A DNA stretch of 64,000 nucleotides from Streptomyces pristinaespiralis (GTDB taxonomy: Bacteria > Actinomycetota > Actinomycetes > Streptomycetales > Streptomycetaceae): the NCBI RefSeq assembly GCF_001278075.1, contig NZ_CP011340.1, positions 6,693,501-6,757,500 on the forward strand, written 5' to 3'. The stretch's first letter is position 1. Each line of letters begins with the position of its first letter. Under the pieces are notes generated by a model. The model was given only the letters and a program-made list of their open reading frames with translations, was not told the origin of the DNA and did not search any database. The translations under genes and the position numbers were made by a program. This document shows, piece by piece, positions 1 through 64,000 of the stretch.

Positions 1-1
1 G

Positions 2-925
2 TCCGGGGCCGGGGGCGAGCCCCCGGAGCCCGCGCGCCGTTCGCAGCACGACGGCGAGGGCGACGATGACCGCCCGCACGGCCGGGACGGAGGCGGCGAC
101 GGGAGCGAGGCGCGCGTCGCCGGTGGTGGTGGGGACGCTCGGTTCACCGTGCGGCTGGTCAACTTCGAGGGGCCCTTCGACCTGCTGCTGCAGCTCATCT
201 CCAAGCACAAGCTCGACGTGACGGAGGTCGCGCTCTCCAAGGTCACCGACGAGTTCATGGCGTACATCCGGGCCATGGGGCCCGACTGGGACCTCGACCA
301 GACCACCGAGTTCCTCGTCGTCGCCGCGACGCTGCTCGATCTCAAGGCCGCCCGGCTGCTGCCCGCCGCCGAGGTCGAGGACGAGGCGGACCTCGCGCTG
401 CTGGAGGCCCGTGACCTGCTCTTCGCGCGGCTGCTCCAGTACCGCGCGTACAAGCAGATCGCCGACATCTTCGACCGGCGTCTGGAAGAGGAGGCGCGGC
501 GGTACCCCCGTACCGTCGGGCTCGAGGCACACCTCGCGGAGCTGCTGCCCGAGGTCGTCATCAGCATCGGCGCGGAGGGCTTCGCCAAGCTCGCGGTGAA
601 GGCCATGCAGCCGAAGCCGAAGCCGCAGGTGTACGTGGACCACATCCACGCCCCGCTGGTCAGCGTCAGGGAGCAGGCCGAGGTCGTGGTCGCCCTGCTG
701 AGGGAGCGGGGCAGGGCGTCGTTCCGTGAGCTGTCCGAGGACGCTCCGGACACCCTGACCGTCGTCGCCCGGTTCCTCGCCCTGCTGGAGCTGTACCGGG
801 AGAAGGCGGTCGCGCTCGACCAGGAGGAGGCGCTGGGCGAGCTGACGGTGGTGTGGGCCGGGGGCGGGGCAGGGGCGGTGGCCGTCACGGACGAGTTCGA
901 TCAAGTGGTGGAGGAGAAGCAGTGA
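2..925 (+). CDS. scpA: Segregation and condensation protein A (5' partial)
   Basis: ScpA is the kleisin subunit of the bacterial SMC-ScpAB condensin and bridges SMC heads during chromosome segregation. The conserved part begins RFTVRLVNFEGPFDLLLQLI, followed by the kleisin-type helical core and a C-terminal winged helix. A GTG at 149 could be read as a start, but the frame is open back to the first bases of the window. Upstream codons encode an acidic Gly/Asp-rich stretch like the low-complexity N-terminal extension of streptomycete ScpA, and RFT just before the GTG belongs to the conserved block. The true start is therefore probably outside the window. The stop overlaps the scpB start by four bases (GTGA), so the two are translationally coupled. 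Confidence 0.93.
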   Translation, partial: SGAGGEPPEPARRSQHDGEGDDDRPHGRDGGGDGSEARVAGGGGDARFTVRLVNFEGPFDLLLQLISKHKLDVTEVALSKVTDEFMAYIRAMGPDWDLDQTTEFLVVAATLLDLKAARLLPAAEVEDEADLALLEARDLLFARLLQYRAYKQIADIFDRRLEEEARRYPRTVGLEAHLAELLPEVVISIGAEGFAKLAVKAMQPKPKPQVYVDHIHAPLVSVREQAEVVVALLRERGRASFRELSEDAPDTLTVVARFLALLELYREKAVALDQEEALGELTVVWAGGGAGAVAVTDEFDQVVEEKQ

Positions 926-1527
926 GCGAGCTCAAGCCCGCGCTCGAGGCCGTCCTCATGGTCGTGGACGAGCCGGCGACGGAGGAGCACCTCGCCAAGG
1001 TGCTGGAGCAGCCCAGGAGGGCCGTCGCGGACGCGCTGCGGGAGCTCGCGGACGAGTACACGATCCAGGGCCGCGGCTTCGAGCTGCGGCTCGTCGCGGG
1101 CGGCTGGCGGTTCTACAGCCGCCCTGAGCACGCCGCGGCCGTCGAGCGCTTCGTGCTCGACGGACAGCACGCCCGGCTGACGCAGGCCGCGCTGGAGACC
1201 CTCGCGGTCGTCGCGTACCGGCAGCCGGTGAGCCGTTCCAGGGTCTCCGCGGTGCGCGGAGTGAACTGCGACGGGGTCATGCGCACCCTCCTTCAGCGGG
1301 GTCTGGTCGAGGAGGCGGGCACGGAACCCGAAACAGGTGCGATCCTGTACAGGACGACGAACTACTTTCTGGAGCGGATGGGCCTGCGCGGCCTGGACGA
1401 GCTTCCGGAGCTCGCGCCCTTCCTACCGGAGGCGGACGCGATCGAGGCCGAGACGCAGGAAGGCGTTCCGTCGTTCGATCCGGATGCACCGGATCGTGAG
1501 GACGCAGACGACAAGACGGAAATTTGA
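922..1527 (+). CDS. scpB: Segregation and condensation protein B
   Basis: ScpB dimerises through winged helices and binds the ScpA kleisin in the SMC complex. The 201-residue protein begins MSELKPALEAVLMVVDEPAT and contains two winged-helix segments; the second holds the typical ALETLAVVAYRQPVSRSRVS block near residues 90-110. The GTG at 922 is chosen because it overlaps the scpA stop as GTGA and fits family length; an in-frame start further upstream at 853 would sit deep inside scpA. The acidic tail (DPDAPDREDADDKTEI) is variable. The stop overlaps the next ATG by one base, extending the operon scpA-scpB-rluB that is common in actinobacteria. Confidence 0.95.
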   Translation: MSELKPALEAVLMVVDEPATEEHLAKVLEQPRRAVADALRELADEYTIQGRGFELRLVAGGWRFYSRPEHAAAVERFVLDGQHARLTQAALETLAVVAYRQPVSRSRVSAVRGVNCDGVMRTLLQRGLVEEAGTEPETGAILYRTTNYFLERMGLRGLDELPELAPFLPEADAIEAETQEGVPSFDPDAPDREDADDKTEI

Positions 1528-2633
1528 TGCGAAGCAGCAGCGGCAGGAACAGCAGCGGAAACAACGGCGGGAGCCGTGGTGGCAACAGCGGCGGCCGCGG
1601 CAGCAGCGGCGGCGGGCGCGGCAACCACCGCGGTGCCGGCAACGACCGCGACGACAAGCAGAAGCGCGCCGGGAAGCCCCGCCCCGAGGAGCGCCGTTAC
1701 GACGTGGGCGGCTCCCCCGAGGCGCCCAAGAAGGGGCGCGGCGGAGCGGCCCGCGGCGGCGCCAAGGGCGGCCCGAGGCAGTCGCCGCAGCGCGGTGGCG
1801 GCCGTACCGCACCCGCGCGTTCGCGCGAGTACGACGCCCGCTCCGAGGAGCGCAACCGCGAGCGTTACGCGAACAAGCCGGAGATCAAGACCCCCAAGAC
1901 CTTCGGGGACCAGGAGGGGGAGCGTCTGCAGAAGGTGCTCGCCCGGGCCGGCATGGGCTCGCGCCGGGCGTGCGAGGAGCTGATCGACGCCGGCCGGGTC
2001 GAGGTCAACGGCAAGATCGTGATCGAGCAGGGTGTCCGCGTCGACCCGGAGCAGGACGAGATCAAGGTCGACGGCCTGACGGTCGCGACCCAGTCGCACC
2101 TGTTCTTCGCGCTGAACAAGCCCGCGGGCGTCGTGTCCACCATGGAGGACCCCGACGGGCGGCAGTGCCTCGGCGACTACGTCACCAACCGTGAGACCCG
2201 GCTGTTCCACGTCGGCCGGCTCGACACGGAGACCGAGGGCATCATCCTGCTCACCAATCACGGTGAGCTGGCCCACCGGCTGACCCACCCGAAGTACGGC
2301 GTGAAGAAGACCTACCTCGCCGCCATCCAGGGTCCGCTGCCGAGGGAGCTGGGCAAGCGCCTCAAGGAGGGCATCCAGCTCGAGGACGGTTACGCCCGCG
2401 CCGACCACTTCCGGGTCGTGGAGAACACCGGCAAGAACTACCTCGTCGAGGTGACTCTGCACGAGGGCCGCAAGCACATCGTGCGGCGCATGCTCTCCGA
2501 GGCGGGCTTCCCGGTCGACAAGCTCGTGCGGACGGCGTTCGGGCCGATCGCGCTGGGCGACCAGAAGTCCGGCTGGCTGCGCCGGCTGACCAACACCGAG
2601 GTCGGCATGCTGATGAAGGAAGTCGGTCTGTAA
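1527..2633 (+). CDS. rluB: 23S rRNA pseudouridine synthase, RluB/RsuA family
   Basis: RsuA/RluB-family enzyme that isomerises a uridine in 23S rRNA. The first ~120 residues are an Arg/Gly/Ser/Asn-rich disordered extension, common in actinobacterial members. An S4 RNA-binding domain follows (ERLQKVLARAGMGSRRACEE), then the catalytic domain with GRLDTETEGIILLTNHG, whose Asp in GRLD is the catalytic residue. The frame has a TTG one codon before the ATG at 1527; the ATG is preferred because it overlaps the scpB stop (TGATG). A strong hairpin just downstream ends the operon. Family assignment is firm; the exact target uridine is inferred from the family. Confidence 0.93.
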   Translation: MRSSSGRNSSGNNGGSRGGNSGGRGSSGGGRGNHRGAGNDRDDKQKRAGKPRPEERRYDVGGSPEAPKKGRGGAARGGAKGGPRQSPQRGGGRTAPARSREYDARSEERNRERYANKPEIKTPKTFGDQEGERLQKVLARAGMGSRRACEELIDAGRVEVNGKIVIEQGVRVDPEQDEIKVDGLTVATQSHLFFALNKPAGVVSTMEDPDGRQCLGDYVTNRETRLFHVGRLDTETEGIILLTNHGELAHRLTHPKYGVKKTYLAAIQGPLPRELGKRLKEGIQLEDGYARADHFRVVENTGKNYLVEVTLHEGRKHIVRRMLSEAGFPVDKLVRTAFGPIALGDQKSGWLRRLTNTEVGMLMKEVGL

Positions 2634-2650
2634 CGGCACAAATGTACGGA

Positions 2651-2683
2651 AAGGGCCCGTGACCTGCCAGGTCACGGGCCCTT
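2651..2683 (+). terminator. Intrinsic terminator after scpA-scpB-rluB
   Basis: A perfect 15-bp inverted repeat (AAGGGCCCGTGACCT / AGGTCACGGGCCCTT) with a GCC loop lies 17 bp after the rluB stop. There is no long T-run, as is usual in high-GC genomes. It separates the condensin operon from the NAD operon. Confidence 0.85.
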
Positions 2684-2724
2684 CGTCGTCGTTGAAGGCT
2701 TGTGGCGGCCGTCGCGTCTGCTTT

Positions 2725-2741
2725 ATAGTCAGGATGACTAT
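2725..2741 (+). promoter_or_regulatory. Candidate NrtR operator overlapping the pnuC promoter
   Basis: A perfect palindrome ATAGTCA-GGA-TGACTAT ends 13 bp before the pnuC start codon. Its left arm overlaps a good -10 hexamer, TATAGT at 2724-2729, with a weak TTGTGG 18 bp upstream (2700-2705) as a possible -35. The operon it precedes encodes an NrtR-type Nudix/winged-helix protein, and NrtR repressors are known to bind TAGTC/GACTA-type palindromes in front of NAD genes. Autoregulation is therefore the simplest reading. The site is seen directly; the binding protein is inferred. Confidence 0.75.
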
Positions 2742-2754
2742 TAAGGAGGCGGGC

Positions 2755-3399
2755 GTGAGTCTCGCAGACATCCTCGGGCCCCTGCAGCAGCCGCTGTTCA
2801 CCGTGCTCGAAACCCCGGTGAGCTGGACCGAGTTCCTCGGGTTCGGCAGCGGCGCCCTCTGCGTGTGGCTCGTCGCCCGCCAGCACATCGCCAACTGGCC
2901 GATCGGCATCGCCAACAACGTCTTCTTCATCCTTCTCTTCACCCAGGCGGGCCTGTACGCCGACGCCGGCCTGCAGGTCGTCTTCATCACCCTCGCCGCC
3001 TACGGCTGGTGGACCTGGACCCACGGGGGTGGACCAGGCTCTTCCGTCCTCCCGGTGCGGCGCACCACGCGCACCGAGTGGACCTGGCTGCTCGCGGCGG
3101 GGGTGGTGGGGACACTCGCCCTCACCCTCCTCCTCGATGGCGCCACGGACTCCACCGTCCCCTTCTGGGACGCGCTGACGACGGCCCTGTCGCTGATGGC
3201 GACGTACGGGCAGTGCCGCAAGCGCCTGGAGTCGTGGTGGCTGTGGATCGCCGCCGACGTGGTGTACGTGCCGCTGTACGCCTACAAGGAGCTCTACCTG
3301 ACCTCCCTGCTCTACATCGGCTTCATGGCGCTGTGCGTCGCCGGGCTGCGGGGCTGGTCGCGCGACCTGTCCGCACGGCGCGAGGCGGTGGCGGTGTGA
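2755..3399 (+). CDS. pnuC: Nicotinamide riboside/NMN transporter PnuC
   Basis: PnuC-family membrane carrier for nicotinamide riboside uptake, feeding NAD salvage. The 214-residue protein is strongly hydrophobic with about seven membrane segments and has the family's W/Y-rich blocks (WPIGIANNVFFILLFTQAGL, YADAGLQVVFI, YGWWTW, VYVPLYAYKELYLTSLLY). The GTG at 2755 is chosen because AAGGAGG at 2743-2749 sits at ideal spacing; a longer frame would run back through the palindromic operator and terminator. It overlaps the nadR-like gene (GTGTGA), so uptake and phosphorylation/adenylation are coupled. Confidence 0.92.
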   Translation: MSLADILGPLQQPLFTVLETPVSWTEFLGFGSGALCVWLVARQHIANWPIGIANNVFFILLFTQAGLYADAGLQVVFITLAAYGWWTWTHGGGPGSSVLPVRRTTRTEWTWLLAAGVVGTLALTLLLDGATDSTVPFWDALTTALSLMATYGQCRKRLESWWLWIAADVVYVPLYAYKELYLTSLLYIGFMALCVAGLRGWSRDLSARREAVAV

Positions 3400-4466
3400 A
3401 GCGCTACGGACACGGCCTGGTCCTCGGCAAGTTCTATCCGCCGCACGCCGGCCACCACCATCTCGTACGGACGGCTGCCGACCGCTGCGAGCGGCTCACC
3501 GTCCTCGTGTGCGCCTCGTCCGTCGAGACGATCCCGCTGGCCGACCGCGTGGCGTGGATGCGCGAAGTGCACCCCGGGGCGCGGGTCGTGGGCACCATGG
3601 ACGACATCCCCGTGGACGTGACCGACCCTGACGTGTGGGACGCGCACATGGCCGTCTTCCGCGCGGCCGTCCCCGGCCGGGTGGACGCCGTGTTCACCTC
3701 GGAGGCGTACGGCGCGGAGCTCGGCCGCCGCTTCGGCGCCGACTCCGTCTGCGTCGACCCCGACCGGAGCGTCTTCCCGGTCTCCGGCAGTGCCGTGCGC
3801 AAGGACCCCGTCGGCTGCTGGGACTTCCTCGAGCCGCCGGTGCGTGCCGCGCTCGTCAGGCGGGTCGTCGTCCTCGGCGCCGAGTCGACCGGCACCACCA
3901 CGATGGCCCGGGCGCTCGCCGAGCACTACCGGCGGCGCGGCGGCGTGTGGGCGCAGACCCGCTGGGTCGCGGAGTACGGACGGGAGTTCAGCGAGCACAA
4001 GCTGGCCGCCCTGCGGGCACGGCGGCCGGGCGCCGGCTGGGAAGAGGTGGCGTTCTCCTCCGATGAGTTCCCGCTGATCGCACGGCGGCAGGCGGTGCTC
4101 GAGGAGCGCGCCGCGCGGGCCGGCTCGCCGGTCCTCTTCTGCGACACCGACGCCTTCGCCACGACGATCTGGCACGAGCGGTACATGGGCGGCCCCTACC
4201 CGGTGGCACCCGAGCCGTGCCGCCAGCACCTGTGGCTGCTGACCGACCACACGGGCGTCGGCTTCGAGGACGACGGCCTGCGCGACGGAGAGCACCTGCG
4301 GCCCTGGATGACCGGCCGCTTCCGCGAGGAGCTCGCCCGCACCGGCCGCCGCACCGTCGAGCTCACCGGACCGCACGAGCGGCGGCTCGCCACGGCGGTC
4401 GCCGCCGTGGACGCACTGCTCGCCGAGGGCTGGGACCTCGCGGAACCCCTCCCGGAGAAGCGATGA
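3396..4466 (+). CDS. nadR: NadR-type NMN adenylyltransferase / ribosylnicotinamide kinase
   Basis: Predicted bifunctional enzyme converting nicotinamide riboside to NMN and then NAD. The N-terminal nucleotidyltransferase has LGKFYPPHAGHHHLV (GxFxPxHxGH class, residues ~10-20) and VSGSAVRKDP near residue 132. The C-terminal kinase domain starts near residue 155 with VVVLGAESTGTTTMARAL. There is no N-terminal helix-turn-helix, so unlike enterobacterial NadR it is not itself a repressor; the next gene supplies that role. Oddity: the P-loop reads GAESTGTTT, with Thr167 where the Walker A lysine is expected. Start is the GTG overlapping the pnuC stop; the end overlaps nrtR by four bases (ATGA). 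Confidence 0.88.
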   Translation: MKRYGHGLVLGKFYPPHAGHHHLVRTAADRCERLTVLVCASSVETIPLADRVAWMREVHPGARVVGTMDDIPVDVTDPDVWDAHMAVFRAAVPGRVDAVFTSEAYGAELGRRFGADSVCVDPDRSVFPVSGSAVRKDPVGCWDFLEPPVRAALVRRVVVLGAESTGTTTMARALAEHYRRRGGVWAQTRWVAEYGREFSEHKLAALRARRPGAGWEEVAFSSDEFPLIARRQAVLEERAARAGSPVLFCDTDAFATTIWHERYMGGPYPVAPEPCRQHLWLLTDHTGVGFEDDGLRDGEHLRPWMTGRFREELARTGRRTVELTGPHERRLATAVAAVDALLAEGWDLAEPLPEKR

Positions 4467-5200
4467 ACGACAACCGTCCGGCGGGCTACGACCCGTACGC
4501 CTTCGAACCGTTCGCCGTCACCGTCGACCTGGCCGTCTTCACGGTCAGGGAGAGCCGGCTGCACGTCCTGCTGGTCGAACGCGGCCAGGAGCCCTACCGG
4601 GGCGCCTGGGCGCTGCCCGGCGGTTTCCTGCTCCCCAGGGAGTCCGCCGAGAGCGCCGCGCGGCGCGAACTGGCCGAGGAGACCGGCCTGACGGAGCAGA
4701 CCGCCGCCGACCTCCACCTGGAGCAACTGCGCACCTACAGCGACCCGGACCGCGACCCGAGGATGCGGGTGGTGTCCGTGGCGTACACCGCGCTCGTACC
4801 CGACCTGCCCGAGCCGCGCGGCGGCGGCGACGCGGCGCGCGCCCGCTGGACACCGCTCGCCTCGGCCGCGCGGCTCGCCTTCGACCACGACACGATCCTC
4901 GCCGACGCGCACAGCCGCATCGGCGCCAAGCTCGAGTACACCTGTCTCGCCACCGCCTTCTGCCCGCGCGAGTTCACACTCGGCGAGCTCCAGCAGGTGT
5001 ACGAGACCGTCTGGGGCGTCGAACTGGACCGCCCCAACTTCCGGCGGAAGGTGCTGGCGACGCCCGGCTTCGTCGAGGCCGTCGAGGGCGAACCGCGCCG
5101 CACCGGCGGCCGCGGAAAACCGGCCGCGCTCTACCGGGCGGGAGTCGCGTCCGCCCTGCACCCACCACTCCTGCGACCCGAGGGACGGCAGCAGACATGA
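4463..5200 (+). CDS. nrtR: NrtR-type Nudix-domain transcriptional repressor of NAD genes
   Basis: A 245-residue protein with an N-terminal Nudix domain and a C-terminal winged helix, the architecture of NrtR repressors, which are released from DNA by ADP-ribose. The Nudix box is complete: G-FLLPR-E-SAESAAR-RELAEETGL fits Gx5Ex7REUxEExGU, so hydrolase activity may be retained, whereas some NrtR proteins have a degenerate box. The winged-helix part runs from about residue 165 (FTLGELQQVYETVWGVELD) to the GKPAALYR block near the C-terminus. ATG overlaps the upstream stop. The palindrome in front of pnuC is the likely operator, and the ADP-ribosylglycohydrolase downstream produces the presumed effector. 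Confidence 0.88.
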   Translation: MNDNRPAGYDPYAFEPFAVTVDLAVFTVRESRLHVLLVERGQEPYRGAWALPGGFLLPRESAESAARRELAEETGLTEQTAADLHLEQLRTYSDPDRDPRMRVVSVAYTALVPDLPEPRGGGDAARARWTPLASAARLAFDHDTILADAHSRIGAKLEYTCLATAFCPREFTLGELQQVYETVWGVELDRPNFRRKVLATPGFVEAVEGEPRRTGGRGKPAALYRAGVASALHPPLLRPEGRQQT

Positions 5201-6228
5201 CCACGACGAGGAGCACCAGGACCATCACCAAACAGGCCGCAACAGGGGCGCTGACCGGGCTCGCGCTCGGCGACGCCCTCGGCTTCCCGACCGAGTTCAA
5301 CGACGTACCGGCCATCCTCGCCAAGTGCGGGCCGTGGCGGCAGATGGACCTCCCCACGCCCGCGATCGTCACCGACGACACCCAGATGACCCTCGCCCTC
5401 GCGCGCGGCATCCGCACGGCCATGTCGCGCGGCCTGCTCGTCGCCTCCGGGCTGGTCCGGCCGGTGCGGGAGGAGTTCGTCGCCTGGTACCACTCGCCGG
5501 AGAACAACCGGGCCCCCGGCCGCACCTGCCTGGTCGCCTGCCAGAAGCTGGACAGCGACCTGCCGTGGCAGGCGGCCAGCCAGATCGGCTCCAAGGGCTG
5601 CGGGGCCAACATGCGCGTCGCACCCGTCGGTCTGGTGCCGGGCCTGAGCGAGGAACAGCGCTCCGGCGCGGCGCAGTTGCAGGCCGCGCTCACCCACGGC
5701 CACCCCACCGCCCTCGCCGCGAGCGACCTCACGGCCCGCGCGGTGTTCCTGCTGGCGCAGGGGGCGGAGCCGACCGGTCTGGTGGGCCAGCTGCGCTCGT
5801 ACGCGTACGAGAACCGCAGCCGGTACCTGCACCGCTGGCTCGGCGACCTCTGGACCTACTCGCACGACCCGACGCCCGAGGCGTTCATCGCGCGCGGCTG
5901 GGACGAGTGCCTGCAGATCCTCGAAAGGCTCGCCGCCGCCCTGCGCTCGCCCGAGCCGGAGCTCGACCCGTGCCTGGCCACCGGCGACGGCTGGATCGCG
6001 GAGGAGGCGCTCGCCACGGGGCTGCTGTGCTTCCTGATGTTCCCCGAGGAGCCGCTCACGGCCCTCCGCCGGGCCGCGTGCACCAAGGGCGACTCCGACT
6101 CGATCGCCTGCCTCGCGGGCGCGTTCGCGGGCGCCCACCTCGGCGCCGGGGCGTGGCCGCGCGAGTGGGCGGACCGGATCGAGTACCGGGGGGAGCTCGT
6201 GACGCTGGGGGCGCTCTGGGACGCCTGA
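5197..6228 (+). CDS. ADP-ribosylglycohydrolase family protein (DraG-like)
   Basis: A 343-residue protein of the ADP-ribosylglycohydrolase fold, which removes ADP-ribose from proteins or other acceptors using two magnesium ions. Seen: GLALGDALGFPTEF near the N-terminus, TDDTQMTLALARGI (first metal-ligand motif) near residue 60, and KGDSDSIACLAGAFAGAHLG (the second, GDxD-type) near residue 300. The ATG overlaps the nrtR stop, making this the last gene of the pnuC-nadR-nrtR operon. The context suggests a link between NAD consumption by ADP-ribosylation and NAD resynthesis. The substrate cannot be told from sequence. Confidence 0.87.
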   Translation: MTTTRSTRTITKQAATGALTGLALGDALGFPTEFNDVPAILAKCGPWRQMDLPTPAIVTDDTQMTLALARGIRTAMSRGLLVASGLVRPVREEFVAWYHSPENNRAPGRTCLVACQKLDSDLPWQAASQIGSKGCGANMRVAPVGLVPGLSEEQRSGAAQLQAALTHGHPTALAASDLTARAVFLLAQGAEPTGLVGQLRSYAYENRSRYLHRWLGDLWTYSHDPTPEAFIARGWDECLQILERLAAALRSPEPELDPCLATGDGWIAEEALATGLLCFLMFPEEPLTALRRAACTKGDSDSIACLAGAFAGAHLGAGAWPREWADRIEYRGELVTLGALWDA

Positions 6229-6231
6229 GCC

Positions 6232-6275
6232 GTGACCGGCCCCGGCCGTGCCCCACGGGGCACGCGGCCGGTCAC
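6232..6275. terminator. Bidirectional terminator between convergent genes
   Basis: Outer arms GTGACCGGCC (6232-6241) and GGCCGGTCAC (6266-6275) enclose a second hairpin, GTGCCC...GGGCAC. The structure lies between the stops of the convergent ADP-ribosylglycohydrolase (6228) and nucleotidyltransferase (6279) genes. Confidence 0.75.
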
Positions 6276-6278
6276 CGC

Positions 6279-6959
6279 TCAGCGCGCCGACGCCCTGCGG
6301 GTCCTCACCAGGAAGTCCTCCACCCGGGCCCGGTCCGGGGCGGGCGGGAGCGGGGAGGTGGTCGCCGCCGCGTCCGCCTCGGCGGCGAGACGGGTCATCC
6401 AGGACTCGACCCGCTCCCACGGCACCTCGCCCCGCTTGACCGCGAGCAGCCGCTCGCGGTCCGCGCCCACGTCGATCACCAGCTCGCCCGTGCGCAGCAG
6501 ATCGCGGCAACTGCCCAGCAGACGCAGCAGATGCATCGCGTGCTTCCAGCGCGGCGCGCCGTGCTGCCGCACGTCCGCTTCGAGCTTCCTGCGCTGGCCC
6601 GTCGCGTACCGGACGAACGTCTCGTGGGCACGGCGTGACAGGAAGGCCCCGCGCAGGGACAGCAGTTCGCGGCCGGTGTCGTCCACCTGCTCGACGATGG
6701 GGGAGTGCAGGCATTCCAGCACGTTGGGGTTGGCCCGCAGCGCCAGCTCGAGGAAGCGCTCCAACTCCCAGGAGAACTGCTCCTCCGCAGGGCCCTCGAT
6801 GTGCGTCGGCGGCTTCTCGAAGCCCCAGAACAGCGGCGTCGGAGCGAGGAACACACCGCGCCGGTCGGTGTCGCTGTCGTCCGTGGCCAGCCCGAAGGCC
6901 CGCGACCCCATGACACAGGAGTAGACCGTGTGGTCGCGGACAAGTGTCACCGGCGTCAT
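6279..6959 (-). CDS. Predicted nucleotidyltransferase (pol beta-type fold)
   Basis: A 226-residue protein with the minimal nucleotidyltransferase signature GSRAFGLATDDSDTDRRGVF at residues ~18-37, matching the GSRxxG...DxD pattern of pol-beta-fold transferases of the YcgL-like/COG3541 group. A helical region follows (RFLELALRANPNVLECLHSP). Such proteins are found in phage and bacterial genomes with largely unknown substrates. It begins at ATG 6959 and is transcribed toward the NAD operon, separated by a bidirectional terminator. No partner toxin or antitoxin gene is seen next to it. Confidence 0.8.
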   Translation of the reverse strand: MTPVTLVRDHTVYSCVMGSRAFGLATDDSDTDRRGVFLAPTPLFWGFEKPPTHIEGPAEEQFSWELERFLELALRANPNVLECLHSPIVEQVDDTGRELLSLRGAFLSRRAHETFVRYATGQRRKLEADVRQHGAPRWKHAMHLLRLLGSCRDLLRTGELVIDVGADRERLLAVKRGEVPWERVESWMTRLAAEADAAATTSPLPPAPDRARVEDFLVRTRRASAR

Positions 6960-7004
6960 GCCCGAGAGGCTACGTGAGACCCGGGCCGGATCCGCAGGAG
7001 AGGC

Positions 7005-7448
7005 CTAACCCCGACGGATCGAGTCCCCCGAGACCGTGATCCGCTCCTGCGGCAGCGGCTTCGTGGCCGGGCCCGCCTCCACGGCGGCGTCCGTGAGGGC
7101 GAACTTGCTGCCGTGGCAGAGGCAGTTGATGGTCCCGTCGGAGACGTTCGCGACCGTGCAGCCCTGATGGGTGCAGACCGCGGAGAACGCCTTGAAGTCG
7201 CCGGACTCCGGCTGCGTGACCACGATCTTCTTGTCGGCGAAGACCTTGCCGCCGCCGACCGGGATGTCCGCCGTCCTCGCCAGCTCCTCGCCGCCGGGCG
7301 CGGGAGAGTCCTGTCCGGGCTCCGTGGGGGTGGTGTCCGGCGGCCGGGTGGCCGGATCCTCCCCGCCGCCTCCGTCACCGCACCCCGCCACCAGTGCGGC
7401 CGCGCCCGCCGCGCCCACCACGAGGACCGTCCGTCGGCTCGTGTCCAT
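7005..7448 (-). CDS. Rieske [2Fe-2S] lipoprotein, Tat-exported
   Basis: A 147-residue Rieske protein. The N-terminus has a twin-arginine motif (TSRRTVLVVG) leading into a lipobox-like LVAGC with Cys23, so it is probably exported folded by Tat and lipid-anchored. A Pro/Thr/Gly linker (residues ~30-55) precedes the cluster domain. Cluster ligands are C92-x-H94 (CTHQGC) and C109-x2-H112 (CLCHGS), with C97 and C111 as the usual disulfide pair. GAGGAG upstream supports ATG 7448. It is not next to bc1 genes, so its electron partner is unknown; similar stand-alone Rieske lipoproteins are common in streptomycetes. Confidence 0.92.
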   Translation of the reverse strand: MDTSRRTVLVVGAAGAAALVAGCGDGGGGEDPATRPPDTTPTEPGQDSPAPGGEELARTADIPVGGGKVFADKKIVVTQPESGDFKAFSAVCTHQGCTVANVSDGTINCLCHGSKFALTDAAVEAGPATKPLPQERITVSGDSIRRG

Positions 7449-7721
7449 GACACTCTCCTCTGTTCGTCGACCCCGTCCGCCCGGGGGCACGAGCATCCTG
7501 GCCTCCGAACCGGCGGAGAAGAAGCAACCGGGCAGTCGTGTCCGCCCGTCGGCCCAGGCCCAGTGTGCGCCCGAACGGGCCGTCGGTCCCAGAGGGCGGC
7601 CGGGCCGGGACGGCCCGTGTCTCGCAGAGCGGTCGCCGCGGCCGCCCCGCCGCGCGCTGACTAGGCTGAAACGGAGCACCCGCCAGGCAGGACCGGCGGG
7701 TAAGAACGTGAGGAGCACGAC

Positions 7722-8084
7722 GTGGCGGTACGAGCGGTCCGCGGAGCCGTCCAGCTGGAACGGGACGACGCCGGACACATGGGCGAGCAGGTCGGCGAAC
7801 TGCTCACCGCCATCCTGGAACGCAACGGCCTGGCCGTCGACGATCTGATCAGCGTCTGGTTCACCGCCACCCCCGATCTGCACAGCGATTTCCCCGCGGC
7901 CGCCGCACGCGGGCTCGGCATCGTGGACGTGCCGCTGATCTGCGCGCAGGAACTCGACATCGCCGGGGCCATGCCGCGTGTCGTCCGCATCCTCGCGCAC
8001 GTCGAGTCCGACCTGCCCCGGTCGAAGATCGCCCATGTCTACCTCGGCGCCGCCGCCGCCCTCCGCAAGGACATCGCCCAGTGA
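7722..8084 (+). CDS. aroH: Chorismate mutase, AroH class
   Basis: A 120-residue AroH-type (Bacillus-like, trimeric) chorismate mutase converting chorismate to prephenate. It begins MAVRAVRGAVQLERDD and carries the class blocks ISVWFTATPDLHSDFPAAAA and VPLICAQELDIAGAMPRVVR, and it ends HVYLGAAAALRKDI. GTG at 7722 follows GAGGAGC. The stop overlaps the GTG of tyrA (GTGA), so mutase and prephenate dehydrogenase are coupled in tyrosine synthesis. Confidence 0.95.
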   Translation: MAVRAVRGAVQLERDDAGHMGEQVGELLTAILERNGLAVDDLISVWFTATPDLHSDFPAAAARGLGIVDVPLICAQELDIAGAMPRVVRILAHVESDLPRSKIAHVYLGAAAALRKDIAQ

Positions 8085-9166
8085 GAACCGCGCTCGTCAT
8101 CGGAACCGGACTGATCGGCACGTCCGCCGCGCTGGCCCTCGCGGGACGCGGCGTCACCGTGCACCTCGTCGACCACGACCCCGAGCGCGCCCGCACCGCC
8201 GCCGCGCTCGGAGCGGGCACGGACGAGCAGCCGGAGGGCCGCGTCGACCTCGCCGTCGTCGCCGTGCCGCCGGCGCATGTCGCCGCCACGCTCGCCGGTG
8301 CCATGCGCGCCGGCGTCGCCCGCGGCTACCTCGACGTCGCCAGCGTCAAGGGAGGCCCCCGCCGCGAGCTCGAGGCGATGGGCCTCGACCTCTCCGCCTA
8401 CATCGGCACGCATCCGATGTCCGGCAAGGAACGCTCCGGCCCGCTGGCGGCCACCGCCGACCTCTTCGAGGGCCGCCCGTGGGTGCTCACCCCCACCAGG
8501 GAGACGGACACCGAGGTCCTCAACCTCGCTCTCGAGCTGGTCGCCCTCTGCCGTGCCGTGCCCGTCGTGATGGACGCGGACGCCCACGACCGGGCGGTCG
8601 CCCTCGTCTCCCACACCCCGCAGCTGATCTCCTCGATGGTCGCGGCGCGCCTCGAGGACGCCGACGACACCGCCGTGCGGCTCTGCGGGCAGGGCATCCG
8701 CGACGTGACCCGGATTGCGGCCTCCGACCCCCGGATGTGGGTGGAGATCCTCTCCGCGAACCCCGGGCCGGTGGCCGACGTGCTGGCCGGCGTCGCGGCC
8801 GACCTCGACGAGACGGTCCGCGCCCTGCGGTCCCTGCAGTCCTCCGACGAGTCCAAGCGCCAGGACGGCGCGGAGGGCATCGAGGACGTCCTGCGGCGCG
8901 GCAACGCCGGCCGGGTACGGGTGCCGGGCAAGCACGGCACGGCACCGGCGGCCTACGAGGTCGTCGCCGTACTGATCAGCGACCAGCCGGGCGAGCTGGC
9001 CCGGATCTTCGCCGACACCGGCCGCGCCGGCGTGAACATCGAGGACGTCCGCATCGAGCACGCGACCGGCCAGCAGGCCGGCCTCGTCCAGCTGATGGTC
9101 GAGCCCACGGCGGCGCCGCTGCTCAGCGCCGCGCTGCGGGAACGGGGCTGGTCGATCCGCCAGTAG
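8081..9166 (+). CDS. tyrA: Prephenate dehydrogenase
   Basis: A 361-residue NAD(P)-dependent prephenate dehydrogenase making 4-hydroxyphenylpyruvate. A Rossmann GTGLIGTSAALALAGRG opens the protein; GTHPMSGKERSG near residue 108 is the typical active-site block. A C-terminal ACT domain (VLISDQPGELARIFADTGRA, from ~residue 290) suggests feedback by an aromatic amino acid. GTG overlaps the aroH stop. cmk follows after about 175 bp and may be a separate or read-through unit. Confidence 0.94.
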   Translation: MRTALVIGTGLIGTSAALALAGRGVTVHLVDHDPERARTAAALGAGTDEQPEGRVDLAVVAVPPAHVAATLAGAMRAGVARGYLDVASVKGGPRRELEAMGLDLSAYIGTHPMSGKERSGPLAATADLFEGRPWVLTPTRETDTEVLNLALELVALCRAVPVVMDADAHDRAVALVSHTPQLISSMVAARLEDADDTAVRLCGQGIRDVTRIAASDPRMWVEILSANPGPVADVLAGVAADLDETVRALRSLQSSDESKRQDGAEGIEDVLRRGNAGRVRVPGKHGTAPAAYEVVAVLISDQPGELARIFADTGRAGVNIEDVRIEHATGQQAGLVQLMVEPTAAPLLSAALRERGWSIRQ

Positions 9167-9341
9167 CCAGCCGGCGGCCCGCACGCGCCTCGGGGGAAGC
9201 GTGCGGGGTCGTGTCAAGGGGCCGCTCCGGGGCCCCGGCGTACGGGTGCAGAAGTGGTCGTCCGCACTCGGTAACCTTGTGCTGGGCCCCTCGGCACTCC
9301 GGCCGTGCCCACTCCCACGAACCAGGAAGGTGTCCGACACC

Positions 9342-10040
9342 GTGGAATCCGTGATCGTCGCCATCGATGGCCCCTCCGGCACGGGCAAGTCGAGCACCTC
9401 CAAGGCCGTCGCCTCCGCGCTGGGGCTGAGCTACCTCGACACCGGCGCGCAGTACCGCGCGATCACCTGGTGGATGATCAGCAACGGCGTCGACGTGTCC
9501 GACCCGGCCGCTGTGGCGACCGCCTCCGGGAAGCCCGTGATCGAGTCCGGCACCGACCCGTCGGCACCGACGATCACCGTCGACGGTCTCGACGCCTCCG
9601 GCCCGATCCGCGAGCAGGACGTCACCGCCAAGGTCAGCGCGGTCAGCGCGGTGCCCGAGGTGCGCAGCCGGATCACCGAGCTCCAGCGTTCCATCGCCAA
9701 GGCTGCGGAGAAGGGCATCGTCGTCGAGGGCCGTGACATCGGCACCACCGTCCTGCCCGACGCCGACCTGAAGATCTTCCTGACCGCGTCGCCGGAGGCC
9801 AGGGCGGCCCGCCGCAGCGGCGAGCTCAAGGGCTCCGACGTCGCGGCCACCCGGGAAGCCCTGATCAAGCGGGACGCGGCCGACTCCAGCCGTAAGACCT
9901 CCCCGCTCGCCAAGGCCGACGACGCGGTCGAGGTCGACACCACGGACCTCACGCTCCAGCAGGTCATCGAGTGCGTCGTCACCCTCGTCGAGGAGAAGCG
10001 GGGCGCGGCCGACAGCACGCGGAAGCAGGCCGCCCGGTGA
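9342..10040 (+). CDS. cmk: Cytidylate kinase
   Basis: CMP/dCMP kinase of about 232 residues. It starts MESVIVAIDGPSGTGKSSTS with a complete P-loop GPSGTGKSS; the LSYLDTGAQYRAITWW and VVEGRDIGTTVLPDADLKIF blocks bind CMP and ATP. Two GTG starts are possible. The one at 9330 overlaps the AGGAAGG ribosome-binding site (9324-9330), so 9342, 11 bp downstream, is preferred. The stop overlaps the next gene (GTGA). The order cmk-acyltransferase-der is conserved in actinobacteria. Confidence 0.94.
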   Translation: MESVIVAIDGPSGTGKSSTSKAVASALGLSYLDTGAQYRAITWWMISNGVDVSDPAAVATASGKPVIESGTDPSAPTITVDGLDASGPIREQDVTAKVSAVSAVPEVRSRITELQRSIAKAAEKGIVVEGRDIGTTVLPDADLKIFLTASPEARAARRSGELKGSDVAATREALIKRDAADSSRKTSPLAKADDAVEVDTTDLTLQQVIECVVTLVEEKRGAADSTRKQAAR

Positions 10041-10681
10041 CCGTTCCCTCCCAGAAGGGCGCGGCCGTCGGGCGGGGCATCGGCATCGGGCTGATGTACG
10101 GACTGTGGAAGCCGCGCGTCCTCGGCGCGTGGCGGGTCCCGGCGGCGGGGCCGGTCATCCTCGCGGTGAACCACGCGCACAACATCGACGGGCCGATGCT
10201 GATGGGCACCGCGCCCCGGCCCGTGCACTTCCTGATCAAGAAGGAGGCGTTCGTCGGCCCCCTGGACCCGTTCCTCATCGGGATCGGACAGGTCAAGGTG
10301 GACCGTACGACCGCCGACCGCACCGCCATCACGGCCGCGCTCGGCGTGCTGGACAACGGCGGCGTCCTCGGGATCTTCCCCGAGGGCACCCGCGGTGAGG
10401 GCGACTTCGCCTCGCTGCGTGCCGGGCTCGCGTACTTCGCGGTGCGCAGCGGCGCCCCGATCGTCCCGGTCGCGGTGCTGGGAAGCACCGAGCGCCGCGG
10501 ACGGTTGATAAAGGGACTGCCTCCGCTGCGCAGCAAGGTGGACGTCGTCTTCGGTGACGCGTTCGAGGCCGGGGACGGCAGCGGACGCCGTACGCGCAAG
10601 GCGCTCGACGAGGCGACGGTGCGCATCCAGGAGCACCTGACCGCCCACCTGGCGGACGCGAAGCGCCTCACCGGGCGCTAG
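10037..10681 (+). CDS. 1-acyl-glycerol-3-phosphate acyltransferase-like protein (PlsC family)
   Basis: A 214-residue lysophospholipid acyltransferase with the catalytic HX4D motif in AVNHAHNIDGPMLMG (residues ~45-60) and the substrate block FPEGTRGEGDF near residue 115. It acts at the cytoplasmic membrane in phospholipid synthesis. GTG at 10037 overlaps the cmk stop. It sits between cmk and der, the usual actinobacterial arrangement. Acyl-donor preference is not visible. Confidence 0.92.
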   Translation: MTVPSQKGAAVGRGIGIGLMYGLWKPRVLGAWRVPAAGPVILAVNHAHNIDGPMLMGTAPRPVHFLIKKEAFVGPLDPFLIGIGQVKVDRTTADRTAITAALGVLDNGGVLGIFPEGTRGEGDFASLRAGLAYFAVRSGAPIVPVAVLGSTERRGRLIKGLPPLRSKVDVVFGDAFEAGDGSGRRTRKALDEATVRIQEHLTAHLADAKRLTGR

Positions 10682-10744
10682 GACAGACTTGAGTAATGGG
10701 CCGCGCGACTGACACGGTCCAGTGACGAACGAGGAACGGACTTC

Positions 10745-12193
10745 ATGAACGACCAGCACGACCACGGAGCGCTCGGCGACGCCGAGTACGCGGAGTTCAT
10801 GGAGCTCGCCGCGGAAGAGGGCTTCGACGTCGAGGACGTCGAAGGCGCGATCGAGGAGGCCGGGCACGGCCCGCTGCCCGTCCTCGCCGTCGTCGGCCGC
10901 CCCAATGTCGGCAAGTCGACCCTGGTGAACCGCATCATCGGCCGCCGTGAGGCGGTCGTCGAGGACAAGCCCGGCGTCACCCGCGACCGCGTCACCTACG
11001 AGGCCGAATGGGCCGGCCGCCGCTTCAAGGTCGTCGACACCGGCGGCTGGGAGCAGGACGTCCTCGGCATCGACGCCTCCGTCGCCGCCCAGGCCGAGTA
11101 CGCCATCGAGGCCGCCGACGCCGTCGTCTTCGTCGTCGACTCGACGGTCGGCGCGACCGACACCGACGAGGCGGTCGTCAAGCTGCTCCGCCGGGCCGGC
11201 AAGCCCGTCGTGCTCTGCGCCAACAAGGTCGACGGACCCAGCGGCGAGGCCGACGCGACGGCCCTGTGGTCGCTCGGTCTCGGCCAGCCGCACCCCGTCT
11301 CCTCCCTGCACGGCCGCGGCACGGGCGACATGCTCGACGCCGTTCTCGAGGCCCTGCCGGAGGCGCCGGCCCAGACCTTCGGCACCGCGGTCGGCGGCCC
11401 CCGCCGCATCGCCCTGATCGGCCGCCCGAACGTCGGCAAGTCGTCCCTGCTCAACAAGGTCGCCCGCGAGGAGCGCGTCGTCGTCAACGAGCTCGCGGGC
11501 ACCACCCGCGACCCGGTCGACGAGCTCATCGAACTCGGCGGCGTGACCTGGAAGTTCGTCGACACCGCCGGTATCCGCAAGCGCGTCCACCTCCAGCAGG
11601 GCGCCGACTACTACGCCTCGCTGCGCACGGCCGCCGCCGTCGAGAAGGCGGAGGTCGCGGTCATCCTGATCGACGCGACGGAGAACATCAGCGTCCAGGA
11701 CCAGCGCATCATCACCATGGCCGTCGAGGCCGGCCGCGCCATCGTCGTCGCCTACAACAAGTGGGACGACCTCGACGAGGAGCGCCGCTACTACCTCGAG
11801 CGCGAGATCGAGACCGAGATGCAGCAGGTCGCCTGGGCGCCCCGGGTGAACGTCTCCGCGCTCACCGGCCGCCACATGGAGAAGCTGGTCCCGGCCATCG
11901 AGACGGCGCTGGCGGGCTGGGAGACGCGTGTCCCGACCGGCCGGCTGAACGCCTTCCTCGGCGAGATCGTCGCCGCGCATCCGCACCCGATCCGGGGCGG
12001 CAAGCAGCCGCGCATCCTGTTCGGCACGCAGGCCGGCACCAAGCCGCCGCGGTTCGTGCTGTTCGCGTCCGGCTTCCTCGAGCACGGCTACCGCCGCTTC
12101 GTCGAGCGCCGGCTGCGTGAGGAGTTCGGCTTCGAGGGCACCCCGATCCACATCTCGGTGCGGGTGCGGGAGAAGCGCGGCCGCAAGAAGTAA
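10745..12193 (+). CDS. der: Ribosome-associated GTPase Der (EngA)
   Basis: A 482-residue double GTPase needed for 50S ribosome assembly. The first G domain carries [16 protein letters not shown] near residue 50 and DTGG; the second carries [14 protein letters not shown] near residue 224, then DTAG and NKWD. A C-terminal KH-like domain ends with the basic VREKRGRKK. An acidic N-terminal extension of ~40 residues is typical of actinobacterial Der. GAGGAACGG precedes the ATG. A 17-bp hairpin follows. Confidence 0.97.
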
Positions 12194-12215
12194 CCCGGGG
12201 CACTGCCGGGACGAC

Positions 12216-12251
12216 GCTGCCCCCGGACCGTGAACACGGTCCGGGGGCAGC
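12216..12251. terminator. Bidirectional terminator after der
   Basis: GCTGCCCCCGGACCGTG (12216-12232) and its exact reverse complement (12235-12251) form a 17-bp stem with a minimal loop. It lies between der and the convergent small gene ending at 12271. Confidence 0.85.
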
Positions 12252-12270
12252 GGCGTTCTCCGACGGCCGG

Positions 12271-12666
12271 TCAGGACCCCTTGCGCGGAGCGGGAGGCAG
12301 CGCCGCGGGCTGGTGGACCGCGTGCCGGCCGGTCTGGTGCGAGTGCCTGCCGCCCTGCTGACCGCTCTGGCCCGCATGGCCGGTGGAGTAGCCGGTGTGG
12401 CCGCTCGTGTGCCCGGTGTGGCTCGTATGGCTCCCGTAGCCGAGGAAACCGCCCCGGACGCCGTGCAGCCCCGACCCGAACCCCTTGAAGTCCAGATCCT
12501 CCTCCCCGCTGCGGTCACCCGGCAGCGTCTTGAACGCCCTGAGGTACTCGGAGTACAGCGCGTCGTAGATCGGCGTGGCCGAACGGCCCGGCGAACCGTC
12601 GCGCGCGGGGCGCATGGAAGGGATCTGGCTCTGGAAGGGCTGGGGGGAGGGGTCGTATGAGTGCAC
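12271..12666 (-). CDS. Hypothetical protein with Gly/His/Ser/Thr-rich tail
   Basis: About 131 residues. I recognise it only as a streptomycete-specific conserved protein. The N-terminal half has the conserved-looking block SPGRSATPIYDALYSEYLRA and DFKGFGSG. The C-terminal half is low-complexity and rich in Gly, His, Ser, Thr and Gln (SHTSHTGHTSGHTGYSTGHA). The start is uncertain: GTG 12666 is used because the conserved SYDPSPQPFQSQIPS segment follows it, but the ribosome-binding site is weak. No signal peptide or membrane segment is seen. The tail could bind metal or just be disordered. Confidence 0.6.
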   Translation of the reverse strand: MHSYDPSPQPFQSQIPSMRPARDGSPGRSATPIYDALYSEYLRAFKTLPGDRSGEEDLDFKGFGSGLHGVRGGFLGYGSHTSHTGHTSGHTGYSTGHAGQSGQQGGRHSHQTGRHAVHQPAALPPAPRKGS

Positions 12667-12875
12667 GTACCTGCAACGACGCCGCAGTCCCACGGATGCG
12701 GGCTGCGGCGAGCTGCATTCTTCCGGGGGACGGTACGCGCCGTCGCCGGCGCGCGCCGACGTACGCCGGGGCAGGAGAGCGGCCCCGGCGTACGTATGTG
12801 CCCGCCGGGCCGGTCGGCCGGCACGCCCGCGGTCCCTGGCGCCGGCGGACCGGATCCGCGCGGCGTCCGGGCGGC

Positions 12876-13655
12876 TCAGGTGCCGGCGAGCGGCATCGCC
12901 GCGGCGACCAGACGGCCGTTGGCCGCCGCCTTCTCCAGCGCGTCCCGCAGCAGGTCCTCCCGGGGCTGCTGGCCGATCGAGCCGACCGGGGCGGCGTAGA
13001 CCAGGACCGTGTTCGTCTTGTTGGCAGCCGTCCGCCAGCCCTCCGTGACCTGGAGCGGCTGGTGCGCCTGCCACCAGGCGACCGGGTTGCCGCCGCCCGT
13101 ACCGGGCTGGAGAACGGCGTGCAGCTGACCCATGGCGATCAGGACCGACCAGCCGGGCAGCTGGGACGGGCGCCGGTTCACGTCCCCGACGGGCAGGAAG
13201 CCCTGCTCGATCAGGAGCGGCAGGAAGTCGTCGCCGCCGTGGCCCGCGGTGCCCGGGCGGGCGATCGGCGCGGTCGGCTCCACGACGAGGGCGGGGTGCA
13301 CGTCGCCGTCGAGGAGGATGAGGCCGCTGGTGACACCGAGCACCGCCTGCTGCGGAGCCGCCCCCGGGATCTGCGGCTCCTCGCCGGTGATGGAGCGGAC
13401 GGCGCCCTGGAGCTGGTCCTCCGCGACCTGCACCACCTGCGAGGGGATGCAGGTGGCGTGGGCGAAGGCGAGCACGGCCGTCTCGTCGCCCACGAACAGC
13501 ACGGTGCTGGTCCGCTCCTGGTCGGAATCGCCCGGAGTGCGGCAGGAGGTGCAGTCGTAGCTGCCCGGGGCGTTCAGGCCGGCGAGCAGCCGGTCGGCTT
13601 CTTCGTCGCCGATCTCGGCGCGTACGTCCTCGCTGACGTCGAGCATGCGCGGCAC
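12876..13655 (-). CDS. Conserved hypothetical protein
   Basis: A 259-residue protein of unknown function, without membrane segments. It has an acidic N-terminus (MLDVSEDVRAEIGDEEADRL) and a CTSC pair near residue 35 that could bind metal. Alternating hydrophobic blocks (LLLDGDVHPALVVEPTA, TNTVLVYAAPVGSIGQ) suggest an alpha/beta fold. GTG 13655 is chosen because GAGGAG lies 7-8 bp upstream; an in-frame ATG lies three codons later. It faces away from the ABC transporter genes' promoters but shares their strand, about 140 bp after the LivF stop. Confidence 0.7.
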   Translation of the reverse strand: MPRMLDVSEDVRAEIGDEEADRLLAGLNAPGSYDCTSCRTPGDSDQERTSTVLFVGDETAVLAFAHATCIPSQVVQVAEDQLQGAVRSITGEEPQIPGAAPQQAVLGVTSGLILLDGDVHPALVVEPTAPIARPGTAGHGGDDFLPLLIEQGFLPVGDVNRRPSQLPGWSVLIAMGQLHAVLQPGTGGGNPVAWWQAHQPLQVTEGWRTAANKTNTVLVYAAPVGSIGQQPREDLLRDALEKAAANGRLVAAAMPLAGT

Positions 13656-13681
13656 GGGTGGCTCCTCGGACTTGATCAGGT

Positions 13682-13702
13682 GTGCCGGGCGGGTCCCGGC
13701 AC
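13682..13702 (-). terminator. Possible terminator after the ABC transporter genes
   Basis: GTGCCGGG and CCCGGCAC form an 8-bp stem with a 5-nt loop, between the LivF stop (13796) and the next minus-strand start (13655). It could end the ABC operon. Confidence 0.4.
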
Positions 13703-13795
13703 GAAGGTTCAACGTGCGATCAGTCGCGGGGGTCACGCGTGAAACGGCAACGAATCGAACCGTGCCGCGTCACGTCGTGCCGTACGCCTTCGCGG

Positions 13796-14491
13796 TCACG
13801 GCGGACCGGAGGCGTCCGGCGGGCCGGACCCGGCCGGGTCGAGCTCGCCCGGCTCGCCGCTGAACACGACGGAGCCGCGGCGCAGTTCGTGCACGACCAC
13901 CGGGGCCCCGGGCCCCTGCGTCAGTGCCTGGGGGAGGCGCTGCTCCGCGACGACGACCGCGGCGTCGAGCCCCTTCAGCAGCCGGTGGGCGCGGTCGGCC
14001 ACCGCGGGTGCCATGCCCTGCGCGGGCTCGTCGAGCAGGACCACCCCGGCGGGCGTCAGCAGGGCGCGGGAGACGGCGAGCATCCGCTGCTCACCGCCGG
14101 ACAGGGTGCCGGCGGTGCGGCCGAGCAGCGGCCGGAGCGCCGGGAAGCCGTCCAGGGCACGGTCGAAGTCCCCTCCCGCGGAAGCGAGTTCGAGGTTCTC
14201 CCGGACGGTCAGGCTGCCGTGCACCGCGCCGACGTCGGGCACGAAGCACACACCGAGGCGTGCCCTCTTCTGCGCCTGCAGCCGGCTCACGTCCCGCCCG
14301 TGCAGCAGCACGGATCCGGAGGCCGGGAGAACGGTGCCCGCGAGCGCGCGCAGCACGCTCGTGCGACCGGAGCCGTTACGGCCGAGGAGCACCGTCAGCG
14401 CCCCGGCCGGTACGGGCAGCCGTACGCCGTGCAGGGCCTCCAGCGGGCCGTACCGCACCCGCACGTCGCGCAACTCCATGGCGAGCGTCAT
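13796..14491 (-). CDS. Branched-chain amino-acid-type ABC transporter ATPase (LivF-like)
   Basis: A 231-residue ABC ATPase of the LivF type, energising import of branched-chain amino acids, amides or urea. The P-loop is GRNGSGRTS with Arg43 where the invariant Walker A lysine normally sits. The signature LSGGEQRMLAVSRALL and Walker B VVLLDEPAQGMAP look normal, then AEQRLPQAL replaces the usual VEQN-type H-loop. The ATG overlaps the stop of the fused permease/ATPase gene (ATGA). If the Arg substitution abolishes hydrolysis, the LivG domain of the partner would supply the only competent site. Confidence 0.87.
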   Translation of the reverse strand: MTLAMELRDVRVRYGPLEALHGVRLPVPAGALTVLLGRNGSGRTSVLRALAGTVLPASGSVLLHGRDVSRLQAQKRARLGVCFVPDVGAVHGSLTVRENLELASAGGDFDRALDGFPALRPLLGRTAGTLSGGEQRMLAVSRALLTPAGVVLLDEPAQGMAPAVADRAHRLLKGLDAAVVVAEQRLPQALTQGPGAPVVVHELRRGSVVFSGEPGELDPAGSGPPDASGPP

Positions 14492-17022
14492 CGCACGAGC
14501 CGCCCCGCTTCCATGACGTGCACGGTCCCGGCGAGGCCGGTGAGGAAGCCGAGATCGTGCTCGACGACGAGGACGGCCGTGCCGTCCGCGGCCAGCGCCC
14601 GCAGGACACGGGCGAGCGTCTCCGTCTCCGCGGTGTCGAGTCCTGCGGTCGGCTCGTCCAGAAGCAGCGTGTGGGGACGGGTGGCGAGCGCCCGCCCGAG
14701 CTCGGCCCGGCGCAGCACACCGGTGGGCAGACCGGCGGCCGGGAGCCGCCGCACGGGTCCGTCCAGACCGAGCAGCCGCAGGACGGGCTCGACGGCGGAC
14801 GTGTCCCGGTGCCGGCCCTGTTCGGCCCCGACGCGCACGTTCTCCTCGACGGTCAGCGAGGGGAAGACCGCGAGCTGCTGGAACGTCCGCGCGATCCCCA
14901 GCCGGGTGCGGGCGTGCGGGGACCGGCGGCTGATGTCGACACCGCCGAGCCGCACCCGCCCGGCTTCCGGCCTGAGAGATCCGCACAGGCAGTGGAACAG
15001 GGTGCTCTTGCCGGCCCCGTTGCCGCCGACGAGCGCGGTGATGCGGCCGGGCGCCACGAAGAGGTCCACGCCGTCGACGACGACGCGCCCCTGGTAGGCA
15101 ACCCGCAGCCCTTCCGCGCTGAGCCCGCCCGCGGCCGGTCGCCGGGCCCGGCGGGCGGGCGGCGCGGGGCCGCCGCTCCGGGCCCGGGCGGCGCCGGTCA
15201 AGGCCCCTGCCCGCGCGACGACGCGCCCCGCGCGCGGCCGGCCGGCCGCGGGCCCGGCCGCCCCAAGGCGCAGGCGGCCGTGGCCCACCAGGACGGCCAG
15301 GAGACCGATCACCACCGCCGCGACACCGCCCCGCGTCCCCGCGTCCAGCGCGACGAGCAGCGCCGCCGCCGGCAGTGGCGCGAGGAGGTTGTCCGCGCCC
15401 AGCACGAAAACAGCCGCGAACCAGAGCAGGCCGCGCACCGGATCGAACGCCGCCGGGTCGAACGCCCGCACACCCATCGCCAGCAGCCCGCCGCCCAGCG
15501 CGGCCAGCGCCGCGCCGGACGAGAAGGCGAACAGCTTCAGCGCCGGGACCGCGACGCCCGCCGCCTGCGCGCCCTCCTCGTGGTCGCGCAGTGCCGCGAG
15601 TGCCCGCCCGGTGCGGCCCCGGCGCAGCGCCGCGACCGCGAGCAGCGCACAGGTCAGCACAGCGAGCTCCACCACGTAGTACGCCCGGTCCGACCCCAGG
15701 CCCGGGGGACGCGACACGACCAGGCCCGCCGTCGCGTACGGCTGCGCGAGGACGAACCGGCTCACCGCCACTCCCACCGCCAGCGTGACCAGCGCCAGAG
15801 CCGGTCCGCGCCGGCGGATCGCCGGCCACCCGGTCAGCAGCCCGAGCGGGGCGACCAGCACCACCGCGGCGGCGAGCGCCACCAGCTCGGGCAGCTCGGG
15901 GAAACCGGGGAACCGCCCCGACGCCAGCAGTACGGTGAACAGCGCCCCGAGGCCCGCGTACGCGGCCTGCCCCAGTGAGATCTGCCCGCCGCGGCCGGTG
16001 ATCACGACCAGGGACAGCAGCACCACCGCCAGGGCCGGGACACGGATCGCCGTCTGCAGATCCGTGCCGGCGAAACCCAGCGGCAGCAGCAGGAGCACCC
16101 CGGCGACCAGCCACACGGGCCGCGGGACCTTCACGGCAGCGGCCGCCGCCCACGCCGTGGCACCGCCGAAGCCGGGCAGCACCAGGGCGGCGATCAGCAG
16201 CGCCACCACGAACAGGTTCGCCTCCACGGCCTGGACCAGCGGCTCCGCCCAACCGGACAGGTGCAGCCGCGCCATCTGCGCCTGGGCCACCCCGATCGCC
16301 AGGGCGGCACCGATCGCGACGGGCAGGCTCCGCATCCGTGCCACGACCGCCACCGCGATCACCTCGACGACCAGCAGCGGCAGCCCGTACGGGTCGAGCC
16401 GTACGTACGGTGCGAGCAGAACGCCCGTCAGACCCGCGGTGAACGACCCGAACGCCCAGCCCGCCGCCGCCACCCGGTCGGCGTCGATGCCGCCGAGCGC
16501 CGCGAGCGCGCGGTTGTCGACGACGGCGCGCAGCTGCTTGCCGAACCGGGTCCACCGGGTCACCGCCGTCACCAGCGACGCCAGCAGTACGACGGCCGAC
16601 AGCTGCGCCCACGGACTGTCCGGCAGCAGCACGGGGGCGTCGGCCCGCGCCCCTTCGCCCCAGAGCAGCGCGGCCGCACCCACCAGCAGTACGAAGACGC
16701 CGATCGAGGCGACCAGGGTCCGGGCCGGGTCGGGCCACGGCACCGACAGCGGCCGGAAGACGAGCCGTTCGAGGAGCAGACCGATCCCGGGGGCGACCAC
16801 GAGCAGGGTCACCACGGCCGCGAGCGGCACCGGCCACTCCCACTCCACGGCGAACTGCCGCATGACGTAGGCACACACCATCGCGATCGCGCCGTGCGCG
16901 AGGTTCAGTACGCCGGTGGCCCGGTAGGTGACGATCAGTCCGATGCCGGTCAGTGCGGCGGCGCTGCCGACGGCCAGCCCCGCGAGGGTGAGGTCGTACG
17001 TCAGGGACGCCACGGCTCGCAC
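14488..17022 (-). CDS. Fused ABC permease-permease-ATPase (LivH-LivM-LivG)
   Basis: A ~844-residue fusion. Residues ~5-285 are a LivH-type permease (GIGLIVTYRATGVLNLAHGA). Residues ~295-590 are a LivM-type permease (VVITGRGGQISLGQAAYAGL). After an Arg/Ala/Gly-rich linker, residues ~635-844 are a LivG-type ATPase with intact GGNGAGKST (Lys672), LPTGVLRRAELGRAL in place of LSGG, and LLLDEPTAGLD. In E. coli these are three separate proteins. GTG starts at 17022 and 17013 are both possible; each overlaps the upstream gene, so translation is probably coupled. With LivF and the divergent binding protein this makes a complete importer; the substrate is unknown. Confidence 0.88.
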   Translation of the reverse strand: MRAVASLTYDLTLAGLAVGSAAALTGIGLIVTYRATGVLNLAHGAIAMVCAYVMRQFAVEWEWPVPLAAVVTLLVVAPGIGLLLERLVFRPLSVPWPDPARTLVASIGVFVLLVGAAALLWGEGARADAPVLLPDSPWAQLSAVVLLASLVTAVTRWTRFGKQLRAVVDNRALAALGGIDADRVAAAGWAFGSFTAGLTGVLLAPYVRLDPYGLPLLVVEVIAVAVVARMRSLPVAIGAALAIGVAQAQMARLHLSGWAEPLVQAVEANLFVVALLIAALVLPGFGGATAWAAAAAVKVPRPVWLVAGVLLLLPLGFAGTDLQTAIRVPALAVVLLSLVVITGRGGQISLGQAAYAGLGALFTVLLASGRFPGFPELPELVALAAAVVLVAPLGLLTGWPAIRRRGPALALVTLAVGVAVSRFVLAQPYATAGLVVSRPPGLGSDRAYYVVELAVLTCALLAVAALRRGRTGRALAALRDHEEGAQAAGVAVPALKLFAFSSGAALAALGGGLLAMGVRAFDPAAFDPVRGLLWFAAVFVLGADNLLAPLPAAALLVALDAGTRGGVAAVVIGLLAVLVGHGRLRLGAAGPAAGRPRAGRVVARAGALTGAARARSGGPAPPARRARRPAAGGLSAEGLRVAYQGRVVVDGVDLFVAPGRITALVGGNGAGKSTLFHCLCGSLRPEAGRVRLGGVDISRRSPHARTRLGIARTFQQLAVFPSLTVEENVRVGAEQGRHRDTSAVEPVLRLLGLDGPVRRLPAAGLPTGVLRRAELGRALATRPHTLLLDEPTAGLDTAETETLARVLRALAADGTAVLVVEHDLGFLTGLAGTVHVMEAGRLVR

Positions 17023-17465
17023 ACCGGGCAGGGTTCGAGTTCCGCGTCACCGGCCGGCAGGGCCTCCGGCTTGCCCGAGACGAGCGGGCAGTCGGGCCGG
17101 TGCGCCAGTGTGCCGCCCGGCACCCGCAGCGGAGGTCCGTCCGAAGAGGGCCCGTCCCGCGCGGGGACCGGCAGCGGTGCCACCTCGGCAGGGCCGGCGC
17201 CGGAACCGTCCTCGGCCGACGGCCCCTCACCCGGCCGTCCCTGGCCCGCCTCCGCCCGGACGCCCCCCGTCCGCACGGCTCCGGCCGCGATCAGGACCGC
17301 GCCCGCCACCAGCAGCGCCGCCCCCGGAACGGTGGCGGACGCGAGGTAGGGGAGCTGCCGTTCGGCCACCCGCTCGCCGGAGACGCCGTACCAGCCGACG
17401 ACGCACAGCACGGCACCGCAGGCGACGGCGGCGATCCCACCCCACAGCAGTCGGGACGTCGGCAT
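17001..17465 (-). CDS. Small membrane protein with C-terminal Cys/His motif
   Basis: A 154-residue protein with two membrane segments (residues ~6-26 and ~44-68), a long Gly/Pro/Glu-rich spacer, and a C-terminal HRPDCPLVSGKPEALPAG...CPVCEP block. The HxxxC/CxxC pattern resembles short zinc-binding or redox ribbons found at the ends of other streptomycete membrane proteins. GAAAGGAGG supports ATG 17465. It overlaps the fused permease gene by about 22 bp and so is probably an accessory of that transporter. Its role is not known. Confidence 0.75.
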   Translation of the reverse strand: MPTSRLLWGGIAAVACGAVLCVVGWYGVSGERVAERQLPYLASATVPGAALLVAGAVLIAAGAVRTGGVRAEAGQGRPGEGPSAEDGSGAGPAEVAPLPVPARDGPSSDGPPLRVPGGTLAHRPDCPLVSGKPEALPAGDAELEPCPVCEPWRP

Positions 17466-17539
17466 CGAAACGCCTCCTTTCTTGCACTATGCCCCGAACC
17501 ATCGGACGCTGGAAACCGACATACGGGGTGGTGAGCGAC

Positions 17540-18070
17540 ATGTTCAGCACAAGGAACTCCCGACCCGCGGCCTGGGCCGCCGCAGCGGTTCTCGTCCTCG
17601 GACCCCTCGCCGCCGCCTGCGGGGACGACGGCGACGGCGGCTCCGGGCCGACCACGACGCCCCCGACGACCGCGGCCACTCCCGAGAGCCCGACTCAGGG
17701 CGCGGAACCCGCCGACCCGGCGGCGGCGGAGCAGCAGATCAAGAAGAACTGGACGACGTTCTTCGACCCCTCCGCGCCGACGGACGAGAAGGTGAAGGTC
17801 CTTCAGAACGGCGAGGCGCTGCGCCCCGTCCTCGCCGCCTTCAGCGGTGACAAGAACGCGGCGCGGGTGTCCGCCGAGGTGACCGGCGTCCAGTTCACCT
17901 CGCCCACCCGGGCGAACGTGACCTACAACCTCATGGTCGCCGGCAACACGGCACTGCCGGACGCCAAGGGCACGGCCGTGCTCGAGGGCGACACCTGGAA
18001 GGTCTCCCAGAAGGCCCTGTGCGCCCTGGTGGAGCTCAGCCCGAATGCCGGCGCTGTTCCGGGCTGCTGA
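17540..18070 (+). CDS. Putative secreted lipoprotein
   Basis: A 176-residue protein with an Arg-containing signal peptide and lipobox LAAAC near residue 27, then a Thr/Pro/Gly-rich linker. The folded part (DPAAAEQQIKKNWTTFFDPS onward) resembles low-molecular-weight lipoproteins with a small alpha/beta (NTF2-like) fold; this is an inference. ATG 17540 is preferred because GGTGA ends 5 bp before it; GTG 17531 is an alternative. It is divergent from the ABC operon and overlaps the binding-protein gene, suggesting a shared transport role. Confidence 0.75.
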   Translation: MFSTRNSRPAAWAAAAVLVLGPLAAACGDDGDGGSGPTTTPPTTAATPESPTQGAEPADPAAAEQQIKKNWTTFFDPSAPTDEKVKVLQNGEALRPVLAAFSGDKNAARVSAEVTGVQFTSPTRANVTYNLMVAGNTALPDAKGTAVLEGDTWKVSQKALCALVELSPNAGAVPGC

Positions 18071-19331
18071 GGCGCTGCTCGTCGCGGCGCTCCTCACCGT
18101 GGCGACGGCGTGCGGCAGCCGGCTGCCGGAGGGAGCCTTCGAGACGTCACGGGCTCCCGGCGAGAGCGCCCGTGAGCCCGTCCGCGTCGGTGTCATCACC
18201 AGCGCCACCAGCCCCGTGGGGGGAGCCGCCTTCGACGGGCCGGGTCAGGGCGCCCGCGCCTATTTCGACGCGCTCAACGCACGCGGCGGCCTCGACGGCC
18301 GCCGCGTCGAGGTCATCACCTGCGACGACGGCGGCAGCGGTGCGGGCAACAACGAGTGCGTGCACCGTCTGGTCGAGGAGGAGAAGGTCTTCGCCCTGGT
18401 CGCCACCACCGTCCTCGACTACGCCGCCGCGCCCCGGGTCTCCCGTGCGGGCGTCCCCGACATCGGCGGCCAGCCGATCGGCCCCGCCTACGACACCTAT
18501 CCGCATCTGTACGGCATCTACGGCAGCCAGGCGCCGCGTACCGGCGACGAACCGGGCTGGGACGGCGTCCTCTACGGCGGCACCGAGGTCTACCGCTGGT
18601 TCAAGCACGCCGAAGGCGCCCGCACCGCCGCCGTCGTCTCCTACAACCAGGCGTCGTCAGCCGCTTACGCGCGCCTGGTCACCCGGGGCCTGGAGGCGGA
18701 GGGCTACCGCGTGGTGTCCGAGCAGCTCGACTTCGCGCTGCCCAACTTCCGGGCGGTCGCCGCCGACATCGGGCGCAGCGGCGCGGACCTGGTGTTCGAC
18801 GCCCTGGACGCGCACGGCAACGCGCAGCTGTGCGAGGCGATGGACGAGGTCGGCACCCGCGTGACCGCCAAGGTCACCAACGTGCAGAACTGGAACTCCG
18901 CCGTCCCCCGCGACTACAAGGACGCCCCGGGCTGCCGCAACGCCCTGTGGGTGACCGGATCGAGCCGCAACTACGAGGACACCGGCCACCCTGCCGTGCG
19001 TGAGTTCCGGCAGGCCGTGCGGGGCAAGGAACTGTCCCAGTGGCAGCTGGAGGGCTGGGCGGCGGCGATGTGGTTCACCGACGCCGCGAAGTCGTGCGCC
19101 GGTGACCTCACCAGGGCCTGCGTCGAGCGCTATCTGAACCGTCCCGAGCCGTACACCGCTCGCGGCCTGCTGCTTCCCGTCTCCTACCGGCCACTCGAGG
19201 AGCCGCCCTCCTCGCGGCGTGCCTGCCTGTCCGTCGCACGCTGGCAGGACGGCCGGGGCTGGGTCACCCAGGGTGGCGAGATGAACCGGAACTGCTACGA
19301 CGTACCGCAGATCCCGTACCGCCCCCGCTAG
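18045..19331 (+). CDS. ABC transporter substrate-binding lipoprotein (LivK type)
   Basis: A 428-residue extracellular binding protein. The signal peptide ends in lipobox VATAC (Cys ~23). The Peripla_BP_6-type fold is seen in VRVGVITSATSPVGGAAFDG, GARAYFDALNARGGLDGRRV and the NECVHRLVEEEKVFALV region, the standard layout of branched-chain amino-acid/amide receptors. ATG 18045 overlaps the preceding lipoprotein gene by 26 bp. With the divergent LivF/LivHMG genes it forms a complete importer. Confidence 0.88.
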   Translation: MPALFRAAEALLVAALLTVATACGSRLPEGAFETSRAPGESAREPVRVGVITSATSPVGGAAFDGPGQGARAYFDALNARGGLDGRRVEVITCDDGGSGAGNNECVHRLVEEEKVFALVATTVLDYAAAPRVSRAGVPDIGGQPIGPAYDTYPHLYGIYGSQAPRTGDEPGWDGVLYGGTEVYRWFKHAEGARTAAVVSYNQASSAAYARLVTRGLEAEGYRVVSEQLDFALPNFRAVAADIGRSGADLVFDALDAHGNAQLCEAMDEVGTRVTAKVTNVQNWNSAVPRDYKDAPGCRNALWVTGSSRNYEDTGHPAVREFRQAVRGKELSQWQLEGWAAAMWFTDAAKSCAGDLTRACVERYLNRPEPYTARGLLLPVSYRPLEEPPSSRRACLSVARWQDGRGWVTQGGEMNRNCYDVPQIPYRPR

Positions 19332-19403
19332 GCGGTTAAAGTTTCGGGTCAGACCTCCTGACCAGGAGGGCATTCGCGCGACCAGGGGGGACGCGGGAGC
19401 GCC

Positions 19404-20690
19404 ATGCGCATCTCATTTCTGCTCCACAACGCCTACGGCATCGGCGGGACGATCCGTACGACGTTCAACCTCGCCTGCGCGCTCGCGGAACGGCACGACG
19501 TGGAGATCGTCTCGGTCTTCCGCCACCGCGACCTGCCGTCGATGGGCGCCCCCGCCGGTGTGACCATGAAGCACCTGGTCGACCTGCGGAAGAACAGCCC
19601 CGGGTACGACGGGGACGACCCGCTCGCCCGGCTCCCGGCCAAGGTCTTTCCCCGCGGCGACGGCCGGCACCGGCAGTACAGCCGCCTCACCGACGCCCGG
19701 ATCGCCGCCCACCTGGCCTCCCTCGACGCGGACATCGTCGTCGGCACCCGGCCCGGCCTCAACGTGCACATCGCCCGCCAGGCCCGCCGCGGTGTCGTGC
19801 GCGTCGGCCAGGAGCACCTGACGCTCGACAGCCACGGATACCGCCTGCGCCGTGAGATCGGCCACCGCTACGCCCTGCTCGACGCCGTCACCACCGTCAC
19901 GGACGCCGACGCCCGTGCCTACCGGGAGCGGCTGAAGCTGCCCGGCGTACGCATCGAGTCGGTGCCCAACAGCGTGCCCGCCCCGGCCGTCGCCCCCGCC
20001 GACTGCACCGCCAAGTGGGTCGTCGCGGCCGGGCGCCTCACTAGGGTCAAGCGGTACGACCTGCTGATCAAGGCCTTCTCCAAGGTGGCCGCCGCCCGCC
20101 CCGACTGGCGGCTGCGGATCTACGGCAGCGGCGACGCGACCGGCAACGAGAAGCAGGCGCTGCGCGCCCTCATCGAGGAACGGGGCCTGCACAACCACGT
20201 CTTCCTCATGGGCCCCGCGAACCCGCTGGAGCCCGAGTGGGTCAAGGGCTCGGTCGCCGCCGTGACCTCCAGCCTCGAGTCGTTCGGCATGACGATCGTC
20301 GAGGCGATGCGCTGCGGTCTGCCCGTGGTCTCCACCGACTGCCCGCACGGACCCCGCGAGATCATCGAAGACGGCGTCGACGGCCTGCTGGTCCCGGTCG
20401 GGGACGTCGACGCGATCGCCGACGCGCTGCTCCGCCTGATCGGCGACGACGAACTGCGCCGGAGCGCCGGCCGCGCCGCGCTCGTCTCCTCCGCACGGTT
20501 CGACCCCGCGCCGATCGCGGAGCGCCACGAGGCGCTGTTCGCCGAACTCGTCGCCCACGGTGAGAACGGACGCTCGCGCAGCGCGCTGCGCGAGGCGCTG
20601 CACCGGGGGAGGAGCTCGCTGTACGACGGGGCCTATGCGCTGCGTTACGTTGCCGCGGACCTGATCCGCAGGGGGAGGAAGAGCGCATGA
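19404..20690 (+). CDS. Glycosyltransferase, GT4 family
   Basis: A 428-residue GT-B glycosyltransferase. The N-terminus MRISFLLHNAYGIGGTIRTT carries the acceptor-side Gly-rich loop. The donor domain has VVAAGRLTRVKRYDLLIKAF near residue 210 and the GT4 EX7E block in SLESFGMTIVEAMRCGLPVV, where the glutamates contact the nucleotide sugar. No membrane segment. The stop overlaps the next gene (ATGA), so the pair probably acts together on a cell-surface glycan or glycoconjugate. The sugar and acceptor are unknown. Confidence 0.88.
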   Translation: MRISFLLHNAYGIGGTIRTTFNLACALAERHDVEIVSVFRHRDLPSMGAPAGVTMKHLVDLRKNSPGYDGDDPLARLPAKVFPRGDGRHRQYSRLTDARIAAHLASLDADIVVGTRPGLNVHIARQARRGVVRVGQEHLTLDSHGYRLRREIGHRYALLDAVTTVTDADARAYRERLKLPGVRIESVPNSVPAPAVAPADCTAKWVVAAGRLTRVKRYDLLIKAFSKVAAARPDWRLRIYGSGDATGNEKQALRALIEERGLHNHVFLMGPANPLEPEWVKGSVAAVTSSLESFGMTIVEAMRCGLPVVSTDCPHGPREIIEDGVDGLLVPVGDVDAIADALLRLIGDDELRRSAGRAALVSSARFDPAPIAERHEALFAELVAHGENGRSRSALREALHRGRSSLYDGAYALRYVAADLIRRGRKSA

Positions 20691-21511
20691 GCACCCCGAC
20701 GACGGCCGCCGGGCACCCGGCGCCCCGGGCCGACTGCCTCGCCGCGAGCGACGGCGGCATCACCTTCGACGTCTCCGGGCCGGCGGACCTCGGCACGGTC
20801 CTCGTCCTGAAGCGACGCGGCGGCAAGGGCCCGGCGGACGAGCTGCGGCTGCCGCTGACGCGTCCGGGCGGGGGCGCCGCCCCGCGGGCCGTGCTGCCCG
20901 CCACGGCGGAGCTCGCCGAGGGCCGCTGGGACGCCTGCACGGAGACGGGCGAGGCGGTGCAGCCCGGCATCCGTGACCTGCGGGTCCTCGTGGACCGGGC
21001 GCCGGGGTCCGGTCCGGTCGCCGTACGGGTCCCGTACCCGACCGCCGACGGCCGGCTCGCGGTGCGCTGCTGGCGGCGGGCGCCGCACGCAGAGGCCGGC
21101 GAACTCGCCTTCGCCCCGGAGCAGGGCGCCATGACCGTGGCGGGCCTGCTGTACGGGGCGGAGCTGGGCGAAGGCCCGGTGGCCCTGGCCCGGCAGCGGT
21201 CGGGGGAGCGGGTGCACGAGGTGCCCGTCACCGGCGAGGGCCGTGAGTTCGGTTTCACGCTGCCGTACGAGCCGCTGGTCGAGCACCCCGAGGGGGCAGA
21301 GGACGCCGGCACCGGCAAGGAACGGCTGTGGGAACTGTGGCTGCGGCCGGCCGCGGGAGCGGCCCCGGTGCGGATCTCCCGCCTCCTGGACGACGTCTGG
21401 GACAAGAAGTCGATCTTCGTCTATCCGAAGCAGCACGTCGCCGGGCACACCGTCGCCCCCTGCTACACCGGCGACAACGACCTCTGCGTCCGAGTGACCC
21501 CGGAGGGCTGA
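20687..21511 (+). CDS. Conserved hypothetical protein coupled to the glycosyltransferase
   Basis: A 274-residue protein without signal or membrane segments, rich in beta-type blocks (ITFDVSGPADLGTVLVLKRR, LAVRCWRRAPHAEAGELAFA, EFGFTLPYEPLVEHP). Streptomycete homologues I remember are annotated as hypothetical or transferase-associated, usually right after a GT4 gene. ATG overlaps the upstream stop by four bases. A carbohydrate-related accessory role is an inference from position only. Confidence 0.7.
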   Translation: MSTPTTAAGHPAPRADCLAASDGGITFDVSGPADLGTVLVLKRRGGKGPADELRLPLTRPGGGAAPRAVLPATAELAEGRWDACTETGEAVQPGIRDLRVLVDRAPGSGPVAVRVPYPTADGRLAVRCWRRAPHAEAGELAFAPEQGAMTVAGLLYGAELGEGPVALARQRSGERVHEVPVTGEGREFGFTLPYEPLVEHPEGAEDAGTGKERLWELWLRPAAGAAPVRISRLLDDVWDKKSIFVYPKQHVAGHTVAPCYTGDNDLCVRVTPEG

Positions 21512-21608
21512 GCCGCCTCCACCGGCCGCCGGGCACCTGGCCGAGGAGGCCGCCGACGATCACCATTGCGGACAGAAACTGTCCGCGACGGCTGGCAGAC
21601 TGCCTCGC

Positions 21609-22610
21609 ATGTTGGAGACCTCGGCACGACTGCTGCGCCTGCTGTCCCTGCTCCAGGCCCACCGCGAATGGTCCGGCGCCGACCTGGCCGACCGGCTCGG
21701 TGTCACCCCCCGGACGGTCCGCAGGGACGTGGACCGGCTCCGCGAACTCGGCTATCCGGTGAACGCGAGCCCGGGCACCGGCGGCGGGTACCAGCTCGGT
21801 GCGGGCGCCGAACTGCCGCCGCTGCTGCTCGACGACGAAGAGGCCGTGGCCGTCGCCGTCGGCCTGCGCACGGCGGCCGGCCAGGGCATCGAGGGCATCG
21901 GCGAGACGTCCGTACGCGCGCTCGCCAAGCTGGAGCAGGTGCTGCCGAACCGGCTGCGGCGCCGGGTGAGCGCGCTCAACGCCTTCACCGTTCCGATGCT
22001 GCGCGGACAGCGGGGTTCGACCGTCGACCCCGGTGTGCTCACCGAGCTGGCCAACGCCTGCCGGGACAGCGAACAGCTGCGCTTCGAGTACCGCGACCAC
22101 GGCGGCACCGCGACCCGGCGAACCGTGGAGCCGCACCGGCTGGTGTGCACCGAACGCCGCTGGTACCTCGTCGCCTGGGACGTGGAGCGGGGCGACTGGC
22201 GTACGTTCCGGGCCGACCGGATCGTCCCCAAGCCGCCGCACGGCCCCCGCTTCCCGCCGCGCACGCCCCCGGCGGACGACCTCGCGGCCTACGTGTCCAA
22301 GGGCGTGTCCATCCGCGCGTACACGGCCCACGCGGTCATCCTGCTGCACACCTCCGCCGAGCAGGCGGCCGGGATCATCGGCCCGTCCGACGGGGTGCTG
22401 GAGGCGGTGGACGACAACCGCTGCCTGCTGCGCACCGGAGCCGCGAGCCTGGACGTGATGGTCGTCCACGTGATGCTCCTGGGCGTCGACTTCGAGGTCG
22501 TCGAGCCGCGGGAACTGACCGGGCACATCCGGACGATCCGTGACCGGCTCTCGCGCGCCCTCGGTACGGAACAGCCGGCGGACCCGGAGGATTCTGTAAA
22601 GGAAATGTGA
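21609..22610 (+). CDS. WYL-domain transcriptional regulator (HTH_11/DeoR-type)
   Basis: A 333-residue YafY-type regulator. The N-terminal winged helix covers residues 1-60 (LADRLGVTPRTVRRDVDRLR). The WYL domain around residues 135-220 shows RRTVEPHRLVCTERRWYLVA, and a WCX-like C-terminal segment follows. WYL domains are ligand sensors, often nucleic-acid related. It is preceded by a 97-bp gap and stands alone, so its target is unknown. Confidence 0.88.
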   Translation: MLETSARLLRLLSLLQAHREWSGADLADRLGVTPRTVRRDVDRLRELGYPVNASPGTGGGYQLGAGAELPPLLLDDEEAVAVAVGLRTAAGQGIEGIGETSVRALAKLEQVLPNRLRRRVSALNAFTVPMLRGQRGSTVDPGVLTELANACRDSEQLRFEYRDHGGTATRRTVEPHRLVCTERRWYLVAWDVERGDWRTFRADRIVPKPPHGPRFPPRTPPADDLAAYVSKGVSIRAYTAHAVILLHTSAEQAAGIIGPSDGVLEAVDDNRCLLRTGAASLDVMVVHVMLLGVDFEVVEPRELTGHIRTIRDRLSRALGTEQPADPEDSVKEM

Positions 22611-22870
22611 ATTACTCGCGTCGGTGAATTGCCCGCCGACCGGAAATCAACGGAATCCCATGAGGGGGAAGTAAGTAATTGGCCATGATCCACAGTTGCG
22701 TGCCGAATGACACGTGAACGCACCCGAAGAGCCCGATCGGGTGAACGAGTTCGAAGCGATCATGTGTCGAGAAGCTGTGACAGAAGCGTGACCCTCGAGG
22801 TATGTGGGGCTGCTGGGGTGATCGACGTCCCGGCTTCCGTCACCGTCCGCTGCCGCCTACGGTGGGGAGC

Positions 22871-23086
22871 ATGGCACCCATACCGACCCCTCCCGCACAG
22901 CCCGACGACGCTCCCGAGTCGTACGTCGGCCTCGACGCGGCGGCAGCCGAGCAGCAGGCCCGCGAGCGGGGCTGGTCGACCGTCAGAGCGCTGCCGCCCG
23001 GTTCGATCATCACCATGGAGTACATGGCCGGCCGGCTGAACTTCGAGGTGAAGGACGGCTCGGTGATCCGCTGCTGGAAGGGCTGA
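22871..23086 (+). CDS. Peptidase inhibitor I78 family protein
   Basis: A 71-residue protein ending TMEYMAGRLNFEVKDGSVIR CWKG, the hallmark of the I78 family (potato-inhibitor-I-like, with the R-L-N-x-x-x-D block), which inhibits serine proteases. There is no export signal, so it probably acts inside the cell. ATG 22871 follows GGTGGGGAGC. The 260 bp upstream hold no other gene I can support. A very long hairpin follows. Confidence 0.82.
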   Translation: MAPIPTPPAQPDDAPESYVGLDAAAAEQQARERGWSTVRALPPGSIITMEYMAGRLNFEVKDGSVIRCWKG

Positions 23087-23121
23087 ACAGGTCTCCCGGC
23101 AGGTCACGGCCCGAACGGCCC

Positions 23122-23186
23122 GGCACGGAACATGCGCGGGGCCCGGTACTCGTCACGAGTACCGGGCCCCGCGCATGTTCCGTGCC
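23122..23186. terminator. 32-bp perfect inverted repeat, bidirectional terminator
   Basis: Bases 23122-23153 and 23155-23186 are exact reverse complements, giving a 32-bp repeat around a single central base. The left arm starts GGCACGGAACATGCGCGGGG. It lies between the convergent I78 and PAP2 genes. It is unusually long for a terminator. Confidence 0.85.
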
Positions 23187-23202
23187 CTTACCGGCCCGCG
23201 TG

Positions 23203-24198
23203 TCAGCCGCCCGTCATGGGCCGCGACCGAGGCGGGCGCCTGCTGCCCGAGGGGGTCACCGGCGTCCGCTCGGAGCGCGCGTGCGCCCTGGAGCGGTCGT
23301 GGGTGGTCGTCCTGGTGCTCGCGGCCGGCCGGCCCGGCGTGGTGGTGCCGATCCCGGCCACCGGCTCGCGTGTCGCGCCGTCGGACTGGGCGGCCTCGGT
23401 CCCACGCTGCGGGAACACCGCGGGCCGCGGCCCTCCCGACGCGACGGGCAGCGAGGGCACGGACGCCCGGCGCCTGCGCCACTGCTCGCGCAGACCGAGG
23501 ATGAAGGCCTCCGCGCGGGCGATCAACGGCTCGCACCAGGGCAGTCCGAGCAGGATCAGCAGTCCCGCCGCCCAGCCCAGCAGCACGTCGCTCAGCCAGT
23601 GGGTGCTGAGGTACACGGTGGTCAGGCCGACGCCGAGGGAGACCACCGCCGAGAGTGCCGACAGATAGCGCCGAGCCCTCGGAGTGGTGGCCAGGTAGGC
23701 CAGGATTCCCCAGGTCACCACCGCGTTGGCGGTGTGTCCGGAAGGAAATATATCGCCGCCCGCGAAGAGCTCGGCGGAGCCGATCTGCGTCGCGTAGTGG
23801 GGGCCCAGCCGGCCGAGCCCGATCTTGACCGCGCCCACGGTGACGTTCAGCAGCAGCAGTGCCGCGCCGAGCGCGAGCAGGGGCCGCAGGGTGTGCTGGC
23901 GCCAGGAGCGCCAGCCCAGCCACGCCGCGACCATGACGGCCGTCGGGCCGCGCTGGCCGAGGGTCACGAAGTAGTCGAGAAACGCGTGCTGCTCCGGCCA
24001 TTGCTCGTAGGGCCGGAAGAGCATGAGCTTCCAGTCGAGGGCCACGAGCCACGTCGACGCCAGCACGGCGACGACGATGGCCAGATAGAACGCCGACGTC
24101 CCGCCGAAGAGGGCGAGACGTGTGCGGCTCATCCGCGGGATCTCTATCTTCGGCGGTTCCGGCTCCCGGTCCAGCCGGGCAAAGATGTCGGTACGCAC
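23203..24198 (-). CDS. PAP2-family membrane phosphatase
   Basis: About 331 residues with six membrane segments. The PAP2 catalytic set is visible: KIGLGRLGP (a variant of KX6RP), FPSGHTANAV with the active histidine, and YLSTHWLSDVLLG (SRX5HX3D-like). Such enzymes dephosphorylate undecaprenyl pyrophosphate or phosphatidic acid at the outer face. The C-terminal ~75 residues are a disordered Pro/Thr/Arg-rich tail. GTG 24198 is used; the frame is open further upstream, and an internal ATG at MSRTRLALF is also possible. Confidence 0.87.
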   Translation of the reverse strand: MRTDIFARLDREPEPPKIEIPRMSRTRLALFGGTSAFYLAIVVAVLASTWLVALDWKLMLFRPYEQWPEQHAFLDYFVTLGQRGPTAVMVAAWLGWRSWRQHTLRPLLALGAALLLLNVTVGAVKIGLGRLGPHYATQIGSAELFAGGDIFPSGHTANAVVTWGILAYLATTPRARRYLSALSAVVSLGVGLTTVYLSTHWLSDVLLGWAAGLLILLGLPWCEPLIARAEAFILGLREQWRRRRASVPSLPVASGGPRPAVFPQRGTEAAQSDGATREPVAGIGTTTPGRPAASTRTTTHDRSRAHARSERTPVTPSGSRRPPRSRPMTGG

Positions 24199-24634
24199 GC
24201 AATCGACGTTACAGCGAGTGAGTGTGTGGTCCGGTCGATCCACTCTCTTCGTGATGCCTATGTGATGTGGAGTTTGTCTCAGGTCCAGTTTCATTCCAGG
24301 GCCGTCAGGAAAAGCAGGTGACCTTGTTCCCTATTTATCGGACGGTCTTCCCGGAGCGCTTCCTTCCATAGGTCGCTATCGGTTCACCGGGGCAGCGCGC
24401 GGAATTTCCGGGGCGTTCAGGGAGGGCGGGATTTCCCCGGGCGGCCGCGGCGAGTGGCGTACGCCACACCGGCCCGCCCGAACCGGTGAGAGATCGACCA
24501 CGCGCACCGCGCGCGAACTCGCGTACGCTGACCACTCGCTCGCCCGTCGACGCCGGGCCGCCCAGTCGGGACATCCCCGTACCACCGTCCCGGCCGGCCC
24601 GCCGAGCGCGAGGGATCACCCGGGAGGTACGTAC
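24199..24634. other. Intergenic region between divergent PAP2 and MFS genes
   Basis: 436 bp with no gene I can support. The part nearest PAP2 (24230-24400) is clearly less GC-rich than the surroundings. A TACGCT hexamer at 24522-24527 could be a -10 for the MFS gene, but no convincing -35 is seen. Confidence 0.5.
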
Positions 24635-26371
24635 ATGTCCGTGACGCCCACGGCCGGCGCACGCCTGCGCTCCGTCGGCGGCGGCGCCAATCGCTGGGTC
24701 GTCCTCCTCGTCCTCTGCGTCAGCCTGCTGCTCGTCGCCCTCGACGCGACCGTGCTGCACGTCGCCGTGCCCGCGGTCACGGAGGACCTGCGTCCGAGCG
24801 GCGTCGAGCTGCTGTGGATCGTGGACGCCTATCCCCTTGTCTGTGCCGCGTTGCTGATCCTTTTCGGCACGCTCGGAGACCGGGTCGGCAGACGCCGGGT
24901 GCTGCTGCTCGGCTACGGCATCTTCGGCGCCGCCTCCGCGGTCGCCGCCTTCGCGCCCGACCCGGAGATCCTGATCGGCGCCCGCGCCCTGCTCGGCGTC
25001 GGCGGCGCGATGATCATGCCGGCGACGCTGTCGATCCTGCGCGCGGTCTTCCCCGACCGGCGTGAGCGGGCGACCGCGATCGGCATATGGACGGCGGTCG
25101 CCGCCGTGGGCGCCGCGACCGGACCCGTGCTCGGCGGCTTCCTCGTCGAGAACTTCTGGTGGGGCTCCGTCTTCCTGATCAACATCCCGCTGATGGCCCT
25201 GATCCTCCCCGTCGGCCGCTGGCTGCTCCCCGAGTCCAGGGGTGGCGCGGACGGACCGTGGGACGTGCTCGGCGCGCTGATGGCCGCGGCCGGGGTGCTC
25301 GGCGTGGTCCTCGGGGTGAAGCGGCTGGGTGTGGGCTCCGGTCCGCTGGATCCCGCCGCCATGGGGCCGCTGCTCATCGGTGCGGCGCTGCTGGCGCTGT
25401 TCGTGGGGCGGCAGAAACGCCGCCGGCATCCGCTCGTCGACATGCGGATGTTCGCCAGGGCCGCCTTCTCCACCTCGGTCGGCTGCATCGTCCTCGCCAT
25501 GCTGGCGCTGGTGGGTCTGGAACTGATCGCCGTCCAGTACCTCCAGCTCATCCTGGGTCTCGGGCCCCTGGAGACCGGGCTGCGGCTGCTGCCGCTGACC
25601 TTCGCGGCCATGGCCGCCGGCGCCACCGGCTCGCACACCCTGAACCGTCTCGGCCCCAGGCGGATGGTGGGCTGGGGATTCGTCCTGACCGCCGTTGCGG
25701 TGCTGCTGCTGACCGTGATGGGCCAGCACGACCGCCCGTGGCTGCTGACCGGCGCGTTCGTCCTGCTCGGCTTCGGGCTCCAGACGACGCTGTTCGGCGC
25801 GTACGAGTCGATGCTCAGCGAGGCCCCGGCCGACCAGGCGGGCGGCGCGGCCGCGATAGGCGAGACCTCGTACCAGCTCGGCGCCGGCATGGGCATCGCC
25901 CTGCTCGGCAGCGTGATGAACGCCGCCTACTCTCCCGCGGTCGCCTCGCTGTCCGGCGTCCCGGCGTCCGCGAGCTCGGCGGCGGCGCACTCGCTCGGCG
26001 AGGCCTACCAGGTCGCCGAGCGCCTCGGCGGCCCGGCGGGGGAGCTGCTGCGGTCCACCGCCCGTCACTCCTTCGTCCACGGGCTGCACATCACGCTGGT
26101 GGTCAGCGCGGGCCTGCTGCTCCTCGGCGCGGTCGCCGCCCTGCGCCTGCCGCGGATCATGGAGTGCGGCGCGGCCGAGAAGCACCCGCGGCCGAGGCAG
26201 GACGAGCCGGTGTCCGTCCCCGCGACCCGTGGGGCCGACGTCTCAGGTGCCCGAACGGTCGGCACGGCGGTTCCGCACGCCGGGGCCGGGGTGCCCGCAG
26301 GCCGCAGGCCGCAGGTCTCCGGACGGCCCGCCCCCGCCGAGGCGGCCGGGTCTGGACGCACGGCACACTGA
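24635..26371 (+). CDS. MFS drug-efflux transporter, DHA2 (14-TM) family
   Basis: A 578-residue EmrB/QacA-type proton-driven exporter. Motif D-like LLLVALDATVLHVAVPAVTE is in TM1, motif A (GTLGDRVGRRRVLLLGYGIF) lies between TM2 and TM3, and the motif C region GAATGPVLGGFLVENFWWGS is in TM5. The length and hydrophobic pattern fit 14 segments. The last ~75 residues are a hydrophilic Pro/Arg-rich tail. GGGAGG precedes the ATG. No regulator gene adjoins it. The substrate is unknown. Confidence 0.9.
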   Translation: MSVTPTAGARLRSVGGGANRWVVLLVLCVSLLLVALDATVLHVAVPAVTEDLRPSGVELLWIVDAYPLVCAALLILFGTLGDRVGRRRVLLLGYGIFGAASAVAAFAPDPEILIGARALLGVGGAMIMPATLSILRAVFPDRRERATAIGIWTAVAAVGAATGPVLGGFLVENFWWGSVFLINIPLMALILPVGRWLLPESRGGADGPWDVLGALMAAAGVLGVVLGVKRLGVGSGPLDPAAMGPLLIGAALLALFVGRQKRRRHPLVDMRMFARAAFSTSVGCIVLAMLALVGLELIAVQYLQLILGLGPLETGLRLLPLTFAAMAAGATGSHTLNRLGPRRMVGWGFVLTAVAVLLLTVMGQHDRPWLLTGAFVLLGFGLQTTLFGAYESMLSEAPADQAGGAAAIGETSYQLGAGMGIALLGSVMNAAYSPAVASLSGVPASASSAAAHSLGEAYQVAERLGGPAGELLRSTARHSFVHGLHITLVVSAGLLLLGAVAALRLPRIMECGAAEKHPRPRQDEPVSVPATRGADVSGARTVGTAVPHAGAGVPAGRRPQVSGRPAPAEAAGSGRTAH

Positions 26372-26396
26372 GCCGTAACGTCTGGCGAGGCCGCTG

Positions 26397-26411
26397 ACTA
26401 GCACTGCTAGT
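26397..26411 (+). promoter_or_regulatory. Palindrome upstream of acyl-CoA dehydrogenase gene, candidate operator
   Basis: ACTAGCA-C-TGCTAGT is a perfect 15-bp palindrome 80 bp before the acyl-CoA dehydrogenase start. The form suits a TetR-family operator. No such regulator gene lies alongside, so the binding protein would be encoded elsewhere. Confidence 0.55.
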
Positions 26412-26491
26412 TTCCGGTCGAGCCGTCCTTCCTCCCTTCACGGCCCCGGCCGGGGGAGGCGTCCAGTGCCAGAGCCGCCGGAGGTCACGTC

Positions 26492-27682
26492 ATGTCCGCA
26501 ACGTCGAAGCTTCCGCCCTTCGATCCCGGCGACCCGCTCGGCATCGACGACCTCCTCCACGACGAGGACCTCGCGATCCGCGACACCGTCCGCGCCTGGG
26601 CCACCGACCGGGTGCTGCCCCACATCGCGGACTGGTACGAGCGGGGCGAGCTCCCCGGCATCCGCGATCTGGCCAGGGAGCTCGGCTCCATCGGCGCCCT
26701 CGGCATGTCGCTCGAGGGCTACGGCTGCGCGGGCGCCACCGCCGTCCAGTACGGACTGGCCTGCCTCGAACTCGAAGCGGCCGACTCCGGCATCCGCTCC
26801 CTCGTCTCGGTGCAGGGCTCCCTCGCCATGTACGCGATCCACCGCTTCGGTTCCGAGGAGCAGAAGCAGCGCTGGCTGCCCGGCATGGCCGCCGGCGAGA
26901 TCATCGGCTGTTTCGGTCTGACCGAGCCCGACCACGGCTCCGACCCGGCCGCCATGCGCACCCACGCCAAGCGCGACGGTTCGGACTGGGTGCTCACCGG
27001 CCGCAAGATGTGGATCACCAACGGCTCCGTCGCCGGTGTCGCCGTCGTCTGGGCGCAGACCGACGACGGGATCCGCGGCTTCGTCGTGCCCACGGACGCC
27101 CCCGGCTTCTCCGCGCCGGAGATCAAGCACAAGTGGTCCCTGCGCGCCAGCGTGACCAGCGAACTCGTGATGGACGAGGTCCGGCTGCCCGCCGACGCGG
27201 TCCTCCCGGACGTCACCGGACTGCGCGGCCCGCTCAGCTGCCTCAGCCACGCGCGCTACGGAATCGTGTGGGGTTCTATGGGCGCCGCACGCTCCAGCTT
27301 CGAGGCGGCGGTGTCGTACGCGCGGACACGGGAGCAGTTCGGCCGGCCGATCGGCGGCTTCCAGCTCACCCAGGCCAAGCTCGCGGACATGGCGGTCGAA
27401 CTGCACAAGGGCATCCTGCTCGCGCACCACCTCGGTGTGCGGATGGACGCGGGGAAGCTGCGGCCGGAGCAGGTCAGCTTCGGAAAGCTCAACAACGTGC
27501 GCGAGGCGATCGAGATCTGCCGCACCTCCCGCACCATCCTCGGCGCGAACGGGATCTCTCTCGAGTACCCGGTGATGCGGCACGCGACCAACCTCGAGTC
27601 GGTGCTCACCTACGAGGGCACCGTCGAGATGCACCAGCTCGTGCTGGGCAAGGCGCTCACCGGTCTCGACGCCTTCCGTTAG
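26492..27682 (+). CDS. Acyl-CoA dehydrogenase (glutaryl-CoA dehydrogenase-like)
   Basis: A 396-residue FAD-dependent acyl-CoA dehydrogenase. The middle beta domain carries GCFGLTEPDHGSDPAAMRTH, and GRKMWITNGSVAGVAVVWAQ binds FAD and substrate. The catalytic base is probably Glu375 in TYEGTVEMHQLVLGKAL, the position used by glutaryl-CoA dehydrogenases. Those enzymes also decarboxylate, but sequence alone does not settle the substrate. It stands alone between an MFS pump and the convergent sepF-like gene. Confidence 0.92.
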   Translation: MSATSKLPPFDPGDPLGIDDLLHDEDLAIRDTVRAWATDRVLPHIADWYERGELPGIRDLARELGSIGALGMSLEGYGCAGATAVQYGLACLELEAADSGIRSLVSVQGSLAMYAIHRFGSEEQKQRWLPGMAAGEIIGCFGLTEPDHGSDPAAMRTHAKRDGSDWVLTGRKMWITNGSVAGVAVVWAQTDDGIRGFVVPTDAPGFSAPEIKHKWSLRASVTSELVMDEVRLPADAVLPDVTGLRGPLSCLSHARYGIVWGSMGAARSSFEAAVSYARTREQFGRPIGGFQLTQAKLADMAVELHKGILLAHHLGVRMDAGKLRPEQVSFGKLNNVREAIEICRTSRTILGANGISLEYPVMRHATNLESVLTYEGTVEMHQLVLGKALTGLDAFR

Positions 27683-27708
27683 GCCGGCGCGGCCCGGCGG
27701 GACCGGCG

Positions 27709-27743
27709 AGCTCCCCCAGCTACGCGCCGGGAGGTGCCCCCAC
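27709..27743. repeat. Streptomyces-type intergenic repeat/hairpin
   Basis: The segment CTCCCCCAGCTACGCGCCGG plus GAGGTGCCCCC between the convergent acyl-CoA dehydrogenase and sepF-like genes resembles a family of short repeats scattered between genes in Streptomyces genomes. CTCCC pairs with GGGAG. It may double as a terminator. The assignment is from memory; no other copy is present in this window. Confidence 0.45.
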
Positions 27744-28175
27744 TCAGCTCTGGTTGAAGAAACCGTCCTGCGAACGTCCCGCCGGATCACCGCTGACGAT
27801 CTCGGTGTCGGCGGGGGTCAGCAGGAAGACCCGCGTCGCGACCCGCTCGATGGAGCCCCGAAGCCCGAAGGCGAGACCCGCGGCGAAGTCCACGACCCGC
27901 TTGGCGTCGCCGGGCTCCATCGACGTCAGGTTCACGATGACGGGGACGCCGGACCGGAACAGCTCACCGATCCCACGGGCGTCACGGAAGCCGTCCGGGG
28001 AGACGGTGGCGATCCGGCGGCCCTCCTGCTGCGCGGACTCGGAGGCGACACGCACCCGCGGGTCGGTGACCCATGCGTCACCCGTCTCAGCACCCTCGGC
28101 GTACTCGTCGTCGTAGTAACGCCCGTCGTCCTCGACGAGTCCCAGCCAGGCGCTCGCCTTACGCACCGATCCCAT
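27744..28175 (-). CDS. sepF: SepF-like cell-division protein
   Basis: A 143-residue SepF-family protein. SepF anchors FtsZ to the membrane through an N-terminal amphipathic helix ([20 protein letters not shown]) and polymerises through its core ([29 protein letters not shown]). Streptomyces has several paralogues; this one, outside the division cluster, is probably a secondary copy. GGAGG lies 7 bp before the ATG. It is divergent from the DUF5685 gene across 278 bp, where I see no other gene. Confidence 0.9.
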
Positions 28176-28453
28176 GGACGCCTCCTTTCATCGCGGTCAC
28201 TTGTCGTTCCGCATATCCCCTATCGTCGTCCATGATGCGGATCGGGCGCCAAGTGGATAGTCGCCGCGCAGGGGATTCGTGACGGTACTGGTGCAGAAGT
28301 TGTGGCGATTCGTCAAGGTCCGGCCGCTGCAGGGGCCATGACGGGATGAAAATATAAAAGTCGGGCCGGACGGGTGACCTTGGGGACGTACGGGTGAACG
28401 GGCGGCTCGATACGATGCCCACCGCACATCTCAGCGACTCGCGGGGGGCCGTC

Positions 28454-29650
28454 GTGTTCGGAATCGTCAGACCATGCTCGCACCGGCTCACGGACGGGCT
28501 GAAGACCGAGTGGATGGCCCATCTGTGCGGGCTGTGCCTGGCACTTCGCGCCGACCACGGACAGTTCGCCCGTATCGTGACCAACTATGACGGCCTGATC
28601 GTCTCGGTCCTGACGGAGGCTCAGTCGGAGCGCACGCCGGCGCAACGGCGCACGGCGGGGCCCTGCCCGCTGCGTGCCATGCGCACCGCGCCCGTCGCCC
28701 GCGGCGAAGGCGCCCGCCTGGCCGCGGCCGTCTCCCTGGTCCTCGCCTCCGCGAAGATCCGTGACCACGTCGCCGACGGGGACGGCGTGTTGGCCCGCGG
28801 GCCCGTGGCCGCCGCCGCCCGCCGCGTCGCCGGCGGCTGGGACAGGGCCGGCGCGCGCTCGGGCTCCGCGCTCGGCTTCGACACGGCGGTGCTGCTGGAG
28901 GCCGTCGACCGGCAGGCGGGGCTCGAGACCGCGGCCGGGCCCGGCACACCGGTCCTCACCGTCACGGAGCCGACGGAGACCGCGACGGCGGCCGCCTTCG
29001 CGCACACCGCCGTACTCGCCGGCCGCCCGGAGAACGCGGAGCCGCTCGCCGAGGCCGGCCGGCTCTTCGGCCGGCTGGCGCACCTGCTGGATGCCGTGGA
29101 GGACAAGGAAGCTGACGCCGCGTCGGGTGCGTGGAACCCGCTCACGGCCACGGGCACCTCGCTCGGCGAGGCGCGCCGGCTCGCCGACGACGCGCTCCAC
29201 GGGATCCGGCTGGCGCTGCGGGACGCGCACTTCGTCGACGACAAGCTGGTGCACGTCCTCCTTGTGCACGAGCTGCGCACCTCCGTCGACCGGGCGTTCG
29301 GCACCGTCACGTGCGCGCACCAGGGCTACGGCGACGGCCGGCCGCCCTCGCCCGGGAATCCGTACCAGGGCGGCGCCCCGGGCCCGTACGGCTCGAATCC
29401 CTACGGAGGCAACCCCTACGGTGGCGGAGCGGGGGCGCCGGGCGGTCCCGGCGGGATGCCTCCCGGTCCCGGAGGGCACCAGGGGCGCCCGCCGCGCCGG
29501 GGGTTCTGGGCGGGCTGCGCCGTCTTCGTCGGCCTGTGCTGCACCTGCCGGCTGTGCTGCGCCAAGGAGTACGAGGGGCCCTGGTCACGCAAGAAGCGTG
29601 AGGGCTGCTGCCGTGACTGCGACTGCCCGGACTGCGGCTGCGACTGCTGA
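28454..29650 (+). CDS. DUF5685 family protein with Cys-rich tail
   Basis: A 398-residue streptomycete DUF5685-type protein. The conserved N-terminus is [32 protein letters not shown] with paired cysteines, followed by an alpha-helical domain to residue ~300. A Gly/Pro/Tyr/Asn-rich linker ([20 protein letters not shown]) leads to a hydrophobic segment and a C-terminal tail with 13 cysteines in the last ~45 residues. GTG 28454 is chosen because the family begins at this Met-Phe-Gly-Ile; a GTG at 28394 is the alternative. Function unknown. Confidence 0.8.
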
Positions 29651-29847
29651 CCCTTTGTCATGCGGCGCCCGGCGGGGCCGGCGACGGGTGGCGGTGCGGC
29701 GGAAGTGATCCGTCCGTCCCGCGGTCTTGTGCGTCCGGTCCCCGGGAGCCACTATCTCTGGCAGTGCATGTCAGGAACACGCCATCCTGGCCGGCGCCTC
29801 ACGGGCCCGCCACCGCGGGCTCTTCCCCTCTTCCCAGGAGGAGCACA

Positions 29848-30696
29848 GTGAGGATCAAGCGCACCAGAGCACTGCTCGCCGCAGGCGCGGCCCTGGCGGT
29901 CACCGCCGCCGTCGCGCCGTCCACCGCCCAGGCGACCCCCTCGCCCGGCCCCGCCCAACTCGCCCGCGCGGACGCCGCCGTCCTCGCGGCCGGGGTGGAA
30001 GGCACCGCATGGTACGTCGACCGGACGCTCGGCAGGGTCGTCGTCACCGCGGACTCCACCGTCTCCGACGCCGAGATCACCGGGATCCGCTCGGCCGCCG
30101 GCGCGGACGCCGGCGCGATCACGGTCAAGCGCGCCCCCGGGGTGTTCAAGCCGCTCCTCGGCGCGGGTGACGCCATCTACGGCAGCGGGTACCGCTGCTC
30201 GCTCGGCTTCAACGTGCGCAGCGGCAGCACGTACTACTTCCTCACCGCCGGCCACTGCGGTGACGTGGCGCCGACGTGGTACGCCAATTCCGCCCAGTCC
30301 ACGCTCATCGGACCGACCGTCGGGTCCAGCTTCCCGAGCAACGACTACGCCCTCGTCCGCTACGACAACGCCTCGCTCAGCCACACCGGCGGCTTCACCG
30401 CCGCCGACGCCTACGTCGGCGAGTCCGTCAAGCGCTCCGGCTCCACCACCGGTACCCACAGCGGCACCGTGACCGCCCTGAACGTGACCGTCCACTACTC
30501 CGGTGGCGGCACCGTCCGCGGCATGATCCAGACGAATGTCTGCGCCGAGCCGGGCGACTCCGGCGGCGCGCTCTACGACGGCACCAAGGCCCTCGGCCTC
30601 ACCTCGGGCGGCAGCGGCAACTGCAGCACCGGCGGCACGACGTTCTACCAGCCGGTGACGGAGGCCCTCGCCAAGTACAAGGTCAGCCTCTACTGA
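29848..30696 (+). CDS. Secreted serine protease, streptogrisin (S1E) family
   Basis: A 282-residue preproprotease: signal peptide to about residue 29, a short propeptide, and a mature chymotrypsin-like domain starting near residue 104. Catalytic residues are H136 (TAGHC), D166 (NDYALV) and S238 (PGDSGGAL). The cysteines in RCSLGF/GHCGD and [16 protein letters not shown] form the two standard disulfides. AGGAGGAGC precedes GTG 29848. The next gene is a close paralogue with a similar leader. Its mature region is nearer to streptogrisin B than A, but with a less conserved middle ([18 protein letters not shown]). Confidence 0.92.
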
Positions 30697-30708
30697 CCTC
30701 CCCGTGCC

Positions 30709-30731
30709 CCCCGCCGCAGTGTGCGGCGGGG
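30709..30731 (+). terminator. Terminator between tandem protease genes
   Basis: CCCCGCCGCA (30709-30718) and TGCGGCGGGG (30722-30731) form a 10-bp stem with a GTG loop, 13 bp after the first protease stop. Confidence 0.7.
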
Positions 30732-30871
30732 AGGCCGTACGGCCGAGAACACACCCTTGCGGCGTGTGACCGTATGGCTTGAAACTCCCCCACAGCGCCG
30801 GCTTCAGGCCGCGCCTCACGGGCCCGGAACCCCCACTGCGGGCCCCCGATTCCCCTCTGGAGGAACGACAA

Positions 30872-31774
30872 GTGAGGATCAAGCGCACCATCCCCCGCAC
30901 CCGTACCACCGCCAGACGCACCAGGCTGCTCGCCGTGGCCACCGGCCTGACAGCCGCCGCGGCCCTGGCCGTCCCCACCGCCAGCGCCGAAGAGACACAG
31001 ACCTTCAGCACCCATCAGCTCACCGCGGCGAGCGACGCCGTGCTCCAGGCGGACGTCCCCGGCACCGCCTGGCACGTCGACCAGGCCACCGGCACGCTCG
31101 TCGTCACGGCCGACAGCACCGTCTCCAGGGCCGAGATCGCGAAGATCAAGCGCGAGGCCGGGACCAACGCCGGCGCACTGCGCATCGAACGCACCCCCGG
31201 CACCTTCTCCAAGCTGATCTCCGGCGGCGACGCGATCTACGCGTCGAGCTGGCGCTGCTCACTGGGCTTCAACGTCCGCAGCGGCAGCACCTACTACTTC
31301 CTCACCGCCGGTCACTGCACCGACGGCGCGGGCACCTGGTACACCAACTCCTCGCGCACCACGAGCATCGGTCCGACGACCGGTTCGAGCTTCCCGGGCA
31401 ACGACTACGGCATCGTCCGCTACTCGAACACCTCGCTGTCCCACCCCGGCACCGTCGGCGGCACGGACATCACCAGCGCGGCCAACGCCACCGTGGGCAT
31501 GTCCGTCACCCGCCGCGGCTCCACCACGGGCACCCACAGCGGCACCGTGACGGGCCTCAACGCCACGGTCAACTACGGCGGCGGCGACATCGTCTACGGC
31601 ATGATCCGCACCAACGTGTGCGCGGAACCGGGTGACAGCGGCGGCCCGCTCTACTCCGGCAGCCGGGCGATCGGTCTGACCTCGGGCGGCAGCGGCAACT
31701 GCAGCACCGGCGGCACGACGTTCTTCCAGCCGGTCACCGAGGCACTGAGCCGTTACGGAGTCAGCGTCTACTGA
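30872..31774 (+). CDS. sprB: Streptogrisin B-type secreted serine protease
   Basis: A 300-residue preproprotease. The mature part, starting near [20 protein letters not shown], is very like S. griseus protease B (SGPB), including [20 protein letters not shown] and the C-terminal end GVSVY. The triad is H148, D178 and S256. The precursor has a signal peptide and a ~75-residue propeptide acting as folding chaperone. GGAGG precedes GTG 30872. In S. griseus, sprA/sprB belong to the A-factor/AdpA regulon; I did not find a clear AdpA site here. Confidence 0.93.
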
Positions 31775-31805
31775 CGCGTCGTCCCCGGCACGGCAGCCTG
31801 CGACC

Positions 31806-31843
31806 GTCGAGCCCTCGTCCGTATGACAGGACGAGGGCTCGAC
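31806..31843 (+). terminator. Terminator after the tandem proteases
   Basis: GTCGAGCCCTCGTCC (31806-31820) and GGACGAGGGCTCGAC (31829-31843) form a perfect 15-bp stem with an 8-nt loop. Confidence 0.85.
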
Positions 31844-31909
31844 GTATGGTCCTGGTTTGAGAGGATGTCAGGACGTGCGGGGAAGCGCAGTGACGGGGGT
31901 TGCGACGCA

Positions 31910-32389
31910 GTGAAACGCATCGGAGTGACGGGCCACCGCGGCATCCCGGCCGAGGCACGTGCGCACATCCGCGCCGGGCTGCGGGCCGTGCTCCGCGGCC
32001 ATCAGGGCTCGATGGAGGCACTGTCGAGCCTCGCGGTGGGCGCCGACCAGCTCTTCGCGGACATCGCCCTGGACTGCGGCGCGGAACTGACCGCCGTCAT
32101 CCCCAGCGGCGACTACGAACAGGGCTTCACGGACCCGGAGGAACTGGCCCAGTACCGCCGGCTCAAGGCTCTTGCCACCCGCGAGGTCAGGCTGGCCTTC
32201 CCGTACTCGACCGACGAGGCCTACTACGCGGCCGGCGCCTACATCGCCGACCACTGCGACCGGCTCCTCGCGGTCTGGGACGGGCTGCCCGCCCGCGGGC
32301 ACGGCGGTACCGGCGACATCGTGCGGTACGCCCGTGACCTCGGCAAACCCGTGACCGTCATCTGGTGCGAGGGCCTCAAGAGGGACTGA
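31910..32389 (+). CDS. SLOG-fold nucleotide-binding protein
   Basis: A 159-residue protein with a Rossmann-like SLOG pattern: VTGHRGIP at the N-terminus, LAVGADQLFADIAL near residue 47, and the diagnostic AVWDGLPARGHGGTGDIVRY near residue 130, where Gly/Thr residues bind a nucleotide ligand. SLOG domains act as sensors or producers of nucleotide signals in bacterial conflict systems and are linked to SLATT membrane effectors. A SLATT-type gene lies 20 bp away, convergent. GTG 31910 is chosen with GGGGG ~9 bp upstream; the longer frame would run through the preceding terminator. Confidence 0.78.
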   Translation: MKRIGVTGHRGIPAEARAHIRAGLRAVLRGHQGSMEALSSLAVGADQLFADIALDCGAELTAVIPSGDYEQGFTDPEELAQYRRLKALATREVRLAFPYSTDEAYYAAGAYIADHCDRLLAVWDGLPARGHGGTGDIVRYARDLGKPVTVIWCEGLKRD

Positions 32390-32408
32390 CACGCGCGCCC
32401 GCGCACGG

Positions 32409-33347
32409 TCAACTGCGGTGTCTGACCAGCCAGTCCGTGTGCTGGGGGGAGACGATGCGCTCGGTCTCGTAGACCGCCGAGGGCCACTGGGCGTCCGTGA
32501 CCGTGGTCTCCATGGCCGTGTGCATGGCCGCCAGGTCCTCCTCCACGAGCGAGTGGGCCGCGATGAGGGGCTGATGGCGGCGGATCTCGCTCCAGGCCAG
32601 ACACGCGGCGGCGGCCGCGGACAGCACGCCCGGGGCGTGGAAGGAATCCGCCACGGAGAAGGTGCGCAGTGTGGCGAAGAACAGTGCGAAGAGGGTGAGC
32701 ATGGCGATCGACGCGGACCAGAGCGCGGTGGCGCGGCGGGACATCTCCGTACGCCGGTGGTACCAGTTGCGCTGCTCGATCAGCCGGTCCCTGACGTAGG
32801 TCTCCTTGCGGACGCTGAAGGGCTTGGCCCGCAGGCGGCGCATCGGGGTGGTGATCAGGTCGCCCGCCGCGGTCTCCCCGTCCGCCGTACGGGGGTCCTC
32901 CCAGCCGACCTTGACCAACTCCCGTAACCCTTCCTCCAGACGGGTGGAGAACAGATCATCGGCGCCGCGCTCGGAGACGTGCGAGTCGAAGGGCGCTCCG
33001 TGCACGGCGTACCGCCAGCACATCGACTTGATGAACTCGGCCGCGGAGCGGTTCAGTTGCCAATGCGACTTTGCTCGACGCCTCGTGGAGAGGTACCCGA
33101 GCACCAGTACCCCCACGTACGCCAACACGCTGAAGAACGCCGCCACTTGGAACGATCCGCCCACCTTCAGGGAGGTGGGGAGCGAGGCCAGAGCGGCACC
33201 GGCCACCAGCAGGAGCAGCTGGTACCGGGTGGCCGCGACGGCCTCCCGCTGGCGGGCGACGGCTATGGCGTCCGTGCGGTGGTAGAGAACCGGTAGATCG
33301 CCGTTGCGGAAAACCATGCTGTGCAAAGGGCTGGAAAGCTCGCTCAT
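32409..33347 (-). CDS. SLATT-type (DUF4231-like) membrane protein with two 2-TM modules
   Basis: A 312-residue protein with two membrane hairpins: residues ~42-60 and 66-86, and ~207-225 and 238-254. They are separated by a soluble section with LEEGLRELVKVGWEDPRTAD. The layout and the RQREAVAATRYQ/RRTEMSRRATALW helices before each hairpin match SLATT/DUF4231 families, proposed pore-forming effectors paired with SLOG or SMODS proteins. ATG 33347 is chosen because GGGGG lies 6 bp upstream; an in-frame GTG at 33377 is possible. Leu141 is a TTA codon, implying need for the bldA tRNA. Its promoter region is shared with divergent fxsA. Confidence 0.75.
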   Translation of the reverse strand: MSELSSPLHSMVFRNGDLPVLYHRTDAIAVARQREAVAATRYQLLLLVAGAALASLPTSLKVGGSFQVAAFFSVLAYVGVLVLGYLSTRRRAKSHWQLNRSAAEFIKSMCWRYAVHGAPFDSHVSERGADDLFSTRLEEGLRELVKVGWEDPRTADGETAAGDLITTPMRRLRAKPFSVRKETYVRDRLIEQRNWYHRRTEMSRRATALWSASIAMLTLFALFFATLRTFSVADSFHAPGVLSAAAAACLAWSEIRRHQPLIAAHSLVEEDLAAMHTAMETTVTDAQWPSAVYETERIVSPQHTDWLVRHRS

Positions 33348-33456
33348 ACACACCCCCGTCTGCGGTTTTGTGTTCACTCATTAGGCGGAATCGCTTGTTC
33401 CTTGCGGGCCTGCGAGAATGTGGTGCAACTCTTTCGTTGCTTATCCCCGTGCTGAG

Positions 33457-33484
33457 TTGCTGAGAGTGGCCATGAGAGTAAAGT
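33457..33484 (+). promoter_or_regulatory. Possible fxsA promoter
   Basis: TTGCTG (33457-33462) and TAAAGT (33479-33484) are spaced by 16 bp, about 80 bp before fxsA. This 190-bp divergent spacer is noticeably less GC-rich than its neighbours. GCAAC-N6-GTTGC at 33425-33440 is a small inverted repeat that might bind a regulator. Confidence 0.35.
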
Positions 33485-33566
33485 CGTGCCGCCGGCATCG
33501 CAACGGTGCGTGGTATCCCCGCAGACACAGCCTTGAGCTGGACACAACATCAAGGACGGCCCCCCA

Positions 33567-33731
33567 ATGACCCTTCACTCCTCCGCATCCTTCGCCGCTG
33601 CGAAGAAGAATCGCGTTCCACTGGCACAGATCGACGTCCGCGGCGCCGATGCCGCGCAGAAGCTCGCCCGCGTCCTTCCCGCTTCCGAAGCACGCGGTCT
33701 GCGCGCCACCACGTTCAACTCGTCGCTCTGA
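33567..33731 (+). CDS. fxsA: FxSxx-COOH RiPP precursor peptide
   Basis: A 54-residue peptide, not reported among longer reading frames, starting MTLHSSASFAAAKKNRVPLA and ending RATTFNSSL. The last five residues, F50-N-S52-S-L54, fit the F-x-S-x-x-COOH signature that defines this precursor family. The middle (PLAQIDVRGADAAQKLARVLP) is the conserved leader. AAGGA lies 10 bp before the ATG. FxsB-family radical SAM enzymes are known to install a three-residue cyclophane on such motifs, here expected between Phe50 and Ser52. The stop lies 41 bp before fxsB, with a hairpin between. Confidence 0.9.
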   Translation: MTLHSSASFAAAKKNRVPLAQIDVRGADAAQKLARVLPASEARGLRATTFNSSL

Positions 33732-33743
33732 AGCGGCTCCTCA

Positions 33744-33766
33744 GGGCCGCGGACCGGCCCTAGACT
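33744..33766 (+). promoter_or_regulatory. Hairpin and -10-like element between fxsA and fxsB
   Basis: GGGCCG-CGGAC-CGGCCC (33744-33760) forms a 6-bp hairpin followed at once by TAGACT (33761-33766), a typical Streptomyces -10 hexamer, only 6 bp before the fxsB ATG, which lacks a good ribosome-binding site. It could attenuate read-through from fxsA and start a leaderless fxsB transcript. No -35 is seen. Confidence 0.45.
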
Positions 33767-33772
33767 GGTGGA

Positions 33773-35962
33773 ATGACAGGACCCCCTTTGGTCCCCTTCC
33801 AGCAGATCGTCGTGAAGGTCCACAGCAGGTGCGATCTTGCCTGCGACCATTGCTACATCTATGAACACGCTGATCAGAGCTGGCGTACCCGCCCGAAGGC
33901 AATCTCTGACGAAGCGATTTCCTGGACAGCTCTGCGACTGGCCGAGCATGCCAAGAGCCATGCCCTGCCCTCCGTGTCAGTGATCCTGCACGGAGGGGAG
34001 CCTCTGCTGGCAGGCCCCGAGCGTCTGCGCCGCGTCTGCGAGGAGTTCACCGCAGCACTTGAACCGGTCGCCGCACTCGACTTGAGGATCCACACCAACG
34101 GAATTCGGCTGAACGACCGTTTTCTCGACCTGTTCGACGAATTCGACGTCCGGGTCGGCATCTCCCTCGACGGGGACCGCAGCGCCAACGACCGCCACCG
34201 CCGTTACGCGGACGGCCGCACCAGCCACCCGCTCGTCCTGCGGGCCGTGGACCTCCTTCGCCAGGAGCGCTACCGCCACCTCTACCTGGGCCTGCTGTGC
34301 ACCATCGACGTCGCCAACGACCCGGTCGCCGTGTACGACGCCCTCGCCGAGCTCGAACCGCCCCGCATCGACTTCCTGCTGCCCCACGCCACCTGGGACG
34401 ACCCGCCGGCCAGGCCGGACGGATCACCCACCGCATACGCCGAGTGGATCCTCGAGATCTTCGACCGCTGGGACGCCCGCGGCAGGCCCGTGCCGGTGCG
34501 GCTCTTCGACTCGGTGTTCTCCACCCTGGCTGGCGGCCCCAGCCTCACCGAATCCCTCGGCCTCGCCCCCTCCGACCTCGTCGTCGTCGAGACCGACGGC
34601 ACCCTGGAACAGGTCGACTCCCTGAAGAGCGCCTACGAGGGCGCGGCCGCCACCGGGTTCGACGTCTTCCGGCACCGCTTCGACGACGTCGCCTCCCACC
34701 CGGGCGTCCGGGCACGCCAACTCGGCCTGGCCGGCGTGAGCCGGACGTGCCGTCAGTGCCCGGTCGTCCGCTCCTGCGGCGGCGGCCTCTACACGCACCG
34801 CTACGCCACCGGCTCGGGCTTCGACAACACCTCCGTGTACTGCAACGACCTCAAGGCGCTCGTCCGCGGCATCGAGGAGCGCACCGCGCCGTCCTCCGCC
34901 TCCCCGGCCGTCAGCGACCCGGAGGCACTGCAGATCCTCCAGCAGGACCTGACCCGCTACACCCTCGCCCGGCTCAACGAGGAGCTCGGCGGCCGCGGCG
35001 GCGAGCGGTGGTCGGCCGCCTGGGAGCTCGCGTCGGCGATCGAGGAGACATCGCTCGGACTCGACGAGATCTACGCCCACCCCTACACCCGCACCTGGCT
35101 CCACACCTGCCTCGACGCCCTGCGCGAGCAGCGCCCCGACGCGGTCGAACTCGCCCTGCGCCTGGAGGCCTACGTGGCCGCCGCGGCCGTACGGAGCCGG
35201 CTCGGCGTCCCCGTACGGGTGGGCTGCCCCACCGGCACGCTCGTCCTGCCCACCCTCGGCGAGCTCCGGCTGACCGACGACGGCGGGCCGTGCGAGGCCG
35301 AGGTCGGCGGCGGGCCCGACGAGGTGCTCGTGACCGTGCCGGGGGGCGCGACCTTACGCGTACGCCCCGGCGAGGCCGGGCCCGGCTGGCGGACCCCGCG
35401 GCGGCCCGGACTCCAAGGCTGGCCGGGGCTCGTGCTGGAGGACGTCGACCCGTTCCGGGACTGCTTCGACGAAACGGTGGGTGCCGCGGGGGACACGGAA
35501 GCGCTCTCCCGGGCATGGGCACTGTTGCGGGACGCCGCGCCGGAGCAGGCGGCCGAGATCGCGTCCTCCCTCACCACCCTGACACCGCTGCGGAGCGGCG
35601 GTCCCTCGGTCGGACGACACGCCTACGGCGCGCTGGGCATCAGCCTCGACGGAAGTCCCGAAGAACTGGCGGCCGCACTGCTGCGGGGCTTCTCCCGGGC
35701 CAAACTGCGCGCGATCGGGGAAGTGGCCGACCTCCTGGCCGAGGACGGCGCCTGGCTGCACCCCGCCCCCTGGCAGGACGAGCCGCTGCCCGCCTCGCGG
35801 TTGCTGGCCGGTGCGTACGAACGCGTCATGCTCGCGCCCCTCGACCCGGCAGCCGCCGCCCACGCCGTCCTCGCCCTCAAGGCCCTGCGCGACGCACCGG
35901 AACCGACCGTCAGCGGCAAGCGCCTCATCGCCGCCCTGCACACGGAGGCAGCCCGTGACTGA
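33773..35962 (+). CDS. fxsB: FxsB radical SAM/SPASM maturase with degenerate beta-hydroxylase-like extension
   Basis: A 729-residue protein. The radical SAM cluster motif is C20-x3-C24-x2-C27 (CDLACDHCYIY). ILHGGEP follows near residue 66. The SPASM region holds C326, C329, C335 and C357 for auxiliary clusters. It should form the cyclophane on FxsA. From about residue 370 a second domain resembles alpha-ketoglutarate HExxH-type peptide beta-hydroxylases, but where that family has HEFQHxKL this protein has R638-GFSRAKL645, so both metal histidines are lost; it matches the described FxsBH form with an inactivated extension. Leu528 is a TTA codon. The stop overlaps the next gene by 8 bp. Confidence 0.92.
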   Translation: MTGPPLVPFQQIVVKVHSRCDLACDHCYIYEHADQSWRTRPKAISDEAISWTALRLAEHAKSHALPSVSVILHGGEPLLAGPERLRRVCEEFTAALEPVAALDLRIHTNGIRLNDRFLDLFDEFDVRVGISLDGDRSANDRHRRYADGRTSHPLVLRAVDLLRQERYRHLYLGLLCTIDVANDPVAVYDALAELEPPRIDFLLPHATWDDPPARPDGSPTAYAEWILEIFDRWDARGRPVPVRLFDSVFSTLAGGPSLTESLGLAPSDLVVVETDGTLEQVDSLKSAYEGAAATGFDVFRHRFDDVASHPGVRARQLGLAGVSRTCRQCPVVRSCGGGLYTHRYATGSGFDNTSVYCNDLKALVRGIEERTAPSSASPAVSDPEALQILQQDLTRYTLARLNEELGGRGGERWSAAWELASAIEETSLGLDEIYAHPYTRTWLHTCLDALREQRPDAVELALRLEAYVAAAAVRSRLGVPVRVGCPTGTLVLPTLGELRLTDDGGPCEAEVGGGPDEVLVTVPGGATLRVRPGEAGPGWRTPRRPGLQGWPGLVLEDVDPFRDCFDETVGAAGDTEALSRAWALLRDAAPEQAAEIASSLTTLTPLRSGGPSVGRHAYGALGISLDGSPEELAAALLRGFSRAKLRAIGEVADLLAEDGAWLHPAPWQDEPLPASRLLAGAYERVMLAPLDPAAAAHAVLALKALRDAPEPTVSGKRLIAALHTEAARD

Positions 35963-36728
35963 CCGGTCAGGCGACCGCGAACCGTTACCGGCGCTGCGCG
36001 CCCTCGGCGTGCGCCCCGGCATGACCCTCCTCGTCCACGCCTCCCTGCACGCCACCGGGCTCGGCGCCCGCCGGCTGCGGGACGCGCTGCTCGAGGCCCT
36101 CGGTCCCGAGGGGACCCTCGTGGTCCCGGCGTTCACGGCGGAGAACTCGGACACCTCGTCCGCGTATCTCGCCCGGGTGCGCGGCATGACACCCGAGCAG
36201 GCGGCAGCCTTCCGGGCGGACATGCCGGCCTTCGACCCGGCGACCACACCCGCTCAGGGAATGGGCCGGCTGGCCGAATCCGTACGGACCGCCCCCGGCG
36301 CGGTGCGCAGCGCCCACCCGCAGACGTCGTTCGCGGCGCTCGGCCGGCGGGCCGCGGAACTCCTCGCCGAGCACCCGCTGGACTGCCATCTCGGAGAGCG
36401 CTCACCGCTCGGCGCCCTCCACCGCGCCGGAGCGCACGTACTGATGATCAATGTGGGCTTCGCCAAATGCACCGCGTTCCATCTCGCCGAGTACCACGTC
36501 GGATCGCCGCTGCGCACCTACCGTTGTGTGGTGCGGCGGCCGGACGGCGGCGCCGGATGGACCGAGTACACCGATGTGGTGCTGGACGACAGTGATTTCG
36601 AGGCGATCGGTGCCGCCTTCTCATGGGGAGTGGAACGAAGCGGACAACTCGGCGGAAGAACCGCAAGGCTGTTCTCTCTCAGGGACGCGGTCGACCACGC
36701 GAGGGGTTGGATGACCGAAAAGCGGTGA
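35955..36728 (+). CDS. AAC(3)-family N-acetyltransferase in the fxs operon
   Basis: A 257-residue aminoglycoside 3-N-acetyltransferase (antibiotic_NAT fold). Seen: LRALGVRPGMTLLVHASLHA (acetyl-CoA side), VVPAFTAENSDTS, SAHPQTSFAALG and the catalytic-region block NVGFAKCTAFHLAEYHVGS. GGAGG lies 6 bp before GTG 35955, which overlaps fxsB. Leu11 is a TTA codon. True AAC(3) enzymes acetylate 2-deoxystreptamine aminoglycosides; here the operon position suggests a possible role on the Fxs product or in self-protection. Which applies cannot be read from sequence. Confidence 0.87.
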   Translation: MTDRSGDREPLPALRALGVRPGMTLLVHASLHATGLGARRLRDALLEALGPEGTLVVPAFTAENSDTSSAYLARVRGMTPEQAAAFRADMPAFDPATTPAQGMGRLAESVRTAPGAVRSAHPQTSFAALGRRAAELLAEHPLDCHLGERSPLGALHRAGAHVLMINVGFAKCTAFHLAEYHVGSPLRTYRCVVRRPDGGAGWTEYTDVVLDDSDFEAIGAAFSWGVERSGQLGGRTARLFSLRDAVDHARGWMTEKR

Positions 36729-36843
36729 TGATTGACCGAACGGCAAGGGGATGGAGCGTGACTCGCTCCGGAATGATTACGTCGCTCGCGTCCTTCATCG
36801 AAGGCGGGTGTCGGGCCGGGTGTTCACGCAGGACGGGGGTCGT

Positions 36844-38178
36844 GTGTCGGATTCAGCGCAGCGGGCGGCGGACCATCGGCCGTACTTCTTCTTGAGCTAC
36901 GCGCACACACCGCGGTACGGGGCCGGCGGCCCCGACCCCGACATGTGGGTCGAGCGGCTTTTCCGCGACCTGTGCGGCCATGTGATGGCCATGACCGATC
37001 TGCCGGCCGGCGCACCCGCCGGCTTCATGGACCGGGAGATACGTTCGGGGGAGGGCTGGTCGGAGCGGCTGGGCGAAGTGCTGGCCAGCTGCCGGGTGTT
37101 CGTCCCGCTCTTCTCCCCCCGCTACTTCGCCAGCGAGATGTGCGGCAAGGAGTGGTACGCCTTCGCCCAGCGGGCCATCTACCACCACGCGAAGAGCAAC
37201 CGCCCGGCGGAGGCGATCGTCCCGGCGTTATGGGTGCCGATGCCGCCCGAGCAACTGCCCGGCCCCGCCGAGCGACTGCAGTTCAACCACCGCGCCTTCG
37301 GCGACCGGTACGTGACCGACGGCCTCTACGGCCTGATCAAGCTCCGGATATTCGCGGAGGAGTACGAGGCGGCCGTCTACGAACTGGCGAAACGGATCGT
37401 CAGCGTCGCCGACACCATACGGCTCGCCCCCGGCAGCCCCGTCGAATTCCGTCAGGCGCCCAGCGCGTTCGGCAGACCCAGCGTCGGCCCGCGGCCCATG
37501 CACGTCACCGTCGCCGCCCCCACGAGCCACGACCTGCCGCCCGGCCGCTCGGCCGACTACTACGGCAAGCAGTCGCAGGACTGGAACCCGTACCACCCCG
37601 ACTCCGCCCGCCCGTTGGCGTACGTCGCACAGGATCTGGTGCGCTCCCTCAACTACCAGCCGACCGTCTCCTCCTTCGACCACGAGCCGCTGCCCGCGGC
37701 GGGCCAGCCGCCGACCCGGCCCGAGATCCTGCTCATCGACCGCTGGGCCCTCGAGAACGAGGAACGGCGGCGCAAACTCGCCGCCTTCGACGCGCATCCG
37801 CACCCGTGGGTCAGCGTCGTCGTCCCCTGGAACCGCGACGACCCGGACAGCCGCGGCGCGGAGGCCGAACTGATCGAGAAACTGGAGCGCACCATGCCGC
37901 ACCAGATGAGCCACGGCCGCGCGGCCTGCCAGGCGGCGGCCAAGGGCGTCTACAGCATGGAGGCCTTCGGGCACCTGCTGCCACAGGTCGCGGAGGCGGC
38001 CGCCCAGGAGTACCTGCGCCACGCGGAGGTCTTCCCGCCGGCCCCGCCGGGCGGCGGCAGTCACAGCGAACGGCCCCGGCTGCGCGGCCCGATGGCCGGG
38101 TACAGCACCACCCACTACGTCCCGAACATGCGTGACATCGCCCCTGATGCGGAGGACACGGATGACAGCCAGTCGTGA
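36844..38178 (+). CDS. fxsC: FxsC, TIR-like protein of the FxSxx-COOH system
   Basis: A 444-residue protein. The N-terminal TIR-like domain opens with PYFFLSYAHTPRYGAGGPDP and includes MDREIRSGEGWSERLGEVLA and RVFVPLFSPRYFASEMCGKE, the FxsC-family pattern. A second alpha/beta part after residue ~240 has ILLIDRWALENEERRRKLAA and WVSVVVPWNRDDPD. Whether it cleaves NAD like other TIR enzymes is unknown. GTG 36844 follows AGGACGGGGG; about 115 bp separate it from the acetyltransferase. Leu129 is a TTA codon. Its end overlaps fxsT by 17 bp. Confidence 0.88.
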   Translation: MSDSAQRAADHRPYFFLSYAHTPRYGAGGPDPDMWVERLFRDLCGHVMAMTDLPAGAPAGFMDREIRSGEGWSERLGEVLASCRVFVPLFSPRYFASEMCGKEWYAFAQRAIYHHAKSNRPAEAIVPALWVPMPPEQLPGPAERLQFNHRAFGDRYVTDGLYGLIKLRIFAEEYEAAVYELAKRIVSVADTIRLAPGSPVEFRQAPSAFGRPSVGPRPMHVTVAAPTSHDLPPGRSADYYGKQSQDWNPYHPDSARPLAYVAQDLVRSLNYQPTVSSFDHEPLPAAGQPPTRPEILLIDRWALENEERRRKLAAFDAHPHPWVSVVVPWNRDDPDSRGAEAELIEKLERTMPHQMSHGRAACQAAAKGVYSMEAFGHLLPQVAEAAAQEYLRHAEVFPPAPPGGGSHSERPRLRGPMAGYSTTHYVPNMRDIAPDAEDTDDSQS

Positions 38179-41100
38179 CGGGCGCATCGTCACCTTCTAC
38201 TCGTACAAGGGAGGTACCGGACGCACGATGGCCATGGCCAACGTGGCCTGGATCCTCGCCGCGAACGGTAAGCGGGTGCTGGCCGTCGACTGGGACCTGG
38301 AAGCACCCGGCCTGCACCGCTTCTTCCACCCGTTCCTGGACCCCTCCACACTCGGTGCCACCACCGGCGTCATCGACCTGATCACCGAGTACGCCTGGGC
38401 CGCGACCAACCCCGAGCCGCGCCGCGTCGACTGGCACCTGGACTACGCGCGCATCCAGCCGCACGCCGTCTCCCTCACCCCCGAGAGCCTCGGCTGGGAG
38501 TTCCCCGAGGGCGGCACGCTCGACTTCGTCTCCGCGGGCAAGCAGAACCGCGAGTACTCCGCGACCGTGTCGACCTTCGACTGGGACAACTTCTACGACC
38601 GGCTCGGCGGCGGGCACTTCTTCGACGCGCTGCGCGACGACATGAAGGCCAACTACGACTACGTCCTCATCGACAGCCGCACCGGCCTCAGCGACATCGC
38701 CGACATCTGCACCGTCCACCTGCCCGACGTCCTCGTCGACTGCTTCACGCTCAGCGACCAGTCCATCGACGGCGCCGCCGCGGTCGCCCGGCAGATCGAC
38801 GAGCGGTACGGCGGCCGGGGCATCCGGATCTTCCCCGTCCCCATGCGCATCGACGAGGGGGAGAAGGAGAAGGCGGACGCCGGACGTGCCCTCGCGCGCC
38901 TCAAGTTCGACCGCTTCCCCACCGGCCTGACCGGCGAGGAGGCGACCGCCTACTGGGGCGCGGTGGAGATCCCCTACCGGCCCTACTACGCCTACGAGGA
39001 GACGCTCGCGACCTTCGGCGACGAGTCCGGGCTCACCAGCTCGCTGCTCTCCGCCTTCGAACGCCTCACCGCCGTCGTCACCGACCAGCAGGTCACCGCG
39101 ATGCCGCCGGTCAACGAGGACGTCCGGCTGCGCATCAGGGACGCCTTCACCCGCCGCCGCCCCGCACTGCCCGCCGACCTGTTCCTCAGCTACGTCGCAG
39201 AGAACCGCATGTGGGCCGACTGGGTCGAGTACGTGCTCAGCAGAGCCGGCTTCCGGGTCGTGCCGCGCGACGTGTCGGCGGAACACGATCCCGTGGAGGT
39301 CGACGCGGCCGCCGCGGAGAACGCCGCACGCACGGTCGTGCTGCTGTCCAGCGCCTACCTCAAGTCGGCCCGGGCCGTGGAGGTCTTCCAGCGCGCGGCC
39401 GCGGAGGACCCGAGCGGCGGCCGACGGCACCTGCTCCCGATCCGGGTCGGCGACGTCCGTCTCACCACCCCCTACATCGACCGCAATCCGGTCGACCTGT
39501 TCCGGCTCGACGAGGTGCACGCGACCGGCGCCCTGCTGCGGGCGCTCGACCGTCCCGTGCAGCTTCCCGATCCGTCGTCGCCCGGACCGAGGTTCCCCGG
39601 AACGGTGCCCAAGATCTGGAACGCGCCGCCCCGCAACCCCGGCTTCACCGGCCGCTCCGTCGTCCTGGAGCGGATGCGTGACCAGCTCGGCGGCGGCATG
39701 GCGGTGGCCGCGGTCCTGCCGCAGCCCCAGACGCTCTACGGCCTCGGCGGCGTCGGCAAGACCCAGGTGGCCCTCGAGTACGTGCACCGGTTCATGGCCG
39801 ACTACGACCTGGTCTGGTGGATCTCCTCCGAACAGCCCGACGACGTCGTCGCCGGCCTCGCGGAACTCGCCGTCCGGCTCGGCGCGCAGGGCGGGGAGGA
39901 CATGGCCGCAGCTTCCCAGGAGGCCATCGACCTGCTGCGGCGCGGAGTGCCGTCGTCACGGTGGCTGCTGGTCTTCGACAACGCCGACGACCCCGAGCAG
40001 CTCAAGCGCTTCTTCCCCGCCGGCGGCCCCGGGCACGTCCTCGTCACCTCCAGGAACCAGACCTGGTCGCAGTACGGCGACGCGCTGCCCGTCGACGTCT
40101 TCCTGCGCGAGGAGTCCATCGAGCACATACAGCGGCGTGCCCGCGGGCTGAGTGCCGAGGACGCCGACCAGGTCGCCACGGCCGTGGGCGACCTGCCCCT
40201 CGCCGTCGAGCAGGCCGCGGCCTGGATAGCGGAGACCGCCACACCGGTCGCCTCCTACCTGGAGCAGCTGCGCGAGCAGGCCGCCAGCGTGCTGGCGCTC
40301 AACCAGCCCGCCGGATACCCGGAGCCGGTCGCCGCGACCTGGAACGTGTCCATCGAGCGGCTGAAAGAGCGCTCTCCCGCGGCCGTCCGCCTCCTGCAGC
40401 TCTGCGCCTTCTTCGCACCCGAGCCGATCTCCGCGAACCTCCTCTACAGCAAGGAGATGATCGACGCCCTCAAGCCGTACGACGCCTCCCTCCAGGAGAA
40501 GCTGGTGCTGGGCCGGGTCATCCGGGAGATCGGCCGGTTCGCCCTCGCCAAGGTCGACCAGGTCTCCAACTCGATCCAGGTGCACCGGCTGGTGCAGGCC
40601 GTCATCAGGGCGCAGCTGAGCGAGGAGGAGCAGATGGACGCGCGCCACGCCGTCCACCGCATCCTCGCGGGCGCCAGGCCCGACGACGACGAACCGATCG
40701 ACAACCCGGAGACCTGGCCGCGGTTCAACACCATCTGGCCGCACCTCGGCCCGTCGGAGGCCAGGTACTGCAAGGAGCCGGAGACCCGCAGGCTGCTGAT
40801 CGACCGGGTGCGCTACCTGTGGAAGCGCGGCGACTGGAAGACCGCCCACGCCCTCGCGAGCGATCTGCGCGAGGCGTGGAAGGAGATGCTCGGCAACGAC
40901 GACCTCCAGTACCTGTACCTGCGCTTCCACCTCTCCAACATCCTGCGTTCCCAGGGCCGTTACGTGGAGGCCAAGGACCTCGACGAGGTGACGCTCGAGC
41001 GGCAGCGCGTGGTACTCGGCGCCTCCCATCCGCACACGTACATGACCACCAGCGGTCTGGCGATGGACCTCGGCACGCTCGGCGAGTACGGCAGGGCGAT

Positions 41101-42103
41101 GGAGCTGGCGACCGAGGCGCACGAAGGGTTCAGCCAGATCTTCCACGAGTCCCACCCGCGCACGCTCGCCGCCGCCAACAACCTGGCGCTGAACCTGCGG
41201 ATGGTGGGGCAGTACGCGCGGGCCCGCGAGATCGACCAGGAGGTCTTCGACCGGCGCACGGAGGTGCTCGGCCCGGAGCACCCGTACACGCTCTCCTCGG
41301 CGATGAACCTCGCCCGCGACCTCAGGGAGGTCGGGCGGTACGAGGACTCCGTGTCCGTGCTCAGCCGCACCTACGAGGTCTACAAGGAGCAGCTCGGGCG
41401 GGCGTTCCCCGGCACGCTGGCCGCGGGCAAGAGCCTCGCGGTGTCGCTGCGCAGGGCGGGCCGGCTGGAGGACGCGCGGCGGCTGACGACGGCGACCCGC
41501 AACCGCTACCGCGCCAAGTACACCTCGGCCAACCCCGACTCGCTGGCCTGCGACCTCAACCTGGCGGCGGACCTGTTCGCCGCCGGCGAGCCCGTCGCCG
41601 CCCGGGACCTCGCCCAGGAGGTCGTCGACCAGTACCGGCAGGTCCCCGGTGAGCGGCACCCGTACACCCTGGCCGCGATCAACAACCTCGGGATCTACGA
41701 GTGGGGCTGCGGCACTCCGGAGATCGCGGAACGGCTGCTGCGGGACGTGGTCGCGGCGATGCGGGAGGTGCTGGGGGAGGACCATCCGCACGCCCTCTAC
41801 AGCACGATCAACCTCGCCAACGCCCTCGCGGACCTGGGCCTCTGCGAGGATGCGCTGGCGATCGAGCGGCGGACCGTGGACCGGCTGCGCGAGGTGCTCG
41901 GAGCGCACCACCCGGAGGTGCTCGGCATCGCCTCCAACATGTCGGTCACGCTCGGACTGCTGGGGCGCAAGGACGAGGCGGCCCAGATGCGGACGGAGAC
42001 GGTCGAGGAGCTGCAGCGGCTGCTGGGCGAGGAGCACGCGCTCACCCGCATCGCCAAGGACGAACGCCGCGTCTACCGCGACCTGGAGCCGCTGGCGGTC
42101 TGA
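38162..42103 (+). CDS. fxsT: FxsT: ParA-like/TIR/NB-ARC/TPR protein of the FxSxx-COOH system
   Basis: A 1313-residue multidomain protein. Residues ~8-320 are ParA/MinD-like with the deviant P-loop K16-GGTGRT (Arg21 in place of Lys). Residues ~338-470 are TIR-like (ADLFLSYVAENRMWADWVEY). Residues ~500-780 form an NB-ARC/STAND ATPase with P-loop GLGGVGKT (Lys533) and Walker B WLLVFDNADD near residue 607. Residues ~885-1313 are TPR repeats of about 42 residues (LGPEHPYTLSSAMNLARDLR, LGEDHPHALYSTINLANALA). GGAGG precedes ATG 38162. This is the architecture of immune STAND sensors; here it is the last gene of the fxs operon. Confidence 0.9.
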   Translation: MTASRDGRIVTFYSYKGGTGRTMAMANVAWILAANGKRVLAVDWDLEAPGLHRFFHPFLDPSTLGATTGVIDLITEYAWAATNPEPRRVDWHLDYARIQPHAVSLTPESLGWEFPEGGTLDFVSAGKQNREYSATVSTFDWDNFYDRLGGGHFFDALRDDMKANYDYVLIDSRTGLSDIADICTVHLPDVLVDCFTLSDQSIDGAAAVARQIDERYGGRGIRIFPVPMRIDEGEKEKADAGRALARLKFDRFPTGLTGEEATAYWGAVEIPYRPYYAYEETLATFGDESGLTSSLLSAFERLTAVVTDQQVTAMPPVNEDVRLRIRDAFTRRRPALPADLFLSYVAENRMWADWVEYVLSRAGFRVVPRDVSAEHDPVEVDAAAAENAARTVVLLSSAYLKSARAVEVFQRAAAEDPSGGRRHLLPIRVGDVRLTTPYIDRNPVDLFRLDEVHATGALLRALDRPVQLPDPSSPGPRFPGTVPKIWNAPPRNPGFTGRSVVLERMRDQLGGGMAVAAVLPQPQTLYGLGGVGKTQVALEYVHRFMADYDLVWWISSEQPDDVVAGLAELAVRLGAQGGEDMAAASQEAIDLLRRGVPSSRWLLVFDNADDPEQLKRFFPAGGPGHVLVTSRNQTWSQYGDALPVDVFLREESIEHIQRRARGLSAEDADQVATAVGDLPLAVEQAAAWIAETATPVASYLEQLREQAASVLALNQPAGYPEPVAATWNVSIERLKERSPAAVRLLQLCAFFAPEPISANLLYSKEMIDALKPYDASLQEKLVLGRVIREIGRFALAKVDQVSNSIQVHRLVQAVIRAQLSEEEQMDARHAVHRILAGARPDDDEPIDNPETWPRFNTIWPHLGPSEARYCKEPETRRLLIDRVRYLWKRGDWKTAHALASDLREAWKEMLGNDDLQYLYLRFHLSNILRSQGRYVEAKDLDEVTLERQRVVLGASHPHTYMTTSGLAMDLGTLGEYGRAMELATEAHEGFSQIFHESHPRTLAAANNLALNLRMVGQYARAREIDQEVFDRRTEVLGPEHPYTLSSAMNLARDLREVGRYEDSVSVLSRTYEVYKEQLGRAFPGTLAAGKSLAVSLRRAGRLEDARRLTTATRNRYRAKYTSANPDSLACDLNLAADLFAAGEPVAARDLAQEVVDQYRQVPGERHPYTLAAINNLGIYEWGCGTPEIAERLLRDVVAAMREVLGEDHPHALYSTINLANALADLGLCEDALAIERRTVDRLREVLGAHHPEVLGIASNMSVTLGLLGRKDEAAQMRTETVEELQRLLGEEHALTRIAKDERRVYRDLEPLAV

Positions 42104-42204
42104 CGGCTGTGTGACGGTGCGGGCCGCGCCGTGCCCGGAGGCGCGGCGCGGCCCGTACGGTCCTCCGGCGGCGCGGCGGCCCGCTCGCCGGCCGGTGGAC
42201 GCGG

Positions 42205-43143
42205 TCAGTCGTCCAGCAGCCAGGTGAGGATGCGCGGCAGCGCGTGCAGGGCGTCGAAGTGAGCGGCGGCCGGTTCCAGGACGGCCGTCGCGCCCGGGAT
42301 GCGTTGGGCGAGCCAGCGTGAGTGGCCCACCGGGGAGAAGACGTCCTTCTCCCCGTGCCACAGCATCACCGGGCTCTTGATGTCCGCCGGGTCGAAGCCC
42401 CACGGGCTGCAGAACGCCAATGCGTCGTCGATCCACCCGTACGCCGAAGTCCGCAGCGCCTCCTGGTAGTTGCGCAGCAGCATGGACCTGACGCCGGCGT
42501 CGGAGACCACCATGCGGTCGGAGTCGGTGAGCTCCCTGCGCAGGTCGTTCAGCAGGCGGACCGGGTCCTTCCTGATTTCGGCGGAGCGCAGTGTGAACCG
42601 CTCCACGAGTCCGGCCGGATCGTCGGAGGCGCTGGTGTACTCGGTGACGTTCGACGCCGCCATGCCCTCGAACCAGTCCAGCCCGTCCGCGTCCCTGGGC
42701 GCGAGGGTCACCAGAGCGGCGGCCCGGGTGACCCGGTCCGGCATCAGGGCCGCGCACGCCAGCGCGTGCGGTGCGCCCCCGGACCGGCCCACGACGGCGA
42801 AGCGCTCCAGGCCGAAGTCGTCGGCGATCGCCCGTACGTCCTGTGCCACATCGGCGACGCTGCGGCCCGCGAGCCGGTCCGAACCGCCGTACCCGGGGCG
42901 GTCATAGGCGATCAGCTGTGTGCCGCGCTGATAGAGCACCATGCCGCGCGGCGCGGGGCCGAGCCTGCTGCCCGGCGTACCGTGCAGCAGGAAGACCGGT
43001 CTGCCGCGCGGATCGCCGAGGCGCTCCACCATCAGATGCCGCCCGTCCGCCGCGCGCACCCGACGTCGCACCCGAACGCCCCCTTCGCCGTACATGCCCC
43101 GTGCGTGCATGCCCCGTGCCGTCCATGCCCGTGCAGACACCAT
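42205..43143 (-). CDS. Alpha/beta hydrolase
   Basis: A 312-residue alpha/beta-hydrolase. Seen: VFLLHGTPGSRLG (oxyanion-hole HG), GGSDRLAGRSVADVAQDVRA, the nucleophile elbow VVGRSGGAPHALA (GRSGG), the acid in HGEKDVFSP and a C-terminal histidine in AAHFDALHALPR. GGAGGGGGAA precedes ATG 43143. The first ~25 residues are basic and not conserved-looking, so a later start is possible. It is convergent with fxsT; nothing ties it functionally to that operon. Confidence 0.88.
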   Translation of the reverse strand: MVSARAWTARGMHARGMYGEGGVRVRRRVRAADGRHLMVERLGDPRGRPVFLLHGTPGSRLGPAPRGMVLYQRGTQLIAYDRPGYGGSDRLAGRSVADVAQDVRAIADDFGLERFAVVGRSGGAPHALACAALMPDRVTRAAALVTLAPRDADGLDWFEGMAASNVTEYTSASDDPAGLVERFTLRSAEIRKDPVRLLNDLRRELTDSDRMVVSDAGVRSMLLRNYQEALRTSAYGWIDDALAFCSPWGFDPADIKSPVMLWHGEKDVFSPVGHSRWLAQRIPGATAVLEPAAAHFDALHALPRILTWLLDD

Positions 43144-43372
43144 GAGCTTCCCCCTCCGAACGGTGATTACCCATCAGGCGGCCGACTGCCGGGGGCATTC
43201 GGGGTCCTGTTCCCGATTCCTGTGAAGAGGCTGTGAACGCACCTGTGTTGTCGTGTGCCCGTCCCGTGGCCGACCTTGTGTGCGACTGCGACGCCTCGGA
43301 ATAGTGGGCGACTCATCCTCCGCGTCCGGGCACCCCACTTGCTCCGGGCGCGGCCCCCACAGGAGGTCGAAG

Positions 43373-44458
43373 TTGAAGCACCGACGCATACCCAAGAGGA
43401 AAGCGGCAATAGCGGGCGGCGCGGTCGTCGCCGTCGTCGCCGCGGGCGTCACCTTCCAGAGTGCGAACGCCAGTGACCACACCGCGCAGTTCGACGTGAA
43501 GGCGCTCACGGCGCCGGCGGCCGGGAACCTCGCCGCCACGCTGAGGGCGGACCTGGGTGCCGAGGAGGCCGGCGCGTACTACGACGCCAAGGCCAAGGCG
43601 CTCATCGTGAACGTGCTGAACGAGGACGCGGCGCAGACGGTGCGCGAGGCGGGCGGCAAGGCGAGGATCGTCGAGAACACCCTCGTCGAGCTGAAGAGCG
43701 CCCGGCAGACCCTCACGGACAAGGCGACCATCCCGGGCACCTCGTGGGCGACCGACCCGGTGACCAACAAGGTCGTCGTCACCGCCGACCGCACGGTCGA
43801 GGGCGCCGACTGGGCCAAGCTGCAGAAGGTCGTCGAGGGCCTCGGCGCCAAGGCGGAGCTCAAGAAGACCGCGGGCGAGTTCCGGCCCTTCATCGCGGGC
43901 GGCGACGCCATCCACTCGGGCGGCGGCCGCTGCTCGCTCGGCTTCAACGTGGTCAAGGACGGTGAGCCGCACTTCATCACCGCCGGACACTGCGGGCAGA
44001 CCGGCAGCGAGTGGTCCGACTCGGCGGGCGGCCCGGCCGTCGGCACGATGGTCGACTCGCAGTTCCCCGGCAACGACTTCGCGCTGGTGAAGTACAGCGG
44101 TGCCACGGAACACCCGAGCGAGGTGAACCTCTACGACGGCGGATCCCAGGCCATCACCCAGGCGGGCGAGGCGACCGTCGGCATGCAGGTGACCCGCAGC
44201 GGCTCCACCACCCAGGTCCACGACGGTGAGGTGACGGGCCTCGACGCCACCGTTAACTACGGCAACGGCGACATCGTCGAGGGCCTCATCCAGACGAACG
44301 TCTGCGCGGAACCGGGCGACAGCGGCGGCTCACTCTTCTCCGGCGACGCGGCGATCGGCCTCACGTCGGGCGGCAGCGGCGACTGCAGCTCGGGCGGCGA
44401 GACGTTCTTCCAGCCGGTGACGGAGGCGCTTTCCGTCCTGGGCGCGGAAATCGGCTGA
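43373..44458 (+). CDS. Streptogrisin-type secreted serine protease with long propeptide
   Basis: A 361-residue preproprotease starting at TTG 43373, supported by AGGAGGT 6 bp upstream. A signal peptide (residues ~1-34) and a ~135-residue propeptide precede the mature domain, which begins near [20 protein letters not shown]. The triad is H206, D235 and S317 (PGDSGGSL). The longer propeptide with the [20 protein letters not shown] block resembles SGPD/alpha-lytic-type precursors, unlike the two short ones at 29.8-31.8 kb. Its conserved STTFNY-like glycine-rich end ([20 protein letters not shown]) matches them. Confidence 0.92.
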
Positions 44459-44509
44459 CGCCTCTCTCCTCTGCTCGGCCCCCTTTGCTCGGCCCCTTCT
44501 CCTCTGCTC

Positions 44510-44549
44510 GGCCCCGCCGCCGCCACGGACACGTGGCGGGGGCGGGGCC
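44510..44549 (+). terminator. Terminator after the third protease
   Basis: GGCCCCGCCGCCGCCACG (44510-44527) and CGTGGCGGGGGCGGGGCC (44532-44549) pair over 18 bp with one mismatch and a GACA loop. CTGCTCGGCCCC-type direct repeats lie just before it (44471-44515). Confidence 0.7.
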
Positions 44550-44687
44550 GTGGCTTTCGGGGGCGCGGGTGGGGCACGTGAGTGCGTGGCGCCTGTGGCG
44601 GGCCGGTTCTCCTCGGGCCCGGTGGCCGTGGGGGACCGGGTCCCCCGTCCCCGTACGGCCCGGCTGCCGCCGGGGACCTCACGGCCC

Positions 44688-44745
44688 GGGGCCGGTCCTC
44701 CGTCCCGGGGCCAGGTCCTCCGTCCCGGGGCCGGTCCTCCGTCCC
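44688..44745. repeat. Three tandem 19-20 bp GC-rich repeats
   Basis: Three head-to-tail copies of GGGGCCGGTCCTCCGTCCC (the second has one extra A) fill 44688-44745. They lie in a 387-bp stretch (44459-44845) in which I see no gene beyond the terminator. Confidence 0.75.
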
Positions 44746-44845
44746 GGTGCGGCCCGGCGGCCGCGGCACTTCCCGGGGCCCGGGGCTTCGCCCGTGCACT
44801 CCGCGTCCCGGACGCCGACGGGCCGACCCGGTCCACCTCCGCCCG

Positions 44846-45919
44846 TCAGGCCCGCCTCGCTCCGACCGCCTGCGTCGACTCCTCCGTGCGCTGCCGCCGC
44901 GCCATCGCGCACGCCAGCGTGACCACCGAGCCCGCCACCGCCCACGCGGCGAGCACCAGCATCGGTCCGCCGGCCCCGTTCCCCCTGAAGTACGCGATGG
45001 AGCGCGTCGCGTACGTGCCCGCTCCGGGTGGCAGCGCCGGGCCGATCGCGCGCCAGAACGGCGGCAGGAGCGGATACGGGTAGGCCCCGCCCGCGCTCGG
45101 GTTGCCGAGGACGACCACGAGCAGGATCGCCAGGCCGATGCCCACGATCCCCGCCAGTCCCTGCAGTGCCAGCGTGAGCGCTCCGACCGCGAAGACGAGC
45201 AGGGTGCCGAGGCCCCACAGTGCCCAGATGCTGCCGGGCAGCGCCTCCAGGACCGGACCGGCGATCACCGTGCCGAGCAGCCCCGCGGTGATCGAGTACA
45301 GCAGCAGCGCGCCGAGCCGGATGACGGCGCGGGCCCCGTGCGAGGGGCGGGCGCCCGCGCTGATCGCCAGGATCGCCGCGCACAGATAACCGCCCACGCA
45401 CCAGCCGACCACCAGGTAGAACGAGGAGAGGCCGCGTGCGTCGCCCTTGGCGCCCGGGACGACGTCCACCACCTGGATCCTGCGCTGCTGCGACTGCTCC
45501 GCCTTTCCGACGACCGCGACCAGCGCCTCGGAGAGCGCTCCCCCGCCCCCTCCCGCGACCAGCAGCCGGTCGGTGGTGCCGCGGGGGTCGATGACGAGCG
45601 CCCCGTCGACCTTCCGCTCCAGGATCTGCCGCCGGGCGGCCGCCTCGTCGTCGACGGTGCGCGGCTCCAGGGGGTCGCCCGGCAACCGGGCGAGCCGGTA
45701 GAGGGCCTCGTCGGCGATCTGCGTGTCGGGGGAGGTGATCGCCAGCGGGATCATGTGCGGCTTCGGCTGGTGGAAGGCGCCGATGTACGAGGTGATGAAG
45801 CCGAGCTGGAGCGCCAGCACTCCGATGACCAGGATCGCGGCCCGCACGGTCACCGCGTCCTTGACCTCGTCGAGGAACCCCTTGCGCGGCTCGTCGTCCG
45901 TCTGTGCCGTCTGTGCCAT
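44846..45919 (-). CDS. Multi-pass membrane protein (DUF3533/YhgE-like)
   Basis: A 357-residue protein with one N-terminal membrane segment (residues ~27-47), an extracytoplasmic domain of ~130 residues (DGALVIDPRGTTDRLLVAGG GGG), and five or six C-terminal segments. This resembles the ABC-2/YhgE-Pip/DUF3533 type of membrane protein, with no ATPase gene nearby. It is divergent from a TetR gene across a doubled operator, so it is probably that regulator's target. Substrate unknown; export or cell-envelope stress is a guess. Confidence 0.75.
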   Translation of the reverse strand: MAQTAQTDDEPRKGFLDEVKDAVTVRAAILVIGVLALQLGFITSYIGAFHQPKPHMIPLAITSPDTQIADEALYRLARLPGDPLEPRTVDDEAAARRQILERKVDGALVIDPRGTTDRLLVAGGGGGALSEALVAVVGKAEQSQQRRIQVVDVVPGAKGDARGLSSFYLVVGWCVGGYLCAAILAISAGARPSHGARAVIRLGALLLYSITAGLLGTVIAGPVLEALPGSIWALWGLGTLLVFAVGALTLALQGLAGIVGIGLAILLVVVLGNPSAGGAYPYPLLPPFWRAIGPALPPGAGTYATRSIAYFRGNGAGGPMLVLAAWAVAGSVVTLACAMARRQRTEESTQAVGARRA

Positions 45920-45980
45920 GGCCCAACGCTCGACGGCGCCCGTCGTCCGCGCAGGCGGTAGGGTCCGAATGGCCGAATTA

Positions 45981-46012
45981 GACAGTGTCTACGGGTTGCG
46001 GTAGACACTGTC
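45981..46012. promoter_or_regulatory. Doubled palindromic operator between DUF3533-like and tetR genes
   Basis: GACAGTGTCTAC (45981-45992) and GTAGACACTGTC (46001-46012) are exact inverted repeats 8 bp apart. Each arm is itself a near-palindrome (GACA-N-TGTC), so two TetR dimers could bind. The right arm ends one base before the tetR ATG. Confidence 0.8.
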
Positions 46013-46013
46013 C

Positions 46014-46607
46014 ATGACGTCTGCGACGCAACACGACGAGAGTCTCCGGGCCAGGCTGGTGGCCGCGGGGGTCGAGCTGGTGACCACGAGGGGGGTGGAA
46101 GCGCTCTCCCTGCGGGAGATCGCCCGCAGCGCGGGCGTCTCGCACGGCGCACCACGGCGGTACTTCCCCACCCACCTGTCCCTGCTGTCCGCGATCGCCG
46201 GGGAGGGCTTCGCCGACCTGGCGCGCAGGTCCGACGCCGTCGGCGCCGGTGAGGACGACCCCCGCGCCCGGGTCGCCGCGCTGTGCCGCCTCTATCTGGA
46301 GTTCGCGCGGACCGACGGCGGCATGTTCGAGCTGATGTTCCGCCACGACCTGCTCAAGAGCGGTCATCTCGGGCTGCGGGAGACCAGCCTGCCGCTCTTC
46401 GGCAGGTTCGTGGACGCGGTGGCGCAGGTGCGGCCGCGTCCCGGGGACGCCCCGCCGCAGGTCGCCGCGACCGCGCTGTGGGCGAATCTGCACGGCATCG
46501 CCCAGCTGTGGGGCTGGGGCAGTCTCCAGCTCGCGACGGGCACCGACGACGTCGAACCACTTCTGCGCACGGTGCTGGCCGCCCACCTCGGGCCGGATCC
46601 CCGGTGA
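46014..46607 (+). CDS. TetR-family transcriptional regulator
   Basis: A 197-residue regulator. The N-terminal helix-turn-helix is LSLREIARSAGVSHGAPRRYF (residues ~31-51), ending in the typical TetR aromatic. The ligand domain looks like TetR_C_13-type (ARVAALCRLYLEFARTDGGM). There is no ribosome-binding site: the operator abuts the ATG, so the transcript may be leaderless, with TAGACA at 46002-46007 as possible -10. It overlaps the MFS gene (GTGA) and so probably controls both that pump and the divergent membrane protein. Confidence 0.9.
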   Translation: MTSATQHDESLRARLVAAGVELVTTRGVEALSLREIARSAGVSHGAPRRYFPTHLSLLSAIAGEGFADLARRSDAVGAGEDDPRARVAALCRLYLEFARTDGGMFELMFRHDLLKSGHLGLRETSLPLFGRFVDAVAQVRPRPGDAPPQVAATALWANLHGIAQLWGWGSLQLATGTDDVEPLLRTVLAAHLGPDPR

Positions 46608-48154
46608 GTACGGCCCCGAGCGCGGGCCGCGCGGGCCGCAGCGCACACCGGAACACCGGCCGGGACGAAGACCGGAGCGCCGGCCGAGGCGACGGCCCCA
46701 CGGGGGAGAGCGGTCCCACGGGCGAAAGCGCGGGCCGAAGCCCGGGCCGGAGGGCGGTCCATCGGCGGATCACGCTGGCCGGCAGTGTCGTCGGCGCCTC
46801 GGTCGTCGCCCTGGACGGCACCGTGCTGACCATCGTGCAGCCGGTCATGCAGCGGGAACTGCACGCGTCGTTCGAACAGGTCCAGTGGACCGGTACCGGC
46901 TATCTGATCGCGGTGGCGAGCCTGCTCGTCCTCGCCGGCCGCATCGGCGACCGGTTCGGCCACCGGCAGGTCTTCGCCGTCGGGACGCTGGGCTTCGGCG
47001 CCGCGTCCGCCGGGATCGGACTGGCGCCGGACATCGGCTGGGTGATCGCGCTGCGCGTCGCGCAGGGAGTCTTCGGCGCGCTGCTGCAGCCGGCCACCCT
47101 CGGCATGCTGCGGGCCGCGTTTCCGCCCGACCGGCTGGGCATGCCGATCGCGCTGCGCACCAGCGCGATCGGGGCGGCGGCGGCCGCCGGGCCGCTCGTC
47201 GGCGGGGCGCTGGCCGCCGAGCTGGGGTGGCGGTCCGTCTTCCTGCTCAATGTCGCGCCGGCGCTGGTGATCGGCCTGCTCGTGCTCGCCGTGCGGGACC
47301 CGGAGCCGGTCGAGGCGCCAAGGACCGGGCTCGACCCCGTCGGGGCCTGCCTGCTCGCGGTGACCCTGGTCTGCCTGGTGCACACGCTCGTCGGCATGCC
47401 GGTCAGCGGACGGGCTGCCGTGACCGCGGCGGGATGCGGTGCTGCCGTCGTCGCCGGTGCCGCGTTCGTGCGGCACGTACGGCGCGGCCGTGACCCGCTG
47501 GTGCCGCCGGAGGTGCTCGGGTCGGCCGCCGTCGCCTCGGCGCTCGGGGTGCTGGTGTGCGCGTCGGCGGTGCTGTCCGGGTCCCTGTTCGCCGGGGTCT
47601 ATTTCCTTCAGGACGTCCTCGGTCTCGACCCCTTCCGGAGCGCTCTGCAGGCACTGCCCGGGGCCGTGGCGGTGGTCCTGGGGGCGCCGGTCTGCGCGGT
47701 GGCGCTGCGCCGGTACGGTCCGCGGCGGGCGACCGCGGTGGCGATGACCCTCCTCGTCCTCGGCGCCCTCGCGCTCTCCCGCCTCGAACGGGCGTCGGGG
47801 GCGGTACCGGTCGGCGGCGGGTTCTTCCTGGTGGGTGCCGGTTTCGGCGCCGCGATGGTCGCGGCGACGGCGGTCGTCGTGCGCGGTGCGCCGGCGGAGC
47901 ACGCCGGGGTGGCGGGCGGGCTCCAGCAGACCGCCATGAACATCGGTCCGGTGCTGGGGGTGGCCGTGGCGACCGCGCTGATGACACTCGCGGCACCCCG
48001 CGGGGGACCGGCGGGGTCCGTGGTGATGTCCGTCTCCGCGACGGGGCCGGCGATGACCGTCCTCGCGGCCGTGGCGGCGGCCGGTGCGCTCCTGGCGGCG
48101 GTGCTGCCGGGCCCTTCCGGCGCCGCCCCGCCGCGACCGCGCACCGCTCCGTAG
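46604..48154 (+). CDS. MFS drug-efflux transporter, DHA2 (14-TM) family
   Basis: A 516-residue exporter. An Arg/Gly/Ser-rich cytoplasmic N-terminus of ~50 residues precedes TM1 with VVALDGTVLTIVQPVMQREL; motif A is GRIGDRFGHRQVFAVGTLGF and the motif C region is AAAAAGPLVGGALAAELGWR. GTG 46604 overlaps the tetR stop. It is co-transcribed with tetR and likely induced by the pump substrate. The substrate is unknown. Confidence 0.9.
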   Translation: MSTAPSAGRAGRSAHRNTGRDEDRSAGRGDGPTGESGPTGESAGRSPGRRAVHRRITLAGSVVGASVVALDGTVLTIVQPVMQRELHASFEQVQWTGTGYLIAVASLLVLAGRIGDRFGHRQVFAVGTLGFGAASAGIGLAPDIGWVIALRVAQGVFGALLQPATLGMLRAAFPPDRLGMPIALRTSAIGAAAAAGPLVGGALAAELGWRSVFLLNVAPALVIGLLVLAVRDPEPVEAPRTGLDPVGACLLAVTLVCLVHTLVGMPVSGRAAVTAAGCGAAVVAGAAFVRHVRRGRDPLVPPEVLGSAAVASALGVLVCASAVLSGSLFAGVYFLQDVLGLDPFRSALQALPGAVAVVLGAPVCAVALRRYGPRRATAVAMTLLVLGALALSRLERASGAVPVGGGFFLVGAGFGAAMVAATAVVVRGAPAEHAGVAGGLQQTAMNIGPVLGVAVATALMTLAAPRGGPAGSVVMSVSATGPAMTVLAAVAAAGALLAAVLPGPSGAAPPRPRTAP

Positions 48155-48179
48155 TACGTGGCGGCATCCCGCTGCCGCC

Positions 48180-48271
48180 GCGGGGAGGCGGAACACGGGG
48201 CTGCGGGGAGGCGGAACACGGGGCTGCGGGGAGGCGGAACACGGGGCTGCGGGGAGGCGGAACACGGGGCT
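48180..48271. repeat. Four perfect 23-bp tandem repeats
   Basis: The unit GCGGGGAGGCGGAACACGGG GCT occurs four times head to tail (48180, 48203, 48226, 48249) with a 10-bp partial fifth copy. It lies between the MFS stop and the imuC promoter. The copies are identical, suggesting recent expansion and likely strain variation in number. Confidence 0.92.
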
Positions 48272-48293
48272 GCGGGGAGGCTCGGGGAATGTG

Positions 48294-48309
48294 TCGTACG
48301 CATGTTCGA
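48294..48309 (+). promoter_or_regulatory. Candidate LexA (SOS) box upstream of imuC
   Basis: TCGTACGCATGTTCGA differs by one base from the palindromic actinobacterial SOS box TCGAAC-N4-GTTCGA. It overlaps the spacer of a possible promoter whose -10 is TATGGT (48318-48323), 57 bp before the imuC ATG. LexA repression of dnaE2/imuB genes is established in mycobacteria. Confidence 0.75.
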
Positions 48310-48365
48310 AACTGGTCTATGGTTGGAGGTGGGGGAGGTGAGAACGACTGATTCAGGAGGTGCGG

Positions 48366-51300
48366 ATGCCTTACTTCACGCATCTGCACACCGTTTCCGG
48401 GTTCTCCGTGCGATACGGCGCCTCCCACCCGGAGCGGCTGGCCGGCCGCGCCGCCGAGCGCGGCATGGACGCCCTCGCGCTGACCGACCGCGACACCCTC
48501 GCGGGCGCGGTCCGTTTCGTCACCGCCTGCGCCAAGGAAGGCGTACGTCCGCTGTTCGGGGTGGACCTCGCGGTGGGGGAGCGGGCGCGGCAGGAGGGGC
48601 CCGCCGAGCGGCGCCGTACGCCGGTGCGCGGCGGAGCGTTCGTCGACGAGTCCGCGCCCCGCACCGTCTTCCTGGCCCGCGACCGCCGCGGCTGGGCCGA
48701 CCTGTGCCGGATGGTCACCGCCGCCCACGCCACCGACCCGCGCAGCCCCCTGCTGCCCTGGGACGACAACCACGGCGACGGGCTGACCGTGCTGCTCGGC
48801 CCGTCGTCCGAGGTGGGCGGGGCACTGGCCGCCGGCCGCCCCGACCGCGCGGCCAAGCTGCTCGCCCCCTGGCGTGAGCGGTACGGCGACCGGCTCCGGC
48901 TGGAGGTCGTGCACCACGGCGGGGGCGGTACCGGTCCCGGCTCGCTGCGCCATGCCGCCCGTACCCTCGGCCTCGCCGCCGAGCAGGGCGTACGGGCCGT
49001 GCTGACCAACGCCGTCCGCTACGCCGACCCCGGCCAGGGCCCGGTCGCGGACGTCCTCGACGCCGCCCGCCGCCTGGTGCCCATCGACCCCCGCAAGGGC
49101 CTCGACAGCGGTGAGCGCTGGCTGAAGGACCCGGCGGCGATGGCCGTCCTCGCCGGCCGGGTCGCGGAGGCCGCCGGGTTCCGGCGCGAGCTCGCGCACC
49201 GGCTGCTCGCCATGACGGAGGAGACGGCCGCCGAATGTCTGGTCGATCCCGAGGACGATCTCGGGATCGGCAGCGTCCACTTCCCGGAGCCGGCCCTCGT
49301 CGGTGCCGAGTACCGCACCGCACAGCGGGTGCTGGCCTCCCGCGCCGCCGCCGGAATGGTGCTGCGCGGTTACGACGGGCGGCGCGAGTACTGGGAGCGG
49401 ATGCACCACGAGCTGGACATCATCGCCCACCACGGCTTCGCCTCCTACTTCCTGACGGTCGCTCAGGTGGTGGACGACGTGAAGGGCATGGGCATCAGGG
49501 TCGCGGCGCGCGGTTCCGGTGCCGGCTCCCTGGTCAACCACCTCCTCGGCATCGCGCACGCCGACCCGGTCGAGCACGGACTGCTGATGGAGCGCTTCCT
49601 GTCCAAGCGGCGGCGCGTCCTGCCCGACATCGACATCGACGTGGAGTCCGCCCGCCGGCTCGAGGTCTACCGGAAGATCATCGGCCGCTTCGGCGAGGAG
49701 CGGGTCGCGACCGTCGCCATGCCCGAGACCTACCGGGTCCGGCACGCGATCCGGGACGTGGGAGCCGCCCTGTCCATGGACCCGGCGGAGATCGACAAGC
49801 TCGCCAAGTCCTTCCCGCACATCCGGGCCCGCGACGCCCGCGCGGCCCTGGCCGAACTGCCGGAACTGCGGGAGGTGGCAACGGAGTCGAAGCGGCGGGA
49901 ACGGATGTGGGAACTGGTCGAGGCGCTGGACGCGCTGCCCCGCGGGGTCGCCATGCACCCGTGCGGCGTGCTGCTCTCCGACGCCTCGCTGCTCACCCGC
50001 ACACCGGTGGTGCCGACCAGCGGCGAAGGCTTCCCCATGTCCCAGTTCGACAAGGACGACGTGGAGGAGCTCGGGCTGCTCAAGCTCGACGTCCTCGGGG
50101 TGCGGATGCAGTCGGCGATGGCGCACGCGGTCGCCGAGGTGCGCAGGGCCACCGGCGAGGAGGTCGACGTCGACGCCGTGCCGCCGGGCGACCCGGCCAC
50201 CTACCGGCTCATCAGGTCGACCGAGACGCTGGGCTGCTTCCAGATCGAGTCGCCAGGCCAGCGCGACCTGGTGGGGCGGCTTCAGCCGGAGACCTTCGGC
50301 GACCTGGTCGTCGACATCTCACTGTTCCGTCCGGGGCCGGTCGCGGCCGACATGGTGCGGCCGTTCATCGAGGCCAGGCACGGCCGGGCACCCGCCCGCT
50401 ATCCGCATCCCGACCTGGAGGGGCCGCTGCGTCAGACGTACGGAGTGGTCGTCTTCCACGAGCAGATCATCGAGATCCTGGACATCATGACCGGCTGCGG
50501 CCGGGACGAGGCCGACCGGGTGCGGCGCGGTCTCTCCGACCCCGAGTCGCAGGGGAAGATCAAGACGTGGTTCGCGCGGAACGCCGGGGCCAAGGGGTAC
50601 GCGCCCGAGGTGATCGGCCGGGCCTGGGAGATCATCGAGGCCTTCGGGTCGTACGGCTTCTGCAAGGCGCACGCGGTCGCGTTCGCCGTGCCCACGTACC
50701 AGTCGGCCTGGCTCAAGGCGCACCACCCGGCGGCCTTCTACGCCGGGCTGCTCACCCACGACCCCGGGATGTATCCGAAGCGGCTGCTGCTGGCGGACGC
50801 GCGGCGGCGCGGGGTCCCGGTGCTGCCGCTGGATGTGAACCGGTCGGCGGTCGCACACAGAATCGAACTGGTGTCTGATGACGTGTCGTCCCGGGCCTCC
50901 GCGGGGGCCGGTGGCGGCTCCCGTGGCGGCTCCGTTCCTGCCGCCGACGCCCGTTCCGGCCAAGGCCGTTGGGGACTGCGGCTCGCGCTCTCCGACGTCC
51001 ACGGCATCAGCGAGGCGGAGGCGGCGCGCATCGAGGCGGGGCAGCCGTACTCCTCGTTGCTGGACTTCTGGCAGCGGGCCTGCCCCTCACGGCCGGTCGC
51101 CGAGCGGCTGGCCCAGGTCGGGGCGCTCGACGCCTTCGGCGCCAACCGCCGCGATCTGCTGCTGCACCTCGCCGAACTGCACCGCACCCGGCGCGGCGCC
51201 GCGTCCTACGGCAGCCAGCTCCCGCTGGCCCAGGGGCAGAAGACCGCGCCGGTCGGGCTGCCCGACCTGGGGGACGCGGAACGCCTCAGTGCCGAGCTGG

Positions 51301-51875
51301 GCGTGCTCGGCATGGACGCCTCCCGCCATCTGATGGCGGACCACCATGCCTTCCTGGCCGAGCTCGGCGTGCTCTCCGCGCAGCGGCTGCGCGATGCCCC
51401 GCACGGACGGACGGTGCTCGTCGCGGGCGCCAAGGCGGCGACCCAGACACCGCCGATCCGCTCCGGCAGGCGGGTCATCTTCACCACGCTCGACGACGGC
51501 AGCGGCCTGGTGGACCTCGCCTTCTTCGACGACAGCCACGCCGCCTGCGCCCACACCGTCTTCCACTCCTGGCTGCTGCTGGTGCGCGGTGTGGTGCAGC
51601 GGCGCGGACCGCGCAGCCTCAGCGTGGTCGGCTCGGCCGCCTGGAACCTGGCGGAGCTGGTGGAACTGCGGCGCACCGGCGGCCTCGACGCGGTCGCCGC
51701 CCGGCTGGCCGCCCCGGCGCCGGAGCCGGACGGCGGGAACGGGTCCGACAACGGCCGCCGGATCCAGCTGCCGACGGGCTACGAGCTCAACCCCTGGGCG
51801 GATCTCAAGCCCGCCGGTGAAGGGGCCGCGGGCGGAAGGAAGTTGTGGCATCAGAGTCCCGGGAGTGCCGGATGA
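48366..51875 (+). CDS. dnaE2: Error-prone DNA polymerase III alpha-type subunit (DnaE2/ImuC)
   Basis: A 1169-residue C-family polymerase. The N-terminal PHP domain (YFTHLHTVSGFSVRYG) lacks one of the usual metal histidines (HTVS instead of HTHS). The catalytic aspartates are in LPDIDIDVESARR (~residue 420) and LLKLDVLGV (~residue 578). An OB-type domain (RVIFTTLDDGSGLVDLAFFD) lies near residue 1040. The absence of a beta-clamp loading context and its pairing with an ImuB-like gene indicate the translesion DnaE2/ImuC role. AGGAGG at 48355 sets ATG 48366 (GTG 48360 is less well spaced). The stop overlaps the next gene (ATGA). A LexA box lies upstream. Confidence 0.9.
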   Translation: MPYFTHLHTVSGFSVRYGASHPERLAGRAAERGMDALALTDRDTLAGAVRFVTACAKEGVRPLFGVDLAVGERARQEGPAERRRTPVRGGAFVDESAPRTVFLARDRRGWADLCRMVTAAHATDPRSPLLPWDDNHGDGLTVLLGPSSEVGGALAAGRPDRAAKLLAPWRERYGDRLRLEVVHHGGGGTGPGSLRHAARTLGLAAEQGVRAVLTNAVRYADPGQGPVADVLDAARRLVPIDPRKGLDSGERWLKDPAAMAVLAGRVAEAAGFRRELAHRLLAMTEETAAECLVDPEDDLGIGSVHFPEPALVGAEYRTAQRVLASRAAAGMVLRGYDGRREYWERMHHELDIIAHHGFASYFLTVAQVVDDVKGMGIRVAARGSGAGSLVNHLLGIAHADPVEHGLLMERFLSKRRRVLPDIDIDVESARRLEVYRKIIGRFGEERVATVAMPETYRVRHAIRDVGAALSMDPAEIDKLAKSFPHIRARDARAALAELPELREVATESKRRERMWELVEALDALPRGVAMHPCGVLLSDASLLTRTPVVPTSGEGFPMSQFDKDDVEELGLLKLDVLGVRMQSAMAHAVAEVRRATGEEVDVDAVPPGDPATYRLIRSTETLGCFQIESPGQRDLVGRLQPETFGDLVVDISLFRPGPVAADMVRPFIEARHGRAPARYPHPDLEGPLRQTYGVVVFHEQIIEILDIMTGCGRDEADRVRRGLSDPESQGKIKTWFARNAGAKGYAPEVIGRAWEIIEAFGSYGFCKAHAVAFAVPTYQSAWLKAHHPAAFYAGLLTHDPGMYPKRLLLADARRRGVPVLPLDVNRSAVAHRIELVSDDVSSRASAGAGGGSRGGSVPAADARSGQGRWGLRLALSDVHGISEAEAARIEAGQPYSSLLDFWQRACPSRPVAERLAQVGALDAFGANRRDLLLHLAELHRTRRGAASYGSQLPLAQGQKTAPVGLPDLGDAERLSAELGVLGMDASRHLMADHHAFLAELGVLSAQRLRDAPHGRTVLVAGAKAATQTPPIRSGRRVIFTTLDDGSGLVDLAFFDDSHAACAHTVFHSWLLLVRGVVQRRGPRSLSVVGSAAWNLAELVELRRTGGLDAVAARLAAPAPEPDGGNGSDNGRRIQLPTGYELNPWADLKPAGEGAAGGRKLWHQSPGSAG

Positions 51876-52837
51876 TCCTCTACGTGCGTTTCCTGCTGTC
51901 GCCCATGTACGAGGCGGCGCTGCCCGCGCTGCTCGCCGTGGCCGAGGACATCAGCCCCGTCGTCCAGGCGCTGCCGCCGGACGCCGCACTCGTCGACGTC
52001 CGGGGCGCGGAGCGGTACTTCGGGCGGGACGCGGCGCAGCTCGCCTCACTGCTGCGGGTGCGGGCGCTCGCGCACTGCGGCGTGGACTGTGTCATCGGCG
52101 CCGGACCCGTACCCATGATCGCCCGGATGGCCGCGCGCGAGGCGGTGCCGGGTACGACCCTGGTGGTGACGGAGGAGGAGACCGCGGCCTTCCTGGACGG
52201 CAGGCCGGTCGCCGCGCTCGACGGGGTGGGCCCGGTGACCGCTCGCACCCTGTGCGCGTACGGTCTCGACTCCGCGGGTCGTGTCGCCGGCGCGCCGCTC
52301 GCCGTGATCCAGCGGATCCTGGGCGCGCGGGCCGGGCGCGAGGTGTGGGAACGGGCCCGCGGCATCGACCGTACGGCGGTCGTCCCGAACGCCCTCTCAC
52401 GCTCGATGGCCGCCGAACGGTCCTTCGGACTGGACGAGTTGGACCAGATCGAGCACCGGCGGGCGCTGCTCTCGCTCGCGGAGGAGCTGGGATCGCGGAT
52501 GCGGGGCGAGCGTCAGGTCTGCAGGTCCCTGACGCTCACCGTGCGCTATGCCGACCGTTCCACGACCACCCGTACCCGCACCCTGCGGGAACCCACCGCC
52601 CACTCGGCGGCGCTCGCCGACACCGCGTACGCGCTCCATGAGGTACTGGGGCTCCAGCGGGCCAGGGTGCGGGGACTGTCGCTGCGCGCCGAGGACCTGA
52701 CGGCGGCCGAACGGGCGGCGCGGCAGCTGACGTTCGACCCCGCCGACGAGCGGGCGCGCCGGATCGAGGAGGTCGCGGACCGGGCGCGCGCGAAGTTCGG
52801 TCCCGGGGCGGTCGTGCCGGGATCGCTGGCGGCGTAG
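51872..52837 (+). CDS. imuB: ImuB-like Y-family DNA polymerase homologue, probably non-catalytic
   Basis: A 321-residue Y-family protein with finger/palm remnants (ALVDVRGAERYFGRDAAQLA), an HhH region (VAALDGVGPVTARTLCAYGL) and a little-finger domain. The N-terminus reads MILYVRFLLSPMYEAALPAL where active members have a DxD-type metal site (DMDAFF), and the SIDEAYLD-like block is also altered. It is therefore likely a scaffold, as ImuB is in the DnaE2 mutasome. Coupled to dnaE2 by ATGA overlap. No ImuA' gene is seen. Confidence 0.85.
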   Translation: MILYVRFLLSPMYEAALPALLAVAEDISPVVQALPPDAALVDVRGAERYFGRDAAQLASLLRVRALAHCGVDCVIGAGPVPMIARMAAREAVPGTTLVVTEEETAAFLDGRPVAALDGVGPVTARTLCAYGLDSAGRVAGAPLAVIQRILGARAGREVWERARGIDRTAVVPNALSRSMAAERSFGLDELDQIEHRRALLSLAEELGSRMRGERQVCRSLTLTVRYADRSTTTRTRTLREPTAHSAALADTAYALHEVLGLQRARVRGLSLRAEDLTAAERAARQLTFDPADERARRIEEVADRARAKFGPGAVVPGSLAA

Positions 52838-53025
52838 TACCCGCGCGCCCGTCGGCCGGATCCGCCGCCGCGCTCGGCGGGCGGGCCCATAGCAGATCCG
52901 GTCCGCAAGAAGGGGCAGTCTTTACCGACGCGTAACTTCCCAGGTCCGGTTACCCGCGCGTAAGTTGACGTGAGCACAACGAATCCAGCCATCGCAACTC
53001 CCTTGAGCCGCAAGGAGACTGATCG

Positions 53026-53895
53026 ATGCTGCCTTGGAAACGTGCGCTCAGACCACTGTCAGCCCTCATGCTCGCAGTGGCCGTCGCCCTCACCCCGGCC
53101 GCCACCGCCACCGCGGACACCACCACTGCCGCCCCCAGCAGTGGCTGGAACGACTACGACTGCAAGCCCTCCGCCGCCCATCCCCGCCCCGTCGTCCTCG
53201 TCCACGGAACCCTCGGCAACTCCGTCGACAACTGGCTCGTCCTCGCCCCGTACCTGGTGAAGCGCGGCTACTGCGTCTTCTCCCTCGACTACGGGCAGCT
53301 CCCGGGCGTGCCCTTCTTCCACGGTCTCGGCCCCGTCGACAAGTCGGCGGAGCAACTCGACGCCTACGTCGACAAGGTGCTCGCCGCCACCGGCGCGCCC
53401 GAGGCGGACATCGTCGGTCACTCCCAGGGCGGCATGATGCCGCGCTACTACCTCAAGTTCCTGGGCGGGGCCGCCAAGGTGAACGCCCTCGTCGGCATCG
53501 CCCCGAGCAACCACGGCACCGACCTGAACGGTTTCACCGCGCTGCTGCCGTACTTCCCCGGCGCGGCGGACCTGCTCGGCCGGCACACCCCCGCCCTCGC
53601 CGACCAGGTCACCGGCTCGGCCTTCCTCACCCGGCTCAACGCGGACGGTGACACCGTGGCCGGTGTGCGCTACACGGTCATCGCCACCCGCTACGACGAG
53701 GTGGTGACCCCCTGGCGGTCGCAGTACCTCAGCGGGCCGAACGTCCGCAACGTACTGCTCCAGGACCTCTGTCCGCTCGACCTGTCGGAGCACGTCGCGA
53801 TCGGCGTGTTCGATCTGATCGCCTACCACGAGGTGGCCAACGCGCTCGACCCGGCGCACGCCACACCCACCACCTGCGCGTCCGTTTTCGGCTGA
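53026..53895 (+). CDS. Secreted triacylglycerol lipase/esterase
   Basis: A 289-residue secreted alpha/beta-hydrolase with a cleavable signal peptide (to about Ala31). VVLVHGTLGNSVDNW carries the oxyanion HG, the nucleophile elbow is VGHSQGGMMPRYY, and the histidine is probably in DLSEHVAIG. The disulfide-prone cysteines (YDCKPS, GYCVFS, LCPLD, TTCAS) match streptomycete extracellular lipases. AAGGAG lies 8 bp before the ATG. It is convergent with the LPMO gene. Confidence 0.92.
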   Translation: MLPWKRALRPLSALMLAVAVALTPAATATADTTTAAPSSGWNDYDCKPSAAHPRPVVLVHGTLGNSVDNWLVLAPYLVKRGYCVFSLDYGQLPGVPFFHGLGPVDKSAEQLDAYVDKVLAATGAPEADIVGHSQGGMMPRYYLKFLGGAAKVNALVGIAPSNHGTDLNGFTALLPYFPGAADLLGRHTPALADQVTGSAFLTRLNADGDTVAGVRYTVIATRYDEVVTPWRSQYLSGPNVRNVLLQDLCPLDLSEHVAIGVFDLIAYHEVANALDPAHATPTTCASVFG

Positions 53896-53914
53896 CGCGG
53901 CGCACACAAAAAGG

Positions 53915-53952
53915 GCTGCCGCCCGTCCCGGTGTCCCGGGACGGGCGGCAGC
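53915..53952. terminator. Bidirectional terminator between lipase and LPMO genes
   Basis: GCTGCCGCCCGTCCCGG (53915-53931) and its exact reverse complement (53936-53952) form a 17-bp stem with a TGTC loop. CACAAAAAG just before it reads as a T-run for transcripts from the minus-strand LPMO gene. Confidence 0.88.
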
Positions 53953-53966
53953 TCACCGCGTCACCC

Positions 53967-55004
53967 TCAGCGGCTGTGACGTCCGCCGGCCGCCACGGTC
54001 CTGCGACGGCCCAGCCCGAACAGCGCCGCGGCGCCGACCGCGAGCGCCGCCGCGCCGCCGATCGCCAGGTAGGTGGTGCTGCTGTCACCACCCGTCGCGG
54101 CGAGGTTCTCACCCGACGTCTCCGGGGCGGCCGGGGCGGCCGCCGGCTCGTCGGCGGCCTTCGCCTCCGGGGCGTTCTCCGCGGGCTGCTCCGCGGGCTT
54201 CCCGGCGTCCGTGCCGGCGTCCGTGCCCGCGTCCGTGCCCGCGCCCGCCGGCTCACCGTGGTCGTCACCGCCGTGGCCGCCGTGGTCGACCGTGGACTTC
54301 TCGGCACCCTGCTCGATGTCCTGCTCCGAGGGCGCGCTCGCGGACGGGGCCGGCGCATTGCCACCGCTGTCCTTGCCGAAGACCACGTCGGAGCAGGTGT
54401 AGAAGGCCTCGGGGGAGTCCGAGCGCTGCCAGATCGAATACACCAGGTGCCGGCCCGACTTGTTCGGCACGATGCCGTCGAAGACGTACGCGCCGTTCTC
54501 CAGCGCGGGATTGGTGACCTTCGCGAACGGCTTCTCCTCGAGGTCCGACCACTTCAGCGGCTTCGTGGGGTCGTAGCCGTCCTTCGTCAGATACAGCTCG
54601 AAGGTGCCCTTGTGCGGCGCGGTCGCCTTGTAACGGAAGGTGTGGTTGCCGGAGGCGAGCGCCGAGGACGGCCAGTCGGCGCGCGGCAGGTCGAGCCCCT
54701 TGTACTTGTCGCGGCCCGCGCTGCACAGCTTGCCGTCCGGTATCAACTGCTTGTGGTTCCCCGCCGCGTTGGCGATGTTGACCTCGTTCCAGTCGTACAG
54801 CGGCTGCGTCCCGCCCGCCGCGACCAGCGCCTTGCACGCCGCCGAGTCCGGGCTCTCCGGCCCCTCCGCGAAACAGGCGGAGATCCGGCTGACCGGGTCC
54901 GTCATCGATCCGTGCGCGGACGCCGGCGCCGTGGCGAGACCGGCGAGGGCGAGCGGCGCGAGGCCGAGCGCGGCGACCGTGGTGACCTTGCGGCGAGCGG
55001 TCAT
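53967..55004 (-). CDS. AA10 lytic polysaccharide monooxygenase with sortase-type anchor
   Basis: A 345-residue secreted copper enzyme that oxidatively cleaves cellulose or chitin. Signal cleavage after ASA leaves His31 as the mature N-terminus (HGSMTDPVSR), one arm of the copper histidine brace; the second is probably in KATAPHKGTFE. AFYTCSDVVF is the family's C-terminal block. A His/Asp/Gly linker with AGTD repeats leads to a sorting signal: NLAATGG, a hydrophobic stretch and a GRRR tail, the LAxTG form used by Streptomyces class E sortases. It is therefore likely wall-anchored rather than free. Confidence 0.92.
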   Translation of the reverse strand: MTARRKVTTVAALGLAPLALAGLATAPASAHGSMTDPVSRISACFAEGPESPDSAACKALVAAGGTQPLYDWNEVNIANAAGNHKQLIPDGKLCSAGRDKYKGLDLPRADWPSSALASGNHTFRYKATAPHKGTFELYLTKDGYDPTKPLKWSDLEEKPFAKVTNPALENGAYVFDGIVPNKSGRHLVYSIWQRSDSPEAFYTCSDVVFGKDSGGNAPAPSASAPSEQDIEQGAEKSTVDHGGHGGDDHGEPAGAGTDAGTDAGTDAGKPAEQPAENAPEAKAADEPAAAPAAPETSGENLAATGGDSSTTYLAIGGAAALAVGAAALFGLGRRRTVAAGGRHSR

Positions 55005-55262
55005 GGGGACGTTCTCCTTAAGGCGGCTATGGGGGGTGGCCGAGGCCGGTTCGAGCAGGCGGCGCGGCCCCCCGCGGACTACGGCGCCGACTGCTCGAAC
55101 CGACCCCGGCGATCAGCAAGTTAGCCGCTCCCGACACCTGAGATCGCCTGCTGGGCGGGGGTGCGCCGATCCTTATGGCGCTCTTAAGGCGACGCTAAGC
55201 AGCCGCTGAGGATGCGGGCGGCGGCGACGGTGGCGCGCCCGTCCCAGGACGAAGCGCAGACC

Positions 55263-56213
55263 TCACATCGCCGGTGCGGCACGCTTCGTGTAGGAGGTGA
55301 TCATCACCGTCTCCACGCGGTCGACGCCCTCGAGCGAGCCGATGCGGTCGGTCAGGTAGGTGTGCAGAGCGCCGGCGTCACGGCAGACGGCGATCGCGAT
55401 CAGGTTGTGGGGCCCGGTCGTGCTGCCCACGAAGGCCGCTTCGGGATCACCCGCCAGGGTCCGGGCGATGCCGTCGAGCCGGGCGGGCACGACGGTCAGC
55501 CAGAGCAGACACTGCACGAAGAAGCCGAACAGACCCGAGTCGACCTCGACGTCGAACTGAAGAACGCCCGACCGGCGCAGCTCGTCCAGGCGGCGGCGGA
55601 CGGCGGACTCCGACCAGCCGACGTGCCGGGCGAGTTCCGGGTAGGCGGCACGGCCGTCCGCGGCGAGGGCGGGCAACAGGCGGTGGTCGAGATCGGTCAG
55701 GGCGACCGGAGCGTTCTCCGTGGTGACAGCCGGCCTCAGCGCGGTGATCTGCTCGTCGCTGAGCGCCGAGGTCCGGCCGATCCAGCGGTGGCTCATCACC
55801 GGGCGCAACAGCCGCTGCGCGTCGACCTGCGTGACCTGCGGAAGACGGCCCAGCGCACCGAGGGGCGCCGGCCCCTCCCCGGCGACACGGAAGATGCAGA
55901 TGACCTCGGTACCGCTGGAAGCAACGGTCACCCAGGCGGTGTCGGGGCGACGGGCCAGCGCGTGCGCGAGCGGGGCGACGGCGGGAGGCAGGGCACGCAG
56001 GCGCACCAGCCATTCGGCATGCCCGACGCGGTGGCTGCTGGTCACGCCGGCCACTCGCGCGGTCCCCGTGCGGCGGAGCCTGCTGAAACGGCGGGCCACG
56101 GTGCGGTCGGAGACACCGAGCACGTCGGCGATCCTGCTGAAGGCGGCGCGTCCGTCGAGTTGGAGAGCGTGCAGGAGCCGCAGATCGATTACGTCCAGCG
56201 TGGCCGAATCCAC
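55263..56213 (-). CDS. Tandem Lrp/AsnC-type transcriptional regulator
   Basis: A 316-residue protein with two AsnC-like units. The first helix-turn-helix is residues ~8-55 (LLHALQLDGRAAFSRIADVL GVSDRTV), the second near residues 170-215 (LDHRLLPALAADGRAAYPEL). RAM-like regions follow each. Most Lrp proteins have one unit of ~150 residues; the doubled form is frequent in actinobacteria. GTG 56213 is divergent from the VOC gene, its likely target. The effector is unknown. The 258 bp downstream to the LPMO start hold no gene I can support. Confidence 0.88.
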   Translation of the reverse strand: MDSATLDVIDLRLLHALQLDGRAAFSRIADVLGVSDRTVARRFSRLRRTGTARVAGVTSSHRVGHAEWLVRLRALPPAVAPLAHALARRPDTAWVTVASSGTEVICIFRVAGEGPAPLGALGRLPQVTQVDAQRLLRPVMSHRWIGRTSALSDEQITALRPAVTTENAPVALTDLDHRLLPALAADGRAAYPELARHVGWSESAVRRRLDELRRSGVLQFDVEVDSGLFGFFVQCLLWLTVVPARLDGIARTLAGDPEAAFVGSTTGPHNLIAIAVCRDAGALHTYLTDRIGSLEGVDRVETVMITSYTKRAAPAM

Positions 56214-56299
56214 CGGACCAGTGTAGGTCGATGTCGGAAAGCGGCGTAGCGACGGCAGTTGGCGGTCCCGGGGCGGGTGGCCGACGGAGCATCGATCCC

Positions 56300-57175
56300 A
56301 TGACAGGCGACATCCACGGCATCCATCACACCGGAATACTGACCCGCGACCTGGACGGTCCGGAGCGGGCCTACACCTCCTTCGGGTTCACCCTCAGCCC
56401 TCGATCGCGGCACCTGCTGGCCGGGCGGCCCGGCGAGGAGCCGGTGCCCGGCTGCACCGCCAACCGGTGCGCGCTGTTCGGCACCTCGTACATCGAACTC
56501 CTCGGCATCGTCGACGAGTCGGCCCCCGACCCCTGGCACACCAGGGCCATGGCCGACGAGTACGAGGGCTTCCGGCTGCTCAACCTCGACACCGCCGACG
56601 CGGAGGCCGCCCACCGCCGACTTGCCGACGCCGCCCTGCGCACCTCGGGCGTGCTGGACCTGGAACGCGACGTCAACACCGAGGAAGGACCACGCACGGT
56701 TCGTGCCCGCGCCGTTCACGTCGACCCTCGTTCGACCCCGGAGGGACATCTCGGCATCGCCCAGCACCTCACCCGCCGGTACGTACACCAGCCACGCCAT
56801 CTCGAGCATCAGAACGGCGCCCGCGGTCTCGGTGCCGTTCTGATGGTGGCCGACGACGCCGAGTTCGATGCGATCACCGACCGGTACGCACGCCTCCTGC
56901 AGACCGCCCCCGGGGCCGAAGGCCCGCTCACCGTGCTCGACGCGGGGGCCGCGAGGCTGCAGATCGTCCGGGCGACGGACGCCGGCGAGGTGCTTCCCGG
57001 GGAACCGGTCCCGGCCCCCTCGTACCTGGCGGCCATGACCATCCTGGTCGACGACGTCGCCCACGCCCGCGGGATCGTGGAGGAGAGCGGCACGCCGACC
57101 AGGCCGGCCGGGGACGGGTTCTTCGTCTCCGCGCGCCACGCGTACGGAGCCGGCCTGTTCTTCACCGCCGGCTGA
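56300..57175 (+). CDS. Glyoxalase-like (VOC superfamily) protein
   Basis: A 291-residue protein with two VOC-type halves. IHGIHHTGILTRDLDGPERA opens the first and contains the metal-type histidine. GLGAVLMVADDAEFDAITDR starts the second. VOC proteins include dioxygenases, glyoxalases and resistance proteins; the reaction is not clear here. ATG 56300 is used; an in-frame ATG at 56231 lies very close to the divergent Lrp start. The adjacency suggests control by that regulator. Confidence 0.8.
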   Translation: MTGDIHGIHHTGILTRDLDGPERAYTSFGFTLSPRSRHLLAGRPGEEPVPGCTANRCALFGTSYIELLGIVDESAPDPWHTRAMADEYEGFRLLNLDTADAEAAHRRLADAALRTSGVLDLERDVNTEEGPRTVRARAVHVDPRSTPEGHLGIAQHLTRRYVHQPRHLEHQNGARGLGAVLMVADDAEFDAITDRYARLLQTAPGAEGPLTVLDAGAARLQIVRATDAGEVLPGEPVPAPSYLAAMTILVDDVAHARGIVEESGTPTRPAGDGFFVSARHAYGAGLFFTAG

Positions 57176-57305
57176 CCGGTTCGGCGGACGCGGCCCGTAC
57201 GCACGCGGCGCGTCCGGCACCCGTCATCCGCAGTCGACCCCCGAGCGCCGGGAGACGACCGTCGCCCCGCTCGTCCCGCACGTCTCGTCCCGTCGGAGGA
57301 CACCC

Positions 57306-57839
57306 ATGTTCGGAACTCTCCTGCTGCTCGCCTGCCCGGCGGCCGGCTTCCGTCTCCTCGGCAAGTTCGGCATCGGCCGGTTCGCAACCTGGCGGGCCGC
57401 GGTCACGCACGGCCTCGCCGTCATGCTGGTCTTCACCGCGGCGGCGCACTTCAACCCGGTGAGCACGGTCATGATGCCCGGTCACGAGGATCTGGTCGCC
57501 ATGGTGCCGCCCTTCGTCCCCTTCCCCCGGGCGGCGGTCCACCTGACCGGCGTGCTTGAACTCCTCGGCGCCGCTGGGCTCGTGCGTGCCGAGACACGGC
57601 CGGCGGCCGGTGGCGGCCTGGCGGTGCTCTTCGTACTGATGCTCCCGGCGAACATCTTCGCCGCCGTCGAGGACATCCCTCTGGGCGGCGACCCCGCCAC
57701 GCCGTTGTGGTTCAGGGTTCCCGAGCAGTTGGTCTTCATCGCCGTCGCGCTGTGGGCGGGCGGCCCGCGACGCAGCCGGTCCTTCGGCTCGTCGATGCCG
57801 GGGCGGGGGAGCGGGACGCTGGTGAGACCGGGCCGATAG
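57306..57839 (+). CDS. DoxX-family membrane protein
   Basis: A 177-residue protein with four membrane segments and the DoxX-like pattern KFGIGRFATWRA..HFNPV and AAVHLTGVLELLGAAGLV. DoxX-like proteins act in thiol/redox or detoxification membranes. GGAGG lies 6 bp before the ATG. The C-terminal ~25 residues are basic and polar. It lies ~38 bp before the merR gene, so the two may be co-transcribed. Confidence 0.82.
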   Translation: MFGTLLLLACPAAGFRLLGKFGIGRFATWRAAVTHGLAVMLVFTAAAHFNPVSTVMMPGHEDLVAMVPPFVPFPRAAVHLTGVLELLGAAGLVRAETRPAAGGGLAVLFVLMLPANIFAAVEDIPLGGDPATPLWFRVPEQLVFIAVALWAGGPRRSRSFGSSMPGRGSGTLVRPGR

Positions 57840-57877
57840 CTTGAGTCTCCTTCCGGGGGAGACACCAAGGTGGGGGC

Positions 57878-58825
57878 ATGGACGACGGCGACACGTTTCT
57901 CGCGATCGGTGAGCTGGCCCGGCGGACCGGTTTCACGGTCAAGGCCATCAGGTTCTACTCGGATCGCGGGATCGTGCCGCCGGCCGGACGCAGCCCGGCC
58001 GGCTACCGCCTCTACAGCCCGGACGCCATCTCCCGTCTCGGTCTCGTGCGGACTCTGCGCGACCTGGGGCTGGACCTCGCCACCATTCGCAAGGTGATGG
58101 ACCGGGAGCGCTCACTGCCGGAGGTGGCGGCGGCCCACGCCGATGCGCTCGCGGTGCAGATCCGCGTCCTGGGCATGCGGCGCGCGGTGCTGATGACGGT
58201 GGCCGAACGCGGCTCCACCCCTGAGGAGACAGCTCTCATGCACACGTTGGCACAGCTTTCGGAAGACGGACGCAGGCGCCTGATCGGCGACTTCCTGGGC
58301 GCCGTCTTCGAGGACCTCGGCCACTGCCCGGGCCTGGCGGGGGCCATGCGGTCGATGACGCCGGAACTGCCGGGCGACCCCGGTCCGGAGCAGATCCGGG
58401 CGTGGGTGGAACTGGCCGAACTGTCCCAGGACCCGCAGTTCCGGACCGCCGTCCGACGGTCGGTCGAGGACCTGGCAGCCCAGTACGCCCAGACCGGCGC
58501 CCGGCCCCCGCAGCGGGACCTCGGCGCGACCGTCCGTGACCTGGTCGGCCCCGCTCTGGACGATGGGGTGGGACCGGAGTCACCCGAAGCCGATCCGGTC
58601 GTCGCGGCGCTCACGGCACACGGTGCGAACGTCCTGAACCGTGCCGACGACGTCGAGCTCCGCCGTCATCTGCTGGCGCGGCTGGAGACGTTGCACAACG
58701 GCCGCAGGGACCGGTACTTCGAACTGTTGGCGGTCATCAACGGCTGGCCGGCTCCGGAGCGTCTCGGGCCGGTGCTCGCATGGTCCGTCCAGGCCCTGCG
58801 GGTCCGGCTGCCGGACAGCGGCTGA
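57878..58825 (+). CDS. MerR-family transcriptional regulator
   Basis: A 315-residue regulator. The winged helix spans residues ~8-75 (IGELARRTGFTVKAIRFYSD, GYRLYSPDAISRLGLVRTLR). The large C-terminal region lacks the metal-binding cysteines of MerR itself and is probably a small-molecule domain. AAGGTGGGGG precedes the ATG. The upstream DoxX-like gene is a plausible target. Confidence 0.9.
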   Translation: MDDGDTFLAIGELARRTGFTVKAIRFYSDRGIVPPAGRSPAGYRLYSPDAISRLGLVRTLRDLGLDLATIRKVMDRERSLPEVAAAHADALAVQIRVLGMRRAVLMTVAERGSTPEETALMHTLAQLSEDGRRRLIGDFLGAVFEDLGHCPGLAGAMRSMTPELPGDPGPEQIRAWVELAELSQDPQFRTAVRRSVEDLAAQYAQTGARPPQRDLGATVRDLVGPALDDGVGPESPEADPVVAALTAHGANVLNRADDVELRRHLLARLETLHNGRRDRYFELLAVINGWPAPERLGPVLAWSVQALRVRLPDSG

Positions 58826-59020
58826 CCGGCCGGCCGCGCGCCGTGCCGGGACGGCGTCCTCTCGTGGCAGCCCCGGCGGCACCAGCAACTCCCGAGCCCG
58901 GAGGCCGCCCGGTCCGGCGCGCCACGTCGTCCGGAATGCGGACGTCCGGCCGGATGCGACCGTCATACGCCCGCCGTACGGTGGGGACCGCACCGGGGGC
59001 CACCGACATCGGGAGAGGGC

Positions 59021-59386
59021 ATGGACGGGGAGATCTCGTTCTTCGAACTGGGCGTCGCCGACTCCGAGCGGGCCCGGACCTTCTACGCCGGGCTGTTCGG
59101 CTGGACCTTCGAGGCCGGGACGACGGAGGGCGGCGGCTACTCGATCCGCACCCCCGGTGTCCCCGGCGGAGTGCACGGAGGGGACCCCGGAGCCGGACCG
59201 TACGTCTTCTTCCGGGTCGACGACGTGCAGGCGGCGGTCGCCCGCGTGCGCGATCTCGGCGGCACGGTCGACGACGTCGATCTCGGCGGCGACGAGGACA
59301 CGGTCGCCCGCTTCGGCCGCTTCCAGCTGTGCCACGACGACCAGGGCTCACCCTTCGGCCTCCACCAGGCGCCGGCCGGCGCCTGA
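59021..59386 (+). CDS. VOC family protein
   Basis: A 121-residue single-domain VOC protein, starting MDGEISFFELGVADSERART FYAGLFGW with conserved VYVFFRVDDVQAAVARVRDL and FGRFQLCHDDQGSPFGLHQ. The metal ligands are only partly evident, so it may be a non-enzymatic or divergent member. It stands alone between merR and the response-regulator gene. Confidence 0.85.
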   Translation: MDGEISFFELGVADSERARTFYAGLFGWTFEAGTTEGGGYSIRTPGVPGGVHGGDPGAGPYVFFRVDDVQAAVARVRDLGGTVDDVDLGGDEDTVARFGRFQLCHDDQGSPFGLHQAPAGA

Positions 59387-59417
59387 CCCGCTCGCTGCGA
59401 AGACGCGACGCCCCGCG

Positions 59418-60104
59418 TCAGCCGATGCGGCGGTAGCGGCGCTCTGGGCGGCCCGTACCGCCGTAGCGGAGTGTCACCTCGGCCCGGCCCGTCTCCGCGA
59501 AGTACTCCAGGTACCGCCGCGCGCTCACCCGTGACAGGGAGCCCGCCGCCGCGCACTCCGAGGCCGAGAGATCGCCCGGGTGCTCCCGCAGGATGCGCTC
59601 CACCAGCTCCGCCGTGTGCGGCGCGAGGCCCTTGGGCAGCTCGCGGGAGCCGGGCGGGCGGGTGCCGAAGATCTGGTCCACGTCCTCCTGGCGCGCCTCG
59701 TCCAGCCGGTCGAGGCGCGAGCGCAGCGCCGCCACATGCCGGAGCTGCTCGTGCAGCGCGGCCTGGTTGAACGGCTTGATCAGGTAGTGCAGCGCGCCCG
59801 CCCGCAGCGCGGAGCGGACCACCGCCGCGTCCCGTGCGGCCGTGATGAACAGGGCGTCGGCGCTCGGCCGGTCCGGATCCCGCTCCTCCGCCGCCCGCAG
59901 CTCGCGCAGCACCGTGACCCCGTCCATGTCGGGCAGGTAGATGTCGAGCAGCACGAGGTCGGGCCGCAGCCGCTCCGCGGCACGCAGCGCCTCACCGCCG
60001 CTGTGGGCCACCCCGACGACCGTGAAGCCCTCCGCCTGGGACACATAGCGGCTGTGCAGCTTCGCGACCATGAAGTCGTCGTCCACCACCAGCACCTTTG
60101 TCAC
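59418..60104 (-). CDS. CitB/DcuR-type response regulator
   Basis: A 228-residue two-component regulator. The receiver domain has acidic DDD near residue 9, the phospho-acceptor Asp in LVLLDIYLPDMDG (~residue 54), and the lysine in YLIKPF. The C-terminal helix-turn-helix is the CitB type (LSASECAAAGSLSRVSARRYLEYF). CitB/DcuR regulators respond to C4-dicarboxylates or citrate. It is divergent from tctCBA across ~120 bp and probably controls it. The partner histidine kinase, usually adjacent, is missing here. Confidence 0.9.
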   Translation of the reverse strand: MTKVLVVDDDFMVAKLHSRYVSQAEGFTVVGVAHSGGEALRAAERLRPDLVLLDIYLPDMDGVTVLRELRAAEERDPDRPSADALFITAARDAAVVRSALRAGALHYLIKPFNQAALHEQLRHVAALRSRLDRLDEARQEDVDQIFGTRPPGSRELPKGLAPHTAELVERILREHPGDLSASECAAAGSLSRVSARRYLEYFAETGRAEVTLRYGGTGRPERRYRRIG

Positions 60105-60226
60105 GCCGACACGCTAAGCCGCGACCACAAGGACCACAACGTCCGTTGATTCCGGAAGAGAGACAGCTTCTTAACGCGCAGGCAACATGTGGGCCACTTC
60201 ACACATCTACGACGAGAGGCGATCCC

Positions 60227-61210
60227 GTGCGACTGCGCACCCCCATTGCCCTGCTCGGGGCGGCACTGCTGGTGCTCGTGGGGCCGCCGCTGCTCACCTC
60301 GGGCAGCGGAGCGGAAACCGGTACCCAGATCCCGGGTCTGCGGTTCATGGTTCCCAACACCCCCGGCGGCGGTTACGACATCACCGCCCGCACGGCCGCC
60401 AAGAACGCCGAGGACGCAGGGCTCACCCCCAACATCGAGGTCTTCAACCTGCCCGGCGCCGGCGGCACCGTCGGCCTGACCCGGCTCGTCGGCGAGCACG
60501 GGAACGGCAAGCTGGCCATGTCCATGGGCCTCGGCGTCGTCGGCGCCGTACACACCAACAAGTCGCCGAAGACCCTCGCCGACACCACACCGATCGCCCG
60601 GCTCACGGAGGAGCAGGACATCGTGGTGGTCGCCAAGGACTCCCCGTACAAGGACATCGGCCAGCTCGTCGAGGCGTGGAAGAAGAACCCCGGCAAGCTT
60701 CCGGTCGGCGGCGGGTCCTCGCCCGGCGGGCCCGACCACCTCGCGCCCATGCTGATGGCGCAGGCCGCGGGGATCGCGCCGAAGTCCGTCAACTACATCC
60801 CCTTCGACGGCGGCGGTGAGCTGCTCGCCTCCATCCTCGGCAACAAGGTCGCCTTCGGGGTCTCCGGCGTCGGCGAGTACCTCGACCAGATCAAGTCGGG
60901 CGAGCTGCGGCTGCTGGCCGTGACCGGACCGAAGCGCGTCCCCGGTCTGGACGCGCCCACCCTGCGCGAGGCCGGGCTCGACACCGAGTTCACCAACTGG
61001 CGCGGCATCGTGGCCCCGCCGGGCCTCACCGACGGCGAGCGCGACAAGCTCATCGGCCTGGTCACGAAGCTGCACGAATCGGAGCAGTGGCAGGAATCCA
61101 TGAAGAAGAACGGCTGGGACGACGCCTTCCTCACCGGCGACAAGTTCGGCGACTTCCTCGACCAGCAGGACGACAGCGTCGACCAGGTGCTGAAGGAGCT
61201 GGGACTGTGA
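60227..61210 (+). CDS. tctC: Tripartite tricarboxylate transporter substrate-binding protein
   Basis: A 327-residue TctC/Bug-family receptor with a signal segment (residues ~5-28). The family blocks are LRFMVPNTPGGGYDITARTA, VEVFN-type LPGAGGTVGLTRLV, and GGELLASILGNKVAFGVSG. It captures citrate or related carboxylates outside the cell. GAGAGG precedes GTG 60227. The stop overlaps tctB (GTGA). Confidence 0.92.
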   Translation: MRLRTPIALLGAALLVLVGPPLLTSGSGAETGTQIPGLRFMVPNTPGGGYDITARTAAKNAEDAGLTPNIEVFNLPGAGGTVGLTRLVGEHGNGKLAMSMGLGVVGAVHTNKSPKTLADTTPIARLTEEQDIVVVAKDSPYKDIGQLVEAWKKNPGKLPVGGGSSPGGPDHLAPMLMAQAAGIAPKSVNYIPFDGGGELLASILGNKVAFGVSGVGEYLDQIKSGELRLLAVTGPKRVPGLDAPTLREAGLDTEFTNWRGIVAPPGLTDGERDKLIGLVTKLHESEQWQESMKKNGWDDAFLTGDKFGDFLDQQDDSVDQVLKELGL

Positions 61211-61737
61211 GCTCGACCGGATCCACCACAGGGGCCACGGACCGGCGTTCCTGGCTGCGCGAACACTCCGAACTCGGTGTCGGCGTGCTGCTCCTCGTCA
61301 TCGGCGTCCTCGTCCTCACCGACGCGCTCACCATGGACGTCGACATCACCCAGCGCGGGCCCGTCGGGCCCACGACCGTGCCGATCGCCGTCGGTATCGG
61401 CCTGCTGGTCGTCGCCGTCCTCCTCGCCGTCGACGTGCTGAGAGGCGGCCGCGGCGAGGCGGAGGGCGGCGAGGACATCGACCTCTCCGAGCCCGGCGAC
61501 TGGCGGACCGTGCTGCTGCTCGCCGGTGTGTTCCTCGCGAACGCGGTCCTCATAGGACCGCTCGGCTTCCCGATCTCCGGGGCGCTGCTCTTCTGGGGCT
61601 CCGCCTACGCGCTCGGCAGCCGGCGCATCGACCGTGATCCGCTGATCGCGGCCGTCCTCTCCGTCGTCACCTACTTCGTCTTCAACAATCTGCTCGGCGT
61701 CCCGCTGCCCGGCGGCCCGCTGATGGGAGTGCTCTGA
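61207..61737 (+). CDS. tctB: Tripartite tricarboxylate transporter small membrane subunit
   Basis: A 176-residue protein with four predicted membrane segments ([60 protein letters not shown], and the C-terminal [20 protein letters not shown]), the TctB layout. GTG overlaps the tctC stop, and the stop shares one base with the tctA ATG. Confidence 0.9.
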
Positions 61738-63230
61738 TGGATTCCCTGAACTCCCTTCTCGACGGCTTCGGGACGGCGCTCACCCCGATCAACCTGCTCT
61801 GGGCGGCGATCGGCGTGCTGCTCGGCACCGCCATCGGCGTGCTGCCCGGCATCGGCCCGGCCATGGCGGTGGCACTGCTGCTGCCGGTGACGTACGGGCT
61901 GGAGCCGACCGGCGCGTTCATCATGTTCGCCGGCATCTACTACGGCGCCATGTTCGGCGGCTCCACGACGTCGATCCTGCTCAACACGCCCGGAGAGAGC
62001 GCGGCCGTCGTCGCCGCGATCGAGGGCAACCCGATGGCCAAGGCGGGACGCGGCGCCCAGGCGCTGGCCGCCGCGGCGGGCGGCCACTTCGCCGGCGGCC
62101 TGATCGGCACGATCCTGCTGGTCGCGCTCGCGCCGACCGTGGCCGACCTCGCCGTCGACATCGGCGCGCCCGACTACTTCGCCATCATGGTGCTGGCGTT
62201 CATCGCGGTCACCTCTGTCCTCGGCTCTTCGAGGATCCGCGGCCTCGCCTCCCTGCTGATCGGTCTCACCCTCGGTCTCGTCGGTCTCGACCAGATGACC
62301 GGCCAGCAGCGCCTCACCTTCGGCTCCCTCCAGCTCGCTGACGGCATCGACGTCGTCATCGTCGCGGTCGGCCTCTTCGCCATCGGCGAGGCCCTGTGGG
62401 TCGCCGCCCATCTGCGGCGCTCCAGCGGCGACGCGATCCCGGTCGGCCGGCCGTGGCTGGCGAAGTCCGATGTGAAGCGCACCTGGAAGCCGTGGCTGCG
62501 CGGCCCCGTCATCGGCTTCCCGTTCGGCGCGATCCCGGCGGGCGGTGCGGAGATCCCCACCTTCCTGTCGTACGTCACGGAGAAGCGGCTCTCCAAGCAC
62601 AAGGACGAGTTCGGCAAGGGCGCCATCGAGGGCGTGGCCGGGCCGGAGTCCGCGGCCTCCGCCTCGGCGGCCGGCACGCTCGTCTCCATGCTCACGCTCG
62701 GTCTGCCCACGACCGCCGTCGCGGCGGTCATGCTGGCCGCCTTCCAGCAGTACGGCATCCAGCCCGGACCGCTGCTCTTCGAACGCGAACCGGACCTGGT
62801 GTGGGGCCTGATCGCCTCGCTGTTCGTCGGCATGGTGCTGCTGCTCGCGCTGAACCTGCCGCTCGCGCCGCTCTGGGCGAAGCTGCTGCGCATCCCGCGC
62901 CCGTACCTGTACGCCGGCATCCTGTTCTTCGCGGCGGTCGGCGCGTACGCGGTCGGCGGCGAGGCCATCGACCTGGTGATCCTGCTGATCATCGGTCTCA
63001 TCGGCTTCGGTATGCGGCGCTACGGGCTTCCCGTGCTGCCCGCCGTCATCGGTGTGATCCTCGGCCCCGCCGCCGAGCAGCAGCTGCGGCGGGCGCTCCA
63101 GATCAGCGACGGCAGCGCCGCCGGGCTCGTCGACACACCGTTCTCGGTGACGGTCTACGCCGTGATCGTGGTGCTGCTGGCCTGGCCGTGGCTGAAGAGG
63201 CTGTTCGTCAGGAACCGTTCGGCCGCCTAG
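61737..63230 (+). CDS. tctA: Tripartite tricarboxylate transporter large permease
   Basis: A 497-residue permease with about 12 membrane segments. The TctA signatures [20 protein letters not shown] and [20 protein letters not shown] are near residues 40-85, with [20 protein letters not shown] mid-protein. It works with TctC and TctB for sodium- or proton-coupled uptake of tricarboxylates. A 16-bp hairpin follows. Confidence 0.94.
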
Positions 63231-63246
63231 GGACGGACCGATGGAG

Positions 63247-63280
63247 TGAGGGGCGGGCCACGACCGTGGCCCGCCCCTCA
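63247..63280. terminator. Bidirectional terminator after tctCBA
   Basis: TGAGGGGCGGGCCACG (63247-63262) and its exact reverse complement (63265-63280) form a 16-bp stem. It lies between tctA and the convergent DUF402 gene. Confidence 0.87.
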
Positions 63281-63285
63281 CCGTG

Positions 63286-63774
63286 TCACCGGTCCAGCAA
63301 CTGCGTGAGGCTGCCGTCCCGGGCCCGCTGCTCCAGCTCGTCGAGGGCGCGTACGGCCTCGGCCGCCGCCTTCGGGTCGCGCTCGCGCAGACCGCTCTCC
63401 TCGAACTCGTCCTCGTCCAGCCGCAGGATCTCCTTGCCGTCCGCCGACACCCACAGGTCCAGGTCCAGGTCCTCGACGCTCAGTCCGCCGCCCTCCGCCG
63501 GCTCGGCGGGCCGTGTGATGTCGCAGTACCAGCCCTTGAGCACGCCGTCGCCCGTGCGGACCTCCTTCACCGAGTACCAGCGGTCCCGCCAGTAGTGCTC
63601 GGTGAACACATCGCCCGGCTCGAAGCGTACGAACCCGAAGTCACGCACCCCCGGAGCCGCCCACAGGGCGCGGACCGTCACATGGGTGCCGTCGTCGGCG
63701 AGCAGGTCCGCCGGATAGCGGATCTTCGTCGCCCCCGCCTTGACCAGCCGTACCTCAATCGAGGGTGCGGACAT
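63286..63774 (-). CDS. DUF402 domain protein
   Basis: A 162-residue protein with the DUF402 beta-barrel blocks TVRALWAAPGVRDFGFVRFE, FTEHYWRDRWYSVKEV and GVLKGWYCDITRPAE, plus DLDLDLWVSADG, whose aspartates probably bind a metal as in the FomD/YtjA-type phosphatases of the family. An acidic helical tail follows. It overlaps the upstream acetyltransferase gene by 20 bp, so translation is likely coupled. The substrate, probably a nucleotide or phosphorylated compound, is inferred. Confidence 0.87.
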   Translation of the reverse strand: MSAPSIEVRLVKAGATKIRYPADLLADDGTHVTVRALWAAPGVRDFGFVRFEPGDVFTEHYWRDRWYSVKEVRTGDGVLKGWYCDITRPAEPAEGGGLSVEDLDLDLWVSADGKEILRLDEDEFEESGLRERDPKAAAEAVRALDELEQRARDGSLTQLLDR

Positions 63775-64000
63775 GGCGGACCTCCGACGCGCAGATCTCG
63801 TACCCGAACCACTTGTTGATGGCGAGCATGGGACCGTTCTCGCCGTCGTTGCTCGTGAACGCGTCGGTGTAACCCGCCGCGCGGGCGCGGCGCAGCGAGT
63901 CGGTCTTCGCGAGCTTGGCGTACCCCTTGCCGCGGTGGGCGCGCAGTGTGCCCGTCATGCCGGACAGATAGCGGGTGCCGCCGTCCGTCATGGCCGCCGT
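63755..64000 (-). CDS. GNAT-family acetyltransferase (C-terminal part, runs off the window)
   Basis: The last ~82 residues of a GNAT protein. The acetyl-CoA-binding motif A is seen in TGTLRAHRGKGYAKLAKTDS (RGxGYA), followed by FTSNDGENGPMLAINKWFGY, the typical motif B end. The frame is open to the window edge, so the N-terminal part lies beyond 64000; an ATG at 63991 is internal. Substrate unknown. Confidence 0.87.
   Translation of the reverse strand, partial: TAAMTDGGTRYLSGMTGTLRAHRGKGYAKLAKTDSLRRARAAGYTDAFTSNDGENGPMLAINKWFGYEICASEVRHVRTLD

Follow-up and report, generated by a model that had tools for sequence, protein, structure and literature searches.

All coordinates are positions in the window, i.e. 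the whole 64,000-nt stretch of Streptomyces pristinaespiralis DNA that was analysed. Five genes lie on the + strand where the initial annotation had placed them and match the curated families FxsA, FxsB, AAC(3)-like, FxsC and FxsT with scores far above chance. These family matches bear out its view that a RiPP locus of the FxSxx-COOH cyclophane type is coupled here to TIR/STAND proteins; FxsC and FxsT are found in one unit with FxsA/FxsB, as expected of an FxSxx-COOH RiPP / STAND system. The extent given for a "complete" locus (33567..42103) is too narrow, since adjoining SLOG, SLATT and alpha/beta-hydrolase genes travel with it. The system as such is known already. What is added here is a variant for which SLOG and SLATT are proposed as output arm.

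Precursor, maturase and the genes downstream

The first gene, fxsA (33567..33731, + strand), encodes a precursor of 54 aa that matches TIGR04268 (40.4 bits, cut-off 28) and ends in FNSSL, both length and C-terminus being as annotated. All 75 close precursors have the core F[NS]S[AS]L; ten of them were located via the F-x-S-x-x pattern. Such near-constancy between species speaks against a polymorphic toxin/immunity system. The radical SAM/SPASM maturase is encoded by fxsB (33773..35962, + strand) and is confirmed by TIGR04269 (598 bits, cut-off 370) and by CxxxCxxC at residue 20. Its C-terminal part is an inactivated HExxH-type domain, matching NF040587 ('lost HExxH' domain) with 432 bits vs a cut-off of 225, and HExxH is absent from this part in all 75 full-length FxsB orthologues. 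MscB is presumably a member of the FxsB family. A Phe-Ser C-C link between residues i and i+2 is described for MscB (PMC11002830), and by analogy a Phe50-Ser52 cyclophane is predicted for FxsA.

The third gene, aac (35955..36728, + strand), encodes an acyltransferase of the AAC(3)/FrbF/YokD fold (PF02522, 248.6 bits, E 7.8e-74; FrbF 3sma, E 2.4e-47). Its annotation as an AAC(3) homologue thus stands for the fold family PF02522 and falls for aminoglycoside 3-N-acetyltransferase proper, where 140.6 bits miss the NCBI equivalog cut-off of 270. The gene is optional, with matches in 22 of 80 related loci at E <= 1e-5 and in 23 at E <= 1e-3, one of the latter being a 61-residue piece.

fxsC (36844..38178, + strand; frame open from 36751) encodes 444 aa with an N-terminal TIR and a C-terminal Rossmannoid domain, the model of which was compared with the PDB. 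fxsT (38162..42103, + strand; frame open from GTG 38132) encodes a ParA-like part (KGGTGRT) followed by TIR, NB-ARC, DUF7779 and TPR. Overlaps had been claimed at three of four junctions and were found at two. These are fxsB-aac (8 bases, aac start GTG 35955) and fxsC-fxsT (17 bases with ATG 38162, 47 with GTG 38132). The fxsA-fxsB junction is a 41-base gap, and a gap also separates aac and fxsC with either fxsC start, ATG 36751 or GTG 36844, the latter being used in 444-aa database proteins.

SLOG, SLATT and hydrolase as travelling partners

Upstream of fxsA, a divergent intergenic region (33378..33566) leads to a SLATT gene (32409..33377, - strand; 322 aa, alternative ATG 33347). An alignment of 38 such regions, the window included, reveals that a central block and a stretch ahead of fxsA are conserved. 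The product is a SLATT_3 + SLATT_1 membrane protein of effector type (Pfam PF18184, E 6.3e-39; PF18181, E 1.2e-36; NCBIfam SLATT_3, 184 bits) with hydrophobic segments at about residues 54-72, 78-96 and 219-237. Tail to tail with it lies a gene for a protein of 159 aa (31910..32389, + strand; frame open from 31823), for which modelling predicts a SLOG fold of YpsA/DprA type, as in the YpsA/DprA/LOG/ThsA superfamily. By sequence profile, PF10686 (cpYpsA-related SLOG) matched weakly (E 0.17) for P0126 alone and for none of three others. PADLOC returned ShosA at E 0.017, and a sequence search of the PDB gave no match for the SLOG protein. It is a probable nucleotide sensor.

The fxsB-C-T genes are linked in 60 of 199 Streptomyces genomes, and SLATT adjoins in 51 of these 60. 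Close SLATT copies, i.e. nearly full length with >= 43% identity, all fall in FxsC-positive genomes (56/56), while the 131 FxsC-negative ones have none. Of 19 SLATT-positive loci, 18 had been chosen for their SLATT; SLOG occurs in 17 of the 19 and in none of 25 SLATT-negative loci with a score over 40 bits. The SLATT-fxs linkage is moreover kept in loci L130-L142 and L155, the last from another family, where all ten window flank genes compared are missing. Among related sites, G109 and G133 are empty, and G005 bears a scar with FxsT and SLOG remnants from which SLATT is absent. That SLOG and SLATT usually travel with fxs suggests a way in which the set could work. TIR-SLATT neighbourhoods and a predicted regulation of SLATT by ADPr derivatives have been published (PMC9503650).

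At the other end, tail to tail with fxsT, an alpha/beta hydrolase (42205..43143, - strand; PF00561, E 2.2e-19) is a candidate component. Where FxsB scores above 600 bits, 31 of 32 loci have the hydrolase; where FxsB is weaker (short-type), none of 11 does. Its GxSxG is kept in 75/75. Further genes in the vicinity encode secreted-type proteases and, at 44846-45919, a protein with a below-cut-off match to ABC2_membrane_3.

TTA codons are present in the window in SLATT (codon 151), fxsB (528), aac (11) and fxsC (129). Across loci they are carried by 40 of 72 usable FxsC copies, 31 of 67 SLATT and 9 of 77 fxsB copies, by none of 65 fxsA copies, and for comparison by 1/72 and 4/76 copies of flank genes. 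The TTA codons suggest bldA-dependent expression.

Two different TIR domains and their occurrence elsewhere

FxsC is TIR-like as annotated (NF040588, 234 bits vs 130; TIGR04276, 218 vs 55). The Glu of its motif SPRYFxSxMCGKEW, which we take to be the catalytic Glu of TIR NADases, is kept in 28/28 sequences and in 46 of 47 wider rows. FxsC thereby retains the glutamate of catalytic TIRs, and an enzyme role is probable.

The ParA-TIR-NB-ARC-TPR architecture assigned to FxsT is supported by NF040586 (1058 bits vs 300), a KGGVGR AAA domain and Pfam TIR_2, NB-ARC, DUF7779 and TPR. Its TIR has no Glu at column 418, where L, V, I, F or A stands in 78/78; among 43 wider rows having a residue at the catalytic position, 2 have Glu. 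We therefore do not regard the FxsT TIR as a catalytic NADase, for which the conserved catalytic Glu would be expected; judged from its residues, it is probably a scaffold. The ParA-like part matches the PADLOC candidate-defence family PDC-M28B (E 1.7e-23).

Whether fxsC and fxsT routinely occur without fxsA/fxsB has a mixed answer. In the 199 Streptomyces genomes, FxsB (best 86 rows) lies within 8 kb of 76 of 93 over-cut-off FxsC matches and is absent for 17. One of the 17, L111, belongs to this genome, and there the FxsC domains form a fusion with a SAV_2336-type protein, a component of vWA-MoxR (VMAP) systems; its locus is separate from fxs and holds VMAP-M2 and a MoxR-type AAA. An orphan from a different collection, L078, is likewise fused to a SAV_2336-type VMAP-system protein. 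NF040586, a profile covering the NB-ARC-TPR part of FxsT and not its ParA and TIR parts, is widespread: it exceeds its cut-off in 184 of the 199 genomes, so that at least 60 of the 75 lacking an over-cut-off FxsB must be among them.

A possible signalling chain and comparison with known systems

A peptide that acts on FxsT is the reading that suggests itself most naturally. This reading is not new, as a "peptide toxin or signal" with a STAND protein was proposed earlier (eLife 2020 e52696, section 24). We tentatively take the stretch of ~31.9-43.1 kb for a Streptomyces SLOG-SLATT variant of the known FxSxx-COOH RiPP / STAND-TIR conflict system, working as a chain from peptide via FxsT, FxsC and SLOG to SLATT. 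For variant and chain jointly our confidence stays somewhat short of even, and the chain reaches beyond gene identity, linkage, predicted SLOG fold and conservation. FxsB would cross-link Phe50 and Ser52 at the FxsA C-terminus by a chemistry known in related enzymes and extrapolated to this one. The TPR/NB-ARC protein FxsT would read the matured peptide as its ligand and, once activated, would assemble FxsC via TIR-TIR contact, its own TIR being without the catalytic glutamate. FxsC may then convert NAD+ to an ADP-ribose-type messenger, and the SLOG protein may bind it and gate SLATT, which would perforate the membrane and shut down cells or hyphal compartments. The rare TTA codons, carried by fxsB, aac, fxsC and SLATT, would delay the response until the bldA tRNA is present. 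The full combination, namely a self-made cyclophane peptide as ligand of an NLR-type receptor, a two-TIR relay to a messenger, a separate SLOG protein gating a SLATT pore and developmental TTA gating, seems somewhat doubtful. If true, it would unite RiPP biosynthesis and a Thoeris-like messenger circuit in one unit that serves a filamentous bacterium for programmed shutdown.

SLOG-SLATT could also be an independent conflict unit and a mere neighbour, the fxs output being FxsC alone via NAD depletion. G057 and G157 indeed retain SLOG-SLATT at the site without fxs, SLATT is present in only 1 of 19 loci from other genera, and Streptomyces fxs loci without SLATT exist (L124-L129, chosen for that lack). 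We nevertheless consider this unlikely, given that close SLATT copies are missing from all 131 FxsC-negative genomes, that the linkage holds amid several unrelated flanks, that the shared divergent region is conserved and that a flipped arrangement places SLATT codirectionally directly 3' of fxsT.

The sign of the peptide signal might be reversed: a steadily made cyclophane peptide would keep FxsT off, and lost synthesis, e.g. by phage host shut-off, would free FxsT-FxsC, making the peptide an antidote. fxsA is first in the operon and TTA-free while fxsC and SLATT often bear TTA, so that the peptide could precede the effector, and the nearly constant core fits as well. The would-be target is however encoded in the same operon as fxsA and fxsB, TTA also occurs in fxsB, and a toxin or amplifying signal is favoured in eLife 2020 (e52696); we regard an antidote as quite improbable. 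Least of all do we expect an ordinary RiPP, exported as antimicrobial or signal, with TIR/STAND proteins merely regulating or self-protecting. The core is near-invariant between species, FxsC is an effector in VMAP systems, and the fxs-travelling genes among the scanned window proteins include no transporter by Pfam profile. The family is annotated as RiPP, the nearby secreted-type proteases could trim an exported peptide and the 44846-45919 gene has its below-cut-off ABC2_membrane_3 match, but the protease model finds nothing over 40 bits in L124-L142 and the remaining flanks are absent from L130-L142 and L155.

Section 24 of eLife 2020 e52696 describes actinobacterial systems that stand alone and pair an FxSxx-type peptide with an AP-ATPase bearing an extra inactive MinD/ParA-like domain. 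They share with our locus the FxSxx precursor, the radical SAM-SPASM enzyme and a TIR/AP-ATPase/TPR protein with inactive MinD/ParA-like domain. They differ by a zincin-type peptidase as core, whereas the HExxH domain of our locus has degenerated and forms part of FxsB. Relative to the main text of that paper, SLOG, SLATT and the alpha/beta hydrolase are additions to the FxSxx systems; its three SLATT mentions all stand in sections 28 and 29, which are GTPase-centric, and the section on FxSxx has none. The triceptides (three-residue cyclophane radical SAM enzymes; PMC11002830) offer a Phe-Ser i/i+2 link by MscB that fits F-x-S.

In VMAP systems the FxsC N- and C-domains are fused to a SAV_2336-type protein. 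A VMAP ternary system at the fxs locus was rejected, as a Pfam scan found no VMAP, MoxR or vWA protein among 17 window proteins, one gene having been scanned twice. Thoeris by profile was likewise rejected: PADLOC gave no ThsA or ThsB model match for nine different proteins. Two scans covered them, one of six proteins at E <= 0.001 and one of four, with SLATT repeated, at E <= 1. Isomers of cADPR elicit a response of ThsA SLOG effectors (PMC11204291). If our preferred chain holds, the locus would resemble Thoeris (ThsB TIR / ThsA SIR2-SLOG or TM-macro; PMC11204291) in combining a TIR enzyme, a nucleotide-binding SLOG and a destructive effector. Unlike in Thoeris, SLOG and effector are separate genes, the effector is a SLATT, and a RiPP and a STAND receptor would act upstream. 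Now that SLOG and SLATT are proposed as linked sensor and output, and the two TIRs are told apart as probable enzyme and probable scaffold, the role of the FxSxx peptide becomes addressable gene by gene. If the chain is true, it would represent a bacterial NLR with a peptide-hormone-like ligand and a second-messenger branch resembling Thoeris.

Gene content of the locus

All five named genes of the fxs locus (33567..42103) are present, each with a strong match to a curated family. FxsA matches TIGR04268, FxsB TIGR04269 and NF040587, and FxsC NF040588/TIGR04276; aac encodes an AAC(3)-fold protein, and FxsT combines NF040586 and a KGGVGR ATPase domain with TIR, NB-ARC, DUF7779 and TPR domains. 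Instead of the overlaps initially annotated at three of four junctions, two were found (fxsB-aac and fxsC-fxsT). The description as a complete locus falls short, omitting three adjoining genes, encoding SLOG (31910..32389, + strand), SLATT (32409..33377, - strand) and an alpha/beta hydrolase (42205..43143, - strand).

Three alpha-lytic-type serine proteases (29764-30696, 30872-31774 and 43253-44458) flank the unit. The divergent region between SLATT and fxsA (33378-33566) contains a central block strongly conserved among 38 aligned sequences, possibly a shared operator. At 48360-52837 lies a DNA polymerase III alpha-type gene, with an ImuB-like Y-family polymerase gene after it.

Conservation among Streptomyces and other settings of FxsC

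Using the best 80 of 125 Streptomyces loci from an FxsC scan, the order protease-SLOG-SLATT-fxsA-fxsB-(aac)-fxsC-fxsT-alpha/beta hydrolase is retained in most full-length loci. SLATT and SLOG are each matched in 75/80 (L074 in pieces only); the five loci without a match are four at contig edges (L037, L038, L041, L049) and L078, a vWA-MoxR ternary conflict (VMAP) locus. The fxs block is inverted relative to its flanks in L073-L077 and L079, placing SLATT after fxsT on the same strand. FxsA was detected in 75 of the 77 loci with an fxsB match, 65 times by similarity and ten times because an F-x-S-x-x pattern precedes fxsB; the remaining two loci begin at a contig edge. All 75 precursors end in F[NS]S[AS]L.

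A survey of 199 Streptomyces genomes gave 93 FxsC matches above cut-off in 68 genomes. Within 8 kb, and among the matches listed, FxsB, FxsT and SLATT accompany 51 of these, FxsB and FxsT only 19, FxsB only five, FxsB and SLATT one, FxsT only four, and none of the three 13. FxsB, FxsC and FxsT are linked in 60 genomes, with SLATT alongside in 51 among the matches listed. Nearly full-length SLATT matches at ≥43% identity occur exclusively in FxsC-positive genomes (56/56), 52 of them ≤12 kb from FxsB among the matches listed; the six SLATT matches typed in FxsC-negative genomes are 29-34% identical.

FxsC also occurs in other settings. In the window's own genome (G000:C1:6040000-6054000, L111) there is a VMAP-type system in which both FxsC domains are fused to the effector, a SAV_2336-type protein. 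On the mobilizable plasmid NZ_CP108204.1 (L168) a ~1,520-aa protein annotated FxsC adjoins an AAA ATPase, a recombinase and a Tn3 transposase. Tandem FxsC N-terminal domains were seen in L159, L162 and G108:C1:2679496-2680666, and in L162 Gln replaces the conserved Glu in one of the two copies. Other genera carry a divergent fxs type (L152, L154, L156, L157, L161, L163-L166) in which a short FxsB sits between two FxsT-like genes but is encoded on the opposite strand, with no hydrolase, SLATT or SLOG match.

SLOG-SLATT and the hydrolase as possible parts of the unit

Several observations count for SLOG-SLATT as part of the unit. None of ten window flank genes occurs in L130-L142 or L155, loci that have the SLOG-SLATT-fxs linkage; in the few kb of flank compared, eight of these loci form one group joined by common flanks, and L130, L134, L135, L139, L142 and L155 have none in common with any other. 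In L155, which comes from another family, SLOG, SLATT and fxs all lie on one strand. At the window's site, the protease and hydrolase matches lie ~140 bases apart in genome G109 and ~1 kb apart in G133, with no match to SLOG, SLATT or fxs between them, and G005 retains remnants of FxsT and SLOG but no SLATT. Counting against it, G057 and G157 have lost fxs from the site and still carry SLOG-SLATT; moreover SLATT accompanies just one of 19 FxsC loci of other genera (one per genome, 19 genomes taken of 27 with a match). From these gene neighbourhoods we conclude that SLOG-SLATT is probably a lineage-specific output arm of fxs and no universal core.

Among 44 loci scanned, a hydrolase of the window type is present in 31 of 32 with FxsB >600 bits (exception L128) and in none of 11 with a weaker, short-type FxsB; L160, without FxsB match, has none either. 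It is present in L124-L127 and L129, loci chosen for lacking SLATT. Since the HExxH domain is degenerate, the hydrolase would be the best candidate processing enzyme.

TTA codons and relation to described systems

In the window fxsB, aac, fxsC and SLATT contain TTA codons, and SLOG, fxsA, fxsT and the hydrolase contain none; window-wide crude gene calls, which include neither aac nor fxsA, place TTA in SLATT, fxsB and fxsC only. Usable copies from related loci contain TTA in 40/72 FxsC (five different alignment columns), 31/67 SLATT (nine columns), 12/77 FxsT, 9/77 FxsB and 5/23 aac, and in 1/72 and 4/76 of the flank genes; among the 57 loci in which all four genes were usable, 48 carry one or more. 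PMC2000904 concerns coelicolor in this connection. The reading of bldA-dependent expression is weakened by the elevated ATA use in FxsC and by the link of TTA codons with acquired genes (PMC10327506).

Together with fxs, the three omitted neighbours may make a testable circuit, whose mechanism is proposed from sequence. The fxs core itself is a typical case of a system already described, because both the system and the chemistry of related enzymes are in print: eLife 2020 e52696 describes standalone FxSxx-related peptide-processing systems, whose AP-ATPase bears an inactive MinD/ParA-like domain, and suggests a peptide toxin or signal, and PMC11002830 covers the cyclophane chemistry of related enzymes, in which MscB joins C4 of Phe to the C-beta of Ser (i, i+2). 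The locus belongs to the described family, in the form commonest among the Streptomyces sampled.
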